A program made the position numbers and the translations under genes. A model generated the notes under the pieces. That model was not told the origin of the DNA and made no database searches. It saw nothing but the letters and a program-made list of their open reading frames with translations. From Corynebacterium coyleae (lineage in GTDB: Bacteria; Actinomycetota; Actinomycetes; Mycobacteriales; Mycobacteriaceae): a stretch of 64,000 bases of DNA. Positions 1 through 64,000 of the stretch are shown here, in pieces. Numbering within the stretch: position 1 is the stretch's first letter; each line of letters starts with the position of its first letter. Location: assembly GCF_030408635.1 (NCBI RefSeq), contig NZ_CP047198.1, forward strand, positions 496,001 through 560,000, read 5' to 3'.

Positions 1-1002
1 GCTGCGCTGCAGTGTGGCCAGGAATTCGTTGATAGCGGCGTCGTCGCCGTTGAGGCGGACGGTCATCTTGCCAAAGGAACGTTCCTGCAAGGTGGTGATG
101 CCGGCGTGGACCGGCTCGATGACAACACCGCGCGTGCGGGCGGTCTCGGCGGCGCCGAAGAACCCGGAGTCCTCGGAAAGATCCACGGTGAACAGACGAC
201 CTGGTTTGGTCAGCAGTTCGGCGCGCTCAACATCATCGGGGGTGTTGCGCAGGCTCGTCGCTGCGAAACGCTGGGCGACGGGGGTTTGTGGGTTGGCGAA
301 GACGTCGTAAACCCCGCCGTACTCCACAACACGGCCGTTCTCCATTACGGCAACCTTGTCGGCGATGGCTCGGATGACATCCATTTCGTGGGTGATCACC
401 ACGATGGTGATGCCGAGTTCTTCGTTGACGCGACGCAGCACCCCGAGCACTTCGTGGGTGGTTTCGGGGTCGAGGGCGGACGTGGCTTCGTCGGCAAGCA
501 ACAGCGACGGGTTGGTCGCAAGTGCTCGCGCGATGCCGACGCGCTGCTTCTGGCCACCGGAGAGCTGCTCCGGGTAGTTCTCGCCACGGTCAGACAGACC
601 GACGAAGTCGAGCAGTTCAGCAACGCGACGCTTACGTTCCTTCTTGTCCACACCGGCCAGTTTCAGCGGGTACTCGATGTTGCCCGCTGCGGTACGGGAG
701 GAAAAGAGGTTGAACTGCTGGAAGATCATGCCGACGTTGCGGCGGATCTCGCGAAGTTTGCGCTCGGGCATACCGGCGACGTTGGTGTCGTCGAGAAGCA
801 ATTCGCCCGAGGTTGGCATATCAAGGCCGTTAATGAGGCGGACAAGCGTTGACTTGCCGGCACCCGAGTAGCCGATCACTCCGAGGATTTCGCCTGGCTC
901 GACGGTCAAGGTGACGTCATCGACGGCCTTGACCTCGCGCTCTTTGGTTTTGAAAACCTTGGATACGTTCCGGAACTCAATCCGGGTGCCGGTTGTTGTC
1001 AT
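1..1002 (-). CDS. metN: Methionine ABC transporter ATP-binding protein MetN (3' end cut by window edge)
   Basis: Cytoplasmic ATPase that powers D/L-methionine uptake together with MetQ and a MetI permease, which should lie beyond the left edge. The minus-strand frame starts MTTTGTRIEFRNVS at 1002 and stays open to base 1 (334 codons; the family is about 340), so only the last residues are missing. Walker A (GYSGAGKST) is read near 860-840, the signature LSGGQ and Walker B (LLLADEATSALDP) follow, and the C-terminal part matches the NIL methionine-sensing domain. The ATG follows directly on the metQ stop codon (1003-1005), so the two are translationally coupled. The symbol rests on the NIL domain and the MetQ neighbours. 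Confidence 0.93.
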   Translation of the reverse strand, partial: MTTTGTRIEFRNVSKVFKTKEREVKAVDDVTLTVEPGEILGVIGYSGAGKSTLVRLINGLDMPTSGELLLDDTNVAGMPERKLREIRRNVGMIFQQFNLFSSRTAAGNIEYPLKLAGVDKKERKRRVAELLDFVGLSDRGENYPEQLSGGQKQRVGIARALATNPSLLLADEATSALDPETTHEVLGVLRRVNEELGITIVVITHEMDVIRAIADKVAVMENGRVVEYGGVYDVFANPQTPVAQRFAATSLRNTPDDVERAELLTKPGRLFTVDLSEDSGFFGAAETARTRGVVIEPVHAGITTLQERSFGKMTVRLNGDDAAINEFLATLQRS

Positions 1003-1893
1003 TTACTTGTACTCCTCCACAAGTCGGTCGAGGATCTCGTTGAGCTCCTCCTTGCTGCGCTGGACCTGCACGGCGGTGCCGTTGGAATCCTCGTCAAGCG
1101 CTGCGGTGACCTCCGGCGACTGCCAGACGTCGACCAACTTGGCGTACGTCTCGTTGTCCAGGTCATCGCCTGAGACAGTGAATACGTTGATGTACGGCTC
1201 CGCAAGCTCGGAGTTCGGATCGTCGGCCGCGACCGAGGAAGCCGGGTCGATACCTGCGCGTGCCAGCCAGTTGTTGTTGATCACAGCCGGGCGGCCCTCG
1301 TTGTAGGCGTTCGGCGTCTGGGACGCATCCACAGCGACAACCTTGACCTTGGAGGCATCCTTATCGATGTCAGCCGGGGTCGGGGTGAGCTTCGGCGCGC
1401 CTTCACGCAGCTTCAGCAGGCCAGCCTGAACCAGCACGTTGATCGCGCGACCCTGGTTGGACGGGTCGTTCGGCACTGCGATCTCGGTGCCCTCGATGCC
1501 GTCGAGCGAGTCGTGGTCCTTCCAGTACAGGCCAAGCACGTTGATCTCGCCAGAACCGATGATGCGCAGGTCCTTGCCAGCGGTGGCGTTGTACTGGGCC
1601 TGGTAGTTGATGGTCTGGAACTTCGAAATCTCGATCTGACCCTCGGTCTGTGCTGGGTTGACCTGCGGATACTCGGAGAAACGCACGATGTCGAGCTCGA
1701 TGCCAGCCTTCTGGGCTTCGTCCGCGAAGACACTCCAGGCCTTCTGGTCGGCGTCGGTGGTGCCGATCTTGACGGTCACAGCGTCGCCATCAGCACTGCT
1801 TGTCGACGACTCCGTTTCCGACGAGCACGCCACCAAAGAGGTTGCGGCGATGACAGAGGCTGCCGCCGCTGCGAGAAAACGCTTGGTACGCAT
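1003..1893 (-). CDS. metQ: MetQ/NlpA-family methionine-binding lipoprotein (downstream copy)
   Basis: Membrane-anchored substrate-binding protein of the MetNIQ importer, 296 residues. The N-terminus has a basic stretch, a hydrophobic core and a lipobox SLVAC with the acylated cysteine near residue 23, then a serine/threonine-rich linker. The body is typical NlpA family (VKIGTTDADQKAW near the start; AVPNDPSNQGRAINVL and QTPNAYNEG in the middle). It is clearly paralogous to the gene just upstream (1924-2817), with the same conserved blocks, so the pair looks like a tandem duplication. AAGGAG lies about 10 nt before the ATG. It is likely co-transcribed from the promoter near 2870. Confidence 0.93.
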   Translation of the reverse strand: MRTKRFLAAAAASVIAATSLVACSSETESSTSSADGDAVTVKIGTTDADQKAWSVFADEAQKAGIELDIVRFSEYPQVNPAQTEGQIEISKFQTINYQAQYNATAGKDLRIIGSGEINVLGLYWKDHDSLDGIEGTEIAVPNDPSNQGRAINVLVQAGLLKLREGAPKLTPTPADIDKDASKVKVVAVDASQTPNAYNEGRPAVINNNWLARAGIDPASSVAADDPNSELAEPYINVFTVSGDDLDNETYAKLVDVWQSPEVTAALDEDSNGTAVQVQRSKEELNEILDRLVEEYK

Positions 1894-1923
1894 GAACTAC
1901 GCGCTCCTTATTACTTCTTGTGC

Positions 1924-2817
1924 TTACTTGTTCTGCAGACGGTCGAGGATGTCGTTGAGTTCCTTCTGGTCGCGGTAGACCGGAACCGAGGTGCCCTTGG
2001 AGTCCTTGGCGGTAGCCTCAGCGACCTCCGGGGTCTGCCACAGCTCGACCAGCTTGTTCAGCGTTTCATCTGAAATGTCCTCGGAACGAGCAGCGAACAC
2101 GTTGATGTACGGCTCGGCCTCCTCGGATTCCGGGTCGTCCTCGAACACGGCCAGGCTCGGCTCGATGCCTGCGCGGTCTAGCCAGGTGTTGTTGATGATG
2201 GCCGGCTTGCCTTCGTTGTAAGCGTTCGGGGTCTGGGACGCGTCGACCGGGGTGACGGTGACCTTGGACTCGTCCTTGTTGATCTCGGCCGGGGTCGGGG
2301 TCAGCGGGTCAGCGACGTTGTCGTTGAGGGTAAGCAGACCGGCCTGGACCAGCACGTTGATGGCGCGGCCCTGGTTGGACGGGTCGTTCGGGATGGCGAC
2401 GGACTGGCCCTCGATGCCGTCGAGCGAGTCGTGGTCCTTCCAGAACAGTGCGAGCGGGACGATCTCGGTGGAGCCGACAACCTTGAGGTCGTTGCCGGAA
2501 GCAGCGTTGTACTCGGCGAGGTACTTAATGTGCTGGAACTTGTTCACGTCCAGCTCTCCCTGTGCGAGAGCCTCGTTGACCGGGGAGTAGTCGGAGAACT
2601 GCACGATGTCGAGCTCGATGCCGTTGTCTGCAGCGAGCTGCTTGAATACAGTCCAGGCCTCCTGGTCGGCCTCAGTGGTGCCGATCTTGACGGTAACGTT
2701 CTCGCCGTTTGCGGCGGTGGTCTCGGTGGCGTCGTTGGACTCGTTGGAGCAAGCGACCAGGCCGGTGGTGGCGAGCGCTGCAGCAGCAACGGTTGCGAGG
2801 GTGCGCTTGATACGCAT
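1924..2817 (-). CDS. metQ: MetQ/NlpA-family methionine-binding lipoprotein (promoter-proximal copy)
   Basis: Substrate-binding lipoprotein of the methionine importer, 297 residues from the ATG at 2817. An in-frame ATG at 2865 exists, but AAGGAG lies 7 nt before 2817 and the signal peptide begins there (MRIKRTLATVAAAALATTGLVAC, broken here only by description: basic start, hydrophobic core, lipobox GLVAC). The mature part carries the NlpA blocks AIPNDPSNQGRAINVL and QTPNAYNEG shared with the next gene. First gene of the metQ-metQ-metN transcription unit. Its upstream region carries a McbR-type box (2870-2885), which agrees with control by methionine supply in corynebacteria. Confidence 0.93.
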   Translation of the reverse strand: MRIKRTLATVAAAALATTGLVACSNESNDATETTAANGENVTVKIGTTEADQEAWTVFKQLAADNGIELDIVQFSDYSPVNEALAQGELDVNKFQHIKYLAEYNAASGNDLKVVGSTEIVPLALFWKDHDSLDGIEGQSVAIPNDPSNQGRAINVLVQAGLLTLNDNVADPLTPTPAEINKDESKVTVTPVDASQTPNAYNEGKPAIINNTWLDRAGIEPSLAVFEDDPESEEAEPYINVFAARSEDISDETLNKLVELWQTPEVAEATAKDSKGTSVPVYRDQKELNDILDRLQNK

Positions 2818-2869
2818 GATGTCTCCTTGTTTATTGGGAAAGTTTGACGGGTGAGAATCTAGCACCCTA

Positions 2870-2885
2870 TGTACCGCTTAGTCTA
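2870..2885. promoter_or_regulatory. McbR-type box upstream of metQ
   Basis: TGTAC-CGCTTA-GTCTA on the plus strand, which is TAGAC-N6-GTACA on the metQ strand. The C. glutamicum McbR consensus is TAGAC-N6-GTCTA; 8 of 10 half-site bases match. The same variant TGTAC-N6-GTCTA occurs upstream of metY (12314-12329), which makes chance less likely. Binding is inferred, not shown. Confidence 0.55.
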
Positions 2886-2891
2886 TTTTTT

Positions 2892-2911
2892 AGAACAAAG
2901 CAGTTTGTTCT
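2892..2911. promoter_or_regulatory. Perfect 8-bp inverted repeat between metQ and dnaE2
   Basis: AGAACAAA-GCAG-TTTGTTCT, a perfect palindrome with a 4-bp spacer, lying between the divergent metQ and dnaE2 genes and 35-54 bp before the dnaE2 -10. It is not the LexA pattern (TCGAAC-N4-GTTCGA); the GAAC and GTTC cores are too far apart. The regulator is unknown. Confidence 0.6.
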
Positions 2912-2945
2912 GGGTTTTCGAAAAATGTAGCACACAGTTTCGAAT

Positions 2946-2951
2946 TATGAT
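2946..2951 (+). promoter_or_regulatory. Candidate -10 box of dnaE2
   Basis: TATGAT ends 12 nt before the dnaE2 ATG at 2964, giving a 5' leader of only about 5 nt. There is no clear ribosome binding site before this ATG, in keeping with a near-leaderless transcript. Confidence 0.5.
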
Positions 2952-2963
2952 AGCGTTCCCGGC

Positions 2964-5900
2964 ATGAGATTCAATGGGGGAGCGCCACTTTCGTGGTCGC
3001 GGCTAGAGCGCATCCTTTCGGGGCGTCCCGGGCCAGAACCGGTGCCGGTGGGGCACACAGGCATGCTGCCTGGCGTAGGTCCTGTGCGACCGCGCCGTAG
3101 CGAGCCGCAAGTTCCGTTCGTGGAACTCCACGCGGTGTCGTCGTATAGTTTTCTCGATGGAGCGAGCGAGCCGGAAGACCTTGTCGCGCGCGCTGCGGAT
3201 TTGGGATTGAATGCCCTTGGCCTGCTGGATCGCGACGGCTTCTATGGGGCAGTCAAGTTTGCAGAGGCTGCTGCAGCTGTAGGGCTGGACACCGTATTTG
3301 GGGCCGAGCTGACGTTAGATCAGCGGGTGCTTCCTGTGATTGCGCGTGGGCCTGAAGGTTATCGGCGCCTGTCGCATCTTATGGCAGATGCACACATGGC
3401 GACGCGGGAAAAGGATGCGGTGGCGTATCCACCATTGGAGCTTATTGGTGCAGAACTAGATGGCACCTGCGTTGTGCTCGCGGGGTGGCAGTGGATCGGT
3501 GAAATCGACCACCTGGTCGAAACCTTTGGCCAGGACAATGTGGTGCGAGAATATGAAGTTTCGATGACTCCTGAAGACGCTGACCGGCACGCAATGCTCG
3601 ATCGTTTTGATCACCTCCCCGCCATCGTCACCGCGATGCCGGCGGCAGCCACGCGTGAGCAGGCGAGGTTGGCTGCGGCGAAGCGTGCGTTGGCTCGCAG
3701 AGAAGCACTTGCACAAGCATACGGGGACTTGCATCCGATGGGGGCGAACTGGCTGCGCTCTGGCGAGCAGCTCGAACGCATGCTGCCGGGATGCAAACAC
3801 ATGCTGGATTACAGCGTTGAGTTGGCAAAGCAGTGCGCGTTCACGCTGAATCTTGTCGCGCCTGAACTGCCGCGCTACCCAACGCCAAGCGGGCGAGGCG
3901 AGATGGATCATCTGCGGGATCTGACGTTGGCGAGCGCGCAGTTCCGGTACGCGACGCGAAGTGCGGATGTGCGCAACCAGGCGATGAAGCAGATCCGCTA
4001 CGAACTGAGCGTGATTGAGGAGCTGAACTTCCCCGGCTACTTCCTGATCATTTACGACCTCGTGGATTTCTGCGCGAAGCAGAACATTTTGTGCCAAGGA
4101 CGTGGTTCGGCGGCGAACTCGGCGGTGTGTTTCGCCCTCGGGATCACGAATGTCGAGCCGATCGAGGCAGGCCTCCTGTTCGAGCGTTTCCTATCTCCCG
4201 ACCGTGACGGACCACCAGATATTGACCTAGACATTGAGTCAGGCCGGCGAGAGGAGGTCATTCAGTACGTCTACGACACATATGGGCGCGACAATGCGGC
4301 GCAGGTAGCTAACGTGATTACGTACCGCACGAAAGGGGCGGTCCGTGATGCCGCGCGTGCGCTCGGATATGCACAGGGCGCTGCGGATAGTTGGTCGAAG
4401 GGGCTTTCAGATCCGCCCGAGGCTGTGGAGCAACTTGCAGCGCAGTTCAAGGGGCAGCCGCGTCACCTGGGCATTCATTCTGGTGGCATGGTGATTTGTG
4501 ACCGTCCCATCGCCGACGTCGTCCCCGTCGAATGGGCGCGCATGGCAGATCGCTCGGTGGTGCAGTGGGATAAAGATGACTGTGCCTCCGCTGGCCTGGT
4601 CAAGTTCGACCTGCTGGGGCTCGGCATGCTCGAAGCGCTGCACCACATGGTTGATCTCGTGGAGGAAACCACAGGCCGCAAGGTGCATCTGTGGGAGCTT
4701 TCGCTTGACGACGACGCCGTGTACGACATGCTCTGCCGCGCCGATTCCGTCGGCGTGTTCCAGGTTGAATCGCGCGCACAGACGGGGACGCTGCCCAGGT
4801 TGAAGCCGCGCAGGTTCTTCGACCTGGTGGTGCAGGTGGCCTTGATCCGCCCTGGTCCAATCCAGGGTGGTTCGGTGCATCCGTACCTGCGGCGGCGCGA
4901 CGGGCTAGAGCCGGTCGTGTACGACCATCCGGTGCTCGAGCGATCCCTTGGCAAAACACTGGGGATCCCGCTGTTCCAAGAGCAACTTATGCAGATCTGC
5001 GTCGACGCGGCTGGTTTTTCCGGACGTGAGGCGGATGCGCTTCGGCGCGCGATGGGATCGAAACGCTCACCGGCCAAGATGGCCGCGTTGCGCGCGAGGT
5101 TTTTCGAAGGCTGCTGGGCCACCAACCAAATCAGCGAAGAAGTCGCAGAACGGCTGTGGCAGAAGATCGTGGCGTTCGCCGCATACGGCTTTCCGGAATC
5201 GCACTCCCAGTCGTTCGCCTCTTTGGTGTACTTCTCCGCCTGGTTTAAATGCCACTACCCGGCGCAGTTCTGCGTGGGATTGCTGCGGGCGCAACCGATG
5301 GGGTTCTACTCACCACAGTCGCTGGTACAGGACGCACGCCGACACGGGGTAGAGGTACTGCCTGTGTCGGTCAACGCGTCGGGGCGCGAGGCGCGCTGCA
5401 TTGATTCTTCAACGATCCGGATGGGGCTCGGGCTCGTCCGTGGCTTAGGTGCGGATGCCGCTGACCGGATCGAAGCGGCGGCACCGTTTGCAGACATTGC
5501 GGATCTATCGCGCCGGGCTGACCTGAGCGTCGACCATGTCGAGGCGCTCGCGCGGGCGGGGGCGTTGGACTGCTTTGAGGTGTCTCGTCGACAAGCATTG
5601 TGGCAAGCGGGCATCGCTGCCACGGAACGCCACGGCATGCTGCCCGGTTTGTCGGCTATCTCGGCGCCGGCGCTGCCTGGTATGAACTCGTTCGAACTCA
5701 TGGTGGCTGACATCGCAGCCACAGGGGTGACCCCGGGGCTCATGCCAGTAGAGATGGTGCGCGAATCGCTGGAGGAGCGAGGCGTTATTCCGGTTGCACA
5801 ACTGCTGCATGGCGTGGAGGACGGCACTCGCGTGCGCATCGCTGGAGTGGTGACGCACCGCCAACATCCGGTCACTGCAGGTGGTGTGACATTTTTGGGA

Positions 5901-6104
5901 ATGGAGGATGAAACCGGGCTGGTCAACGTGGTTATCTCAGTCGGGTTGTGGAAGAAGCAACGCGTCCTTGCCCGCACTGCGAAAGCGCTCGTCGTACGCG
6001 GGATTGTGCAAAATGCTTCCGGGGCAGTGTCCGTGGTGGCGGACCGGTTCGAACCGTTGGAGGTAGGGGAGCTGCTCTCCCGGGGATCGAGGGACTTCCG
6101 ATGA
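2964..6104 (+). CDS. dnaE2: Error-prone DNA polymerase III alpha subunit DnaE2 (ImuC)
   Basis: C-family polymerase for translesion synthesis after DNA damage, 1046 residues, a normal length for DnaE2 and shorter than replicative DnaE. An N-terminal PHP domain starts near residue 52 (ELHAVSSYSFLDGA). The palm has GRGSAANSAVCFALG near residue 380 and the catalytic acidic triad PDIDLDI, with D419, D421 and D423. GVFQVESRAQ and the OB-fold C-terminus (VRIAGVVTHRQHP) are present. Its usual partners imuA'/imuB are not in this window. No standard LexA box is visible upstream. The stop overlaps the ATG of the following PH-domain gene (ATGA at 6101-6104). Confidence 0.95.
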   Translation: MRFNGGAPLSWSRLERILSGRPGPEPVPVGHTGMLPGVGPVRPRRSEPQVPFVELHAVSSYSFLDGASEPEDLVARAADLGLNALGLLDRDGFYGAVKFAEAAAAVGLDTVFGAELTLDQRVLPVIARGPEGYRRLSHLMADAHMATREKDAVAYPPLELIGAELDGTCVVLAGWQWIGEIDHLVETFGQDNVVREYEVSMTPEDADRHAMLDRFDHLPAIVTAMPAAATREQARLAAAKRALARREALAQAYGDLHPMGANWLRSGEQLERMLPGCKHMLDYSVELAKQCAFTLNLVAPELPRYPTPSGRGEMDHLRDLTLASAQFRYATRSADVRNQAMKQIRYELSVIEELNFPGYFLIIYDLVDFCAKQNILCQGRGSAANSAVCFALGITNVEPIEAGLLFERFLSPDRDGPPDIDLDIESGRREEVIQYVYDTYGRDNAAQVANVITYRTKGAVRDAARALGYAQGAADSWSKGLSDPPEAVEQLAAQFKGQPRHLGIHSGGMVICDRPIADVVPVEWARMADRSVVQWDKDDCASAGLVKFDLLGLGMLEALHHMVDLVEETTGRKVHLWELSLDDDAVYDMLCRADSVGVFQVESRAQTGTLPRLKPRRFFDLVVQVALIRPGPIQGGSVHPYLRRRDGLEPVVYDHPVLERSLGKTLGIPLFQEQLMQICVDAAGFSGREADALRRAMGSKRSPAKMAALRARFFEGCWATNQISEEVAERLWQKIVAFAAYGFPESHSQSFASLVYFSAWFKCHYPAQFCVGLLRAQPMGFYSPQSLVQDARRHGVEVLPVSVNASGREARCIDSSTIRMGLGLVRGLGADAADRIEAAAPFADIADLSRRADLSVDHVEALARAGALDCFEVSRRQALWQAGIAATERHGMLPGLSAISAPALPGMNSFELMVADIAATGVTPGLMPVEMVRESLEERGVIPVAQLLHGVEDGTRVRIAGVVTHRQHPVTAGGVTFLGMEDETGLVNVVISVGLWKKQRVLARTAKALVVRGIVQNASGAVSVVADRFEPLEVGELLSRGSRDFR

Positions 6105-6745
6105 ATGCTTCGATGAGCCCTGTCATGAGCAAGGCCGTGTCTGGGGCTGCTGGTAGCGTGATCGCCATGTCTGAAGCGCTCAGCGGAAGCCCTGAACATC
6201 ACCCCGGACCAAACACTGCAGGCCCGAACACTGCAGGCCAGCCCACTACCGGCGTGCATAGCCCGGTGCAGCCTTTGCCGTCCTCGGTCGAGGAGATGCA
6301 CAAAGTGTCGCCGAAGTTGATGTGGCCGATGCTGGTGTCGAATGCCCTGTGGACCATCGGTGTGTGCGGTGGCCTGTATTTGGCCTACCGCGAGTGGGGC
6401 TGGGGATTCCTGATCCCGCTGGGGATTTTCACGGTGATCTTCATCTGGCGCTTCTTCCTTATCCCGTACCAGGTCCGCAACATGGGCTGGCTGGAGACCG
6501 AGGACGAACTGGTGCTGAGCACCGGCAAGATGTTCCACACGATCACGGTGATTCCGTACGGGCGCATTCAGTTCGTGGATGTGCAGTCGGGGCCGATCAC
6601 ACGTGCCCTGGGGCTGAAGGAGCTGACGGTGCATACGGCGTCGAATTCGTCCAACTCGGATCTGCCGGGACTGCTTGCGGCGGATGCGGATGCGTTGCGG
6701 GATCGCCTTGCGCTGAAGGCTCGTGAGCGGATGAGTGGGCTGTGA
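6101..6745 (+). CDS. PH-domain (bPH2/DUF304) membrane protein, YdbS-like
   Basis: About 214 residues from the ATG at 6101, which overlaps the dnaE2 stop; in-frame starts at 6116, 6125 and 6167 are also possible, and the first 60 or so residues are low in complexity (proline, glycine, asparagine rich). Two membrane segments follow (LVSNALWTIGVCGGLYLAY and WGFLIPLGIFTVIFIWRFF), then a bacterial PH domain (MGWLETEDELVLSTGKMFHTI to ELTVHTASNSSNSDLPGL). YdbS-type proteins occur in pairs with a larger partner, as here. Function unknown; the B. subtilis pair is linked to resistance to antimicrobial peptides. Confidence 0.8.
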   Translation: MNASMSPVMSKAVSGAAGSVIAMSEALSGSPEHHPGPNTAGPNTAGQPTTGVHSPVQPLPSSVEEMHKVSPKLMWPMLVSNALWTIGVCGGLYLAYREWGWGFLIPLGIFTVIFIWRFFLIPYQVRNMGWLETEDELVLSTGKMFHTITVIPYGRIQFVDVQSGPITRALGLKELTVHTASNSSNSDLPGLLAADADALRDRLALKARERMSGL

Positions 6746-8136
6746 CAAGCGGACGCGTATCGACGATTCCCGGCATGGAGGGCTACCGCCACGTCCATAG
6801 GCTCACGCCATTGTTGCGTGTGTGGACGTTCATGCTGGCTCTAGCGACACTCGCCCTGTTCAACTTCACCATGCCGATTTATCGGTGGATGCAGCGCGAA
6901 AACGTCGGGCCCACCGACATTGCATGGGCAGCCGCAGGCCTTGTGGCTGCGCTCGTGGTGATTTTCGCGGTGTCCCAGGTGTGGTGGCGTCGCAGCGGAT
7001 TTAAGGTAGGCGACGAAGAAGTGGAGACCCGCCGCGGTGTGCTGACCAACCAAATCCGCACCGCGCGCTACGACCGTGTTCAGGCAGTTGACGTAGTCGA
7101 ATCCTTTGCACCGCGACTGTTCGGGCTTGCCTCCGTGCGTATCGAGGCCGCAGGCAGCGCCAGTTCAGGTTTGGACATCACATACCTTCCGCGCGAGGAA
7201 GCAGAAGAGGTCCGCGCGCAGATCCTGGCCCGCATTGACGGGCCAGTGAAGCGTTCGCTTGAGAGCGCCGCCGCCGCCGGGGCCGAATACGCACCGAACA
7301 TGTTGGTGCCGCCGATCCCGATTCGCCGCTCGCTGATCGGCACCACATTGCAAATGTCGACCGTATTCACACTGGCGTGGTCGACGATTCCACTGTGGAC
7401 GGATGTGACCGCCGCGGCGATCATCCCTGTTGTGGTGGGTTTTATGCCCCGCATTTGGCGCACGATCGACCAGTCGTGGCGCTTCAACGCGACGAAGGAC
7501 GGGGAGGTGTTCCACTTGACGTATGGGTTGGCGAATCGTCGTCGGCAAGCAATGCCTCGCTCGCGTATCCACGCGGTGCAGTTGCGCCAGCCAATGTTCT
7601 GGCGCCCGTTCGGATGGTGGACGGTCTCTGTCGTGGCGGCGGGTTATGGCTCGGAACGTAACAAGCAAACCGGCACGTCGAAGATTCTGCCAGTGGGGAC
7701 GTGGGAACAGGCGATGGCCGTGATCGATGCAGTCGGTCCGCTTACCGGCGCAGAACTGACCGATCTGGACAACGTAGATTTCCGCTCCCCGCGCAGCGCC
7801 CGGTGGATCTCGCCGTTCGACTGGAAACGTCAAACGGTCAAGGTCCGCGCCGACGCGGTCACGACAACGGCAGGGCGGATCGGGCGCTGGTTCCAGATGG
7901 TGGACGTCCCACACATTCAGGAACTGACCTTCAACCAGGATCCGCTGCAGCGAAAACTTGGCCTGGCCAGCATTGACCTGGACCTGGTGCCCGGCGCCTT
8001 CAGCGTGACGTGTCGGGATTTGGAGGAGGACCAGGCGCGTGGGCTCGTCGATAAGCTGCGCGCCCGCGAGTTGCCGCCGCTGTCACAAAGCGCCGGGGAA
8101 CCCGAGCTGGCGCCAGGCCTCGTAGATGGCGACTGA
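6742..8136 (+). CDS. Multi-PH-domain membrane protein, YdbT-like
   Basis: 464 residues from a GTG that overlaps the preceding stop (GTGA). Two N-terminal membrane segments (LRVWTFMLALATLALFNFT and IAWAAAGLVAALVVIFAVS) precede a first PH/DUF304 unit (FKVGDEEVETRRGVLTNQIRT), then another membrane pair near residues 195-235 and two further PH-like units (FNATKDGEVFHLTYGLANRR and the C-terminal part with VPHIQELTFNQDPLQRK). This is the large partner of the 6101-6745 protein, and both are likely made and inserted together. Its 3' end overlaps the convergent trmL gene by 54 bp. Confidence 0.8.
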   Translation: MTSGRVSTIPGMEGYRHVHRLTPLLRVWTFMLALATLALFNFTMPIYRWMQRENVGPTDIAWAAAGLVAALVVIFAVSQVWWRRSGFKVGDEEVETRRGVLTNQIRTARYDRVQAVDVVESFAPRLFGLASVRIEAAGSASSGLDITYLPREEAEEVRAQILARIDGPVKRSLESAAAAGAEYAPNMLVPPIPIRRSLIGTTLQMSTVFTLAWSTIPLWTDVTAAAIIPVVVGFMPRIWRTIDQSWRFNATKDGEVFHLTYGLANRRRQAMPRSRIHAVQLRQPMFWRPFGWWTVSVVAAGYGSERNKQTGTSKILPVGTWEQAMAVIDAVGPLTGAELTDLDNVDFRSPRSARWISPFDWKRQTVKVRADAVTTTAGRIGRWFQMVDVPHIQELTFNQDPLQRKLGLASIDLDLVPGAFSVTCRDLEEDQARGLVDKLRARELPPLSQSAGEPELAPGLVDGD

Positions 8137-8547
8137 CGCCGAGTTCGTCAGGTTCATACTGCGCCGCGACGGCAGCATCGGAATCCGCACCTGACACGTA
8201 ATCCGCGGGTGGGCGAGGTGCTCCTCCGGGATGCCGTTGGCCTCGTTGCCGAACAGCAACGCGTCGCCGTCCTGGTATTGCACCTCGTGGTAGTGGTGGT
8301 CGGTGTGCGCGGTGAACGCGAAAATGCGGGAGCCTTCCAACGCGTCGAAGCAGACGTCGATGTTGGGGTGGATGACCACGTCTGCAAGATCGTGGTAGTC
8401 CAGGCCTGCGCGTTTGAGGTGTTTGTCGTCAAAATTGAAGCCGAGCGGCTCGACGAAATGCAGCTGCGCGCCGGTATTTGCCGCAAGGCGGATCGCCGCG
8501 CCAGCGTTGCCGCCAATGGCCGGATTGTCATAGATGATGTGGAGCAC
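8083..8547 (-). CDS. trmL: tRNA (cytidine/uridine-2'-O-)-methyltransferase, TrmL type (SpoU family)
   Basis: SPOUT-class enzyme that methylates the ribose at the wobble position of certain leucine tRNAs. 154 residues from the GTG at 8547 ([21 protein letters not shown]). The deep-knot motifs are all present: [20 protein letters not shown] near the start, [11 protein letters not shown] in the middle, and [21 protein letters not shown] at the end. A -10 box TAGACT ends 7 nt before the GTG, so the mRNA should be leaderless. Convergent overlap with the PH-domain gene at its 3' end. Family assignment is firm; the exact tRNA target is inferred. Confidence 0.88.
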
Positions 8548-8554
8548 GCACAAG

Positions 8555-8564
8555 AGTCTAGGAT
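8555..8564. promoter_or_regulatory. Overlapping divergent -10 boxes for trmL and folD
   Basis: The ten bases AGTCTAGGAT contain TAGGAT (plus, 8559-8564) ending 7 nt before the folD GTG, and TAGACT (minus, 8560-8555) ending 7 nt before the trmL GTG. The two hexamers share TA at 8559-8560. Both transcripts are predicted leaderless. Confidence 0.65.
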
Positions 8565-8571
8565 TGGGGCC

Positions 8572-9450
8572 GTGACTGCGATCAAACTGGACGGAAAACT
8601 CTACCGCGAGGAGATTTTCGCGGACCTGCGCGAGCGCGTAGCGCGACTGAAGGAACAGGGGGTGAACCCGGGGCTGGCGACGGTGCTTGTCGGCGAAGAT
8701 CCCGCTAGCCAGAACTACGTGCGTATGAAGCACAAGGACTGCGAAGAGCTCGGCATTGCCTCGATTCAGAAGCATCTGCCTTCGGAGACCACCCAAGAGG
8801 AGCTCGAGGCGGTTATCGACGAGCTCAACCGCGACGATTCCGTCACCGGCTACATCGTCCAGTTGCCGCTGCCGAAGCACCTGGATGAGAACCGGATCCT
8901 GGAGTTGATCGACCCGGACAAGGACGCCGACGGCCTCCACCCGGTCAACCTGGGCAAACTCGTCCTCAACGAGCCGGCGCCGCTGCCGTGCACCCCGAAT
9001 GGCTCCATCAAGCTACTCGAACGCTTCGGGGTGGACCTCAACGGTGCGATCGTGTGCGTCATCGGCCGCGGCGTGACCGTGGGGCGCCCGATCTCGCTGA
9101 TGCTGACCTCTCGCGATGTCAACGCCACCACCGTGCTGTGCCACACCGGCACCAAGGATCTCGCCGCGGAGACTCGCCGCGCGGACGTGATCATCGCTGC
9201 CGCTGGCAAGCCGCACATGATCACCGCCGACATGATCAAGGAAGGCGCGGCGCTTCTCGACGTCGGCGTCTCCCGCGTCGATGGCAAAACCGTCGGCGAC
9301 CTTCACCCCGACGTGTGGGAGAAGGCCGGTTGGGTCTCCCCGAACCCGGGCGGTGTCGGCCCGATGACGCGCACGTTCCTGGTGCGCAACATCGTCGAAA
9401 GCGCCGAGCGCCAAGCCGGCGTGAACCAGCAAGCAAACCAGGACGCGTAA
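8572..9450 (+). CDS. folD: Bifunctional methylenetetrahydrofolate dehydrogenase/cyclohydrolase FolD
   Basis: Interconverts 5,10-methylene-, methenyl- and 10-formyl-tetrahydrofolate with NADP; supplies one-carbon units for purines and methionine. 292 residues from the GTG at 8572. The frame is open further upstream, but the leaderless promoter and the family start ([18 protein letters not shown]) fix this codon. Signatures: [23 protein letters not shown] with the catalytic lysine, [24 protein letters not shown], and the Rossmann motif [16 protein letters not shown]. The last part has [15 protein letters not shown]. Followed after 4 nt by a DUF3017 gene. Confidence 0.95.
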
Positions 9451-9454
9451 CAAC

Positions 9455-9817
9455 GTGGGAAGCACCCGCATCCAGCTCCCCGGCACCTCGCTACCACCGG
9501 GGTTGACGCTGGATAACCCTCACGACCGCGGCAACGCCCCGTCACGCCTGCCATTGTGGGCGCAGCGCACCGGGGTTGCCGTGTTTGTCGTCGGGTTTGT
9601 GCTCTCTGGCATCTTCGCCGCCACCGAGCACTGGCGTCGCGCCACGTTCACCCTTGGCGCGGCCCTGCTGTGGCTCACGCTGGTGCGCTTGACCTGCGAC
9701 TCCAAAGTAATCGGTCTGGTTGCGGTGCGTTCCAAGCGTTTCGACGCCACGTTCACCACCGCCCTCGGCGCCACCATGATGTGGCTGTCCTGGTCGGTGG
9801 ACGCGCTGGGGTCTTAA
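9455..9817 (+). CDS. DUF3017 family membrane protein
   Basis: 120 residues from a GTG 4 nt after the folD stop. A polar, proline-rich N-terminus of about 38 residues precedes three hydrophobic helices (GVAVFVVGFVLSGIFAA, ATFTLGAALLWLTLVRL, FTTALGATMMWLSWSV). A small DUF3017 protein directly after folD is a conserved arrangement in Corynebacterium and relatives. Role unknown; co-transcription with folD is very likely. Confidence 0.8.
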   Translation: MGSTRIQLPGTSLPPGLTLDNPHDRGNAPSRLPLWAQRTGVAVFVVGFVLSGIFAATEHWRRATFTLGAALLWLTLVRLTCDSKVIGLVAVRSKRFDATFTTALGATMMWLSWSVDALGS

Positions 9818-9820
9818 CCC

Positions 9821-10957
9821 CTAGATCGCGTAGTCGCCGTAGCGTGACGCGATCTCGCGGGCGGGCGGGATTTCGTGGGTGAGTTTGATGAAGTTGCGCA
9901 GGATCCGGTCCATCTGGCGTGCCTCCACGAGGAAGGCGTCGTGGCCGACGGGGGAGGACAACTTCGACATGGCTAGCAGGTTGCCCAGGTTTCGGGAGAT
10001 GTGTTCCTGCTGGTGGTAGGGGTACAAAATGTCGGTGTCGACGCCGACGATCATCGTCGGCACGGTTGAGGATGCCAACGCCTTGTTCAGCCCGCCGCGG
10101 CCCCGGCCGATGTCGTGGCGGTTGAGGGCTTCGGTGAGGGTGACGTAGCAGGCGGCGTCGAAACGCTCGGTGAGTTTCTTGCCCTGGTGCTCCAGATAGG
10201 ACTGGACGGCGAAGCGCTGGTCGTCTTGGCGGAATGGTCCGAGTGGGTTTTCGCCGGTTTGGGCGGAGGTGCCGAAGCGCTCGTCGATTTCCAGCTCGCC
10301 ACGGTAGGTCAGGTGGGCGATCCTGCGCGCGGCGGCGAGCCCGGCATCCGGCGACTGGCCGGTGCCGTGGTAGTCGCCACCCTGCCAGGCTGGGTCCTGG
10401 GTGATCGAGGTGATCTGCGCGGTTTGGATACCGATTTGCCAGGCGCTTGCCCGGGCAGACACCGCCAGCACCAGCGCGTAATCGGCCTGCTCGGGGTAGA
10501 GCAGCGTCCACTCCAGAGTGCGTGCACCGCCCATGGATCCACCGATGACCGCGTGGACGCGCCCAATGCCGAGACGGTCAAGGAAGGCGTGCTCGGCGTG
10601 CACCATGTCGCGGATCGTGATGGCGGGGAAGCGCGATCCCCACACGCCGCCGTCCGGGTGCTCGCTCGCGGGGCCGGTGGAGCCGTAACACGAACCGAGT
10701 GCGTTCGTGCAGATCACGCACCACTCGTCGGTGTCTAGCGCTTTGCCGGGGCCGATGGCTTCGGACCACCAGTCGGCGGCGTCACTGTCGCCGGTCAATG
10801 CGTGTTCGACGAGGATCACGTTGTTGACGCCGTTGGGGTCGCCTTGCAGTGCGCCCCATCGTCGATAAGCAATGCGCGTATCCGCGATCACCTCGCCGGC
10901 TTCAGTGACAACATCGCCGATGGCGACCGTGGCGAGCTGCCCTTCGGGAGCCAGCAT
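9821..10957 (-). CDS. metX: Homoserine O-acetyltransferase MetX
   Basis: Alpha/beta-hydrolase-fold enzyme that makes O-acetyl-L-homoserine from acetyl-CoA and homoserine, the first committed step to methionine. 378 residues. Oxyanion and nucleophile motifs are clear: the N-terminal LVEHALTGDSDAADWW and VIGGSMGGARTLEW with nucleophile S141; the late aspartate and histidine lie in IVGVDTDILYPYHQQ and SPVGHDAFLVE. ATG 10957 directly abuts the metY stop (TAA at 10960-10958), so metY-metX is an operon under the McbR-like boxes upstream of metY. Confidence 0.96.
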   Translation of the reverse strand: MLAPEGQLATVAIGDVVTEAGEVIADTRIAYRRWGALQGDPNGVNNVILVEHALTGDSDAADWWSEAIGPGKALDTDEWCVICTNALGSCYGSTGPASEHPDGGVWGSRFPAITIRDMVHAEHAFLDRLGIGRVHAVIGGSMGGARTLEWTLLYPEQADYALVLAVSARASAWQIGIQTAQITSITQDPAWQGGDYHGTGQSPDAGLAAARRIAHLTYRGELEIDERFGTSAQTGENPLGPFRQDDQRFAVQSYLEHQGKKLTERFDAACYVTLTEALNRHDIGRGRGGLNKALASSTVPTMIVGVDTDILYPYHQQEHISRNLGNLLAMSKLSSPVGHDAFLVEARQMDRILRNFIKLTHEIPPAREIASRYGDYAI

Positions 10958-12280
10958 TTAGACCGCCGCGAAACCGCGCTCGAGGTCCGCAATAATGTCC
11001 TCGACATCCTCGATGCCGACAGACAAACGCACCGTGGCCTGCGTAATACCAGCGCGGGCAAGACCCGCAGCGTCCGACTGGGAGTGCGTGGTCGACGCCG
11101 GGTGCACCACAAGCGAGCGCACGTCGCCGATGTTGGCCAGGTTGGAGTGCAGCTTCAGCGCGTCGATGAACTTCCACGCGTTCGTCTTGTCATCCTGATC
11201 GCCCGCGATGTCGAAGGAGAGCACCGAGCCGGTGTACTTCAGGCCCAACTTGTCCTTCGTCGCCTTGTACGGCGAGTCGTCCAGGCCTGCGTAGTTGACC
11301 TTGGCCACCTTGTCGTGGCCCGCCAGGAACTCCGCCACCTTCAGCGCGTTCGCATTGTGCTTTTCCACGCGAAGCGCCAACGTATCAATACCCTGCAGCG
11401 CAACCCACGCGTTGAACGGCGAAATCGCCGCACCCGTGTCACGCAGCAAACCGGCGCGGGCACGCAGAGCGAACGCCGGGGCGCCCAGGTCCGCGTACTT
11501 CAGGCCGTGGTACGCCGGATCCGGGGTGGTAAACAGTGGGAAGACGTCCTTGCCGTCGCGCTGGACGGTCCAGTCGAACTTGCCGCCGTCGATAATCGCG
11601 CCGCCAATCGCAGCACCGTTGCCGGTATAGAACTTCGTCGTGGACACGACCACGATGTCCGCACCCAACTCCAGCGGCTTGACCAGAGCGGCAGTCGCCA
11701 TCGTGTTATCGACGATCAACGGCACCTGATTGTTATGGGCCACCTCTGCAATGGCCGGGATGTCTAGCACGTCCGCGATCGGGTTGCCGAACGTCTCGCC
11801 ATAAAACGCCCGTGTGTTCGGCTGGACGGCAGCCTGCCAGCTTGCCGGGTCGTCCGGGTTTTCCACGAAGGTGAACTCAATGCCCAACTTTGGCAGCGTG
11901 TGCTGGAACAGCGTCTCGGTGCCGCCGTAGAGGCGTGGGGAGGTAACAACGTGGTCGCCCGCCTGCGCCAAAGTGAGAATCGCGGCAGTCTCCGCAGCCA
12001 TGCCGGACGCGAACGCCGTGGCAGCCACGCCGCCCTCCAGCGACGCCACGCGATCCTCTAGTGCCTGCTGCGTCGGGTTGGTCAGGCGGGTGTAAATCGG
12101 GCCTGCATCCGAGAGGTTAAAGCGGTTCGCCGCGTGCTGGGCATCGTCGAACACGTAGCTGGTGGTCATGTAAATCGGCTGGTTACGCGCGCCGTAGTCC
12201 TGGTCGACCTGCTGGCCAGCATGGATCGAGCGCGTACCAAAGGACCATTCTTGTGCGTTGGAGTTGTCGTAGTTTCCCAT
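10958..12280 (-). CDS. metY: O-acetylhomoserine sulfhydrylase MetY
   Basis: PLP enzyme that converts O-acetylhomoserine and sulfide to homocysteine (direct sulfhydrylation). 440 residues from the ATG at 12280 (MGNYDNSNAQEWSFGTRSIH); the frame runs on upstream, but the -10 box TACATT ends 7 nt before this ATG. Cys/Met-metabolism family marks: TRLTNPTQQALEDRVASLEGG, and the PLP lysine K216 in VVVSTTKFYTGNG. Length and start fit corynebacterial MetY. metX follows without a gap. Confidence 0.95.
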   Translation of the reverse strand: MGNYDNSNAQEWSFGTRSIHAGQQVDQDYGARNQPIYMTTSYVFDDAQHAANRFNLSDAGPIYTRLTNPTQQALEDRVASLEGGVAATAFASGMAAETAAILTLAQAGDHVVTSPRLYGGTETLFQHTLPKLGIEFTFVENPDDPASWQAAVQPNTRAFYGETFGNPIADVLDIPAIAEVAHNNQVPLIVDNTMATAALVKPLELGADIVVVSTTKFYTGNGAAIGGAIIDGGKFDWTVQRDGKDVFPLFTTPDPAYHGLKYADLGAPAFALRARAGLLRDTGAAISPFNAWVALQGIDTLALRVEKHNANALKVAEFLAGHDKVAKVNYAGLDDSPYKATKDKLGLKYTGSVLSFDIAGDQDDKTNAWKFIDALKLHSNLANIGDVRSLVVHPASTTHSQSDAAGLARAGITQATVRLSVGIEDVEDIIADLERGFAAV

Positions 12281-12287
12281 GCGTCGC

Positions 12288-12329
12288 AATGTAGCCCGCT
12301 TGGTCTGTAGTTGTGTACCAAGCGGTCTA
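12288..12329 (-). promoter_or_regulatory. Leaderless metY promoter with two McbR-type boxes
   Basis: The -10 TACATT (12293-12288, minus) ends 7 nt before the metY ATG. Two boxes near the C. glutamicum McbR consensus TAGAC-N6-GTCTA lie here: TAGCC-N6-GTCTG (12292-12307), which overlaps the -10, and TGTAC-N6-GTCTA (12314-12329). The arrangement also forms a perfect 9-bp inverted repeat, CCGCTTGGT (12296-12304) and ACCAAGCGG (12317-12325). Repression by McbR-SAH is inferred. Confidence 0.6.
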
Positions 12330-12486
12330 TTTTGCGAGTTGAGGGGCTGAATAAAAATAGTGCAAATATCCCAGCTCGCGATCGTTCGACCTCCGATGCC
12401 GAGACAGGGGAGTAGAACTTGGCTACGTTTACTAAGCACGTCGCGCCCGTGACGTCTTAGTCGCGCCGTAGTTGAAGGAAGCCTCC
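12330..12486 (+). other. Intergenic region upstream of ppc with a leader stem-loop
   Basis: No gene seen. Near the ppc start an imperfect inverted repeat, CTAAGCACGTC (12432-12442) and GACGTCTTAG (12451-12460), could fold with an 8-nt loop. An AT-rich patch (AATAAAAATAGTGCAAATA, near 12349-12368) may belong to the promoter; I could not fix a convincing -10. Confidence 0.35.
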
Positions 12487-15135
12487 GTGTCTGCTCAGCC
12501 TGCCGATCACGTCCGTGAAGACATCCGACTCCTAGGCCGGGTACTCGGCCGCGTGCTTGCCGAGCAGGAAGGGCAGGAGATCTTCGACCTGGTCGAATCC
12601 ACCCGCCGCACCGCCTTTGACATCGCCCACGGGGACGCCACCCCGGAAGACCTGCTCGCAGTCTTCCGCGATATGGACATCCCCAAAGTGAACCTCGTCG
12701 CACGCGCATTTAGCCACTTCGCGCTGCTGGCTAACTTGGTTGAGGATCTTGACGACGAGAAGGCCGCCGCACCGGTCTCGCTACGCACAAGCTTCGCGCA
12801 CCTGAAAGACAGCGGCGTGGAGGCAGACAAGGTCGCCGACCTTATCGCCGGGGCGCAGGTCTCTCCGGTGCTCACTGCGCACCCGACTGAGACCCGTCGC
12901 CGCACCGTCTTCGACACCCAGACCCACATCAAGCGCTTGCTGAGTGAACTCCACGCTGGTGCCGACCCGGCAGCCATCGAACGCGAGATGGAGCTGCGCA
13001 TGACCCTGATGTGGCAGACCGCGCTGATCCGCATCGCCCGCCCGCGTCTTGAGGACGAGATTGACGTCGGCCTGCGCTATTACAAGCTCTCCCTGCTTGA
13101 GCAGATCCCGGCGATCAACCGCGCAATCCGCTACGAACTTCGCGACACCTTTGGCCGCGACCTCGCCCTCACCCCCGTGATGCGCCCGGGTTCCTGGATC
13201 GGCGGCGACCATGACGGCAACCCGTACGTGAATGCCGAAACGCTCACGTATGCCACCCGCCAAGCCGCCGATACTGTGCTCAGCTACTACATCGATGAGC
13301 TGGGTGAGTTGGAGCGCGAGCTGTCGCTTTCAGACCGCTATTCCACCTGCTCGGAGGAGCTTTCCCGGCTTGCGGATGCCGCCAACAACACCGCCGAGTC
13401 CCGCGTCGATGAGCCCTACCGCCGGGCCATTTTTGGCATCCGCCACCGTGTCGTCGCTACGCGCGAGTTGCTCGCTGGCTCGGTGACCACGGGCTCGCCG
13501 TATGCGGACCCCGGCGAGCTGCTTGCAGACCTGGACGTGATCGACGACTCCCTGCGTGCGCACGGCGGCGCAATCATTGCCGATGACCGGCTGGGCCGCC
13601 TGCGCTCCGCCGTGACCACCTTCGGCTTCCACCTGTACACGCTTGACCTGCGCCAAAACTCCGAATCCTTTGAAAAAGTCGTGACCGAAGTGCTTGCGGT
13701 TGCCGGCGTGTGCGATAACTACGCCGCGCTTGCTGAAGAGGACCGCGTGGAGTTACTCGTCGAGGAGCTGCGCACCCCGCGTCCGCTGCTGCGCGCCGAA
13801 GCACTGCTTAGCGACGACACCCGCAAGGAAATGGGCATCCTCACCGCCGCCGCCCGCGCTGTCCGGGACTTGGGCCAGGGGGCGATCGCGCAGTGCATTA
13901 TCGCCATGACCGGTGCGGTCTCCGACATTTTGGAGCCCATGGTCCTGCTCAAAGAGGTCGGCCTGAGCGACGTCAACGTCGTCCCGCTGTTTGAAACCAT
14001 CGAGGACCTCGCACACGGCGCCAGCATCCTCGAAGATCTCTGGTCGCTGCCGTTCTATCGCGAACATCTGCGCGCCCGCGGTGACATCCAGGAGGTCATG
14101 CTCGGCTACTCCGACTCCAACAAGGACGGCGGCTACCTGCAAGCGAACTGGGCGCTTTACGACGCCGAACTCGCCCTGGTTGAACTCTGCAACCGGCACG
14201 GCATCCGCCTTCGACTCGCGCACGGCCGCGGCGGGGCAGTCGGCCGCGGCGGCGGGCCCACCTACGATGCCATCCTGGCTCAGCCCAAGGGCGCCGTCGA
14301 CGGCTCCATCCGCATCACCGAGCAGGGCGAGATCATCTCCGCCAAGTACGGATCGCCAGAGACCGCCCGCCGCCACCTCGAAGCCTTCGTCGCCGGCACC
14401 CTGGAGGCATCCTTCCTGGATACCGAACCTATCGACGACCCGACCCGCGCCTACGACATCATGCGTGCGCTTGCCGCCTACTCCGGCGAAAAGTACAACG
14501 AGCTCATCGGCGACCCCGGGTTCATTGACTACTTCACCCAATCCACCCCGCTGCACGAGATCGGCGAGCTCAACCTCGGCTCTCGCCCGGCGTCCCGCAA
14601 ACAGACCACCGCGATTTCCGACCTGCGCGCCATCCCCTGGGTGCTGTCCTGGGCGCAGTCGCACACCAATGTGCCTGGCTGGTTCGGCGTCGGTACTGCA
14701 GTCGAGCGCTGGGCTGGGGAAGACGAAGACCGCTGGGATGACCTGCGCGAACTCTACCGTGACTGGCCGTTCTTCCGCTCCGTGCTGTCCAACATGGCCC
14801 AAGTCATGGCGAAGGCCGAGCTGTCGCTGGCCCGCCTCTACGCCGACCTAGTGGAGGACCGCGAGGTAGCCGAGCGCATCTACTCCCTTATCGCCGATGA
14901 ATTCGAGCGCACCAAGCAGGTCTACTTCCGTATCACCGGGCATACGGACCTTGTTGCCGAGAACCAGCGCCAGGCCCGATCCCTAAAACGTCGCTACCCC
15001 TACCTGCTGCCGCTCAACGCGGTCCAGCTTGAGCTGCTGCGCCGCTACCGCGCCGGCGACGAGGCCTTCCTCGTCCCGAAGACGATCCAGGTCACCATGA
15101 ACGGGCTGGCCACCGCACTGCGCAACGCAGGGTAG
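12487..15135 (+). CDS. ppc: Phosphoenolpyruvate carboxylase
   Basis: Anaplerotic enzyme that fixes bicarbonate onto PEP to give oxaloacetate. 882 residues from the GTG at 12487; GAAGGAAG lies 5 nt before it, which is why it is preferred to the in-frame TTG at 12472. All active-site blocks are present: VLTAHPTETRRRT with the catalytic histidine, GYSDSNKDGGYLQANW, the glycine-rich loop AHGRGGAVGRGGGPTY, ITEQGEIISAKYG, GSRPASRK, and the C-terminal inhibitor-binding NG end (TALRNAG). Complements the pyruvate carboxylase at the other end of the window. Confidence 0.97.
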   Translation: MSAQPADHVREDIRLLGRVLGRVLAEQEGQEIFDLVESTRRTAFDIAHGDATPEDLLAVFRDMDIPKVNLVARAFSHFALLANLVEDLDDEKAAAPVSLRTSFAHLKDSGVEADKVADLIAGAQVSPVLTAHPTETRRRTVFDTQTHIKRLLSELHAGADPAAIEREMELRMTLMWQTALIRIARPRLEDEIDVGLRYYKLSLLEQIPAINRAIRYELRDTFGRDLALTPVMRPGSWIGGDHDGNPYVNAETLTYATRQAADTVLSYYIDELGELERELSLSDRYSTCSEELSRLADAANNTAESRVDEPYRRAIFGIRHRVVATRELLAGSVTTGSPYADPGELLADLDVIDDSLRAHGGAIIADDRLGRLRSAVTTFGFHLYTLDLRQNSESFEKVVTEVLAVAGVCDNYAALAEEDRVELLVEELRTPRPLLRAEALLSDDTRKEMGILTAAARAVRDLGQGAIAQCIIAMTGAVSDILEPMVLLKEVGLSDVNVVPLFETIEDLAHGASILEDLWSLPFYREHLRARGDIQEVMLGYSDSNKDGGYLQANWALYDAELALVELCNRHGIRLRLAHGRGGAVGRGGGPTYDAILAQPKGAVDGSIRITEQGEIISAKYGSPETARRHLEAFVAGTLEASFLDTEPIDDPTRAYDIMRALAAYSGEKYNELIGDPGFIDYFTQSTPLHEIGELNLGSRPASRKQTTAISDLRAIPWVLSWAQSHTNVPGWFGVGTAVERWAGEDEDRWDDLRELYRDWPFFRSVLSNMAQVMAKAELSLARLYADLVEDREVAERIYSLIADEFERTKQVYFRITGHTDLVAENQRQARSLKRRYPYLLPLNAVQLELLRRYRAGDEAFLVPKTIQVTMNGLATALRNAG

Positions 15136-15153
15136 ATCCCCCTACAATCCGCA

Positions 15154-15256
15154 CCAGAAGCAAGAAACAGGCAAGAAAACGTTTCTTCAGGTAGGGGAGT
15201 TTTTGGGGTGGTTTTGGGGCTGTTTTGGAATCTTGTTCCGGTTACGGAGCAAGAAA
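15154..15256. repeat. Direct repeat, copy 1 (103 bp), flanking the AlbA_2 gene
   Basis: Begins CCAGAAGCAAGAAACAGGC and ends CGGAGCAAGAAA. It aligns along its whole length with 16751-16852, with about a dozen mismatches and one small indel. Each copy contains three GCAAGAAA-type elements. This copy starts 2 bp after the end of the 15258 stop codon, on its downstream side. Confidence 0.9.
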
Positions 15257-15257
15257 A

Positions 15258-16736
15258 CTATTCGGCCCAGAAAGGGACATAGCGGCGGTTGCGTGCTCCA
15301 GCATCCGGGTCGTAGAGCCGGATAAGGCCTTTGTCTACCGTGGCGTTAATGAGACGGCTCGCCTGGGAGGCCTGCGAATCTTTGAGTCCGAAGCGATGCC
15401 GTATCGATGCGTTAGTAACGGCGCGGCTGTCCAGAAATCCGAGGCACGCATGCTGGTAGACGGCTTCAATCTTTTCGTCCGTAGTCATCAGGTTGAAGGG
15501 GCGGTAGGCGCTCAATGTGACGGTTGTTGTGCCGTTTGTACGAGTAAGTGCTGGTGGAAAGTGCTCTGCCTCCAATGATGCAACAATCTTGTCCCAGCCG
15601 CTTCCACGTTGCTCGACGAAGTGCGCGAGGCGAAGCGCTTCGCCGAGGTGCGCATTACGAGTTGTAGAAGCCGAGTCAATAAAACGTTGGGGGTCGACCA
15701 ATGGCGTACCGGGATTGGTCACTTCAACGCGGTCACTGAAAATCTCAACAGTCAAGTACTGACCGCGCTGTTCCAGGTCCTGGTGCATGAGCGCATTCGC
15801 AAATACTTCGCGAAATGCCACCGTAGGCAGCAGCGGGGTTTCAATTCGGCGTCCGCTTGGATCGATAGTCTCTCCGCCGGGGCTCAGTGTGTTAACCAAG
15901 GTCACGATCTGGCTAAACGATGCGGCGTATCCATCGTCAAACTCCCACTCTCGTTGCAGTTGTGTCCTTGATGTGTCACTGAAGTGCATCACCCGTGGGG
16001 CTAAACCGGCGAGGTGTGGGAAGTCTTTGAGCGAGCGTGCGTACATCAGAGCGGACCAGGCCGGGATGCACCAGCCCAATTCGTGGGAATATGTAATCGC
16101 TTCCGCTGCTCGCATTGTCTCGATGAGGGCACTGCCAACATTGCGTGGTAGCTCTGGTCGGTTGGTAAAGAATGCGTCGGGGGAAAGTAGGTCGGTGACC
16201 TCTTCGGGCTCGAGGCCTTCCGCGGCGTTGCTGGTTTCAAACTCGAATTGGTTGAGCTTTCTCCACAACTCGCGTTCGCGATCTGGGAAGTCCATCAAGT
16301 TTTTGGTGTAGCTACCCTGTCGGAAGTAGCGAGTTCCGTCATAGGCGTAAGGGGCTGAGAGTGTAGCTGGAATCCGGAGGAGTACGACGGTTTTGCCTTC
16401 GATTGTGACCGACTCGAAGGAGATTGTCGGCGTGGGAGAGACTACACGCTGCAGCCAAGGGAAAAGGTCTTCGTTGCCCCGGCCTTTCGTAGTCTCCCAT
16501 TGGAACGAAGTGCCTACGATTTCATGAGCATCACTTACACCCCAGATCAGGTAGCCTGCTGGTTCGTCATGAAGGCGCGCTGAGTTGCCTAACGCGCACA
16601 CATACTTGGCGATCTCCGGACCGGTCGCAGCGTTGTTTTCCTTAAACTCCAGCCAGGGGAGTTCCGCAGGCAAATCGAGAAATCGTTGGATCCTGGCGAT
16701 GAGTTGAGGCTCCGACGTGGAATTAAGCGGTGACAT
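15258..16736 (-). CDS. AlbA_2 (Schlafen-type) domain / ATP-binding protein, COG2865-like
   Basis: 492 residues, start ATG 16736. The N-terminal third has the AlbA_2 fold marks: LPWLEFKENNA near residue 28, then EIAKYVCALGNSARLHDEPAGYL IWGVSD. The C-terminal half resembles the HATPase_c_4 domain of this family (EVFANALMHQDLEQRG, VEVTNPGTP, QRGSGWDKI), followed by a winged-helix-like end. Members are called putative transcriptional regulators or helicase-like proteins, and some lie in defence islands; the target is unknown. Flanked by two direct repeats, so it looks like a small acquired or duplicated islet. A -35 TTGCCT and -10 GATACT with 17-bp spacing overlap the upstream repeat. Confidence 0.78.
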   Translation of the reverse strand: MSPLNSTSEPQLIARIQRFLDLPAELPWLEFKENNAATGPEIAKYVCALGNSARLHDEPAGYLIWGVSDAHEIVGTSFQWETTKGRGNEDLFPWLQRVVSPTPTISFESVTIEGKTVVLLRIPATLSAPYAYDGTRYFRQGSYTKNLMDFPDRERELWRKLNQFEFETSNAAEGLEPEEVTDLLSPDAFFTNRPELPRNVGSALIETMRAAEAITYSHELGWCIPAWSALMYARSLKDFPHLAGLAPRVMHFSDTSRTQLQREWEFDDGYAASFSQIVTLVNTLSPGGETIDPSGRRIETPLLPTVAFREVFANALMHQDLEQRGQYLTVEIFSDRVEVTNPGTPLVDPQRFIDSASTTRNAHLGEALRLAHFVEQRGSGWDKIVASLEAEHFPPALTRTNGTTTVTLSAYRPFNLMTTDEKIEAVYQHACLGFLDSRAVTNASIRHRFGLKDSQASQASRLINATVDKGLIRLYDPDAGARNRRYVPFWAE

Positions 16737-16750
16737 GCCTCAAGTATCCC

Positions 16751-16852
16751 CCAGAAGCAAGAAACAGGCAAGAAAATATTTCTCCAGGTAGGAGAGTTTT
16801 TAGGGTGGTTTTAGGGCTGTTCTGGCACCTTTTCCGGGTGCGGAGCAAGAAA
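16751..16852. repeat. Direct repeat, copy 2 (102 bp), upstream of the AlbA_2 gene
   Basis: Aligns with 15154-15256. It starts 14 bp before the AlbA_2 ATG on that gene's upstream side and covers its likely promoter: on the minus strand TTTTCTTGCC and TTTCTTGCTT are tandem elements over the -35. This suggests the repeated unit is a promoter/operator region. Confidence 0.9.
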
Positions 16853-16933
16853 CGGTTTGGTTGCGATCGCAACCATGGGTGAACGCCGTCGCTACGCCAC
16901 GCCGGGAAAACCTTAAGTTTGTCTGGCAGGTGA

Positions 16934-16939
16934 TATATT
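16934..16939 (+). promoter_or_regulatory. Candidate -10 box of the bacteriocin cassette
   Basis: TATATT, the best -10 in the gap 16853-17051, would give a leader of about 105 nt before the precursor gene. No good -35 is seen. The rest of this gap shows no coding region longer than 20 codons with a plausible start. Confidence 0.4.
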
Positions 16940-17051
16940 GTGGGGCAAATCACAGAGTGGGCGCTCCTACTTGTAGCAACATAGATCTGACCACGATAAT
17001 TGCGATACCGCGATAGCCCACGCAGTTGAATATCGACAGATGGGAGGGACC

Positions 17052-17192
17052 ATGGAAGTTCAGAATCGACATGGCTCTGCAGCTGTGAGGAAGTTTCAGT
17101 CGGATCGTGGCTGTTTAATCAAGAACGGTTGGTCACGCGCCACTGCTTCGCGCGAGAGGCTTGGAAATGAATCCTTCTACCAACATTGCTAG
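17052..17192 (+). CDS. Lactococcin-972-family bacteriocin precursor, apparently lacking its signal peptide
   Basis: 46 codons, with GGGAGG 4 nt before the ATG (17052) and an in-frame ATG at 17040. The C-terminal half reads GCLIKNGWSRATASRERLGN then ESFYQHC. It aligns without gaps to the lactococcin 972 C-terminus around W-A-K-A-T-x-x-R and S-F-Y; HGS near the start also matches. The GC-x-x-x-x-x-W ... GN-x-x-x-Y-x-x-C pattern is typical of actinobacterial members. The next two genes are this family's 7TM and ABC partners. Normal precursors have 90-110 residues with a signal peptide; none is readable upstream in any frame, so this is a truncated or decayed precursor, or a leaderless one. The stop lies 3 nt before the next ATG. 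Confidence 0.68.
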   Translation: MEVQNRHGSAAVRKFQSDRGCLIKNGWSRATASRERLGNESFYQHC

Positions 17193-17195
17193 AGC

Positions 17196-19184
17196 ATGTC
17201 TCTTCTAAAATCAGGCCTATTAGCCGTGGGGATATTCGCCACGGCTATTCTCGCGACCACCGTGGCTTTCCTTGGTGCGCAGCTTTATTCGGTGGTTGAT
17301 GGCCACCTTGGCGAATACGGGGTGCAGGTGGAATCGGATCGCGCCGCTTCGGAGCGCGTGAGTTTCTATTCCGACCTGGCCGAGTTTGCGCGAAATAATG
17401 ACTTCGATGTCGCGATTAACTACTCATCGCTCGCTGTCTCGGGTGGGGAGCAACGGGTTTACTCATCCTCGCTTCCACCTGACGGCGGTCGGGTGGAGCG
17501 GCCACGCTTTGAGCGAGGAGAAGTTGACATATTTTATCCGCTGGAAGACTTTCCATACCCTGACCCGAGGCAACCTCTTCATGTCAAAGGATCTGCGGCG
17601 GACGAACAACATTTGCTGCGGTGGTTGGATGAACAGGGGCTCGACGCGGTACCTCTTACCAGGTACTTCATGGAAATCTTTGCATCTTCGACTATTCCTA
17701 TCCTGTTGATCTTGTCTGTGCTCCTGTGTCTGGTGCTCAGCGCGGGCCATGTTCTTGCCCGCTCACGGGAGGTCGGTGTTCATCGACTGTTTGGGCTCAG
17801 TATCGCAGAAACGGCCCGTATTGAAATTGAGCGACAGAGGATCACACTGGTGGTTGCCTACCTCGGGGTCCCACTGCTCGTTGCGGGCTTACTTTATGCC
17901 TATAACGGGTGGGCGCAAGGCGGGGTGTTTTGGAGCATTCATTTTACGATCAGCTTCATTCTGTCGACATGTTTGCTCATTGGTTACTTGGGTGGCCAGT
18001 TGCTGGTTCGCAGGACATCGATACCTCAATCCGTCAAGGGCAAGATCCGCGCGCGACCAATTCTCTACTCCCTGACCGTTGTCCGCGGTGCGACCCTGGT
18101 TGCTGCGATCAGTGTGGTTGCAACCCTGGTCGGGTTTTCAGCAGAACTTGAAGCGCGTCATCGCTTGCAGGGGGCGTGGGATGCGCACCGTGGGCAGCAA
18201 GAGTTGGCGTTGAACGTTAACACGGCCTTCGAAGATTGGTCAGATAGAGAGGCCGCAGCGCCATTTCGAGCTGCCGACGAGGCAGGAGACATTCTCCTCG
18301 TTGACCCGTATTGGATTACATGGCCCGTGGAATTGGAGTCACCAGTTTTATTGGTGAACCAGGAGTTCGCGCGGCAGGCAGGAGTATCAATGTTGGATGG
18401 CACTGTTGTGACGGTCTGCTCGCCGGGAGAGTTATCTCTACAGTCGGTAAACACGATCGTGGATACGCTCCAGTTCGAGGCTAGCTACACCAATGAACCA
18501 GTCCCCGGCATAGAGTGGCGCTACGGCTGCAGCTTAGGCCCGGTATTCACTTACGATGTTAATTACCGTCCACAAGTTGATAACCCGATTCTCGTCATCC
18601 TCCCGCGTGGCCTTGCTCCGTTGGGAGACCACAACTTGATGTCGAAGGTATCCCAGCAAGTCCTTCTCACTGTCTCCCCTGATGTGCCGTCGCAAATATT
18701 GAAAGGTGCTACTGGAAATACGCTTGCTTTCTTCAGGCCACGCGAGGACTCATGGCAGGCGAGCATTCGCGCCGCCGAGCAGAATGTGGCTCTGTGGGGG
18801 CTGAATGGCTTTGCGACAGTCCTACTTGTGACGGTCTTGGTCGGTGCCACGGTCCTGACTTTCCGCATCACCTACCGGCGCAAAATCCACGTTGCCTATG
18901 TTTGCGGGCGAAGCCCTTGGTGGGTTGCAAAGGAAGTGGTAGCGATTGAGGTTGCATTTTTCTTAGCGACGATTGGCTGGCTGCTCTATAAGGTTCACGA
19001 TCATCGGGTTCAAGCTGAGAGTCGCGTGCCGTCTACCTGGAGTATCGGGTTTGAAAATCAATGGTCACCATTCACCATTGCCGCAGTAGTTGGTTTTGGC
19101 GCAGTATGGTTCGTAGTTTCCGTGGCGTTGATGCTCAGGGCTGCTTCGCAGTGGGATGCAAGGGGAGGGGTGGAACCGCAATGA
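17196..19184 (+). CDS. Bacteriocin-associated integral membrane protein (lactococcin-972 type 7TM immunity/permease)
   Basis: 662 residues, FtsX/MacB-like layout: an N-terminal membrane segment (about 8-30), an outer domain of about 120 residues, four membrane segments between about 155 and 310 (TIPILLILSVLLCLVLSAG, ITLVVAYLGVPLLVAGLLY, FTISFILSTCLLIGYLGG, ATLVAAISVVATLVGF), a second outer domain of about 230 residues, and three more at the C-terminus (LNGFATVLLVTVLVGATVL, EVAFFLATIGWLL, FTIAAVVGFGAVWFVVSVA). Size, topology and neighbours fit the putative immunity protein of lactococcin-972 clusters; with the ATPase it should form an ABC exporter or immunity pump. Base composition is lower in GC than the flanking core genes. 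The stop overlaps the next ATG. Confidence 0.82.
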   Translation: MSLLKSGLLAVGIFATAILATTVAFLGAQLYSVVDGHLGEYGVQVESDRAASERVSFYSDLAEFARNNDFDVAINYSSLAVSGGEQRVYSSSLPPDGGRVERPRFERGEVDIFYPLEDFPYPDPRQPLHVKGSAADEQHLLRWLDEQGLDAVPLTRYFMEIFASSTIPILLILSVLLCLVLSAGHVLARSREVGVHRLFGLSIAETARIEIERQRITLVVAYLGVPLLVAGLLYAYNGWAQGGVFWSIHFTISFILSTCLLIGYLGGQLLVRRTSIPQSVKGKIRARPILYSLTVVRGATLVAAISVVATLVGFSAELEARHRLQGAWDAHRGQQELALNVNTAFEDWSDREAAAPFRAADEAGDILLVDPYWITWPVELESPVLLVNQEFARQAGVSMLDGTVVTVCSPGELSLQSVNTIVDTLQFEASYTNEPVPGIEWRYGCSLGPVFTYDVNYRPQVDNPILVILPRGLAPLGDHNLMSKVSQQVLLTVSPDVPSQILKGATGNTLAFFRPREDSWQASIRAAEQNVALWGLNGFATVLLVTVLVGATVLTFRITYRRKIHVAYVCGRSPWWVAKEVVAIEVAFFLATIGWLLYKVHDHRVQAESRVPSTWSIGFENQWSPFTIAAVVGFGAVWFVVSVALMLRAASQWDARGGVEPQ

Positions 19185-19743
19185 CAATTCAGGTACGCGA
19201 AGTATCCTGCGTATTTGGCGAGCGAATGGTTTTGCAAACTTTCACAGCCACGTTTCGGGCAGGTCGAATCACGGCGCTCACAGGACCCTCCGGCAGCGGA
19301 AAAACAACCTTGCTCAATATGTTAGGCGGGCTAACTGCACCGGATTCGGGGACTATCGAATTTAAGGGACTCGACATCGCATCCATGAATTCGGGTGCAC
19401 GTCGCAAATTTCGGCGAGCGAACGTCGGGTACCTGTTTCAGGACTACGGATTGGTACCCGATCTCTCTGTACTGGAGAACATTAAGATTGCTGTTCCCCG
19501 TATCTCCCGCGAAAGGGTGGCAGCGGCGCTGGCTGCAGTCGGGCTTGGAGGTACCGAAACGCGAACAGTGAGCGAACTTTCTGGTGGTGAACAACAGCGA
19601 ATTGCTTTGGCAAGGCTCATTCTCGCGCAGCCAAAGATTGTGTTGGCTGATGAGCCAACCGGGGCTCTCGATGAAGCAAATGCGCAACTTGTGCTTAAGC
19701 ATCTGCGTCAATTCGCGCAGGATGGTGCAGTTGTCGTCGTAGC

Positions 19744-20197
19744 TGTTGCGCGGGGGTATCTAGTAACACCGTGGTGACTATCGGGTAACGCAATGGTGAG
19801 TATCGAGTAACGCTTTGGGAGAAGATTCTTCTGACCGCGTGGCAAAAGAACACGCGGCATCATCAGAGGAGTCTGATCGTGACTGATTACCGGGCCGTGA
19901 TGGACCTTGTCTTACAAGGCTGGTCCGCCAAATCTGCTCGACACTGCGGGTCAACGATTGTCACCTCTCAGTTCACGCCCGATGAGCGGTACAAGTCCAT
20001 CCCGGATGCCGTCATCGCCGAGTCGATGCTGAATCGGCTTGTCGTTGGCGCTGAGATCATCATGCTGGACGGACCGAACATGCGCCTAGAAGCCAATACG
20101 AAGTAGCGGATCATGGTCTATGCCCGGGTGTTACTCGATACTCACCCGCGCGTTACTGGATACTCACCACAGCGTTACTAAATCCGTGGTCCTAACA
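19744..20197. mobile_element. IS21-family element, internally deleted (454 bp, MITE-like)
   Basis: Flanked by a 5-bp target duplication GTAGC (19739-19743 and 20198-20202). Both ends read inward 5'-TGTT and carry multiple terminal repeats at 22-bp spacing: GTAAC at 19763, 19785 and 19807, and GTTAC ending at 20134, 20156 and 20178. The outermost repeat is 19 bp from the tip at both ends. Repeat arms share GTGGTGA-x-TATC. Such end arrays are characteristic of IS21. Inside is only a short istA-istB fusion, so transposition would need enzymes supplied from elsewhere. Confidence 0.9.
19879..20106 (+). pseudogene. In-frame fusion of IstA N-terminus and IstB C-terminus
   Basis: 75 residues from a GTG with AGAGGAG upstream. 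Residues 1-16 (MTDYRAVMDLVLQGWS) match the start of IS21 transposases (IstA). From about residue 22 (CGSTIVTSQFTPDE to DAVIAESMLNRLVVGAE and LDGPNMRLEAN) it matches the C-terminal end of the helper ATPase IstB. About 2 kb of a full element is missing between. The join is in frame, but no catalytic domain remains. Confidence 0.75.
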
Positions 20198-20279
20198 GTA
20201 GCCACCCATTCTTCGTATATTGCGGATAACTCAGATGGGGTGGTTGAGCTCTGAAGGCCTGACGCGACGAACAGCAAAA

Positions 20280-20313
20280 GCCCCGGCCACTGTGTGGAAA
20301 CAGTGACCGGGGC
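20280..20313 (-). terminator. Rho-independent terminator of icd
   Basis: GCCCCGG-(C)-CACTG stem pairs with CAGTG-(A)-CCGGGGC around a short loop; on the minus strand TTTTGCTGTT follows. It lies 17 bp beyond the icd stop codon. Confidence 0.85.
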
Positions 20314-20329
20314 CGATCAAACCGAGCGC

Positions 20330-22513
20330 TTACTTCTCCAGTGCGTCGATGATCTTGTTAAAAGTTGCGGACGGACGCATGACCGCGGAGGTCTTGGCGT
20401 CGTCCGGCCAGTAGTAGCCGCCGAGGTCGGCAGCGTTGCCCTGGGCAGCGAGCAGCTCAGAGTCGATCGCTTCGGCGTTGTCGCGCAGGTCCTTCGCAAT
20501 CGGGCCGAAGACCTCAGCCAGTTCGGCGTCGTCGGTCTGGGCTGCCAGTGCCTCTGCCCAGTACAGGGAGAGCCAGAAGTGGGAGCCGCGGTCGTCGATT
20601 TCGTTGACCTTGCGGGACGGGGACTTGCCCTCATCCAGCAGCTTCTCGGTTGCCTTGTCCAGAGCGGCGGCAAGGATGCCCGCCTTCTCGTTGCCGTTGG
20701 TGTTCTTCTCGTGGCGGAAGGACTCGGCCAGTGCGAGATACTCACCGAGGGAGTCCCAACGCAGGTGGTTTTCTTCCTCAACCTGCTGGACGTGCTTCGG
20801 GGCGGAGCCGCCGGCACCGGTCTCGAACAGGCCGCCGCCAGCCATCAGCGGGACGACGGAGAGCATCTTCGCGGAGGTACCCAGTTCGAGGATCGGGAAC
20901 AGGTCCGTGTTGTAGTCACGCAGCACGTTGCCGGTCACGGAGATGGTGTCCTCGCCGCGGCGGATGCGCTCGACGGAGATCTTGGTGGCCTCGACCGGGG
21001 AGGCGATGGAGATGTCCAGGCCGTCGGTGTCGTGGTCGGCCAGGTACTTCTTCACCAGTTCGATGAGGTTGCGGTCGTGTGCGCGCTCCTCGTCCAGCCA
21101 GAAGATGGTCTTCATGCCGGACAGGCGTGCGCGGTTGACGGCCAGCTTGACCCAGTCTTGGATCGGGGCGTCCTTAGTCTGGCATGCGCGCCAGATGTCG
21201 CCAGCTTCGACGTCGTGCTCGATCAGCACGTCGCCAGCAGCGTTGACTACCTGGACCTTGCCGTCGGCCGGGATCTTGAAGGTCTTGTCGTGGGAGCCGT
21301 ACTCCTCAGCCTTCTTTGCCATGAGGCCGACGTTCGGGACGGTGCCCATGGTGGTCGGGTCGTATGCGCCGTTTTCGCGGCAGTCGTCGATAACCGTCTG
21401 GTACACGCCGGCGTAGGAGGAATCCGGGATGACGGCCAGGGTGTCTTGCTCCTGGTCGTCGGCGTTCCACATGTGGCCGGAGGTGCGGATCATGGCCGGC
21501 ATGGAGGCGTCGATGATCACGTCGGACGGGACGTGGAGGTTGGTGATGCCCTTTGCGGAGTTCACCTGTGCCAGTGCCGGGCCGTCCTGCAGGGCCTGGT
21601 CGAAGGCTGCGCGGATCTCTTCGCCGTTCGGCAGATCAGCAAGGCCCTCGTAGATTGCGCCGAGGCCGTTTTCGCCGTTGAGGCCGGCGTCGAGAAGCTC
21701 GGCGCCGTACTTGTCGTAGACATCCTTGAAGAATGCGCGCACGACGTGGCCGAAGATGATCGGGTCGGAGACCTTCATCATGGTGGCCTTGAGGTGCGCG
21801 GAGAAGAGCACACCCTCTTCCTTGGCCTTCTTCACGGACTCGAGCAGGAACTCATCCAGAGCCTTCGCGGACATGAAGGTGCCGTCGATGACCTCGCCCT
21901 GTTCAACCTTCAGGCCGTCCTTGAGCACCTGCTCGCCGTCTGCGGTGACGAGCTTGATGGCCAGGGTGTCCTCGGCCGGCATGATGACGGACTTCTCGTT
22001 GTGGCGGAAGTCTCCTGCGCCCATGGTGGCAACGTTGGTCTTGGAGTCCTTCGACCAAGCGCCCATGGAGTGCGGGTGCTTCTTGGTGTAGTTCTTTACG
22101 GCCTCCGGAGCGCGGCGGTCGGAGTTGCCCTCACGCAGGACCGGGTTCACAGCGGAGCCCTTGACTGCGTCGTACTTGTCCTGTGCGTCCTCGTAGTCCG
22201 GGATGTCGAAGCCTGCGGCCTGCAGCTCGGCGATGGCCTTCTTTAGCTGGACGAGGGAAGCGGAAATGTTCGGAAGCTTGATGATGTTGGCTTCCGGGGT
22301 CTTTGCCAGCTCACCGAGCTGTGCGAGTGCGTCGTCGACCTTCTTGTCGCCGAGGCGATCTGGGAACTGTGCGAGGATGCGGCCTGCCAGCGAGATGTCT
22401 GCGGTGTCGACCTCGATGCCTGCGCGGGAAGCGAATGCTTCCACGATCGGCTTGAGGGAGTACGTCGCAAGCAGCGGTGCTTCGTCGGTACGAGTCCAAA
22501 TGATCTTCGCCAT
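20330..22513 (-). CDS. icd: Monomeric NADP-dependent isocitrate dehydrogenase
   Basis: TCA-cycle enzyme: isocitrate plus NADP to 2-oxoglutarate, CO2 and NADPH. 727 residues from the ATG at 22513 with AAAGGAG 4 nt upstream; the longer open frame to 22765 is a chance extension. Monomeric-type features throughout: [20 protein letters not shown] at the start, [20 protein letters not shown] with substrate-binding residues, [19 protein letters not shown], and the C-terminal [19 protein letters not shown]. This form is typical of corynebacteria. Diverges from xthA and ends in a strong terminator. Confidence 0.97.
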
Positions 22514-22625
22514 AATGCTCCTTTGTTGTAAGGTTCCTGACTTCAACCCACCAGAGTACCGTCCCGCCACGGCCCTGTCTGGCGATAGGGCCGGGAGAGG
22601 TACGGGATAGGTAAGGTCTTGGCCC

Positions 22626-23540
22626 ATGAGCCTTACCATTGCATCCGTCAACGTCAACGGCATCCGTGCCGCCACGAAGGTCCGCAACGAGAACAATCCG
22701 GGCATGTTGGCCTGGTTGGACGAGAATCCGGCCGATGTGGTGCTGATGCAGGAGGTGCGCGCCACAGAAGATCAGGCGCGTGCTGCGCTTGCCCCGGCGC
22801 TGGAAAATGGGTGGCACCTGGAGGTGGCGCCGGCCGAAACACCTGGTGCGAAGGGTCGTGCGGGTGTGGGTATCCTGTCGCGCACGCCGCTGCGCGATGT
22901 GGAGATCGGGATTCCGGATTTTGAGGATGCGGGTCGCTTTATTGCAGCATCGCTTGACGACGACACCCGCGTCGCCGCCCTCTACCTCCCCTCAGGAGCA
23001 GCCGAGACGGCCAAGCAGGACGAGAAGTATCGTTTCCTGGATCAGTTCGAGCCGCTGCTGGAGCAGTGGGCGGACGAATACCCGGACATGGTGATCGGCG
23101 GGGATTGGAACATCTGCCACCGCCGCGAAGACCTGAAGAATTGGAAGGCGAACCGGAAGAAGTCCGGTTTCTTGCCGCACGAGCGCGCGTTCATGGACGC
23201 GGTGTTTGGTAGCTTCCCGGACGAGGAGGCGCAGGATCTAGAGGACAAGGCTGCGGCGGAATGGGCTGGGGCGGTGGAGTACCGGTCGGGGGGTCGTCGT
23301 CAAGCAAATGGTGCTCCGAAGTGGTTCGACGTCGCGCGCAGGCTGCACCCGGAGGACGCGCCGTACACCTGGTGGACGTTCCGCGGCCAGGCGTTTAACA
23401 ACGACGCGGGTTGGCGCATCGACGTCCAGGCTGCCACCGCGAACATGCTGGAGCGTGCGCAGCGCACGTGGGTGGAGAAGGCGCCGACGGTGGAAGAGCG
23501 CTGGTCGGACCACTCGCCGCTTGTGGTTAAGTATCGCTAA
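22626..23540 (+). CDS. xthA: Exodeoxyribonuclease III / AP endonuclease
   Basis: EEP-family nuclease of base-excision repair: cleaves at abasic sites and has 3'-5' exonuclease activity. 304 residues. Metal and catalytic residues: SVNVNGIRA (N), LMQEVRA (E), IGGDWNICH (D and N) and the C-terminal [12 protein letters not shown] (D-H pair). TAAGGT lies 8 nt before the ATG, so the transcript may be nearly leaderless. Next to icd, divergent, as in C. glutamicum. Confidence 0.93.
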
Positions 23541-23552
23541 TCTGGGTTTTCC

Positions 23553-23565
23553 TGAACGCCGTTCA
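23553..23565. promoter_or_regulatory. BioQ-type operator of bioB
   Basis: TGAAC-GCC-GTTCA, a perfect palindrome that matches the corynebacterial BioQ motif TGAAC-N3-GTTAC except at one position. It lies 9 bp upstream of a -10 TAAACT (23575-23580), where a TetR-type repressor would block the -35 region. Confidence 0.7.
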
Positions 23566-23622
23566 ATTGCGCGCTAAACTGTTGCGCAACCATCACGTGA
23601 ACGACGCGAACGGAGCCCACAG

Positions 23623-24687
23623 ATGACCGATATTCTTGACATCGCCCGCGAAAAAGCCCTGGAAAACGGCGAAGGCCTGAACAAGGAGGAGCTCGTCCAG
23701 ATCCTCAACATTGAGGACGAGCGCCTGCCTGAACTGCTCGACCTCGCCCACCAGGTGCGCATCAAACATTGCGGCGTCGATGTTTCGCTGGAAGGCATCA
23801 TCTCCCTGAAGACCGGTGGCTGCCCCGAGGACTGCCACTTCTGCTCCCAGTCCGGCCTGTTCGAATCACCTGTGCGCGCCGTGACGCTGGACATCGCCGA
23901 ACTTGTCGAGGCCGCCAAGCAGTCCGAGAAGATGGGCGCTTCCGAGTTCTGCATCGTCGCCGCCGTGAAGGGGCCGACCCAGCAACTGCTGGACCAGGTC
24001 GCCGAGGCCGTCACTGCGATCCAGGAAGAGGTGGACATTTCCATCTCCGCATCGCTGGGCATCCTCACCCGCGACCAGGCCCGCCAACTGGCCAAGATGG
24101 GCGTGTCGCGCTACAACCACAACTTCGAAACCGCCGAGTCGTTCTTCCCTAACGTGGTCACCACCCACACCTGGCAGGAGCGCAAGGACACGCTGGAGAA
24201 CGTGCTGGCAGAGGGCATGGAAACCTGCTGCGGCGGCATCATCGGCTTGGGTGAGAGCATCGAGCAGCGCGCCGAATTCGCCACCCAGTTGGCCGAAATC
24301 CAGCCGCATGAAGTGCCGATGAACTTCCTCGACCCGCGCCCAGGCACCCCGTTCGCCGACCGCCCGCTGGTGCCCCAGGGTGAGGCGCTGCGTGCCGTCG
24401 CCGCGTTCCGCCTGGCCATGCCGTCCACCCAGCTCCGTTTTGCGGGTGGCACGGAGCTCGCGCTTGGCGACGACGGCACCGAAGCCGGACTCATGGGCGG
24501 CGCGAATGCCATTATCGGCGGTAATTACCTGACCACGTTTGGACGTCCGATGGAGAAGGACCGCGACGCCGTTGACCGTGTGTTGGAAGGCGGGGCGAAG
24601 CCAGGCCTGAGCCTGAACATCACCCCGGTGGGGCAGAAGCAGAACTCCGGCCACGGAGTCCTGTACGACACCATCAAGTCACTGTAG
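23623..24687 (+). CDS. bioB: Biotin synthase
   Basis: Radical-SAM enzyme that inserts sulfur into dethiobiotin. 354 residues. The [4Fe-4S] motif is [10 protein letters not shown] with C67, C71 and C74. Other blocks: [26 protein letters not shown] and [14 protein letters not shown] for the second cluster region, with the C-terminal part ending [16 protein letters not shown]. The leader is about 36 nt with GGAG before the ATG. Biotin is needed by AccBC and Pyc encoded further on. Followed by bsaP. Confidence 0.96.
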
Positions 24688-24701
24688 TTAGCCGGGCCCT
24701 G

Positions 24702-24905
24702 ATGAAAATTCCGGATTCAACGGAACTCGCCGACGCAGTGCTGTCCGGCGAGATCGCCTGGCCGCTCGACCCGGCCAGGCCCTACGACGCGCCGCGTATT
24801 TGCCCGCTATGCCAGCGGCGCATGGTGGTAAAAATCAGCCCGATGGCGTGGGAGGCTGCCTGCTCCCGCCATGGGCTGCTGCGCTCCGAGTGGTTGGAGC
24901 GGTAG
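24702..24905 (+). CDS. bsaP: Biotin synthase auxiliary protein BsaP-like
   Basis: 67 residues, 14 nt after bioB. A C-x2-C at CPLCQRRM and a C-x2-H at ACSRHG suggest a small iron-sulfur or zinc-binding protein; between them lies the conserved VKISPMAWEAA, and the end is LLRSEWLER. A small protein of this type directly after bioB in mycobacteria (BsaP, Rv1590) is required for biotin synthase activity. Assignment by position and cysteine pattern. A partial second copy lies at 25514-25654. Confidence 0.72.
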   Translation: MKIPDSTELADAVLSGEIAWPLDPARPYDAPRICPLCQRRMVVKISPMAWEAACSRHGLLRSEWLER

Positions 24906-24911
24906 GGGGCG

Positions 24912-25256
24912 TTAAAGGTCGAGATGGATGCGGATAGCTTCGTCGAGTTCCATCATTTGGCGGGGAGAAAGCCGTCCCACTTGCTTGCCGACTCGCATGA
25001 CCGACACTGAACGCATGAGTTCCGGCTGAGTTTTTGAATCAATTCGAAGGCCGGACTCTTCGGAATCGACGTATGTCTGAAACGGGAAGACTCTCGAAGT
25101 ATTTGAGGTTAGCGGCACGGCGGTAATCATTCCGCCGTGTATCGCTGCGCCTTGATTCGCGGTGTCGTTGCTGACGATCACGGCGGGCCGTGTCTTGTTG
25201 GCTTCCTGTCCGACCGCCGGTTCGAAATCAACGAGGCGAATTTCACCGCGAAGCAT
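24912..25256 (-). CDS. MazF/PemK-family endoribonuclease toxin
   Basis: 114 residues. The N-terminus LRGEIRLVDFEPAVGQEANKTRPAVIVSND is a textbook MazF start (G-E-I, the R-P-A-V-I-V-S-N strand); PLTSNTSRVFPFQTYV and SVMRVGKQVGRLS follow. It cleaves mRNA when freed from its antitoxin. The ATG overlaps the antitoxin 3' end by 14 bp, the standard two-gene layout. The module sits between bsaP and a partial bsaP copy. Confidence 0.85.
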   Translation of the reverse strand: MLRGEIRLVDFEPAVGQEANKTRPAVIVSNDTANQGAAIHGGMITAVPLTSNTSRVFPFQTYVDSEESGLRIDSKTQPELMRSVSVMRVGKQVGRLSPRQMMELDEAIRIHLDL

Positions 25257-25485
25257 TGTCTAGCCCTTCGTCAGCGAGTGAATCCCAAAGGGCAGCTTCT
25301 TTTTTCCATTCCGAGTCGGAGAAGCATTCTTCATACGCTTTAGCGAGTGATTCCCGCTGGAGGGCGAGGATCGCTTCGCGCATCCCTTCAGATCGAGAAC
25401 GCAAATCCAACTCGGAAACGAGGTTATCCAGAGTTTGGAGCTCGTTCCGGCCTAAACTCACACTGATTCTCATACCATTTTTCAT
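25243..25485 (-). CDS. Ribbon-helix-helix antitoxin (MazE-like)
   Basis: 80 residues. The N-terminal half is a ribbon-helix-helix DNA-binding unit (MRISVSLGRNELQTLDNLV ... SEGMREAIL); the C-terminal half (EECFSDSEWKKEAALWDSLA) is acidic and should wrap the toxin. -10 TACTAT ends 7 nt before the ATG at 25485. Likely represses its own promoter, alone and with the toxin. Confidence 0.82.
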   Translation of the reverse strand: MKNGMRISVSLGRNELQTLDNLVSELDLRSRSEGMREAILALQRESLAKAYEECFSDSEWKKEAALWDSLADEGLDNASR

Positions 25486-25492
25486 ACTCTGA

Positions 25493-25498
25493 ATAGTA
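25493..25498 (-). promoter_or_regulatory. Leaderless -10 box of the toxin-antitoxin operon
   Basis: TACTAT on the minus strand, 7 nt before the antitoxin ATG. The region also touches the start of the divergent partial bsaP copy. Confidence 0.55.
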
Positions 25499-25513
25499 CT
25501 TGTCGTGGTGCTG

Positions 25514-25654
25514 ATGAGGAAGGGCTATTTGGTGGGCAGTGTGCGCACCTGCCCGCTGTGTGGCCGGCGCCTGGGGGTGAAAATTTCCCCGTTGTCGTGG
25601 GAGGCGGCGTGCTCCCGCCACGGGCTGCTGCGCTCCGAGTGGGTGGAGCGGTAG
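25514..25654 (+). pseudogene. Partial second copy of bsaP
   Basis: 46 codons if begun at the ATG at 25514; GTG 25541 and others are possible. The protein CPLCGRRLGVKISPLSWEAA then CSRHGLLRSEWVER is almost the same as residues 33-67 of the 24702 gene, and DNA similarity continues past the stop (GAGCGGTAGGGGGCG at both 24897-24911 and 25646-25660). The first 30 or so residues have no counterpart. It keeps both cysteine motifs, so it may still fold; whether it is expressed is unclear. Confidence 0.75.
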
Positions 25655-25670
25655 GGGGCGGGAGTGTCTG

Positions 25671-26354
25671 CTAGCGCACTAAGCGCTTCGTGTTGCGAAT
25701 CGCCACCGCGCTGACGGCGAGTGTGGCCAGGCATGCGGCGCTTACGCCACCGACGGCGGCGGTGTCCCAATCGCCTACAGGGGACTCAATAGCCCAGTAC
25801 AGTGCGACCGCGATGAGGAACGTGACAAATGCGGTGATGATACCGCGCCCCGCGCCGAAGGAGGCGTAGACCAAACCGAGCGCAACCCCCACGATGGCAG
25901 CAACGAAGAAGAACGCGATGTGGAGCAGCACCGTCCACGCCATCGACGTGGTGTCTTGTCCGACGTTCGCCACGATGTAGGGGTCACCATTAGTGTCCAC
26001 CCAGGGCACGTCTGCGCCGTTGGTGAAGAGGAACAGGTCATAGGCCTGGTAGTACGGGCTCTTGAACTGGTTGTAGATCGACGATGCCGCGGTGGCCCCT
26101 CCAAGTATCACGGCCACCACGACGGATGTGATTGTGGCTGAGTTTATCCACGCGGAAAAGCTTGCGCCGAGCTGGTTCAAGGCGCTCCACTGTGCACCTG
26201 CCAGGATGAATAGGGTGGTCAGTGCGAAGCCTCCGAAGATGGTCCAGAGAGAGCCATCGCCACGATAGAAACGGCCCAGCGGGACTAGGACCAGCAAAAC
26301 GGCCAGTGTTGCCAGGTAGGACAGTGGTTTGAAGGGGCTGAGGAAGAGTTTCAT
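25671..26354 (-). CDS. ABC transporter permease, YtrC-like membrane protein
   Basis: 227 residues with six hydrophobic segments (LATLAVLLVLVPLG, FALTTLFILAGA, ATITSVVVAVILGGATAA, WTVLLHIAFFFVAAIVGVAL, IITAFVTFLIAVALYWAI, AACLATLAVSAVAI) and an outward loop of about 30 residues between the third and fourth. Partner of the next ATPase, whose stop overlaps this ATG (ATGA). Substrate unknown; GntR/YtrA-type modules usually answer cell-envelope stress or antibiotics. Confidence 0.72.
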   Translation of the reverse strand: MKLFLSPFKPLSYLATLAVLLVLVPLGRFYRGDGSLWTIFGGFALTTLFILAGAQWSALNQLGASFSAWINSATITSVVVAVILGGATAASSIYNQFKSPYYQAYDLFLFTNGADVPWVDTNGDPYIVANVGQDTTSMAWTVLLHIAFFFVAAIVGVALGLVYASFGAGRGIITAFVTFLIAVALYWAIESPVGDWDTAAVGGVSAACLATLAVSAVAIRNTKRLVR

Positions 26355-27034
26355 CGTTCGGGCCTTTCCGTTGCGAGGAGGTCAATGAGTTCGGCATCGT
26401 CCGGGTACTCGATGGGCAGGTGGACGTCGTCCTCTCTGAGAGGTTCGGCGAACGTCGCGCGTGTCGTGGGGCCGAGGCTCGCCGTCTCGGCGACGGGGAA
26501 GCGGGCGGTAAGGTCTTTGATCTCGGCGGTGGGGCCGGTGACCGTTGGAAAGCACAGGCGGGCGTCGTCGAGCGGGACTGGGCGCGAAACCACCCGATCA
26601 AACACCTGGATGACATGGGTGGCGAGACCCACGAAGTCCTCGGGGCGATGCGATGCCATCACCACGCTGCGCTGCGGGTTCTCCGCGATGTAGTCGATCA
26701 GTCTCTGGCGGACCTGTTTGCGGGTGGTGGTGTCGATGCCATCAAACGGCTCGTCGAGAAGCAACAGGTCTTTGCCAATGGCTAGGGCCACCTCAATGGT
26801 GAGTAAGCGGCGCTGCCCAACGGAGAGATCTTTGATGCGAGCGTTGGGGAACTCGAGCCTCACGTGCGGGTAGATCGCTGCGACTGCGCGTAAGTGATCG
26901 TCCACGGTCGTGCCTGCAAACTTGGCATCCGCACCAGCCGGAACGAACGCGGCGTGAGGGCTCATGAGCGTGTGGAGGTAGTGGGTTTTGCCGGCGGCGT
27001 TCGGGCCGACCAGCGCGTAGAAGCCGGGATTCAT
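26351..27034 (-). CDS. ABC transporter ATP-binding protein, YtrB-like
   Basis: 227 residues. Walker A GPNAAGKT near residue 10, signature LSVGQRR (the second glycine of LSGGQ is valine), Walker B LLLLDEPFDG, H-loop ASHRPED. The last 60 residues are a non-standard tail ending in the acidic DDAELIDLLATERPER. ATG 27034 overlaps the GntR stop. Forms one operon GntR - ATPase - permease. Confidence 0.85.
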   Translation of the reverse strand: MNPGFYALVGPNAAGKTHYLHTLMSPHAAFVPAGADAKFAGTTVDDHLRAVAAIYPHVRLEFPNARIKDLSVGQRRLLTIEVALAIGKDLLLLDEPFDGIDTTTRKQVRQRLIDYIAENPQRSVVMASHRPEDFVGLATHVIQVFDRVVSRPVPLDDARLCFPTVTGPTAEIKDLTARFPVAETASLGPTTRATFAEPLREDDVHLPIEYPDDAELIDLLATERPER

Positions 27035-27384
27035 TGAGCACGCTCCTTTTCAATCATTGCGGTCAGCTCCTCGGTGGTGATGCCGAGTTGGTTGGCCTCG
27101 TGGACAAACGGTTGGACAAAATCGCGGGCAAATGCTTCGCGACGCGTACGTAACACCTGCTCGCGTGCACTCTCCAGGACGAACATGCCGAGCCCGCGGC
27201 GTTTCTCCAACAGACCCTCGTTGAATAGCTCGGTGAGTGCTTTGGCGGAGGTGGTGGGATTGACAGAGTGGTAGGCGGAGAGCTCGTTGGTGGACGGCAC
27301 CCTGTCGCCCGGGGCGAGGGTGCCTGCTCCGATGAGGTCACGTAACTCATCTGCTATCTGCAAGTATATGGGTTTACCACTCAT
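27031..27384 (-). CDS. GntR-family regulator, YtrA type
   Basis: 117 residues from the ATG at 27384 (MSGKPIYLQIADELRDLI). An ATG at 27396 is in frame but lies inside the -10 box, so the leaderless start is preferred. The winged helix (APGDRVPSTNELSAYHSVNPTTSAKALTEL broken only by description) is followed by a short C-terminal dimerisation helix pair, as in YtrA, with no ligand domain. Should repress its own ABC operon through the palindrome at 27371-27394. Confidence 0.85.
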   Translation of the reverse strand: MSGKPIYLQIADELRDLIGAGTLAPGDRVPSTNELSAYHSVNPTTSAKALTELFNEGLLEKRRGLGMFVLESAREQVLRTRREAFARDFVQPFVHEANQLGITTEELTAMIEKERAQ

Positions 27385-27397
27385 GTGGGTAACCATA
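27371..27397 (-). promoter_or_regulatory. Operator and leaderless promoter of the GntR-ABC operon
   Basis: An inverted repeat, GGTTTACCAC (27371-27380) and GTGGGTAACC (27385-27394), with 8 of 10 pairs, spans the start codon and transcription start. The -10 TATGGT (27397-27392, minus) ends 7 nt before the ATG at 27384. A bound repressor here would block initiation. Confidence 0.65.
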
Positions 27398-27408
27398 GAA
27401 CCGGAAAG

Positions 27409-27443
27409 CCCGGCGCGTCAACCCCCAATTTTGACGCGCCGGG
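27409..27443 (-). terminator. Terminator of the accD-fas-accE-accBC operon
   Basis: A perfect 13-bp stem, CCCGGCGCGTCAA (27409-27421) and TTGACGCGCCGGG (27431-27443), with a 9-nt loop, 38 bp beyond the accBC stop. The downstream T-run on the minus strand is short (CTTTCC). Confidence 0.8.
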
Positions 27444-27481
27444 TGAGATCCGGGTATGCCGCGGAAACCGCAGGCTAGCGG

Positions 27482-29284
27482 CTACTCGGCGTCGGTGATG
27501 TCGAGCAGTGCCGCGCCCTTATCCACGTGGCTGCCGGCCTCCACAGCGAGGTTCTTCACCACACCGCTCTTGTGGGCCTTGACCGGGTTTTCCATCTTCA
27601 TGGCCTCGAGGATGACCACGATGTCGCCGGCTTCCACCCGGGCGCCCTCGGAGACCTCGGACTTGACCACGGTGCCCTGCATCGGAGCGGTCAGGGTGTC
27701 TGCGCTGGCAGCGCCCTTGCCGGACCCCTTGCCGCCGGATCCGCCATTACGGGAGCGGCGCTTGCGGTCGCGGCGGCGCTGCGCCACCGCGCCGAGAAGC
27801 AACGGCTCCGGCAGCGTGATCTCGATCGATCGGCCGTTGACACCGACGGAGACGGTGCGGCGGCGCGCTTCGTCCTGCTCACCGTCTTCGCCAGCGCCGT
27901 CGGACTCGTAGGGCGCGACGTCCGGGTCCCATTCCTCTTCGATCCAGCGGGTGTATACGGCGAATTGGGTGGCGTCGCCGGTGAAGGCGTCGTCGTCAAG
28001 CATGCGTTTGTGGAAGGGGATGATGGTCGGCATGCCTTCGACCCGGAATTCGGCGAGGGCGCGCTTGGCGCGGGCGATGGCCTGGTCGCGTGTTTCGCCG
28101 CGGACGATGAGTTTGGCCAACATCGAGTCGAACTGGCCGCCGATGGTGGAGCCGGCGCGGATGCCGGAGTCGACGCGCACACCGGGGCCCGCGGGTTCGA
28201 TGTAGGTGGTGGCGGTGCCGGGCATGGGCATGAAGTTGGTGCCGGCGTCTTCTGCGGTGATGCGGAATTCGATGGCGTGGCCGGTGGGTTCCAGGTCGGC
28301 GTCGAAACGCAGTGGCTCGCCGGCGGCGATGCGGAACTGCTCGATGACGAGGTCCACGCCGGTGGTTTCTTCGGTGACGGGGTGCTCAACCTGGAGGCGG
28401 GTGTTGACCTCGAGGAAGGAGATCAGCCCGTCGGAGCCAACCAGGTATTCGACGGTGCCAACACCCACGTAACCTGCCCGCTTTGCAATCGCTTTGGCAG
28501 AGGAGTGGATGCGTTCGCGCTGCTCATCGGTGAGGTACGGGGCGGGGGCTTCCTCGATGAGCTTTTGGAACCTGCGCTGCACGGAGCAGTCACGGGTACC
28601 GGCGACGATGACGTTGCCGTGAGTATCCGCCAGCACCTGCGCCTCCACGTGGCGGGCACGGTCGAGGTAACGCTCCACGAAGCACTCACCGCGGCCGAAC
28701 GCTGCCTTGGCTTCGCGGGTGGCGGACTCGAACAGTTCGCGGATCTCGCCGCGGGTGCGGGCGACCTTCATGCCGCGGCCGCCACCGCCGTACGCCGCCT
28801 TGATAGCCACGGGCAGACCGTGGGTGTCGGCGAAAGCGACCACATCGTCGGCGCTGTCCACCGGGTCTTTCGTGCCCGGCACGAGCGGTGCGTCGACCTC
28901 CTCAGCGATGCGCCGGGCGGTGACCTTGTCGCCGAGGGCGTCGATCGCCCTTGGCGGCGGGCCGATCCAGGTCAGGCCCTCGTCGATGACGCGCCGGGCA
29001 AATTCGGCGTTCTCCGCCAAGAACCCGTAGCCGGGGTGAACGGCGTCCGCGCCGCTGTCGCGGCAGGCCTTGAGCACTTTGTCGATATCCAGATAGCTTT
29101 GCGACGACGTCTCGCCACCGATCCCAATCGCCTCGTCCGCCATTTCGGTGTACGGCGCGTCTTTGTCGGGGTCGGCGTAGATCGCCACGGAGGCAAGGCC
29201 GGCGTCGCGGGCTGCGCGGATGATGCGGACCGCGATCTCGCCGCGGTTGGCGACGAGGACCTTGCGGAACGGAAAGTCATGCAT
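27482..29284 (-). CDS. accBC: Acyl-CoA carboxylase alpha subunit AccBC (biotin carboxylase + BCCP)
   Basis: Carboxylates biotin with ATP and bicarbonate and carries it to AccD for malonyl-CoA (or methylmalonyl-CoA) synthesis. 600 residues from the ATG at 29284 with AAAGGAC upstream; the frame's extension to 29602 covers the accE gene and is not coding. Biotin carboxylase domain about 1-450 ([46 protein letters not shown]), a basic linker ([11 protein letters not shown]), and a C-terminal biotinyl domain with EAMKMEN and biotin lysine K563. Last gene of the fatty-acid operon. Needs biotin from the BioB pathway. Confidence 0.95.
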
Positions 29285-29298
29285 GTGTGCGGTCCTTT

Positions 29299-29538
29299 CT
29301 AGAAGTAGGTGACGTTGCCGATGGTTTGCTGGGCGCCGAACGGCTGGCCGAACGCATCGCCGAACGCATCGCCGAACACGTTGTCTTCGTAGGCAGCGCC
29401 GGTGCCGCCTGCCGCGCCAGCAACGCCAGGTGTGCCGGCAACGGCCTGCCAAGTTTGGGCCTCGGCGAGGACGGTGGTCAGTGCTGCCAGTTCGTCGTGG
29501 GACAGCGACGTGTCGTCGGTACGAAACAGTGGTGTCAT
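29299..29538 (-). CDS. Acyl-CoA carboxylase epsilon subunit (AccE-like)
   Basis: 79 residues, with AAGGAG 7 nt before the ATG, 11 nt after the fas stop and 14 nt before acc[20 protein letters not shown] matches the helical core of actinobacterial epsilon subunits, which bridge the alpha and beta chains; the rest ([20 protein letters not shown] and FGQPFGAQQ) is low-complexity. Position between fas and accBC supports the call; sequence similarity alone is modest. Confidence 0.7.
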
Positions 29539-29549
29539 GGTGTCTCTCC

Positions 29550-32500
29550 TTAAACGGTCGGGGTCGCGGTCGGGTACGTGCCGTCGGCGTTGAGACGGGC
29601 ATCAGGGTTGAGCAGGAGTGCGATCTCGTCGGCGTGGTCGTCGATACCGGCGAAGCGGCGGTTCTCCACCTGGGTGAAGAGGTCGGCGCGGCCGATCATT
29701 CCGGCTTCGAGTCGGCTTGCGCCCTGGGCGAGGCGTTCGGTTGCGCGCTCACGCCAGGCGTCGGCGTCGCGGCCGTCGCGTGTCAGTGCGGCTTCGAACA
29801 CACCCGGGTGGCCCAGCACGACGAGCGCGCCGACGTGGCCGAAACCGAGCGAGGTCAGCGCCGCGGCCTTCACGTTGCCGGCACCGAGGGCGAGCGGGGA
29901 GCGCAGCCACACCAGGTTGGTTGCCTTCGGCTCGATGAGCGGGTCGACGCAGTCCAGGGAGGCGTTCGGCGGGAGGTCGCCGGTGGCCAGCACGTCGAGG
30001 AGTCCGCCGGTCTGCAGCAGTGCTGCACCTGCCTTGGAGTGGCCGGTGAGGGTCTTTTGCGAGATGACGTACATCGGCGCGTCCGGGTCGCGGCCAACGG
30101 CCGGCCACAGCACCGAGTGCAGTTCGGACTCGTTCGGGTCGTTGGCGTTGGTGGAGGTGTCGTGCTTGGACAGGACGGTGACGTCGTCAGGGGTCAGCCC
30201 CAGCGAGGACAGGGAGCGGGCCAGGCGCGAGTCGGTTCCGCCGCAGGCTGCAGCGAGCACGCCGAGGCCTGGTGCCGGGATGGAGGTGTGCGCGCCGTCG
30301 CCGAAGCTGGAGGCGTACGCGACCACTGCCAGCACCGGCAGGCCGAGTTCGGCAGCGAGGGTGCCGCGGGCGAGCAGGACGGTGCCGCCGCCTTCGGCTT
30401 CGAGGAAGCCACCGCGTCGGCGGTCGTTGGCGCGCGAGATAAAGCGGCCGTCGATCCCTTGTGCCGTCATCTTGGCGGTTTCGGCGGTGGCGTTCATGTC
30501 GCCGAAGCCCTGGAGGGATTCGACCTGGACGTCGTCGATACCGCCGGCGACTACGAAGTCAGCCTTGCCCAGCGCGATCTTGTCCACCGCTTCTTCGATG
30601 CTGACAGCAGCGGTGGCGCAAGCGCCGACCGGGTGGATCATGGAACCATAGCCGCCGACCAGTGCCTGCATGGTGTGGGCGGCCACCACGTTGGGCAGTG
30701 CTTCCTGCAGGATGTCGGTCTGGCGTTCCTCGCCGATGAAGCGGGAGACGAACACCTTGTGCAGCGATTCCATGCCGCCGATACCGGTGCCTTGGGTGGT
30801 GGCGATGAAGGACGGGTGGACCTTCTGCATGAGCTCCGCAGGGGTGAAGCCGGCGTTGATGAACGCGTCGACGGCGGTGACCAGGTTCCAGGCGGCCATG
30901 CGGTCCATGCCGTCGGCCATCTGTGCGGGGATTCCCCACTTGGTCGGGTCGAAGCCGTCCGGCATCTGGCCAGCGACGGTGCGCGTCAGGGTGGCCTTCT
31001 TCGGCACGTGTGCCAGGGCACCGGCGTGGCGGGTCACGCTCCATTCGCCGTCGATCTGGCGGATGGTGGTCTTCTCACCGTCGGCCTCCACGTATGCGAG
31101 AGCTTCCTCTTCCGTGGCCACGGTGAACGTGATGTCGCGGTCGAGGTAGACCTGCTCGAGGTCGATGGAGCCTTGGTCGGTGAGGAAGTACTTGTCCGTC
31201 AGGGTGCGGATACCGCTGCGTGCGATGACATCGTCGCGGAAGCGCTCGTAGATGTCCTCCTCGGCGACCTCTGCGCCGTCCTCGTCGTACCAGGCCGGGT
31301 TCGGATCCTCGGACCAGGTGATCAGGCCCATCATCCACGCCAGTTCGAGGACACCGGCTGCGGTGAGGTCGACCTCGCCGGTGCGGGTGATGCCGTATTC
31401 GGCTTCGCGGCGGGTGCGGCCGGAGCCCCAGCTGGATACCTCGCCGATGCCGACGACAACCACCATGTCATCAAGTGCGCAGGTCACATCGCCCACAGCC
31501 GCAGGTGCGGGCTGGCGTGGGGTGGCGACGTTCGGCAGTGCGCGCACCGTGGCGCCATTGCTTGTCGACGACTCCGTGCCCGCCACATCAACACGTGCAT
31601 TACGCGCCAGATCGGCGATGGACACGCCTGCGTCCTCGAGCCCACCTGTGAGGTCGAGATCCAGCGGGGACTGCTTCGCCTGCTCGCGGGATTCCTCGGT
31701 GACCAGACTAAGCAGCTGCGTGGAGATCTCCTCCGGGCTCCACACGTGGATACCCGCAGCCTGTGCTGCCGGAACGAGCCCGTCGTTGCCGCCCATCAGG
31801 TGCGTGCCGGCAACCCAACCGATGCGGGCCTGCGCCAGAGTCACGCCCTCTGGCCAGCCGGTTTCCGCGGACCACTTGTTTACGATCGCGTCGAAGGCGG
31901 CCTTGACTTCGCCGTAGGCGCCGTCGCCACCGAAGGTGCCGCGGTTCGGCGAGCCCGGCAGGACGATGTGTGCGCGCTCGGCAGGGTAGTGATCGCCGCG
32001 CTGCGCCAGGTCAGACAGGCCGGCGATGGTGCGCTCCACCGACCACAGCAGCAGGCGGGCCTGCGTTTCGGCGTTGCCGCCGACCTCTGCAAGCGAGCCG
32101 GATACCGGCGGCGCTGCGAACGGGAAAGCAAGCGTCGGCGTGAGTGCCGGTTTGATGATCTTGACGTCCTTGCCAACGGTTTCCTTCTGCTCGGAGCCGA
32201 TCCACTCGATGAGCGCATCGATGTCGCGGTAGGACGACAGGTTCGTCGGCACCAGCCACAGGCGTGCACCCACGGAGGCGTGCTTGGCGAAAAGCGTGCG
32301 GGCGAATTCCTTACGCGCCTGGCTGACGTTGGATGCCGTCATGATGACCGTCGCACCGCCTGCGAGCAGGGCCTCCACCACAGCGGTGGCGATGGAACCC
32401 GGCGCGGCACCGGTGACCAGGGCGACGTCGTTTGCGTACGGCTCGTTCGCTGCGGCGTTTGCGGCAGTAGCGATCTCGCCGAGTACGTTGCGACGATCAC

Positions 32501-35500
32501 CCTCCACACGCTTGGCGTACCACTCGGCCTGCTTGGCCACGGTGGCACCGGTGCCAGCGAAGCGCTGTGGTGCGAGGTCGATTTCGCCGAGGGCGACGCG
32601 GGCGAGGTCTTCGCGGGCTTGGGCCCAGCGGTCGTCGAAAAGCACTGCCTTGCGCTCGTCGAAGACCGGGGTGACCTGCTTGACCCAGCCGGAGCCGAGT
32701 TCTGCCTCGATCGTTTCCACGATCGTGGTGTCCGGTGCGGGGATCTCGGCGACCTCGTTTTCGATGCCGAGCTTGTTCAGCAGCGTGCGGGCGGTAGCCA
32801 CCAGGGTGTCGGTGACTTCGTCCTTGTAGGCGTCGAGCGCAGCCGAATCCACCACGCCGCCGCCGGATGCGCCGCCGCTGGTGGCCTGGGAGACTGCAAC
32901 GCCGTAGCGTGCGGCGACGTTTTGTACCGCCTGGTCGATCAGTGCGGTGATCTCCGCCTTGGTTGTGGCCGACGGCAGGCTGTTCAGCGAGCCGCCGCGC
33001 ACCGATTCCTCGGTGCGGCTGCCCAGCAGGATCTCGGCTTCGACGTGTGCGGTCCAGGATGCGGGCAGGCCCCACGCGGCTGCGAGGTGCTCGCCGACAA
33101 ACGCCGGCTTCAGGCCTGCGCCGCCGAAGAGCTGGCGCAGGCGGGTGCCCACGGCCTCGCTCAAGACAGCGCCGAACGGGGTGTAGCCAGGCGCGGCGGT
33201 GTTCACGCGGGTGTTTAGCGTGGCCACGTCGGCTTCAGCAGCGCCGTCGATGGCGGGCACGCCGAGTTCGGCGGACATGTCCATGAGCAGCTGGTTGCGT
33301 CGCGACGACACCCCACCGGTGAGCTCCTCAATAGTGTCCGAATCGTTGATCTGCTCGGGGCGGATCTTGTTCTGCAGCGCGAACAGGACGGTGATCGCAT
33401 CGGCCGCGGTGAAGGGAAGGTCGGACGCGGGTGCGCCGGATGCAGCAGGTGCAGCCGGTGCTGGCTCTGCCGGTGCGGCGGGGGCCGCGGGTGCAGCCTC
33501 GGCGGCCGGTTGCGGGGCGGATTCTGGGGCCGGTTCGGCGTCTGTTTCTGCCGGGGTGTCGTCGACAAGCACAGGCTCCGGCGCGGACACCACGTCGTTG
33601 AGCATGACAATGTCCTGGCTTGCCTCAACGTTGAAGACCGGCACGTGGATGCCAATGACATCCATCTCGCGCTTAGCCAGGTTGGTCAGCGTCGGCGAGG
33701 ACGCAAGGCCGACCTCGATGACCTGGTCGACGCGACCAAGCAGGTAGTCCTGCGTTTCAATCCAGCGCACAGGCGAGGCGAACTGCCACGCCAGCAACTC
33801 GATAAGCAACGTGCGTGCGAGCGTGTTGCGTTCGGTGTTCTCCGGCGTCATGCCCTTGAGGCGCTCGGAGGGGACCTCGTCGGTGACGGCGTCGATGAAC
33901 TGCTGCGTCAGCGCGAACGGCTTAGCCACCAGGTTCGGGATGTAGCGATCCACCAGCGTGTCCACGTCGATGATCGCCGGCATGTGCTCGTCGAGCTTCT
34001 CGGCGAAGTCCGCCACACCCTCGCGCAGCACGCGCGAGTGGAACGGAACGTCCACGCCCGGAACCGTGACGTAGGCGCGCGGCGTGACCGAGTTGGCCTT
34101 GCGCTCCAGAGCAGCAAGGCCGCGCTTCGTGCCCGCTACGGAGTACTGCTGGCCCTTGATGTTGTAGTTGACAATCTCCAAGAACTCGCCGGAATCCTGC
34201 GCAACACCAGCGACGTAGGCCTCGACCTCTTCCGGGCCGACACCGATCATGTTCGGGCGCAGCGCACCCATGCCGTAGTCGGAGTTACCCTCCGCATCGC
34301 GCGGCACCAGGGAGCCCATGGCGGAGCCGCGCGAGTACACGATGTCGATGACCGCTTCTAGATCAAAGATGTTGCCCAGCGCGGCAAGCGCGGTGTATTC
34401 ACCAAGCGAGTGGCCCGCAAAGTACGCGCCGGAGGCCAACGCGTTGGCCTCGTTCAGGCGCTGGGTCTGGGCGTAGGCGACAACCGCCATGGCCACCTGG
34501 GTGAACTGGGTCAGGTGGAGCACACCGTCCGGGTGCTTGAACTCCACACCGCGGATCACCAACCGCGACGGGTTGTCTTCCACAATGCGCTGGATGGAGA
34601 ACCCGTGGGTCTCGCGCGTGTGGCGGTCTGCGCGGCGCCACACGTCGCGCGCGGCAGCGGAAGCAGCTCGGTCGCCGTTGCCCATGCCCTGGGTCTGAAT
34701 GCCCTGGCCGGGGTAGACGTAGGCGGTGCGTGGCTGGGCCAGAAGCGCCTGACCACGGGAGACAACGTCGCCGGCGATGCGGCAGGTCACCTCAAGGGCC
34801 TGCTGGATGCCGACGCGGCCGACACGCTCGACGGTGATCTCTACCTCGTCATCAAGCTGCACCATGCCGTACATGGAGTAGGTCCAGCCGATGACCTGGC
34901 CGTGGCCGGCAGCGAGGTGCTGCGCGGTGGCAGACAGCCACATGCCGTGCACCAGCGGTGCATCCAGGTTGACCAGGGCGGCAGCGTTGGCGGAGGTGTG
35001 GATCGGGTTGTAGTCGCCGGAGACCAGCGCGAACGGGGTCATGTCCGACGGTGCGCGGACCACGGTGCGGTCCACGAACGAACGTGGGGTCGGCTCCACC
35101 TGATCGCTTGCCGCGCCGCCGCCGTACGCCGGCGCCGGGACTGGCGTCGCGGTGCCGGTGGCGCGACCACGGATGGCAAAGCGCTGCATCTGGGTTGCCA
35201 CAACCTCGTCGCCAGAGCGCAGCTCCAACTCGACGGTGACAATGCGGCCAGAGGTGGACTCGGCAATAGAAGTGCACTTGGAGGTCACGTCGATGCGCCT
35301 GCCATCCGCAAGCTCGGACAGCGGGACACGCAGGTCGATGACGTGATCCAGGTGGACCGCGTTGAGCAGGCCCTCGATGACCGGCGTGCCATCAGCCAGC
35401 CTGCCGGAGCCTAGCGCGGCGTAGATCGCCGGCCAGCAGGGGCCAACCAACACGTCCGGCGTACCAACCACAGCGTTGTCGGCCACAGCGCCACCCGTAA

Positions 35501-38500
35501 CTGCGGAGTGCGACGCCAGCAGGGAAGCAGGCAGCGTAAACGACGAGCGCGCCACACCAAACGGTGCGTCCTCGGTCGGTTCCTCGATCTGCGGAATCTC
35601 AGTAATCGTGTCGCCGGCCTCGCTGACCGAACCGACACCCGCCAGGCCAGACAGCAGCTCGAAGACGCTGTCGGAAAGACGATCGCCGTCCACAACCGGG
35701 GAGGCACCCGTGCCTGCGCCGGCAGGGATCTCGACCGGGATGTTCACCTCACGCACGTAGAACGGGCGCTTATCTTCCGGCAGGTGATCCCATGCGGAAT
35801 CAGCGTGGATCCGGATCGTCCACTCACACTCACCAGCCGCGTTGGTGGTTGCCTCCACGTCGAAGGCGTCCTCGTCCAGCGCGTATGCCGGGTTTGCCAT
35901 CAGGTGGCCGTGCCACACCAAGGTTGGGCAGGAGCGCAGGTACGCGGCCTCGTCGGCGGCGTCGCTGCGTCGAGCGAAGCGGGATTCGGCGGTGACGCCG
36001 TCGTCGATAAGCATCTGCGTCGCGGCATCCTCGAAGCGTGCCAGCAACTGCGCAACCGGCTCGTTCTTGCGCGTAATGCCAGCAACCGCAACCGGGCCAG
36101 GGATGATGCGCACCTGGTCAGCGGTGTAGCGCTCATCTTGCGCCTGCCACAAGGTGTCCTTGCCAAACCAGGACTTCAGATCCGCATCAAGTGCCGGCAC
36201 CCACGGCATCGGCTTCGGGTAGGCGTAGTGCAGACCGATCCACCACGCCGCATCGCGCGGGGAAACCACAACCTCGCATGCCTGCGGGTAGTGCTGCAGC
36301 AGGGTCTGAAGGCCTTCGCGCGGGGAGATCTCGACATCGTCGGGGAAGAGGGTCGGGATCTCACCGTGGTCGGCTTCGTTCAGGCGTGCCTCGATGCGCT
36401 GCAGCAACGCGACAAAGCGCGCGTTCCAGGTCTGGTCGATGAACGGATCGGCGAGCTCGACGAAGCGCTCGACCCACTCGGCGTACGTCATCGTCTCCAC
36501 GTCGCCGAAGTAGGGCTTCGCCGTCTTCGACAGGGCCTCGATGATCTCTTCGCGGTGCGCCGGGTACTCCTCAATATCCAACGAGGCGATAAACCGCGCC
36601 GCCTTGGCAAAGGAGTTGTCCAGGTCGTGCAAGTCTGCCAGCAGGTGCGATTGCGACGACGCCACACCGGCCACGCCGCGACCGCGGCCGACCCAACCGC
36701 CGTTGTTCTCCGGGGGCAGGCCCGGCGTATCCACGAGCAGCTGCTTGACCGAATCCGTGGCCTTCGCCTCCTTCGTGGCCATAGCCACGGTGCCGACGAA
36801 CACACCATCCACCGGCATCGCAGGCAGCCCGAACTTCTCGGACCAACGGCCCGTGATCAGTTCCGCGGCACGCTCCGGCGAGTACACGCCACCGCCGACG
36901 GTGAGCACCGCGTTGTCGTGCGCACGAATCTCCGGGTAGGTCTCCAGCAGCATGTCCTCCAGGTCAACCCAGGAGTGGTGGCCGCCAGCGTGGCCGTCTT
37001 CCACCATCAAGATGACCTGGTCGTCCGGGTTCGCCGCCGCGATGGCAAGCGCGTTGCGGATCTGCTGCGTCGTACCAGGCTTGAGCGCAATGTAGGGGAA
37101 GCCATCCTGATGCAGCTGCGCGAACAGTTCCGTGGCTTCTTCCACTTCCGGGATGCCTGCGGAGATGCACACGCCGTTAAACGGGGCACCGGCCGCGCGG
37201 GCCTTTGGCACCATGCGCGTTTGGCCGAACTGCAGGTTCCACAGGAAGCGGTCGAAGAACATGGTGTTGAACTGTGCGGTGCGACCGGGCTGCAAAAACG
37301 CCTTGAGGTTGGCGGTGTGCTTGCCAAACTCCTCCTCGGAGTACATGCCGCCACCGGCAAGTTCTGCCCAGTAGCCGGCGTTGGCGGCAGCGGCGACGAT
37401 CTCGCCGTCTGCGGACGTCGGCGTCATGCCACCCAGGATGATCGGGGACAGGCCAGTCAGCGACGAGAACTTCGTCTGCGTGTACGTCTTGCCGTCCGGC
37501 AGCGCAATCACTCGCGGCGCGTAGTCCGAATAGTCCACGCCCTGCGGCAGCTCAGCACCCGGGCGTGCGAGGTCGTCGCGTTTCGCGGCAGTGGATGCAT
37601 CGAGCACAGCGACGCCGGAACCGTTGGCCAGGTTGGTCACAATGGTTGCCGTCGCCGAATCAAACGTGAAAATGTGGCTCGCACCCTGGGCAATCAGGTC
37701 GCGCACGACTTCGGTGAAGTCGAATCGGTCCACCAAAATCGACTGTGCCAGTTCACGCGGGGTGGTGGTTTCAAACGTGATCCCGCACGCGTCCGCCCAC
37801 TGCTGCGCCAGATCCACACCAGGGGCGTTGGTCTCCACATGGAAGGGGTACGCAACATCAAGCGAATCGAACACCGGCGTGATCTCGGAGCCGCCGTACT
37901 CCACTTCCAACTTGGCGTTGTAGCTGCTCGCAGCCGCTTCGATGTCCTTGCGTGCCTGCGCGAGCGCCTCCGGGCTGCCGGACAGCACCACGTGGCGGTG
38001 CCCATTGATCACGCTGATCGGAGCAGCTTGCGTATCGACGACAAACTCACCGACCTGCTCAGGCGTTAAGCCCCGAACCGAAAGCATCCGGCTGCGCGAG
38101 TCGGCGGCACCGTACACGTTGGTCGCGGCGGCACCCATGATGAACGCGAACGCAAGCGCCTTCTCCGCAGCCTGCGGGCCGTTGGCGCGATCCAGTGCGG
38201 CAGCGCCCAGGATGCCCTGCGAGTGACCGGCGAACAGTGCGTCGGCGGTGTCCAGGCCGAGCTGCTCGAGGTCTTCAGCAGCAACAATCTGCGATAGCAC
38301 AATCGCCGGCGCGCTGACTGCGGGCAGGGCGTCGATTGCCTCGTGCGCAGCATCTGCATCCATCGCCTCGCGGATACGCTGCACAACCCCTGGCACCACA
38401 GAGGCCAACGGGCGGGCGACGGCGGCGGTGAGGGACTGGGCGTCGGAAAGAAGCTGCTCCATGCGGCTACGTGCCACAGGAGTCGCAGCAGCATCAGCGA

Positions 38501-38579
38501 GTGCCTGCTGCCAGGAAGAACCCTGCCCCGGGAACAGGATTGCGGGACGCTTCAGGGAAGAAAAAGAGGTGGAATTCAT
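29550..38579 (-). CDS. fas: Type I fatty acid synthase
   Basis: Single-chain multienzyme that makes long-chain fatty acids from acetyl- and malonyl-CoA in the cytoplasm; 3009 residues, normal for the bacterial form. Domain order: acetyltransferase (GHSQG, S120); enoyl reductase ([12 protein letters not shown] near 380); dehydratase region about 900-1300; malonyl/palmitoyl transferase ([14 protein letters not shown]1391); ACP ([19 protein letters not shown], phosphopantetheine serine S1758 or S1759) after an alanine/proline linker near 1690; ketoreductase ([18 protein letters not shown] near 2050); ketosynthase ([12 protein letters not shown]2654). ATG 38579 has AAGGAC 6 nt upstream. It lies between accD and accE; AcpS, which loads its ACP, is encoded next to accD. 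Confidence 0.98.
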
Positions 38580-38624
38580 AACAGTGTCCTTATGGTCCTT
38601 TGTGGTCCTTGAATCGGAGCGGGA

Positions 38625-40277
38625 TTAGAGCGGGATATTGCCGTGCTTGCGCATCGGACGCGCCACGGTCTTGTCACGGAAGAAACGCAGTTGCGCTGCG
38701 AGAACCGCAGGGGTTTCGCTTGGGAGGATGACCGAATCGATCAGACCGCGCTCAGCGGCCTTGTACGGGTTGAGCATCTCGTCTTCGTAGTCGCGCTCGT
38801 ACTTCGCAATCAGTTCGCGGAGCTCCTCGTCGCTCACACCGGAGTCGCGGGCGTTAGCAATGTCTTTGCGGTTGATAAAGCCGACTGCGCCAGACGCACC
38901 CATCACCGCGATCTGCGCGGTCGGCCACGCCAAGTTCACATCGGCGCCGAGGCCCTTCGAGCCCATCACGCAGTACGCGCCGCCGTACGCCTTTCGCATG
39001 GTCACGGTCACCTTCGGCACGGTTGCCTCGCCGTAGGCGTACAGCAGCTTCGCGCCGCGGCGCAGAATGCCGCTGTGTTCCTGGTTCGCGCCGGGCAAGA
39101 AGCCGGGAACGTCCACCAGCATGACAATTGGGATGTTGAAGCTGTCGCAGGTGCGGATGAAGCGCGCGGCCTTTTCCGCCGAGTCAATGTCCAAGCAACC
39201 TGCGAGCACCATGGGCTGATTAGCGACGAAACCCACCGGCTGGTCCTCAATCCGACCAAACGCAGTGACGACGTTTTCAGCGCGCTGCTCCATGACCTCC
39301 AGGAACTCGCCGTCGTCCGCGATATGCGCAATCACGTCGCGGACCTCATAAGGGGTGTTCGGCGAGTCTGGGATCAGTGAATCCAGCGCGGCAGCATCGG
39401 TGGCGTCTGCCTCTGCATCGGTTGGGGTTGCCGGGCGCGGCGCCGACTTCTGGCGGTTGTTCGACGGCAAGTACTCGAGCAAGTCAGCCACCCAGTCGAG
39501 CGCATCCTCGTCGGATTCCGCAACGTAGTGGCAGTTGCCGCCCTGCTGCATGTGGATCCAGGCGCCGCCGAGCTCCTCCTGCGAGATCTCCTCACCCGTG
39601 ACCGTCTTGATCACGTCCGGGCCGGTGACGAACATCTTCGAGGTTTCATCCACCATGACCACAAAGTCGGTCAGTGCGGGGGAGTAGGCGTTACCGCCGG
39701 CGCAAGCGCCCATGATCACGGAGATCTGCGGGACCACGCCGGAGGCTTCGATGTTGTGCAGGAAGGTCTGCGCGATCCAGTCCAGCGATACCGCGCCGTC
39801 CTGGATGCGGGCGCCTGCACCTTCGTAGAGGCCGATCAGTGGACGACCGGTGGTGACGGCAAGGCGCTGAATCTTGGTCATCTTCTCGCCGTAGACCTCA
39901 CCCAACGCGCCGCCGAAGACGGTGCCGTCCTGGGAAAAGATGCAGACCTCGCGTCCGTCGATCGTGCCGAATCCGGTGACAATGCCATCCGTTGCCGGCC
40001 GTTTCGCCTGCATCCCGAAGTCATGGGTGCGGTGGCGGGCGTGCTGGTCGAACTCCACAAACGAGCCCTCGTCCAGGAGGTAGTCCAAGCGCTCACGTGC
40101 GGTCAGTCTGCCTGCTGCGCGGACCTTCTCCAGTGGTTTTGATCCCATCGGCTCGGCCGCTTCGGTGCGTCGTTGCACGAGGTCATCGTGTTTTTGGGCT
40201 GTGGTCGCCGGTGCCGGGGTTGGCGCCGGAACCGCTGCCTTTTCAGTCTGATGTACACCTGTAAACGTATTTGGCAT
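38625..40277 (-). CDS. accD: Acyl-CoA carboxylase beta subunit (carboxyltransferase), AccD1-like
   Basis: Transfers the carboxyl group from biotin to acetyl-CoA, giving malonyl-CoA for the synthase downstream. 550 residues: a short proline/alanine-rich start, then the two crotonase-like halves ([35 protein letters not shown], and later [40 protein letters not shown]). The C-terminus [11 protein letters not shown] is typical of actinobacterial acetyl/propionyl-CoA carboxylase. -10 TAGAAT lies 6 nt before the ATG, so the operon mRNA is leaderless. Substrate choice (acetyl versus propionyl) is inferred from the fas context. Confidence 0.92.
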
Positions 40278-40283
40278 GCTGGC

Positions 40284-40289
40284 ATTCTA
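40284..40289 (-). promoter_or_regulatory. Leaderless -10 box of the accD-fas operon
   Basis: TAGAAT on the minus strand, 6 nt before the accD ATG. Confidence 0.65.
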
Positions 40290-40290
40290 A

Positions 40291-40323
40291 ACCTACGAAT
40301 CCGTAAGTTACTAGTCGGTAGGT
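40291..40323. promoter_or_regulatory. 33-bp palindromic operator between accD and acpS (FasR-like)
   Basis: Two 16-bp arms, starting ACCTACGAATCCGTAA and ending TTACTAGTCGGTAGGT, pair at 11 of 16 positions about a central G at 40307. The outer six (ACCTAC/GTAGGT) and inner four (GTAA/TTAC) are perfect. It covers the accD -35 region. In C. glutamicum the TetR-type FasR binds upstream of accD1 and represses lipid genes; the identity of the binder here is inferred. Confidence 0.6.
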
Positions 40324-40386
40324 AAATTCCCAGCCACACAGCAGGTTCTATTACGAACGCCAACCCCCGATGGACATTCAAGAAAC

Positions 40387-40392
40387 TAGGCT
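40387..40392 (+). promoter_or_regulatory. Leaderless -10 box of acpS
   Basis: TAGGCT, 6 nt before the acpS ATG at 40399. The 75 bp between this and the operator show nothing else. Confidence 0.55.
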
Positions 40393-40398
40393 TTGACC

Positions 40399-40776
40399 AT
40401 GCATATCGGCATCGACCTCGTGGACGTTTCCTCGTTCGCCCAACAAATGGAATTCCCAGGTTCTACCTTCGGTTCTGTGTTCACCGACCGCGAGATACGC
40501 ACGTGCAACACGAAACCGAATCGTGCTGCATCGCTCGCCGGACGCTGGGCGGTAAAGGAGGCTTACATCAAAGCCTGGTCCCAAACGATCATCGGCCAGC
40601 CCCCGCTTATCACCCCGGACGAGCTCAACTTCGCCGAGATAGAAGTAGTCAACGACGCATTCGGGCGACCTGTGGTCCAGTTGCACGGTGAGGTCGCACG
40701 GTTAGGCCCCCACGTCCAAAGCGTCTCCCTGAGCCACGACGGCGACTATGCGATTGCCACTGTGATCGTGGACTAG
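40399..40776 (+). CDS. acpS: Holo-[acyl-carrier-protein] synthase AcpS
   Basis: Transfers phosphopantetheine from CoA to the ACP serine of the fatty acid synthase. 125 residues from the ATG at 40399 (MHIGIDLVDVSSFAQQM). Magnesium-binding aspartate in GIDLVD and the signature glutamate in GRWAVKEAYIKAW are present; the C-terminal VSLSHDGDYAIATVIV is also typical. Divergent from accD across the shared operator, so both may answer the same lipid signal. Confidence 0.92.
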   Translation: MHIGIDLVDVSSFAQQMEFPGSTFGSVFTDREIRTCNTKPNRAASLAGRWAVKEAYIKAWSQTIIGQPPLITPDELNFAEIEVVNDAFGRPVVQLHGEVARLGPHVQSVSLSHDGDYAIATVIVD

Positions 40777-40795
40777 GGGCGCTTGGCCGGAAGGC

Positions 40796-41482
40796 TTACC
40801 GCCACGCCTGGGCGGCACGGACGAAGCCGGCTGCAAGGGTGCGGCCGGTGTGGGTGAGGTGGTCGTCGTGAAGCGAAAGCTCCTGGGTGACGGCGGCAGC
40901 GTCATAACCGCTGCGCGCGGCCCACTGACCTGCAACATCGGGGGAGCATTCGGGGTGGAACTGCACCGAGACGATGGAACCGAGACGCATCGCCTGGATG
41001 GGGCAGCGGGCACTCGAGGCGAGCAGTTGCGCGCCGGGCGGAAGCGACACCACTGCATCGTGGTGGGATTCGACCACAACCAATTCGGGATCGAGGGCGC
41101 CGAAAAGAGGATCGGCAAGACCAGCTTCGGTCAGCGACACTCGTGCGGCGCCCTCTTCGTCCTGACTGGCTAAGCCGACGGAAACTTCGCCCCCGAAGCA
41201 GTCGGCGATGATCTGGTGGCCAAGGCAGATACCCAGCACCGGCATGCCTGACGAATGAGCTGCGCGAAGGAGATCGTGGACGGCGGGCAGCCAAGGTGCG
41301 GCCTCGGTGTCCAGGGCGTTGGTGCGACCGCCGAGGAGGATGAGGGCGGAGGTGGTGTCGTCGATACGCGGTGGCGTTTGGTTGAGATCGACGACATCGA
41401 GCTCAGCGCCGGCGCGTTCGAGCCATGGGCCGAGGCGCTGGAGCGGGCTGATCGGGTCGGGCTGGAGAACAGTGATGCGCAT
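40796..41482 (-). CDS. Class I glutamine amidotransferase-like protein
   Basis: 228 residues. Triad: nucleophile cysteine in GICLGHQ, and histidine/glutamate in VQFHPE. An oxyanion block ILLGGRTNALD is present. It resembles GMP-synthase-like stand-alone amidotransferases (YfeJ/GuaA_1 group) whose substrates are mostly unknown. The ATG is 2 nt after the stop of the small 41485 gene, so both share a transcript. Confidence 0.82.
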   Translation of the reverse strand: MRITVLQPDPISPLQRLGPWLERAGAELDVVDLNQTPPRIDDTTSALILLGGRTNALDTEAAPWLPAVHDLLRAAHSSGMPVLGICLGHQIIADCFGGEVSVGLASQDEEGAARVSLTEAGLADPLFGALDPELVVVESHHDAVVSLPPGAQLLASSARCPIQAMRLGSIVSVQFHPECSPDVAGQWAARSGYDAAAVTQELSLHDDHLTHTGRTLAAGFVRAAQAWR

Positions 41483-41484
41483 GG

Positions 41485-42733
<1,249 letters not shown>

Positions 42734-42771
42734 GGGCTAGCGGCGGAGCCAGGTCCGTTTCCGGCGTAGCC

Positions 42772-44664
42772 TCAGCGCTTCGCTCGTGCGGCCCGCAGGC
42801 CGTTCAAGATCACGATGACTTCGGCGACCTCGTGAACCAACACCACGGCGGCTAGGCCCAGCACGCCGGTGATCGCCAGCGGCATCAACACGATGATGAT
42901 GGCCAGAGACAGCACGATGTTTTGGTTGATGATCCTGCTGCCTCGGCGGGCGTGCTGCAGAGCCTGCGGGATCAGCCGGAGGTCGTGGCCGGTGAAGGCG
43001 ACGTCAGCGGACTCGATCGCGGCGTCAGAGCCGGTCGCTCCCATCGCAATGCCCACCGTCGCGCCTGCCAGTGCCGGCGCGTCGTTGATGCCGTCGCCGA
43101 TCATCGCCGTCGGCGTCTTGGAGGAGAGTTCGGCGACGATGTTTGCCTTGTCCTCCGGTCGCAGCTCGGCGCGCACGTCGTCGATTCCGGCGATTTCAGC
43201 CAGCGCCCGGGCGGTGCGAGTGTTGTCGCCGGTGAGCATGCTCACTTCCACGTCGTTGGCGTGCAGGGTCTGCACGGCTTCGGGAACCTCGGGACGCAGC
43301 TCGTCGCGGACACCGATCGCCCCGGCGAGGGTGTCATCGACGGTGACCAGGACGCAGGTCTGGCCCTCGGACTCCATGCGCTCAACGTCTGCCTTCAATG
43401 GCCCGGCGTCGATCCACCGGGGGCTGCCCACCAGCACTCGTCGGCCTTCGACGGTGCCGCCGATGCCATGCCCGGCTTCCTCGCTGATGTCCGAGGCGGT
43501 GGGCGCTTCGGGCGCCGCTGCCGCGATCGCCGCGGCGAGGGGGTGCGTCGATTGCTGTTCAACTGCCGCCGCGAAAGCAAGCACCTGCGCCCGATCGAAT
43601 CCGTCCGCCGGGACCACGCCGGTAACCTCGGGCTGGTTGCGGGTAAGGGTTCCGGTCTTGTCCACCGCAAGGTGACGGATGCCGCCGAGCCGCTCGAACG
43701 CCGCGCCGGACTTGATGACCACTCCGAACTGACTGGCCGCGCCGATCGCGGCCACGACCGTCAGCGGCACGGAGATTGCCAGCGCGCACGGCGAGGCTGC
43801 GACCAGAACCACCAACGCACGGGTGATCCACGTCTCGGGGTCGCCCAGCAGCGAGCCAATCACACCGACCAGCACCGCCAGGATCATCACCCCGGGCACT
43901 AGGGGTTGGGCGATCCGGTCGGCGATCCGGGCGCGGTCGCCCTTTTCCGCCTGTGCCTGCTCGACCAGGTCGACGAGGGTGGTCAGCGAGTTGTCCGTTC
44001 CAGCTGCGGTCGTCTCGATCTCCAGCACACCGGCGGAGTTGATTGCTCCCGCGGGTACCTCGTCGCCGGGTGCGACCTCCTCCGGAATGGATTCTCCGGT
44101 GATCGCTGAGGTGTCAAGGCTGGATCGTCCGGAACGAATGATGCCGTCCGTGGCGATTCGTTCCCCGGGGCGCACGAGCATTAGCTCGCCAACCACGAGG
44201 TCCTTCGCTGCGACCTCGACCGCCGTGCCGTCGCGCAGCACCGTCGCGGTCTGCGGCACCAACTTCAACAGTGCCCGCAGTCCGCTCTGGGCCCGGTCCA
44301 TCGCCTTGTCTTCCAGTGCCTCGGCGATCGAGTACAGGAACGCTAGCGCCGCGGCCTCTCCGACGTAACCGAGGATCACCGCGCCGACCGCACTGATCGT
44401 CATCAGCAAGCCAATGCCGAGCTTGCGCTTCGTGACAAGGTTCCGGATCGCTCCAGGTGCGAACGTGTAAGCGCCCAACAGCAGGCCGACCCAGAACAGT
44501 ACTGTCGCGGGTGTCTCCAAGTCGGACCAGTCCAGCGCCAGACCTATGAAGAGGGCTATGCCGGAGAAGATCGGCAGTAGCAACTCGGGGTCCTTCCACC
44601 ATGGCCGATCGAGCTCTTCGACCTCCGCGGCGGGTTTGTGTTCGCATCCACACGCTGAACTCAT
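42772..44664 (-). CDS. cadA: Heavy-metal P1B-type ATPase (Cd/Zn/Pb exporter)
   Basis: Membrane pump for toxic divalent metals, 630 residues from the ATG at 44664 (MSSACGCEH), which overlaps the cmtR stop. N-terminal CGC near residue 5 may bind metal; there is no full HMA domain. Motifs: TGES in the actuator, metal site ASPCALA (SPC), phosphorylation DKTGTLT, HP dipeptide in QQSTHPLAAA, and GDGINDAPALA hinge. SPC together with a CmtR partner points to cadmium/lead/zinc. Transcribed after the regulator gene. Confidence 0.92.
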   Translation of the reverse strand: MSSACGCEHKPAAEVEELDRPWWKDPELLLPIFSGIALFIGLALDWSDLETPATVLFWVGLLLGAYTFAPGAIRNLVTKRKLGIGLLMTISAVGAVILGYVGEAAALAFLYSIAEALEDKAMDRAQSGLRALLKLVPQTATVLRDGTAVEVAAKDLVVGELMLVRPGERIATDGIIRSGRSSLDTSAITGESIPEEVAPGDEVPAGAINSAGVLEIETTAAGTDNSLTTLVDLVEQAQAEKGDRARIADRIAQPLVPGVMILAVLVGVIGSLLGDPETWITRALVVLVAASPCALAISVPLTVVAAIGAASQFGVVIKSGAAFERLGGIRHLAVDKTGTLTRNQPEVTGVVPADGFDRAQVLAFAAAVEQQSTHPLAAAIAAAAPEAPTASDISEEAGHGIGGTVEGRRVLVGSPRWIDAGPLKADVERMESEGQTCVLVTVDDTLAGAIGVRDELRPEVPEAVQTLHANDVEVSMLTGDNTRTARALAEIAGIDDVRAELRPEDKANIVAELSSKTPTAMIGDGINDAPALAGATVGIAMGATGSDAAIESADVAFTGHDLRLIPQALQHARRGSRIINQNIVLSLAIIIVLMPLAITGVLGLAAVVLVHEVAEVIVILNGLRAARAKR

Positions 44665-45020
44665 GCGTCCGCTCCCTTCTCGCCGCAGCCGGGGACCGAG
44701 CACTCAGAGTCGATGCATGGGGCGTTTTCGTCGACAGCCAGCGTCGCGTTGACCAGCGCGTTGAGCGCTGCTGCGAGATGCGGATCGGCGATTTCGTAGC
44801 GTGTCTTGCGGCCTTCCGGCTCGGCGACGACGATGCCGCAGTCGCGCAAGCAGGTCAGGTGGTTCGAGACGTTCGAGCGGGTCAGGTCCAGGTCGCGCGA
44901 AAGCACGGCCGGGTAGCTCGGGCCGTCGAGTAGTGTCATCAGGATTCTGGAACGCGTCGGATCCGCCATGGCCCGGCCGAGCCGGTTCATGACGTCGAGG
45001 CGTGAAGCAATGGTCAGCAT
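44661..45020 (-). CDS. cmtR: ArsR-family metal sensor CmtR
   Basis: 119 residues from the ATG at 45020. The helix-turn-helix LTRSNVSNHLTCLRDCGIVV carries the C-x3-C pair of CmtR (C57/C61 in M. tuberculosis), and the C-terminal tail CIDSECSVPGCG supplies more thiols; RLGRAMADPTRSRILMTLLD is nearly the M. tuberculosis sequence. Cadmium or lead binding releases it from DNA and permits export. An upstream open frame to 45056 is probably not translated because the -10 lies there. Confidence 0.9.
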   Translation of the reverse strand: MLTIASRLDVMNRLGRAMADPTRSRILMTLLDGPSYPAVLSRDLDLTRSNVSNHLTCLRDCGIVVAEPEGRKTRYEIADPHLAAALNALVNATLAVDENAPCIDSECSVPGCGEKGADA

Positions 45021-45027
45021 GCGCTGA

Positions 45028-45037
45028 ACTGTACAGT
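45028..45037 (-). promoter_or_regulatory. Leaderless cmtR promoter with palindrome
   Basis: ACTGTACAGT is a perfect 10-bp palindrome; its TACAGT half (45033-45028, minus) is a -10 ending 7 nt before the cmtR ATG. CAGTTCAG occurs on both sides of it. Likely the CmtR operator, by position. Confidence 0.55.
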
Positions 45038-45061
45038 GGCTACTGAACTGGCGCAAGGCGT

Positions 45062-45112
45062 GAGGAGTCTGCTACTGCCTCCGCCCCCGCTACGCCGTTT
45101 CGCAGGCTCCTC
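45062..45112. repeat. Inverted repeat upstream of the YihY gene
   Basis: GAGGAGTCTGC (45062-45072) and GCAGGCTCCTC (45102-45112), 10 of 11 pairs, spaced by 29 bp. The right arm abuts a -10 candidate TACGAT (45113-45118) for the YihY gene. Operator or structure is unknown. Confidence 0.45.
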
Positions 45113-45159
45113 TACGATGTGTTCGGTAAAGCACATCCGTTTAGAAGGGACGTCCGTCG

Positions 45160-46254
45160 ATGGCAACCTCGACATCGCCGCGTAAGGCGTACACCGACGA
45201 ACAAGGAATCGAGCGCGCCTCGAAGCAACAGCAAGAAGGCCTAGAGGCGAAAGTAGAGGAGAAGGCGCCCGCTGCGGCTCACGTGCTGCGGATGAACGAG
45301 CGCTTCGGTTCAGAAGGCGGTAACCAGCTTGCCGGTGGCATTACGTACTTCTCGGTGCTGTCGCTGTTTCCGCTGCTCATGCTGCTTTTCGCTGGCCTCG
45401 GTTTCTTCCTGAGTGCGCGGCCGGATCTGATCCAGGAGATTGAAAACCAGATCACCTCCTCCGTGGACGGCGATCTGGGCGACATGCTCAATGAACTGGT
45501 CAATGCTGCTATTGATCAGCGCGGTGCCGTCGCTGGTATTGGTTTGCTGACCACCCTGTGGTCTGGCCTGGGCTGGATGAACAACCTGCGCGTGGGCGTG
45601 TCCGCGATGTGGAAGGTGGATGCGAACGAGGGCGGCAACTTTGTGACGAAGAAGTTGGCCGACCTACTGGGCCTGATCGTGCTCATTGTCCTGTTCGTGG
45701 TGGCTGCAGGCGTGACTGCGGTTGGCGTGTCCGGCTGGACCAGCACCGCAATGGAGCGCCTCGGCATCGGTGATTTCCCGGGCGCGCGCCTCGTGGTGTG
45801 GGTCGTTGGATTCCTGGTCAGTGTGCTGGCCAGCTTCTTGGTCATGCTGTGGGTGAACATGTACATGCCGCGCACGAAGGTGCCGGTGAAATCAGGTCTA
45901 AAGGGTGCGCTGCTCGGCGCGGTCATCTTCGCCATCTTGCAGCAGTTCGCAGGCCTGGTGATCTCTTCCGCCACCGGTAACCCGGCGGGTGCGATCTTCG
46001 GCCCGATCATCACCCTCATGGTCGTGCTGTACCTGATCTGGCGCGTGGTGCTCTACGTTGCAGCATGGACTGCGACGACGCAGGAGTCCCTGGACGCAGC
46101 CCCGGCGGAGGTTCCGGAGCCGGCCGTGATCAACATCCGTGCAGGTGCGGTGCGTAACACCGATAAGTCGGCGTCTACCGGCAAGGCGCTTGGCGTCGGC
46201 GCCGCGCTTGGCGCTATCGGCGTTGGCCTCGCTTCCGTGCTGACGCGAGACTAA
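45160..46254 (+). CDS. YihY/BrkB-family inner membrane protein
   Basis: 364 residues, six membrane segments in the central part (ITYFSVLSLFPLLMLLFAGL, AVAGIGLLTTLWSGLGW, LLGLIVLIVLFVVAAGVTAV, LVVWVVGFLVSVLASFLVML, LLGAVIFAILQQFAGLVI, FGPIITLMVVLYLIWRVVLY), with a charged N-terminal 45 residues and a C-terminal tail ending in another hydrophobic run. GGNQLAGGITYFSVLSLFPL is the family signature. Transport role not established. 3' end overlaps the convergent dacA by 41 bp. Confidence 0.88.
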   Translation: MATSTSPRKAYTDEQGIERASKQQQEGLEAKVEEKAPAAAHVLRMNERFGSEGGNQLAGGITYFSVLSLFPLLMLLFAGLGFFLSARPDLIQEIENQITSSVDGDLGDMLNELVNAAIDQRGAVAGIGLLTTLWSGLGWMNNLRVGVSAMWKVDANEGGNFVTKKLADLLGLIVLIVLFVVAAGVTAVGVSGWTSTAMERLGIGDFPGARLVVWVVGFLVSVLASFLVMLWVNMYMPRTKVPVKSGLKGALLGAVIFAILQQFAGLVISSATGNPAGAIFGPIITLMVVLYLIWRVVLYVAAWTATTQESLDAAPAEVPEPAVINIRAGAVRNTDKSASTGKALGVGAALGAIGVGLASVLTRD

Positions 46255-47485
46255 CCACAGCGGCAAGCAACGCAAGGGCCACAACGCCCGCAACGACAAG
46301 GTAGGACCACCAACGGTTCCAGGCCGTCTCCTCTTCCACACCGGAGTTCTCTTCGGGCGTGGGGGAGGGGGCGGCTTGTGTCGTTTCAGGGGTGTTGGTC
46401 TCTGGGGGCGCTAGCTTTGCGACGACACCGTCCACCCCATACGCCGCATGCAGCAGCATCTGCGCCTGCTCCCAGGCGCGGTGTTCGTAGGCAGTGGTGT
46501 CTAAGACGACGGCGACGAGGCGGCGGCCATCGTGGTTGACCGCACCGACGAAGGTGTGGTTGGCGTCGTCGGTGTAGCCGGTTTTTCCACCGATGCCGTC
46601 GGGGTCGTTGAGGTAGAGCTTGTTGTCATTCCACAGCTCAAAGGCTGGTAAGTCGTCGAATCCGGGGAACTTGTAGGACTCGGTGGCGACGATGTCCGCG
46701 AACGTGGGGTTCGCAAACGCCGCTTTGTACGCCAGGCCCATATCCCACGCGGAGGTGGACATGCCGGCGCTGTCCAGGCCGGAATACGAGGTGGCACGGG
46801 TATCGGTCATGCCGAGGGTTTTGGCCATTTCGTTGATCTTCAAAAGCGTCATCTCGTTGCCGCCGAGCGCCTGGGCGAGCGCGTGGGCGCAATCGTTGCC
46901 AGAGGCCAACAGCAGACCGTGGAGCAGGTCGTTGACGGTGTAGTCGCCGCCCTCGACGATGCCTGCGGCGGAGCCTTCCTGGCCCGCGGACTCGGCGGAT
47001 ACCGGCACTTTCTGGTCTAGCGGCAGTTCGTCGATCGCCGCCAATGCCAACAGCACTTTGATGATCGATGCCGGACGGTATCGTCCGTGCGGATCCTTCA
47101 TCGCCACCACGTCGCCGGAATCCAGGTCAGCCACCAGCCACGCGGATGCGAGCACGTCCTGCGGAACCTCGTAACCGTCGGCGACGCTGACCCCACACGG
47201 CCCGTCGTAGGTCACCGGCAACGCGTCCGGCGTGCTTGTGGCCCGTTCTGAGGTGGAGACAGGCTCCGGCGGCCAGGTTGCCTGCGGGCAGTTATCGGTA
47301 TCGGGTGCTTTGTCGCGCTTGGGTGGGACCCAGTTGCCGGTGTCGTCGTAGTAGCCGGTGGTGGGGGCGGCCGGCTCGATGGCATCGGTTGGGGCGGGGG
47401 TTTCGGCGTCTTGCGCGTTCGCTGTCAAGCACAGCCCCATGCTCAAACACACCACCGGAACTGCTGCCAACGTGCGCTTGATCAT
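46214..47485 (-). CDS. dacA: D-alanyl-D-alanine carboxypeptidase (low-molecular-mass PBP)
   Basis: Trims the terminal D-Ala of peptidoglycan stem peptides outside the membrane. 423 residues: Sec signal peptide (KRTLAAVPVVCLSMGLCLTANAQ broken only by description, about 1-24), a proline/threonine-rich linker, and a serine peptidase S11 domain with PASIIK (SxxK), SGND (SxN) and GGKTGYT (KTG). The C-terminus has a threonine/proline/glutamate-rich stalk and a membrane anchor (LVVAGVVALALLAAVVSLA) before RKRGQRR. ATG directly abuts the preceding stop at 47486. Confidence 0.92.
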   Translation of the reverse strand: MIKRTLAAVPVVCLSMGLCLTANAQDAETPAPTDAIEPAAPTTGYYDDTGNWVPPKRDKAPDTDNCPQATWPPEPVSTSERATSTPDALPVTYDGPCGVSVADGYEVPQDVLASAWLVADLDSGDVVAMKDPHGRYRPASIIKVLLALAAIDELPLDQKVPVSAESAGQEGSAAGIVEGGDYTVNDLLHGLLLASGNDCAHALAQALGGNEMTLLKINEMAKTLGMTDTRATSYSGLDSAGMSTSAWDMGLAYKAAFANPTFADIVATESYKFPGFDDLPAFELWNDNKLYLNDPDGIGGKTGYTDDANHTFVGAVNHDGRRLVAVVLDTTAYEHRAWEQAQMLLHAAYGVDGVVAKLAPPETNTPETTQAAPSPTPEENSGVEEETAWNRWWSYLVVAGVVALALLAAVVSLASARKRGQRR

Positions 47486-48610
47486 TTAGGACCCCTTCTG
47501 TTTGTAGCGGGTGACGAGGCGGTCGATGAGCTCGTCGGTAAGTTTCTCATCGGAAAGAATGATATCGAGCATGTCAGCATGCATCGCCTCAGTTTCCTCC
47601 GGATCTGGTTCTACCTGGTCATCGTAGGAATCGCCGGAGAGATCCATGCCGATGCCGTCGAGGAGCCCCTCGTCTTCAACAGGGGTGTCAATTCCCGTGG
47701 CTTCTGCGAGCATCTCCGCATCAATAGCGGGGAACTGGGTGGTGAACTCGGTGAGGAAATCATCCGCATCGCTCATCGCCTGCGCCGGGCGCTTGCCCTT
47801 GCGGATCTCCGCATCGATGCGACGCTGCAACGCCTTCTCCATCTGGCGGTGGCGCCAGGAGCGCACACGGGTTGGCTCCAACTCGCGGGCCACCGCGCGT
47901 GATTTGTTCTCAGCCTTGCGCGCAAGCGTGGCTACCTGCGTCGCCGTCGCGTTCACAGTGGTATTTACCGGAGCGAACTCCGAGTCGGTGGAAATGCGCC
48001 AGTTGCCGTAGTAGCCGAACAGGAACAGGGCGAAACTGGCAACAGGTCCGAGAATCATGCCCCAGGCGAGGTAGCCAGTGGCGTTGCCGATCAGCGTGAT
48101 CACTGCACACGCCACTGCCGGCAGCACGGTGGGTTGGTTACCGCCAAACACTGACGGTTCTTGGCCGGTGACCACGTCGCGGATCATGCCGCCGCCGGTC
48201 GCGGTGAAGACACCCATCATGATGGTGGGCACAACCGGAAGCCCGTACTGGATTGCTTTCGACGCACCCGTGGACGCCCACAATGCGGAGACCAACGCGT
48301 CGCCATGCGATTGCAAAAATTCCCATGCGCGGCCCTTGAAGTAGGTGAACCTGGCGATCAACGCGCCGGTAAACGCAAGGATCAGGTACTCAGGCTGGCT
48401 CATTGCTGCGACGGTGCCCTCGTTGATCAGCACGTCGCGCAACATGCCTCCGCCGAGTGCGGAAAGCATCGCGATGAAGAAAAACCCCACGATGTCGTAG
48501 CCGAGTTGGCGTGCCAGGGTGCCGCCAATGACACCCATGAGGAGCACGCCGGAGATGTCCATCCAGTGATAGATGGCGTTGATGAGGGGGTCGACCTGGT
48601 CCACTGCCAT
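47486..48610 (-). CDS. TRIC-type cation channel family protein (UPF0126/YadS) with C-terminal extension
   Basis: 374 residues. The first 220 form seven hydrophobic helices in two internal repeats, each with the family's GGG-x-x-RD motif: ALGGGMLRDVLINEG and ATGGGMIRDVVTGQEPSVF. Residues from about 225 are a soluble, charged, likely helical extension (TLARKAENKSRAVARELEP, KALQRRIDAEIRKGKRPAQA, and an acidic region near the end) not found in ordinary YadS. Function: possibly potassium or other cation channel. In line with dacA, likely co-transcribed. Confidence 0.82.
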   Translation of the reverse strand: MAVDQVDPLINAIYHWMDISGVLLMGVIGGTLARQLGYDIVGFFFIAMLSALGGGMLRDVLINEGTVAAMSQPEYLILAFTGALIARFTYFKGRAWEFLQSHGDALVSALWASTGASKAIQYGLPVVPTIMMGVFTATGGGMIRDVVTGQEPSVFGGNQPTVLPAVACAVITLIGNATGYLAWGMILGPVASFALFLFGYYGNWRISTDSEFAPVNTTVNATATQVATLARKAENKSRAVARELEPTRVRSWRHRQMEKALQRRIDAEIRKGKRPAQAMSDADDFLTEFTTQFPAIDAEMLAEATGIDTPVEDEGLLDGIGMDLSGDSYDDQVEPDPEETEAMHADMLDIILSDEKLTDELIDRLVTRYKQKGS

Positions 48611-48635
48611 AGCCGACCATTCTAAACCTCAGGTC

Positions 48636-49874
48636 TTAGAACTTGGAGAAGCGCTTGATCAGCTGGTTTTCCATCTCGGTCCACGCTTCTGCCTTATCGG
48701 TGAACGGTGCGGACGGAACGTAACCGGCGGCGCGGGTGGAGCCAAGCATGTACGCCAGGTAATCCTGCATGCGCGGGTTGGCCAGCAGCAGGGAGTTCAG
48801 CGAATCGTCCTTCGCCCAGTCGGCGGCGTCCGCGAGCAGTTCGTAGGCCTTGGCCATCTGCTTGGTGTCTACCGCGTCGGTGCCCTTGGCAATGTCGGCG
48901 GCGATGCCGTTAAACGAGTAGGAGTTGTCCGGGTGAACCTCCACCTTGAGATCACCAGCGTTTGCCGCGTTGAGGATGTCCTGCCAAGTGGACACGCCTG
49001 CGAGGTCGTGGTCGTCGTTTTCCAAAATCCAGCGGCCGAGGTGCTTCGTGGACGGGAAGGTGATGATCTCGCCGTACTTACCCAAGAACACCGGCGCGCC
49101 GTTCAGGTACGTGCGCAGCGTGTACACGCTCTGGCCCTGGATGGAAACCTTCACCGGGTCGATGCCAGCAAGGCCCCAGACGGAGGAGTCGTAGGGGTCT
49201 TGCGCGGCGGCCTGTGCCTGCTCGTCGGCGCGGCGCTGCTCCTCAGCCGCTGCGCGTTCTTCCTTCGCGGCGGCGATTGCGGTGGCTGCTGCGGCAACCT
49301 CGTTCGCGTCGAGATCTTGCGTATCGACGACACGCACCACCTCATCCAGCGACTCCACAACCTGCTTCCAATTGGTCAGCACAACGCGGCCCACACCTGA
49401 CCATTCAGACATGCCGTTCTCGCCCGCGTAGTGGTCCGCGCCACGGTTGACGTTGCCCAAAATGGAGTGGGAGGCGAAGAAGATCTGCGCATGCTCAGCG
49501 CTGGCCACCTCGGCCAGCGAACGCGACACCTGGAAGACGCGTGCCAGCGACGAGACGTTCTCGTGGCTCGGACGGCCCGCTAGGAAGTTCGGGGCGCCAA
49601 TGATGTCGTAGTACTGCTTGTCACCCGGCACGACGCGGTCGTCGCCCTGAGTGTTAAACGCCTCCCACTTTGGGTGGTCACTCAGGTCATGCGACGGGTT
49701 GGTGTTGAGGTAGGCCAGAAGCTCCTCGGGGGAGTTGAAGGCGAGGACCGATTGGTCGTCGCCAAGAAAGGCCTGCCACTGCGTGCCCTTCTCTTTCCAG
49801 GTTGGGGCCCACAGGGTGTAAAAATCGCCCTCGGTCAGGGACAGTTTCACGGGAAGGATCGCGCGGGTACTCAT
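48636..49874 (-). CDS. Conserved hypothetical protein with duplicated domain and coiled-coil linker
   Basis: 412 residues, no signal peptide, acidic. Two halves look like copies of one domain: residues about 15-70 (FYTLWAPTWKEKGTQWQAFL to LAYLNTNPSHDLSDHPKWEAF) and about 243-300 (VYTLRTYLNGAPVFLGKYGE to RWILENDDHDLAGVSTWQDI). Between them is an alanine/glutamate-rich coiled coil (AAAKEERAAAEEQRRADEQ). I recognise no family with a known role; similar proteins seem to be confined to corynebacteria. Read alone between TRIC and NlpC/P60 genes. Confidence 0.72.
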   Translation of the reverse strand: MSTRAILPVKLSLTEGDFYTLWAPTWKEKGTQWQAFLGDDQSVLAFNSPEELLAYLNTNPSHDLSDHPKWEAFNTQGDDRVVPGDKQYYDIIGAPNFLAGRPSHENVSSLARVFQVSRSLAEVASAEHAQIFFASHSILGNVNRGADHYAGENGMSEWSGVGRVVLTNWKQVVESLDEVVRVVDTQDLDANEVAAAATAIAAAKEERAAAEEQRRADEQAQAAAQDPYDSSVWGLAGIDPVKVSIQGQSVYTLRTYLNGAPVFLGKYGEIITFPSTKHLGRWILENDDHDLAGVSTWQDILNAANAGDLKVEVHPDNSYSFNGIAADIAKGTDAVDTKQMAKAYELLADAADWAKDDSLNSLLLANPRMQDYLAYMLGSTRAAGYVPSAPFTDKAEAWTEMENQLIKRFSKF

Positions 49875-49908
49875 GGGGTGAGAGTCTACTCAACTCACAG
49901 CCAGCAGA

Positions 49909-51003
49909 TTAACCGGTTGGCCGCCAGAACCCGTAGAACGGCATTCCGATGTTCTCGGTGCGCACCGGGTTCATCTGTACCGGGTCGCCGGCCTCAATCA
50001 TCATGCCGTCGCCTGCGTACATTGCGGCGTGGCCCGACCAGAGCACAAGATCGCCCGGCTGCAGTTCCTCGTAGGACACCTGCCTGCCAACCGTCTGGTC
50101 GGCGGCGACGCGCGGGATGTCCATCCCCGCCTGGCTGTATGCCCAAGATGTCAGCCCGGAGCAGTCGAAGCCACCGGGGCTCGACCCTCCCCAGACATAT
50201 GGCGTGCCGAGTTGGCTTTTCGCTGCGGCCACTGCGGCTGCGCCGACAGGGGAGCCACCCTGTGCTGGCGCTGGCGTGGGCTCCGGTGGAGGAGCAGACA
50301 TTGGCGTGACCTCAGGCGGAGCAGGCGCGGGGACCGTGGCTGCGGGTTTCGGTGCAGTCGGCAGCGCCGCGGCCACAAGCTGGCGCGGGGATGATGGCAC
50401 CGAGGCCGATAGGCGCTGTAACTCTGCGTTCGCTGCCTCACCGAGCGCGCCCGGACCCGGCATGACACGGGCGGCCGCCGCAGCGGTCGACGCACCCAGT
50501 TTCGTCGCAAGGGTGCCCAGGTCCTTCTCCAAGCTCTGCAAAGCCGCCATCGCAGCATCGAGCGCCTGACAGACTTGAGCCGCTACAAACGCCGCTGCAC
50601 CAATTGGGCCGATTGGTGTCGCCGCAAGCGCGGGCGCTGCCGCGGCGTTGCGCATGAGACCGATTGCAATAGAGACAAGCTCGGCGACCGCGGCCGAAGC
50701 GCGGACTGACCCGCGCAGGACTGCGTCACTGATATCTGCACGGTAGGCCGCCAGGTCAGATGCAGCCTGCAGCCTGGTTTCCCCGCTCGCGTTAGCAACC
50801 TGTGCGAGCGGACCGAAGTCCTTGAAGTCCGGCATGCGATAGCCCGGAAGGGTCGGAAAATCGATGATGTCTGCCATGGACAAAATCTGTGCCGCAGCAG
50901 TACCGATATCTAACGAGAAGTTCAGGTGGCGGTTGTTTGTCACTGATGGCGGCCCGCCTAGCGAGGAAAGCGCGTCGAGCATGGTGCTAAGGGTGGGGTT
51001 CAT
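49909..51003 (-). CDS. NlpC/P60-family cell-wall hydrolase without a classical signal peptide
   Basis: 364 residues from the ATG at 51003, which overlaps the stop of the next upstream gene (ATGA). The C-terminal 115 residues are an NlpC/P60 endopeptidase: catalytic cysteine in FDCSGLTSWAY, histidine in WSGHAAMYAGDG, and YVWGGSSPGG. The N-terminal 200 are alanine-rich helices and a proline-rich linker (PAPAPPEVTPMSAPPPEPTP). No Sec signal is visible, so export may rely on the small partner encoded just upstream or a type VII-like route. Should cut peptidoglycan peptides. Confidence 0.83.
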   Translation of the reverse strand: MNPTLSTMLDALSSLGGPPSVTNNRHLNFSLDIGTAAAQILSMADIIDFPTLPGYRMPDFKDFGPLAQVANASGETRLQAASDLAAYRADISDAVLRGSVRASAAVAELVSIAIGLMRNAAAAPALAATPIGPIGAAAFVAAQVCQALDAAMAALQSLEKDLGTLATKLGASTAAAAARVMPGPGALGEAANAELQRLSASVPSSPRQLVAAALPTAPKPAATVPAPAPPEVTPMSAPPPEPTPAPAQGGSPVGAAAVAAAKSQLGTPYVWGGSSPGGFDCSGLTSWAYSQAGMDIPRVAADQTVGRQVSYEELQPGDLVLWSGHAAMYAGDGMMIEAGDPVQMNPVRTENIGMPFYGFWRPTG

Positions 51004-51287
51004 AGTGTCGCTCCAAACTTGTGGCAGGTGGCGGTATCGACGGCGCACGCAGCATCAACGGTGAGGTCCATGGTTGCGGCGATGCGCCGGGCTTCGTCGC
51101 GAAGCAAAGTGGCGTCACTGTTCGCTTGCTCGATAGCGGTGGACACTGCGTTGTGGAATTCGCTCAATGGCCACACATCGGGCACTGGCACATGGTTGAG
51201 GGCGCGCAGCGAGGCTGCGTCGTTGCGTAGAGAATCGGTCATGGAAAACACGGATGCGGAATCAAATTGAAAGACAGTCATGCACAT
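51000..51287 (-). CDS. Small helical protein, possible WXG100-like partner of the NlpC/P60 protein
   Basis: 95 residues from 51287, or 93 from the ATG at 51281; neither has a clear ribosome site. Predicted all-helical, with DSLRNDAASLRALNHVPVPD, a W-x-x-S-E-F turn, and EQANSDATLLRDEARRIAAT, which is about the size and pattern of ESAT-6/WXG100 proteins. No exact W-x-G. The same pair upstream of upp is conserved in Corynebacterium. Type VII membership is a guess. Confidence 0.55.
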   Translation of the reverse strand: MCMTVFQFDSASVFSMTDSLRNDAASLRALNHVPVPDVWPLSEFHNAVSTAIEQANSDATLLRDEARRIAATMDLTVDAACAVDTATCHKFGATL

Positions 51288-51342
51288 TGGACGGCGAAAA
51301 CCCCACGCCGGTTCCCTCGTAGGAGAAAAAACTTCGGTGAAT

Positions 51343-51348
51343 TAGCAT
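51343..51348 (+). promoter_or_regulatory. Leaderless -10 box of upp
   Basis: TAGCAT, 7 nt before the ATG at 51356. This argues for 51356 over the in-frame ATG at 51347. Confidence 0.6.
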
Positions 51349-51355
51349 GGGCGGC

Positions 51356-51991
51356 ATGGACATCACGGTTATTAACCACCCGCTGGCTGCTTCGCGGCTG
51401 ACCATCATGCGCGACAAGCGCAGCGACAACGCAGCTTTTCGTGCGGCGTTGGCCGACCTCGGCGCAATGCTGATCTACGAGGCGGCGCGTGATTTGAAAG
51501 TCGAGCAGTTCGACACCGAAACCCCAGTTGCGGTCGCTCAAGGCACGCGGCTGGCCACCCCGCCGATCATCGTCCCGATCATCCGAGCCGGTCTGGGCAT
51601 GATCGACCCAGCACTGTCGATGATCCCGGACGCCCAGGTGGGCTTCATCGGCTTGGCTCGCGACGAGAAAACCCACGAACCGGTGCCGTACCTCGAAGCA
51701 CTGCCCGACGATCTGTCTGGACAGCCTGTGTTCCTGGTGGACCCGATGCTGGCAACCGGCGGCTCGCTCATCCACGCCATCGATCTGCTTGTTGGCCGCG
51801 GTGCGGACGACATCACGTGCATCTGCATGGTCAGTGCACAGCCGGGCGTGGATGCGCTCAAGGCTCACGGCGGGCCTGTCCGCCTGGTCACCGCAACGAT
51901 CGATCCGTCGCTGAACGAGGACGCCTACATCGTGCCTGGCTTGGGCGATGCCGGTGATCGTCTCTACGGTCCGCGCAACATCGACCTCTAA
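51356..51991 (+). CDS. upp: Uracil phosphoribosyltransferase
   Basis: Salvages uracil with PRPP to UMP. 211 residues from the ATG at 51356. PRPP loop [36 protein letters not shown] and the C-terminal uracil-binding [15 protein letters not shown] are all present. Confidence 0.97.
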
Positions 51992-52016
51992 CGCGCATAA
52001 CGCGCGCACAGTACAA

Positions 52017-52081
52017 GCGCAGCGCAAGGTCTACGCGCCACGGAACCGAAAATAACCGTGGCGTGCACACTTGCGCTGCGC
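52017..52081. promoter_or_regulatory. Nested inverted repeats upstream of the XRE regulator gene
   Basis: Outer arms GCGCAGCGCAAG (52017-52028) and CTTGCGCTGCGC (52070-52081) are a perfect 12-bp pair; inside them CGCCACGG (52036-52043) and CCGTGGCG (52056-52063) pair perfectly. The right outer arm abuts a -10 TACATT (52082-52087). This could be an operator for autoregulation or a strong RNA structure after upp; no T-run follows. Confidence 0.6.
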
Positions 52082-52138
52082 TACATTGTGAGCACAACGG
52101 CACAACAGCACAACGACACAGCCAGGGGGAGAGCTGTC

Positions 52139-52627
52139 ATGGGGGAATTGCTACCGGACTCGCACTGGGCCAGCTACGCGCTGGGCTTGGGAGAACGTAT
52201 TCGCGCGCTGCGCATCATGCGGGGGTTGAGCCAAACGCGCCTTGCGGAACTCGCTGGAGTGTCGCGCTCGCTTGTGTCCAATATTGAGCGCAACGACTAC
52301 AACGAGCGGGCTGCCGACCCAACCTTAAGCACTCTCTACCGCATCGCTCGTGCGCTGCACGTGCCACCTGCGATGCTGTTGCCGGGCAGTCTTGACGATG
52401 TCGACGATGCCTACGTGCTCCAAGGCCCTGACGCCAAAGTGGAGGCGATCATGTTCCAGTGGCCCCGCAGTCCGTACGACACTGCCCGGTTTTCCACCGC
52501 CTATCTTCAACCCGGCGCACCGAGGGGAACACCAGTGTTTAGCGTTGCTGAACAGATTCAGCACTGCACTGAAAACGCAGTACCGAAAAAGCAGTGCGCT
52601 TCTAGCGTGGCGACGACCCCGGCGTAG
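52139..52627 (+). CDS. XRE-family transcriptional regulator
   Basis: 162 residues from the ATG at 52139 (GGGGGAGAG upstream). The helix-turn-helix is GERIRALRIMRGLSQTRLAE then LAGVSRSLVSNIER, residues about 20-60; the C-terminal 80 look like a small sensing domain with two cysteines near the end. Lies between upp and an amidohydrolase, the same position as a regulator gene in C. glutamicum. Target likely itself and neighbours. Confidence 0.82.
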   Translation: MGELLPDSHWASYALGLGERIRALRIMRGLSQTRLAELAGVSRSLVSNIERNDYNERAADPTLSTLYRIARALHVPPAMLLPGSLDDVDDAYVLQGPDAKVEAIMFQWPRSPYDTARFSTAYLQPGAPRGTPVFSVAEQIQHCTENAVPKKQCASSVATTPA

Positions 52628-52689
52628 ACTCTGTGCAACATATGCACTTGCTTGTACCCGCTGTACAGGACGACCTTAAGGGAGGACGC

Positions 52690-53892
52690 GTGAGTAACGC
52701 CGGAATCGCTACAGCCGTGGCGGCTTGGTTTGATCAAAACCAGGACAAGGTCGTGGGGTGGCGTCGGCACATTCACTCACACCCAGAGCTATCCAACGAG
52801 GAAGTGGAAACTACCGAGTTTTTGGTCAACGTACTGGAGGAACATGGTCTGAAGCCGGTGTGCTTCCCGGGCACCGGGTTGTATGTGGACCTTGGTCCTA
52901 CCGAAGGCAAGCGCTTGGCGTTTCGCGCAGACATCGATGCGCTGCGTGTGCCGGAGCAAACCGGTTTGCCGTTCGCGTCGGTGAACCCGGGCGTGTCGCA
53001 CTCGTGTGGCCATGATGTGCATACGACGGTTGCTCTGGGCCTTGCGTGTGCGTTGTCCACGATCGAGCTTGAGCAGGGTGTTCGCGTGATCTTCCAGCCT
53101 GCGGAAGAAGTTATGGGCGGCGGCGCGCTGGACGTGGTCAAGTGGGGCGGGTTGGAAAATGTTTCCGCGATTTATGCGGTGCATGCCGAGCCGCATATCC
53201 GTGTTGGGGAGATCGGCGTGCGCACCGGTGCGATCACCTCGGCGTCTGACGTGATTCGTATCGAGGTCCAGGGCCCCGGCGGACATACGTCGCGCCCGCA
53301 GTTGACCGCCGATGTGGTGTACGCAATCGGTGCGCTGATTACTCAGTTGCCGGCGTTATTGTCGCGCCGGGTGGATCCGCGCACAGGCACTGTGTTGGTG
53401 TTTGGCCACGTCAATGCGGGTGATGCGGCGAATGCGATTCCGAAAGTGGGTGTTTTGGAAGGCACGTTGCGCACGGCGGATATTACGACGTGGCGTGAGA
53501 TCGAGGACTTGATTACGGACCTGATCGACCTTGTCGTTGCGCCGACCGGTTGCACGTACCACCTGGATTACATCCGCGGTGTGCCGCCCGTGCTTAACGA
53601 CGACGCCGCCACCGCCCTGGCCGTCCAAGCCGCCCGGTCCGTGGACCCGCACAGTGTTGTCTCCGCCCCGCAATCCAGCGGTGGGGAGGACTTTTCGTGG
53701 TACCTCGAGCACGTACCCGGCGCGATGATGCGCTTGGGTGCGTGGAACGGTGAGGGTGAGCCACAGGATCTGCACCAGGGGAACCTGAATGTTGATGAGC
53801 GGGCGATTGGGGTTGGGGTTCGTTTGTTCGGTGCGATTGTGGAGCAGTACTTCCGGGTGGGTGAGGTTTCTCCGGCTCCGGGTAGACTGTGA
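52690..53892 (+). CDS. M20D-family amidohydrolase/peptidase
   Basis: 400 residues from the GTG at 52690 with GGAGG 4 nt upstream. Metal-dependent hydrolase of N-acyl amino acids or similar amides. Metal ligands: HIHSHPELS, SCGHDVHTT (C, H, H), FQPAEEVMGGG (catalytic E-E) and the late QSSGGEDFSW. Dimerisation insert near 180-290. Substrate not assignable. In C. glutamicum the gene here is called amiA and follows pmmB; no phosphomannomutase is present in this window. Confidence 0.85.
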   Translation: MSNAGIATAVAAWFDQNQDKVVGWRRHIHSHPELSNEEVETTEFLVNVLEEHGLKPVCFPGTGLYVDLGPTEGKRLAFRADIDALRVPEQTGLPFASVNPGVSHSCGHDVHTTVALGLACALSTIELEQGVRVIFQPAEEVMGGGALDVVKWGGLENVSAIYAVHAEPHIRVGEIGVRTGAITSASDVIRIEVQGPGGHTSRPQLTADVVYAIGALITQLPALLSRRVDPRTGTVLVFGHVNAGDAANAIPKVGVLEGTLRTADITTWREIEDLITDLIDLVVAPTGCTYHLDYIRGVPPVLNDDAATALAVQAARSVDPHSVVSAPQSSGGEDFSWYLEHVPGAMMRLGAWNGEGEPQDLHQGNLNVDERAIGVGVRLFGAIVEQYFRVGEVSPAPGRL

Positions 53893-53940
53893 CGTTGTTT
53901 AACCTGTCACGTCAAGTCTGAAACTTTGAGGAGAGCCGTT

Positions 53941-55347
53941 TTGTCCAAGAAGATTGTCATCATGGGTGGAGGCCCCGGCGGATACGAGGCCGCGCTGCTC
54001 GCGTCGAAACGCGGCGCAGACATCACGTTGGTGGAAGATTCTGGGGCTGGCGGCTCGGCGATCCGTAAGGACGTTGTGCCGTCGAAAAGCTTCATTGCGG
54101 GCGCGAACATTAAGACGGACTTGCGCCGCGCGGACGATATGGGGCTCAACCACACGTTGGGTGACGCGAAGCTGTCGCTGCTGGCGCTGAATGAGCGTGT
54201 GAAGCAGTTGGCGGCGGAGCAGTCCAGTGACATCCGCGAGCAGCTTGAGCGCAAGGGCGTGCGCCTGGTCAAGGGGCGTGCGCGCTTCTCTGATAAGCAG
54301 GTCGGTCACACTACGCATGACATTGAGATTGTCACCGAGTCTGGTGAGACTGAGCACGTCAGCTGCGACATGGTGCTTGTGTGCACGGGTGCGAGCCCGC
54401 GTGTGCTCAAGGGGGCGGAGCCGGACGGCGAGCGCATCCTGAACTGGCGTCAGATGTATGACCTGCAGGAGCTGCCGACCCACCTCATTGTGGTTGGTTC
54501 TGGCGTGACTGGTGCGGAGTTTGTCTCTGCGTTTGCGGAGCTGGGCGTGAAGGTGACCATGGTTGCTTCCCGCGATCGCATTTTGCCTCACGACGACGCC
54601 GACGCCGCCGATGTCTTGGAGAAGGTCCTGGCGGATCGCGGCGTGCAGTTGGAGAAGGACGCGCGTGTGGAGCGTGTGGAAAACACGGGTGACGCTGTGG
54701 TCGTGCACACCACTGATGGCCGCGCCATTGAGGGTTCGCACGTGATGATGTCCATCGGTTCTGTTCCGAATACGGCAGATTTGAACCTTGAGGCCGCAAA
54801 GGTGGAGACCACCCCGTCCGGCCACATTCATGTGGACCGCGTCTCGCGCACTAACGTCGCCGGCATTTACGCTGCGGGCGACTGCACGGACCTCATGCCG
54901 CTGGCGTCGGTTGCGGCGCAGCAGGGCCGCACTGCCGTTGACCACGCGATGGGCGACGGTGTCAGCCCGATCCGCCTGAAGACGGTTGGCAACGCCGTGT
55001 TCACCCGTCCGGAGATCGCTGCCGTGGGTGTTACGGAGCAGGAGATCCGCGACGGCAAGGTTGAGGCAGACATCTACAAGCTGCCCTTGTCGACGAACCC
55101 GCGCGCCAAGATGCGTTCCCTGCAGTACGGATTTGTGAAGATTTTCGCCCGCAAGGGCTCCGGCCAGGTCATCGGTGGCGTAATCGTGGCGCCGACGGCA
55201 TCCGAGCTGATCTTGTCGCTGACCATCGCGGTAACCAACAGCCTCACCGTCACCCAGCTGGCTAACTCGATGGCGGTGTACCCGTCCCTGTCGGGCTCGA
55301 TTACCGAGGCGGCTCGCCGCCTGATTACAAAGTCGGATCTGGACTAG
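53941..55347 (+). CDS. lpdA: Flavoprotein disulfide-reductase family, LpdA-type NAD(P)H quinone reductase
   Basis: 468 residues from a TTG (AGGAG 7 nt upstream). FAD site IVIMGGGPGGYEAALLA, NAD site HLIVVGSGVTGAEFVSAF, second FAD site GIYAAGDCTDLMPLA, and a C-terminal interface domain. The redox CxxxxC of true lipoamide dehydrogenases is replaced: the motif reads GGSAIRKDVVPSKS. This is the hallmark of LpdA (Rv3303c) quinone reductases, so it is not an E3 of a dehydrogenase complex. Convergent 23-bp overlap with prpR. Confidence 0.88.
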   Translation: MSKKIVIMGGGPGGYEAALLASKRGADITLVEDSGAGGSAIRKDVVPSKSFIAGANIKTDLRRADDMGLNHTLGDAKLSLLALNERVKQLAAEQSSDIREQLERKGVRLVKGRARFSDKQVGHTTHDIEIVTESGETEHVSCDMVLVCTGASPRVLKGAEPDGERILNWRQMYDLQELPTHLIVVGSGVTGAEFVSAFAELGVKVTMVASRDRILPHDDADAADVLEKVLADRGVQLEKDARVERVENTGDAVVVHTTDGRAIEGSHVMMSIGSVPNTADLNLEAAKVETTPSGHIHVDRVSRTNVAGIYAAGDCTDLMPLASVAAQQGRTAVDHAMGDGVSPIRLKTVGNAVFTRPEIAAVGVTEQEIRDGKVEADIYKLPLSTNPRAKMRSLQYGFVKIFARKGSGQVIGGVIVAPTASELILSLTIAVTNSLTVTQLANSMAVYPSLSGSITEAARRLITKSDLD

Positions 55348-56602
55348 CCGGAAACGCACGTTGGGGGCAGCGGGTGCGCGGACACGTCGCGCACCCCGGA
55401 CCAATCGGGGTAGCTGACGCCGGGGCCAGATCAAGGCCGTCGGCGTACACCAGTTGGGGTGCGTATGCGGCGTCGCAGCCAAGCGCTACGGCGTGCTCGC
55501 GCCGGGGCTGACCAAAGCCCACGGCGGGACCCTGCACCATGCGCGCAACCCACATCTGTGTGCGCCCGTCCGGGGTGGTGGAGACCTGCCTGGTCACACG
55601 GTTTGGGGTTTCAAACGCACGGTGCACCACCCATAGCGGGCAGGTATCGCCGGAGACGGCGAAGCGGAACGACGTGGTGGCCTGGCGCTTGGACACATTT
55701 CCTGCGCGGTCGGTGCGCATAAATACAAACGGCACAGCCTGCGCGCCGGGGCGCTGCAGTGTGCCGAGGCGTTGGCAGGTGGATTCGAATCCGGTGCCGA
55801 AGCGGGCCGAGATGACATCGATGTCGTAGCGCGTCTCGTGGGCAGCCTGCAGGATCTCCGTGTACGGCATGGTGACGGCAGCCGCGAAGTACTGGGCTAA
55901 GCCGTGGGTGGTGACGTTGCGGGCCGGGGTGTCGTCGATACGCGCAATGAGCTCTGACATCACGTCGCCGTGGGCGAGATTGCTGTAGCGGTAGGACAGC
56001 TCGAAGCACTGTTGCGCTTCGCTCAAGCCGGAGCGCAGGCGGATCTCGCGGGTGGTGGTGTCGATGTCGGAGCGACCCGACTCCACAGGCTGGTTGAAGC
56101 GCACGGTGTAGCCGAAGTCGCGGTCGAGGACCGACGCAAGACGGGTCAGGCGCAACTGGCGGCCACCAAGATGCTCCGCAAGCGTTTCGGCCGCTGAATC
56201 CAGGGAGTGGAAGTAGTTGCTGTGTTCCTGGAAAAAGCTGCGTGCGTACTCGTAGGGGTTGGGGGCTTGCTCGTTGAGGCGCTCGGGGATGGTTCGGACA
56301 CGCTCCGCAAGGGTAGGGAAGTGGCGGGCGAATTCCTCCAGCTCGTGCTGCGCGATGCCGGGGAGCAGTTCCGAAAGGGCGGCTGCGGTTTCGCGTTCGG
56401 CGTCGCCGGAGAAGAAGGAAGCATCCACCCCGAAGGCGGACGTTAACTGCAACAACACCGTTGCAGTGAGAGGGCGCTGATCGTTTTCCAACTGGTTGAG
56501 ATAGCTCGGCGAGATACCGACGAGGACCGCCGCATCGGCTTGAGTGAGGTTGCGAGCGGTGCGCAGTGTGCGGATCTGACCCCCCGCGTACAGCTTTGCC
56601 AT
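55325..56602 (-). CDS. prpR: PrpR/RamB-type regulator (XRE + ScfR domain)
   Basis: 425 residues. Helix-turn-helix [32 protein letters not shown] near residues 10-45; the middle resembles an ImmA/IrrE-like fold ([12 protein letters not shown]), and the end [18 protein letters not shown] has the cysteine cluster that binds [4Fe-4S] in mycobacterial PrpR. Activates propionate genes in response to short-chain acyl-CoA. Divergent from prpD with TTTGCAA boxes between. Confidence 0.88.
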
Positions 56603-56640
56603 CGTTGATTTTGCTCCTTCTCAGCCGCTTGGCCTGGTGA

Positions 56641-56658
56641 TTTGCAACACTTTGCAAG
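56641..56658. promoter_or_regulatory. PrpR/RamB-type boxes before prpD
   Basis: TTTGCAAC (56641-56648) followed directly by ACACTTTGCAAG (56647-56658). These match the RamB motif A(A/G)AACTTTGCAAA and the mycobacterial PrpR palindrome TTTGCAAA in most positions. -10 candidates for prpD are TATGAT (56697-56702) or TAATAT (56723-56728). Confidence 0.6.
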
Positions 56659-56768
56659 TCTGCCAGTTTCAGGACGCAAGAATACGCAACTTCCACTATG
56701 ATGCGCAACACACTTTCGCTCCTAATATGAGGTTCATCATCATCTCGATCGCCAGAAGGAGCCGAAGA

Positions 56769-58280
56769 ATGATCCAACACGAGGTACGTACCCATAAGTC
56801 CGCAGAAGACTTCCCGATTGAAGAGCATCTGGCCTACAAGATTGCCAAGGTCGCGGCCGACCCGGTTGAGGTGCCGGAAGATACCCGCGAAATGATCATC
56901 AACCGCATCATCGACAACGCTTCTGTCGCTGTTGCCTCCTATAACCGCCGCCCGGTCGCCGTCGCCCGCGCAATGGCCAAGGCACACCCGGCAGACAACA
57001 AGGGCGCACTCGTCTTCGGCGAAGACGGCACCTACTCCGCAGAATGGGTCGCTTTCGCAAACGGCACCGCCGTGCGCGAGCTCGACTTCCACGACACCTT
57101 CCTTGCCGCCGAGTACTCCCACCCGGGCGACAACATCCCGCCGATCCTTGCTGTTGCACAGCACAAGGGCCTCGACGGCAAGGCGCTGATCCGCGGCATC
57201 GCTACTGGCTACGAAATCCAGGTCAACCTGGTCAAGGGCATCTGCCTGCACGAGTGGAAGATCGACCACGTTGCACACCTTGGCCCCTCGGCCGCAGCTG
57301 GCATCGGCACCATGCTCAACCTGGACGTGGACACCATCTACCAGGCAATCGGCCAGGCACTGCACACCACCACCGCAACCCGCCAGTCCCGCAAGGGCCT
57401 GATCTCCTCCTGGAAGGCATCCGCCCCGGCGTTCGCCGGCAAGATGGCCATCGAAGCGGTGGACCGCGCCATGCGCGGCGAGGGCGCACCGGCCCCGATC
57501 TGGGAAGGCGAAGACGGCTTCATCGCATGGATGCTGCACTCCCCGGAGCGCACCTACACCGTCCCGCTGCCGGCAGACGGCGAGCCGAAGCGCGCGATCC
57601 TGGACACCTACACCAAGGAGCACTCCGCCGAGTACCAGGCACAGGCTCCGATTGACCTGGCTCGTCGCATGAAGCAGACCATCGCAGACGCAGGCAAGAC
57701 CACCGCCGAGATCGAGTCCATCGTGCTGCACACCTCGCACCACACCCACTACGTCATCGGCACCGGCGCGAACGACCCGCAGAAGATGGATCCGAAGGCA
57801 TCCCGCGAGACTCTGGACCACTCGATCATGTACATGTTCGCTGTCGCCCTTGAGGACGGCGGCTGGCACCACGTCGACTCCTACACCCCGGAGCGCGCAA
57901 ACCGTCCGGAGACCGTCGAGCTGTGGCACAAGGTGTCCACGGTGGAGGACCCGGAGTGGACCCGTCGCTACCACTCGCAGGATCCGGACGAGAAGGCATT
58001 CGGCGCCAAGGCTGTCATCACCTTCAACGACGGCACTGTCATCGAGGATGAGATGGCTGTCGCCGACGCCCACCCGTACGGTGCTCGTCCGTTCGAGCGT
58101 GAGAACTACATCCAGAAGTTCCGCACCCTGGCTGAGGGCATCGTCGATAAGGACGAGCAGGACCGCTTCCTCGCCGCCGTGCAGGATCTGGAAAACCTCA
58201 CTGACCTGACCGAACTTAACATCCGCGTCAACGACGCAACCCGCGCCGCTGCAGAGGAGATCCCGGGAGGCATCTTCTAA
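56769..58280 (+). CDS. prpD: 2-methylcitrate dehydratase PrpD
   Basis: Dehydrates 2-methylcitrate in propionate breakdown. 503 residues from the ATG at 56769 (AAGGAG 7 nt upstream). MmgE/PrpD fold: [20 protein letters not shown] near the start, [37 protein letters not shown], and [13 protein letters not shown]. The stop TAA shares bases with the prpB ATG (TAATG). Confidence 0.95.
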
Positions 58281-59203
58281 TGTTCAAGCCTGACACAACC
58301 CCGAACGAGCGTCGCAAAGCACTGCGAGCATCGCTTGTCGACGAAAAAATCACCACCCTGCCCGGCGCCTTCAACCCGCTGACCGCGCGCCTGATCGAGG
58401 ACATCGGATCCTTCTCCGGCGTGTACGTCTCCGGCGCCGTGGTAGCCAACGACCTGGGCCTGCCAGACATCGGCCTGACCACGCTTTCCGAGGTTGCAAA
58501 CCGCGGCGGCCAGATCGCCCGCGCCACCAACCTGCCGGTGCTCATCGACGCCGACACCGGCTTCGGCGAGCCGATGTCCGCAGCCCGCACCGTCGCCGAG
58601 TTTGAAGCGGCAGGCCTGGCTGGCCTCCACCTGGAAGACCAGGTCAACCCGAAGCGCTGCGGTCACCTCGACGGCAAGGAAGTTGTGCCGCGTGACCTGA
58701 TGATCCGCCGCATCACCGCAGCGGTGCGCGAGCGCCAGGACGACGACTTCGTCATCTGTGCCCGCACCGACGCCGCCGGCATCGAAGGCATCGACGAGGC
58801 CATCGAGCGTGCGAAGGCATACGCCGACGCGGGTGCGGACCTCATCTTCACCGAAGCGCTGTACTCGGAGGAAGACTTTGCCAAGTTCCGCGCCGCCGTG
58901 GACACGCCGCTTCTGGCCAACATGACCGAGTTTGGCAAGACCGACCTGCTCAGTGCCCAGCAGCTGGAAAACCTCGGCTACAACGCCGTGATCTGGCCGG
59001 TGACCACCTTCCGCATCGCCATGGGCCAGACCGAAGCAATGCTGCGCGACATCGCAGAAACCGGCACCCAGGTGCCGTGGCTGGACAAGATGCAGCACCG
59101 CGCCCGCCTCTACGAACTGGTGCGCTACGACGAATACAACCAGTTCGACCAATCCGTCTTCACCTACTCGAAAGACACCTACAGCTCCACCTTTGAGCAG
59201 TAG
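58280..59203 (+). CDS. prpB: 2-methylisocitrate lyase PrpB
   Basis: Splits 2-methylisocitrate to pyruvate and succinate. 307 residues. Isocitrate-lyase superfamily marks: LPGAFNPLTARLIEDIG, VSGAVVAND, LIDADTGFGEP with metal-binding aspartates, and the catalytic loop PKRCGHLDGKEVVP (the family's K-x-C-G-H). The end (FDQSVFTYSKDTYSSTFEQ) is usual. Co-transcribed with prpD and prpC. Confidence 0.95.
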   Translation: MFKPDTTPNERRKALRASLVDEKITTLPGAFNPLTARLIEDIGSFSGVYVSGAVVANDLGLPDIGLTTLSEVANRGGQIARATNLPVLIDADTGFGEPMSAARTVAEFEAAGLAGLHLEDQVNPKRCGHLDGKEVVPRDLMIRRITAAVRERQDDDFVICARTDAAGIEGIDEAIERAKAYADAGADLIFTEALYSEEDFAKFRAAVDTPLLANMTEFGKTDLLSAQQLENLGYNAVIWPVTTFRIAMGQTEAMLRDIAETGTQVPWLDKMQHRARLYELVRYDEYNQFDQSVFTYSKDTYSSTFEQ

Positions 59204-59244
59204 ACGCCACCACCAACACCACCACCAAGAAGGAGTGAATCATC

Positions 59245-60390
59245 ATGACTGAGCAGGAAATTCGTAAGGGCCTCAACGGCGTTGTCGCTGACTACACCGC
59301 AGTGTCCAAGGTCAACCCGGAGACCAACTCGCTGCTGTACCGCGGCTACCCGGTCCAGGAACTGGCAGAGCATTGCACCTTCGAGGAAGTGGCATACCTG
59401 CTGTGGAACGGTGAACTGCCGACCGAGGAGCAGTTTGCAGAGTTCCGCGGTGGCTGCATGGAAAACCGCGACATCGATGAAGAACTGATCCAGATCATCA
59501 ACTTCATGCCGAAGGACTGCCACCCGATGGACGTGCTGCGTACCGCAGTGTCCTACCTGGGTGCAGAGGATCCGGAGAAGTTCACCCCGGATTCCGATCA
59601 CCTGCGTGGCATCGGCCGCAAGCTGCTGGCCAAGCTGCCGACGATTGTCGCAACCGACATCCGTCGCCGCCAGGGCAAGGAGTACATCGCCCCGAGCAAG
59701 GAGAAGGGCTTCTCCGAGAACTTCCTCTGGATGGTTTTTGGTGACGATGAGAAGTCCCCGGCCAACATCCCGTCCGACATCGAGGCGTTTGAGAAGACGA
59801 TGATCCTCTACGCCGAGCACTCCTTCAACGCCTCCACCTTCACGGCCCGCACGATTGCCTCGACGATGTCCGACGGCTGGTCCGCAATCACCGGCGCAAT
59901 CGGTGCCCTGAAGGGCCCGCTGCACGGTGGCGCCAACGAGTTCGTCATGCACCACATGACCGAAATCGGCGACCCGGCCAAGGCAGAGCAGTGGTGCCTG
60001 GACAAGCTCAAGAACAAGGAGCTCGTCATGGGCTTCGGCCACCGCGTGTACAAGAAGGGCGACTCGCGCGTGCCGACGATGGAAGCCGCCTTTAAGAAGC
60101 TCGCTGCGGAGCATCCGGAGAAGGACGCTCAGAAGTGGGTCGAGATGTACGACATCATGGCCAAAACCATGCACGACAACACCTCGATCAAGATCCGTCC
60201 GAACCTGGACTTCCCGTCCGGCCCGGCCTACTACATCCTGGGCTTCGACATCGAGTTCTTCACCCCGCTGTTCGTGATGTCCCGCATTACCGGCTGGACC
60301 GCTCACATCATCGAGCAGTTTGAGAACAACTCCCTGATCCGTCCACTCTCGGCCTACAACGGCCCGGAGGAGCGCCACGTCAAGGCGTAA
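59245..60390 (+). CDS. prpC: 2-methylcitrate synthase PrpC
   Basis: Condenses propionyl-CoA with oxaloacetate. 381 residues; AAGAAGGAG upstream of the ATG. Citrate-synthase fold with histidines and aspartate in the expected order: LYRGYPVQELAE, GPLHGGANEFVMHH, VMGFGHRVYKKGDSRVP and PSGPAYYILGFD. Methylcitrate identity from the prp operon context; partial citrate synthase activity is common. The terminator follows at 60406. Confidence 0.94.
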   Translation: MTEQEIRKGLNGVVADYTAVSKVNPETNSLLYRGYPVQELAEHCTFEEVAYLLWNGELPTEEQFAEFRGGCMENRDIDEELIQIINFMPKDCHPMDVLRTAVSYLGAEDPEKFTPDSDHLRGIGRKLLAKLPTIVATDIRRRQGKEYIAPSKEKGFSENFLWMVFGDDEKSPANIPSDIEAFEKTMILYAEHSFNASTFTARTIASTMSDGWSAITGAIGALKGPLHGGANEFVMHHMTEIGDPAKAEQWCLDKLKNKELVMGFGHRVYKKGDSRVPTMEAAFKKLAAEHPEKDAQKWVEMYDIMAKTMHDNTSIKIRPNLDFPSGPAYYILGFDIEFFTPLFVMSRITGWTAHIIEQFENNSLIRPLSAYNGPEERHVKA

Positions 60391-60405
60391 GCGGATCACC
60401 CCCGA

Positions 60406-60440
60406 AACGCGGGTCGTCGCAACGCGGCGCCCGCGTTTTT
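60406..60440 (+). terminator. Rho-independent terminator after prpC
   Basis: AACGCGGG (60406-60413) pairs with CCCGCGTT (60430-60437), and the run continues to TTTTT at 60440. The loop can form an inner GC stem. Confidence 0.85.
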
Positions 60441-60512
60441 GCACCCCCGCGTTAGGGTGCAAACGTGTCACATTCGTTGGCGAAAACGACCCAAGAAAAG
60501 TGTGACCTGTAC

Positions 60513-60518
60513 TAAACT
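60513..60518 (+). promoter_or_regulatory. Candidate -10 box of pyc
   Basis: TAAACT, giving a leader of about 40 nt; GAGGAAAGGA lies 4-13 nt before the ATG at 60565. Confidence 0.5.
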
Positions 60519-60564
60519 ACCCGTTGCAGTATGACTTCGATCTTTCCTTGAGGAAAGGAACAAA

Positions 60565-63500
60565 ATGAACCCGGATAACCTCCCGCTTAATGACCTGCCA
60601 GCATTCAAGAAAATCCTGGTAGCTAACCGCGGTGAGATCGCCGTTCGTGCCTTCCGTGCAGCCTTTGAAACTGGCGCGAAGACCGTCGCGGTCTACCCCC
60701 GCGAGGACCGTAACTCGTTCCACCGTCCGTTCGCGGACGAGGCAGTCCAGATCGGCGAGGCCGGCCAGCCGGTCAAGGCGTACCTGAACATCGACGAAAT
60801 CATCCGTGCCGCGAAGCAAACTGGCGCAGATGCCGTCTACCCGGGCTACGGCTTCCTCTCCGAGCGTGCTGACCTGGCTCGTGCCTGCCGCGACAACGGC
60901 ATTAAGTTCATCGGCCCGACCCCGGAGACGCTGGACCTGACGGGCGACAAGTCCGCCGCTGTCCAGGCCGCTGAGCGTGCCGGCCTGCCGGTGCTGAAGG
61001 ACTCTGAGCCGTCGTCCGACCCGAAGCAGCTGGCAGAGTTTGCCAAGGACTTCGAGTTCCCGGTGTTTGTGAAGGCTGTCGCCGGTGGCGGCGGACGCGG
61101 CATGCGTTTCATTGAGAAGATCGAGGACGTTGAGCGTCTCGCAGCCGAGGCATCCCGCGAGGCTGAGGCAGCCTTCGGTGACCCGAACGTCTACATCGAG
61201 CGCGCCGTGATCCGCCCGCAGCACATTGAGGTGCAGATCATGGCTGACTCTTACGGCAACGTGGTGCACCTGTTTGAGCGTGACTGCTCCGTGCAGCGCC
61301 GCCACCAGAAGGTTGTTGAGATCGCTCCGGCGCAGCACATCACGGAAGAGCAGCGCCAGAAGATCTGTGCCGACGCTGTGGCGTTCTGTAAGGAAATCAA
61401 CTACGAGGGCGCAGGTACGGTCGAGTTTCTTGTCGACGAGTCCGGCAACCACGTCTTCATCGAGATGAACCCGCGCGTGCAGGTCGAGCACACGGTGACC
61501 GAGGAAGTCACCGGCATCGACATCGTAAAGAACCAGATGTACATCGCCGCCGGCGCGAAGCTGGAGGACATCCACCTCACCCAGGACCTCATCGAGGTCA
61601 ACGGCGCAGCCCTGCAGTGCCGCATCACCACCGAGGACCCGGCCAACGGCTTCCGACCGGACTCCGGCGTGGTCACCGGCTACCGCTCCCCGGGTGGTGC
61701 AGGTGTGCGTCTCGACGGCTCCGTGGCCGTCGGTACCACCATCACCCCGAACTTCGACTCCCTGCTGGTCAAGATGACCTGCCGTGGCCGCAACTTCCAG
61801 GTCGCCGTCGACCGTGCCCTGCGCGCCCTGAACGAGTTCTCCATTACGGGCCTGTCCACGAACATCGGCTTCCTGCGCGCCCTGCTCAGCGAGGACGAGT
61901 TCCGCAACGAGCGCATCAACACCGGCTTCATCGCGGACCACCCGCACCTGCTCGAGGCTCCGGCGGCAGCTGACGATGCCGGCAAGATCCTCGACTACGT
62001 CGCATCCGTGACGGTGAACCAGCCGAACGGTGCCCGTCCGACGAACATTCAGCCGTCGAAGAAGCTTCCGGAGCTCAAGTACGGCGAAATGCCACGCGGC
62101 TCCCGCAACGACCTGCTCGAGCTCGGCCCGACAAAGTGGGCTGAAAAGATCCGCAATCAGACCGCTCTGGGTGTCACCGAGACCACGTTCCGTGACGCTC
62201 ACCAGTCACTTTTGGCAACCCGTATTCGCACCAACACCCTTGTGGCTGCCGCGAAGCATGTGGGTCACCTGACCCCGGAGTTGACCTCCGTTGAGGCATG
62301 GGGCGGCGCTACCTTCGATGTGGGCATGCGCTTCCTCCACGAGTCGCCGTGGATGCGTCTCGACGAGCTGCGCGAGGCGATGCCGAACGTCAACATTCAG
62401 ATGCTGCTGCGTGGCCGCAACACTGTTGGCTACACCCCGTACCCGGACAACGTGACCAAGGCGTTCGTCCAGGAAGCAGCCTCGTCCGGTATTGACATCT
62501 TCCGAATCTTCGACGCGCTGAATGACGTCTCCCAGATGCGCCCGGCGATCGACGCAGTGCTGGAAACCAACACCACCGTCGCCGAGGTTGCGATGGCGTA
62601 CTCCGGCAACCTGATGGATCCGAATGAGGATCTGTACACGCTGGACTACTACCTGAAGCTCGCCGAGGAGATCGTCGAGGCTGGCGCCCACGTCCTGGCG
62701 ATTAAGGACATGGCTGGCCTGATGCGTCCGGCAGCAGCCGCCAAGCTGGTGAAGGCGCTGCGTGAGCGCTTCGACCTGCCGGTGCACGTCCACACCCACG
62801 ACACTGCGGGCGGTCAGCTCTCGACCTACCTTGCGGCTGCCAACGCCGGTGCCGACATCGTCGACGTTGCATCCGCTCCGCTGGCAGGCACCACCTCCCA
62901 GCCGTCGATGTCCGCCCTCGTCGCAGCGTTTGAGAACACCGAGCGCGACACCGGCATCGACCTGCAGGCCGTCTTCGATATGGAGCCGTACTGGGAAGCC
63001 GTGCGCCAGGTCTACGCACCGTTCGAGTCCGGCATCCCGGGCCCGACCGGCCGTGTGTACAAGCACGAGATTCCGGGCGGTCAGCTCTCCAACCTTCGCA
63101 CCCAGGCGAAGGCGCTTGGCCTGGAAGACCGCTTCGAGCTCATCGAGGACTACTACGCAGGCGTAAACGAGATCCTCGGCCGCCCGACCAAGGTCACCCC
63201 GTCCTCCAAGGTTGTCGGCGACCTGGCACTGCAGCTCGTCGGCCAGGGCGTTAGCCCGCAGGAGTTCGCAGAGAACCCGCGCAAGTACGACATTCCGGAA
63301 TCCGTCATCGGCTTCCTGCAGGGCGAGCTGGGCACCCCTCCGGGTGGCTGGCCGCTGCTGCGCGAAAAGGCGCTGGAGAACCGTTCCGAGGTCGACCACA
63401 CCGTCCAGGTGCCGGCAGAGCTCGAGCCGGATCTGCAGTCCGACGACCACAGTGTGCGTCGTGCGGCGCTGGATCAGCTGCTGTTCCCGAAGCAGTACGC

Positions 63501-63993
63501 CGAGTACCAGGAGCACCTGCGCACCTACGGCATCACCGACCAGTTGGGTGACAAGACCTTCTTCTACGGCCTTGAAGAGGGCGTGGAGACCATGATCTAC
63601 TACGGCGAGATCGACGAAAACCGTCCGCCGCTGGTGGTCAGCCTCGACGCTGTCGGCGAGCCGGATGAGAAGGGCATGCGCCAGGTCATCCTGACCGTCA
63701 ATGGCCAGGTCCGCCCGGTTGCCGTCCGCGACGAGAACGTCGAGTCCACCGTTGCCGAGGTGGAGAAGGCCGACGCCTCCAACCCGGGCCACGTGGCCGC
63801 ACCGTTCGCTGGTGCCGTCACCGTCACGGTGAAGGAAGGCGACGAGGTCAAGGAAGGCGACCCGGTCGCAACCATCGAGGCTATGAAGATGGAGGCCGCG
63901 ATCTCCGCACCGAAGTCGGGCGTGATCGAGCGCATCGCGCTGACCAAGCCGACCAAGGTGGAAGGCGGCGACCTCGTGGTAGTTATCGCCTAA
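60565..63993 (+). CDS. pyc: Pyruvate carboxylase
   Basis: Biotin enzyme that turns pyruvate, bicarbonate and ATP into oxaloacetate; second anaplerotic route beside ppc. 1142 residues. Biotin carboxylase domain about 1-460 ([47 protein letters not shown]); carboxyltransferase about 530-830 (TTFRDAHQSLLATRIRT, with HVHTHDTAGGQLSTY as metal site); allosteric/linker part 830-1060; biotinyl domain with EAMKMEA and biotin lysine K1108. The stop is 7 bases from the window end. Directly after prpDBC, as relatives have close by. Confidence 0.98.
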   Translation: MNPDNLPLNDLPAFKKILVANRGEIAVRAFRAAFETGAKTVAVYPREDRNSFHRPFADEAVQIGEAGQPVKAYLNIDEIIRAAKQTGADAVYPGYGFLSERADLARACRDNGIKFIGPTPETLDLTGDKSAAVQAAERAGLPVLKDSEPSSDPKQLAEFAKDFEFPVFVKAVAGGGGRGMRFIEKIEDVERLAAEASREAEAAFGDPNVYIERAVIRPQHIEVQIMADSYGNVVHLFERDCSVQRRHQKVVEIAPAQHITEEQRQKICADAVAFCKEINYEGAGTVEFLVDESGNHVFIEMNPRVQVEHTVTEEVTGIDIVKNQMYIAAGAKLEDIHLTQDLIEVNGAALQCRITTEDPANGFRPDSGVVTGYRSPGGAGVRLDGSVAVGTTITPNFDSLLVKMTCRGRNFQVAVDRALRALNEFSITGLSTNIGFLRALLSEDEFRNERINTGFIADHPHLLEAPAAADDAGKILDYVASVTVNQPNGARPTNIQPSKKLPELKYGEMPRGSRNDLLELGPTKWAEKIRNQTALGVTETTFRDAHQSLLATRIRTNTLVAAAKHVGHLTPELTSVEAWGGATFDVGMRFLHESPWMRLDELREAMPNVNIQMLLRGRNTVGYTPYPDNVTKAFVQEAASSGIDIFRIFDALNDVSQMRPAIDAVLETNTTVAEVAMAYSGNLMDPNEDLYTLDYYLKLAEEIVEAGAHVLAIKDMAGLMRPAAAAKLVKALRERFDLPVHVHTHDTAGGQLSTYLAAANAGADIVDVASAPLAGTTSQPSMSALVAAFENTERDTGIDLQAVFDMEPYWEAVRQVYAPFESGIPGPTGRVYKHEIPGGQLSNLRTQAKALGLEDRFELIEDYYAGVNEILGRPTKVTPSSKVVGDLALQLVGQGVSPQEFAENPRKYDIPESVIGFLQGELGTPPGGWPLLREKALENRSEVDHTVQVPAELEPDLQSDDHSVRRAALDQLLFPKQYAEYQEHLRTYGITDQLGDKTFFYGLEEGVETMIYYGEIDENRPPLVVSLDAVGEPDEKGMRQVILTVNGQVRPVAVRDENVESTVAEVEKADASNPGHVAAPFAGAVTVTVKEGDEVKEGDPVATIEAMKMEAAISAPKSGVIERIALTKPTKVEGGDLVVVIA

Positions 63994-64000
63994 TGCTTAG

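Follow-up and report, generated by a model that had tools for sequence, protein, structure and literature searches.

Does the three-gene cassette that lies between ppc and icd in Corynebacterium coyleae still encode a working bacteriocin system? In the window, by which we mean the whole stretch of 64,000 nucleotides that was analyzed, the initial annotation had described a lactococcin-972-type cassette of a short peptide, a large membrane protein, and an ABC ATPase. Our results corroborate the family and the order of the tightly spaced genes but not a working cassette, as the first gene is truncated and the third is interrupted. We put the probability that the locus is a decaying bacteriocin and immunity operon of this type, no longer killing or protecting, at about 0.85; the cassette is probably dead because both the peptide gene and the ATPase gene are broken. 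Degenerate as it is, it belongs to an already known kind of cluster. In lcn972-orf2-orf3 of Lactococcus lactis pBL1, the peptide gene is followed by two putative ABC transporter genes (PMC4055356), and the window shares this gene order but differs in its truncated peptide, its interrupted ATPase gene, and a membrane protein with only a weak likeness to TIGR01654.

The 242 Corynebacterium genomes yielded 18 close cassettes, with a permease identity of at least 43%. Ten of these have an intact peptide gene (for the second G211 copy, on the strength of a PF09683 match and an open frame only) and 8 a broken one, through several different deletions, and every one of the 18 has an open permease frame. 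In each of the 16 other close cassettes read, the permease gene is followed by the ATPase gene, and an intact peptide gene stands in front of 9, which is more than chance would give. Of the 17 close cassettes in which the ATPase gene was read, 16 have it whole, the exception being that of the window. By our reading of the alignment, three of the five types of peptide gene deletion are in frame, which is too few for a bias toward in-frame deletions, and this idea was rejected. The cross-table has 48 rows, two second halves (G024 and G170) having been omitted from the 50 permease rows; among its 30 remoter rows (identity of at most 35%), PF09683 matches immediately upstream in 15 and not in the other 15, and the weakest of the latter may be other permeases.

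The lower G+C content that had been noted for the cassette was confirmed, at about 0.53 to 0.56 compared to about 0.62 to 0.67 in most of the flanking ppc and icd genes. The transfer that it had been taken to suggest is not needed as a recent event in this genome: the same arrangement is found in C. riegelii and Corynebacterium sp. HMSC29G08, collinear with positions 10000-19743 of the window at 85% identity, and because of this collinearity the cassette looks inherited here, and recent transfer was rejected as the cause of the low G+C content. The proposed comparison of the ppc-icd gap showed it to be variable across the genus. A neighboring AlbA_2 (Schlafen-type)/RecG-C-terminal-like gene on the reverse strand (15258..16736; PF04326, E = 6.9e-17; PF13749, E = 2.2e-15) lies outside the bacteriocin operon, yet it adjoins the operon in several relatives. 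It is flanked by direct repeats of about 100 bp (15154-15256 and 16751-16852) that are 87 to 90% identical; at an E value of at most 0.001, the genome has no further copy. A tRNA scan of the window gave no hits, and an Rfam scan of positions 10000-26000 at gathering scores found nothing.

The short ORF ending in WSRAT...SFY is present on the forward strand at 17052..17192, but it is not a complete bacteriocin gene. Alignment with intact 97-codon genes identifies its 46 codons, part of a 50-codon frame that opens at 17040, as the remnant of a lactococcin-972-type precursor gene from which an in-frame deletion of 153 nt (51 codons, precursor codons 7-57) has removed the signal and the N-terminal half. 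The remnant ORF is still open in the window. In related Corynebacterium genomes, the orthologous precursor is about 97 residues long, begins with what resembles a secretion signal, and matches PF09683, and the assignment to the family is borne out by three intact orthologues, which scored 50.7, 54.2, and 58.3 bits against that model (cut-off of 22), together with the permease and ATPase in the known cluster order. Against TIGR01653 (cut-off of 32.1), the same three reached 31.9, 37.2, and 36.9 bits, two above and one just below, and one intact orthologue matches the solved lactococcin 972 (2lgn; E = 4.6e-4). For the window peptide itself, the suggested check against PF09683 and TIGR01653 failed, with no Pfam or NCBIfam family at an E value of at most 1, and no PF09683 match was found in this genome at an E value of at most 0.01. 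Hydropathy and alignment revealed no N-terminal secretion signal in the peptide, whose best 11-residue mean is -0.16 compared to 1.94 in its intact relative L011. In C. stercoris (G210), where the N-terminal half is left, PF09683 matches above the cut-off, at 37.7 bits, though the gene ends early.

One could argue that the peptide of 46 residues is a short leaderless bacteriocin that still works, with selection keeping it and the ABC system exporting it. The 46-codon frame is open with the same deletion end points in two species (the window and L010), and both cysteines and the W-x-x-A-T motif survive in the two, with SFY in the window only and PFY in L010. However, the remnant tail has accumulated replacements at a near-neutral rate, with 12.5 replacement and 6.5 silent changes between the window and L010 (pN/pS of 0.56), whereas four intact peptide pairs gave 0.04, 0.06, 0.12, and 0.12. 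Fisher tests of the tail against two of these four pairs gave P values of 0.016 and 0.011, and the tail also differed from the permease of the same two species (pN/pS of 0.20; P = 0.022). The substitution pattern of the tail is indistinguishable from the neutral expectation (P = 0.20), and in a neutral simulation, 63% of runs still had an open 46-codon frame once 10 changes had accumulated. In the intact pair L011/L012, the peptide dN/dS was 0.30, on only 5 differences. The frame is lost in C. riegelii (L004), the window has an insertion in the partner ATPase gene, and the peptide has no PF09683 match. A short functional bacteriocin was rejected on the substitution pattern and the loss of the frame in a relative, and we regard it as highly improbable.

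The second gene of the decaying cassette is intact. The 662-codon membrane protein gene was found as described on the forward strand, at 17196..19184 and 3 nt downstream of the short ORF, but its product is unlikely to be the seven-segment protein first proposed, since the hydropathy peaks, as we grouped them, predict eight membrane segments in two halves (one segment, an outer domain, and three segments, twice). Such a repeated one-plus-three layout would be expected of a MacB/FtsX-type tandem permease; the match to PF02687 (FtsX) reached an E value of only 0.27. TIGR01654 does match the protein (E = 1.4e-9), but weakly, with 37 bits lying below the cut-off of 189.35; the permease of the relative L017 scored 41.7 bits. 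This match, the hydropathy, and the open frame point to a probable immunity permease. A putative cassette promoter, proposed from a pattern search and alignment, lies upstream on the forward strand (16949..17000), where a TTG box, spacer, and GATAAT follow a dyad resembling GTAGG-TTTT-CCTAC, which has partly eroded in the window. The box pattern was found upstream of 9 of the 13 cassettes examined, the others being L004, L010, L013, and L014. A consensus promoter scan, whose numbers were near those of shuffled sequences, did not list this site.

The ABC ATPase gene starts at 19181, overlapping the permease gene, but is interrupted after its first 187 codons. The 5' piece (19181..19743, forward strand) contains Walker A, an LSGGE signature, and Walker B and matches PF00005 (E = 4.7e-37). 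TIGR03608, the model suggested for it, was the best of 206 families (E = 1.3e-54), although the 184.9 bits fall below the cut-off of 254.85, as do the 212.5 bits of the uninterrupted L011 ATPase. Inside the gene sits a 454-bp internally deleted IS21-family element (19744..20197, forward strand) between two copies of the 5-bp target duplication GTAGC (19739..19743 and 20198-20202). The right copy begins the detached 3' end of the gene (20198..20254, forward strand), which comprises 18 codons, the first of them duplicated, and the stop and was read separately from the 5' piece. In 10 of the 12 loci compared, both GTAGC copies align to the same 5 bases and the tail to the end of the ATPase gene; the tail had no match in L013 and L014. 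The tail carries an ATHS segment that we take to be normally the site of the switch histidine, and this presumed residue is detached along with the end of the ATPase.

The element shares with the IS21 family (IstA/IstB) its multiple end repeats, an IstB C-terminal end, and the 5-bp target duplication and differs in being only 454 bp long and internally deleted. Its end arms of 54 nt are 83% complementary and contain 22-nt repeats, and an ORF at 19879-20106 joins a putative transposase-like start to the IstB tail (NF038214, E = 1.9e-7; PF01695, E = 3.2e-5; both short matches below the curated cut-offs). Three other places in this genome have paired ends, separated by about 2.63 kb, that are 93 to 94% identical to the ends of the element; across the whole 454 bp, the element is the sole match in the genome.

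Could the cassette nevertheless protect its host, the permease working with the truncated ATPase or another cellular one, which would make the strain an immune cheater that does not produce the peptide? Such a state has been proposed for pneumococcal lactococcin-972 clusters (PMC6120550), and here the permease frame is intact, the putative promoter boxes remain, and the three ATPase motifs lie within the 5' piece. However, interruption of the ATPase gene sets the window apart from all other close cassettes read, and the piece cut off holds the ATHS segment with what is presumably the switch histidine; we therefore consider this improbable. It is also rather unlikely that the permease and ATPase serve in export of the peptide and have been kept for other cargo and not for immunity. 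NCBIfam does name TIGR03608 a putative bacteriocin export transporter, but intact peptides bear their own signal-like N terminus, and the 8 close cassettes that are devoid of an intact peptide gene all keep the permease frame, 7 of them with a whole ATPase gene, which fits protection better than the export of a product that has been lost.

Selection on the permease after peptide loss was found in some pairs. Constraint was evident in L005/L008 (3 replacement and 10 silent changes; P = 1.3e-4) and L005/L006 (18 and 22; P = 5.4e-5), two pairs that share the same C-terminal peptide deletion and fall within a single clade of the permease tree, and it fits a retained immunity function. It was borderline in L006/L009 (P = 0.059) and absent in L004/L010, both with broken peptides (21 replacement and 7 silent changes; P = 0.58), where the ATPases are constrained (7 and 23). 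Of the 18 close cassettes, 14 entered the dN/dS table (all but L015, L016, L018, and the second copy in G211) and 13 the gene trees, which point to recombination between cassettes. In the permease tree, L010 groups with the intact L011/L012 and away from the window, likely through recombination, and the window/L010 comparison is therefore not cleanly post-loss. Its apparently strong signal (P = 7e-39) was demoted, as segment trees of 10 sequences point to recombination. It is conceivable, and we propose it tentatively, that peptide genes have been repeatedly disarmed across Corynebacterium by internal deletions that keep the start and the permease junction, the permease and ATPase then serving as stand-alone immunity under selection.

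A comparable situation is known from pneumococcal streptococcin B. In partial, D39-like scbBC loci, found in 157 of 571 genomes, the bacteriocin gene is deleted and the two following genes are kept (PMC11796350). There, a promoter element is lost as well, and the deletion is distributed within a single species (PMC11796350), whereas the Corynebacterium cassettes show several deletions inside the peptide gene that spare the start and the permease junction and are spread over species, and the window has a broken ATPase gene in addition. Since scbBC-only strains are inhibited by producers, keeping the permease and ATPase need not mean protection, and the same report describes the B and C proteins as experimentally unverified in any lactococcin-972 locus (PMC11796350). 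Class IId (lactococcin-972-like) bacteriocins, the same family in the same genus, have been mined in respiratory Corynebacterium, including C. striatum (PMC12188740), but that survey lists predicted core peptides, and its main text contains neither "immunity" nor "pseudogen".

The peptide of intact relatives, with its hydrophobic stretch and AxA-like end, would be exported through its own signal sequence, and by family resemblance the mature form would attack a cell wall precursor in related bacteria. The permease and ABC ATPase would clear the peptide at the membrane and in this way shield the producer. For the lineage of the window, we infer that the peptide gene was lost first, through the in-frame deletion that spared the start, the stop, and the tight permease junction, and that the permease and ATPase were at first retained, as they are in other species with broken peptide genes. 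The internally deleted IS21-family element would have cut the ATPase gene later, and the window copy therefore most likely neither kills nor protects. Genome mining that counts clusters by their permease and ATPase can score such dead cassettes as producers. The close cassettes with and without an intact peptide gene also make it possible to test immunity directly in matched species, and if stand-alone immunity is true, comparison between species would be a natural test of immunity versus export for the permease-ATPase pair.

The cassette lies between ppc (12472-15135, + strand) and icd (end at 20330, - strand) and comprises, all on the + strand, a 46-codon peptide ORF (17052-17192), a 662-codon permease gene (17196-19184) and, from 19181, the 5' part of a gene for an ABC ATPase. 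The three-gene lactococcin-972 make-up proposed in the initial annotation stands in so far as all these parts are present, but the peptide gene is a remnant and the ATPase gene is cut. The lower G+C content claimed for the region was borne out, the flanks being richer in G+C. The expected family assignments fared less well: the peptide had no Pfam or NCBIfam match at E<=1, and the permease matched TIGR01654 (E=1.4e-9) and the 5' piece of the ATPase had TIGR03608 as its best-matching model (E=1.3e-54), but both scored below the cut-off. PF09683, the lactococcin 972 family model, had no match in the window's own genome at E<=0.01.

A permease search of 242 Corynebacterium genomes gave 50 matches in 44 genomes, and 18 of these, in 17 genomes, had at least 43% identity to the window permease (the close cassettes); upstream sequence was read in the correct orientation for 17 of the 18. 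Complete precursors of about 97 residues were found in nine of the loci read (L003 and L011-L018), and the second copy in genome G211, with its open frame and intact PF09683 match, brings the intact peptide genes to 10 of 18. The three intact precursors tested scored 50.7, 54.2 and 58.3 bits against PF09683, and the one compared with known structures matches that of lactococcin 972 (2lgn, E=4.6e-4). Aligned to the intact precursors, the window gene lacks 153 nt, in frame, covering precursor codons 7-57, a loss that takes away the N-terminal half along with the hydrophobic signal-like start. On this alignment, the window peptide gene is a remnant of a lactococcin-972-type precursor gene.

The window is not alone in this, as the alignment has the peptide gene broken in 8 of the 18 close cassettes. 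The 153-nt deletion is common to the window and Corynebacterium sp. HMSC29G08 (L010), while C. riegelii (L004) has a bigger, out-of-frame loss. C. mucifaciens (L005), C. stercoris (L006), Corynebacterium sp. MSK008 (L007) and C. haemomassiliense (L008) share the loss of the C-terminal half up to the stop codon, with an additional 42-nt internal loss common to L005, L007 and L008, and in L009 (genome G173) the gene is reduced to its last codons, out of frame. The C. stercoris gene was counted as broken because its frame stops early; the N-terminal half left still reaches 37.7 bits to PF09683. All eight broken cassettes keep the ribosome-binding region and start codon, as well as the beginning of the permease gene. 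All 18 close cassettes have an open permease frame; of the 17 ATPase frames read, 16 are whole, and the exception is in the window.

There, the two copies of a target duplication (GTAGC, 19739-19743 and 20198-20202) both align to a single five-base site of uninterrupted ATPase genes in 10 of the 12 loci compared. The 454 bp between the copies have long inverted arms made of 22-nt repeats and contain an ORF whose end is the C-terminal part of IstB. At three other places in the genome (662241-664874, 1069375-1072008 and 1808262-1810895), pairs of ends spaced about 2.63 kb apart are 93-94% identical to those of the insert, besides further partial matches; no second copy covering all 454 bp was found in this genome. 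These arms and repeats, the IstB-like ORF and the matching paired ends mark the insert as an IS21-family element with an internal deletion. Walker A, signature and Walker B are all on the 5' piece of the ATPase, and the ATHS segment, whose histidine we take to be the switch residue of the ABC ATPase, sits in the detached tail.

Over its last 40 codons, the remnant differs between the window and L010 by 12.5 replacement changes against 6.5 silent ones (pN/pS 0.56), a pattern indistinguishable from neutral (p=0.20). Four pairs of intact peptide genes gave pN/pS values of 0.04, 0.06, 0.12 and 0.12, and a further intact pair, L011/L012, had a dN/dS of 0.30 on 5 differences in all. The permease is constrained in L005/L008 (p=1.3e-4) and L005/L006 (p=5.4e-5), each a pair with the same C-terminal peptide deletion. 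Constraint was borderline in L006/L009 (p=0.059), which have no deletion in common, and was not detected for the L004/L010 permeases (p=0.58); the L004/L010 ATPases are constrained (p=4.6e-9). The compared pairs are not mutually independent. The window/L010 permease comparison is strongly constrained (p=7e-39), and segment trees place the L010 permease nearer the intact L011/L012 than to the window, so part of this divergence may predate the deletion and we did not rely on it as evidence of constraint after the loss.

Transfer had been suggested, but recent transfer into this genome is not needed: C. riegelii and HMSC29G08 carry a collinear arrangement across positions 10000-19743 (85% identity), and the cassette therefore looks inherited in the window lineage. 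Measured from match end to match end, the gap is about 40 bp in G086 and about 295 bp in G042. It is about 1.25 kb in G066, without a cassette and with one weakly AbiEi-like 315-residue ORF (L080, 113-1060; E=6.6e-7). In six further genomes (G015, G016, G072, G074, G096 and G115), two of them with the AlbA_2 gene, other genes occupy about 5-8.5 kb between ppc and icd. In several species the cassette is bordered by fragments of the ends of ppc and icd, an arrangement suggestive of its having moved by homologous recombination. A ppc 3' end fragment adjoins the cassette in Corynebacterium sp. MSK008 (G187; L036, from 10783). A search for the C-terminal part of ppc gave matches in 70 of 121 Corynebacterium genomes, and G187 had no match in the ppc search; ppc thus seems to have been lost in some relatives. 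A pattern match placed a promoter-like box pair beside a short dyad at 16949-17000; such a pair precedes 9 of 13 cassettes and was not found with the pattern used in L004, L010, L013 and L014.

The window also carries an AlbA_2/RecG-C-like gene (15258-16736) flanked by direct repeats of about 100 bp that are 87-90% alike (15154-15256 and 16751-16852); no further copy of the repeat turned up in the genome at E<=0.001. Its protein weakly matches the candidate defence model PDC-S50 (E=1.7e-5). The gap in G115, which lacks the bacteriocin cassette, has a 28-bp core of this repeat on either side of the same gene (L086, 5062-5089 and 6666-6693), and from this arrangement the gene and its repeats may be a mobile unit. 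Downstream of the ATPase, L003 and L013-L018 have an extra gene of 206-255 codons (L003 4100-4867; L013 4097-4801; L017 4101-4721), absent from the window. Of three tested, two gave weak helix-turn-helix signals below the cut-off and one had no Pfam match; it is possibly a regulator of the operon. Among the remoter permease matches, 15 of 30 had no PF09683 match upstream, and some of those without such a partner may be further disarmed cassettes. One of those without a partner is the G024 permease (L019, G024:C1:2076166-2078080), which is split into two adjacent matches.

In one report, orf2-orf3 of the lactococcal plasmid pBL1 are treated as immunity genes (PMC4055356). According to a pneumococcal study, no lactococcin 972 locus has had its B and C products verified by experiment, 157 of 571 pneumococcal genomes have scbBC alone, and producers inhibit such scbBC-only strains (PMC11796350); another study proposes a "cheater" state for partial pneumococcal clusters of this kind (PMC6120550). 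Lactococcin-972-like peptides are reported in Corynebacterium (PMC12188740); among the titles listed on lactococcin 972 and this genus, none was on broken copies, which is not proof of absence.

In conclusion, the window cassette belongs to a known kind, the lactococcin-972 type, of which it is a degenerate example. Its value lies in its relatives, a set in which the immunity role of the permease-ATPase pair could be tested.
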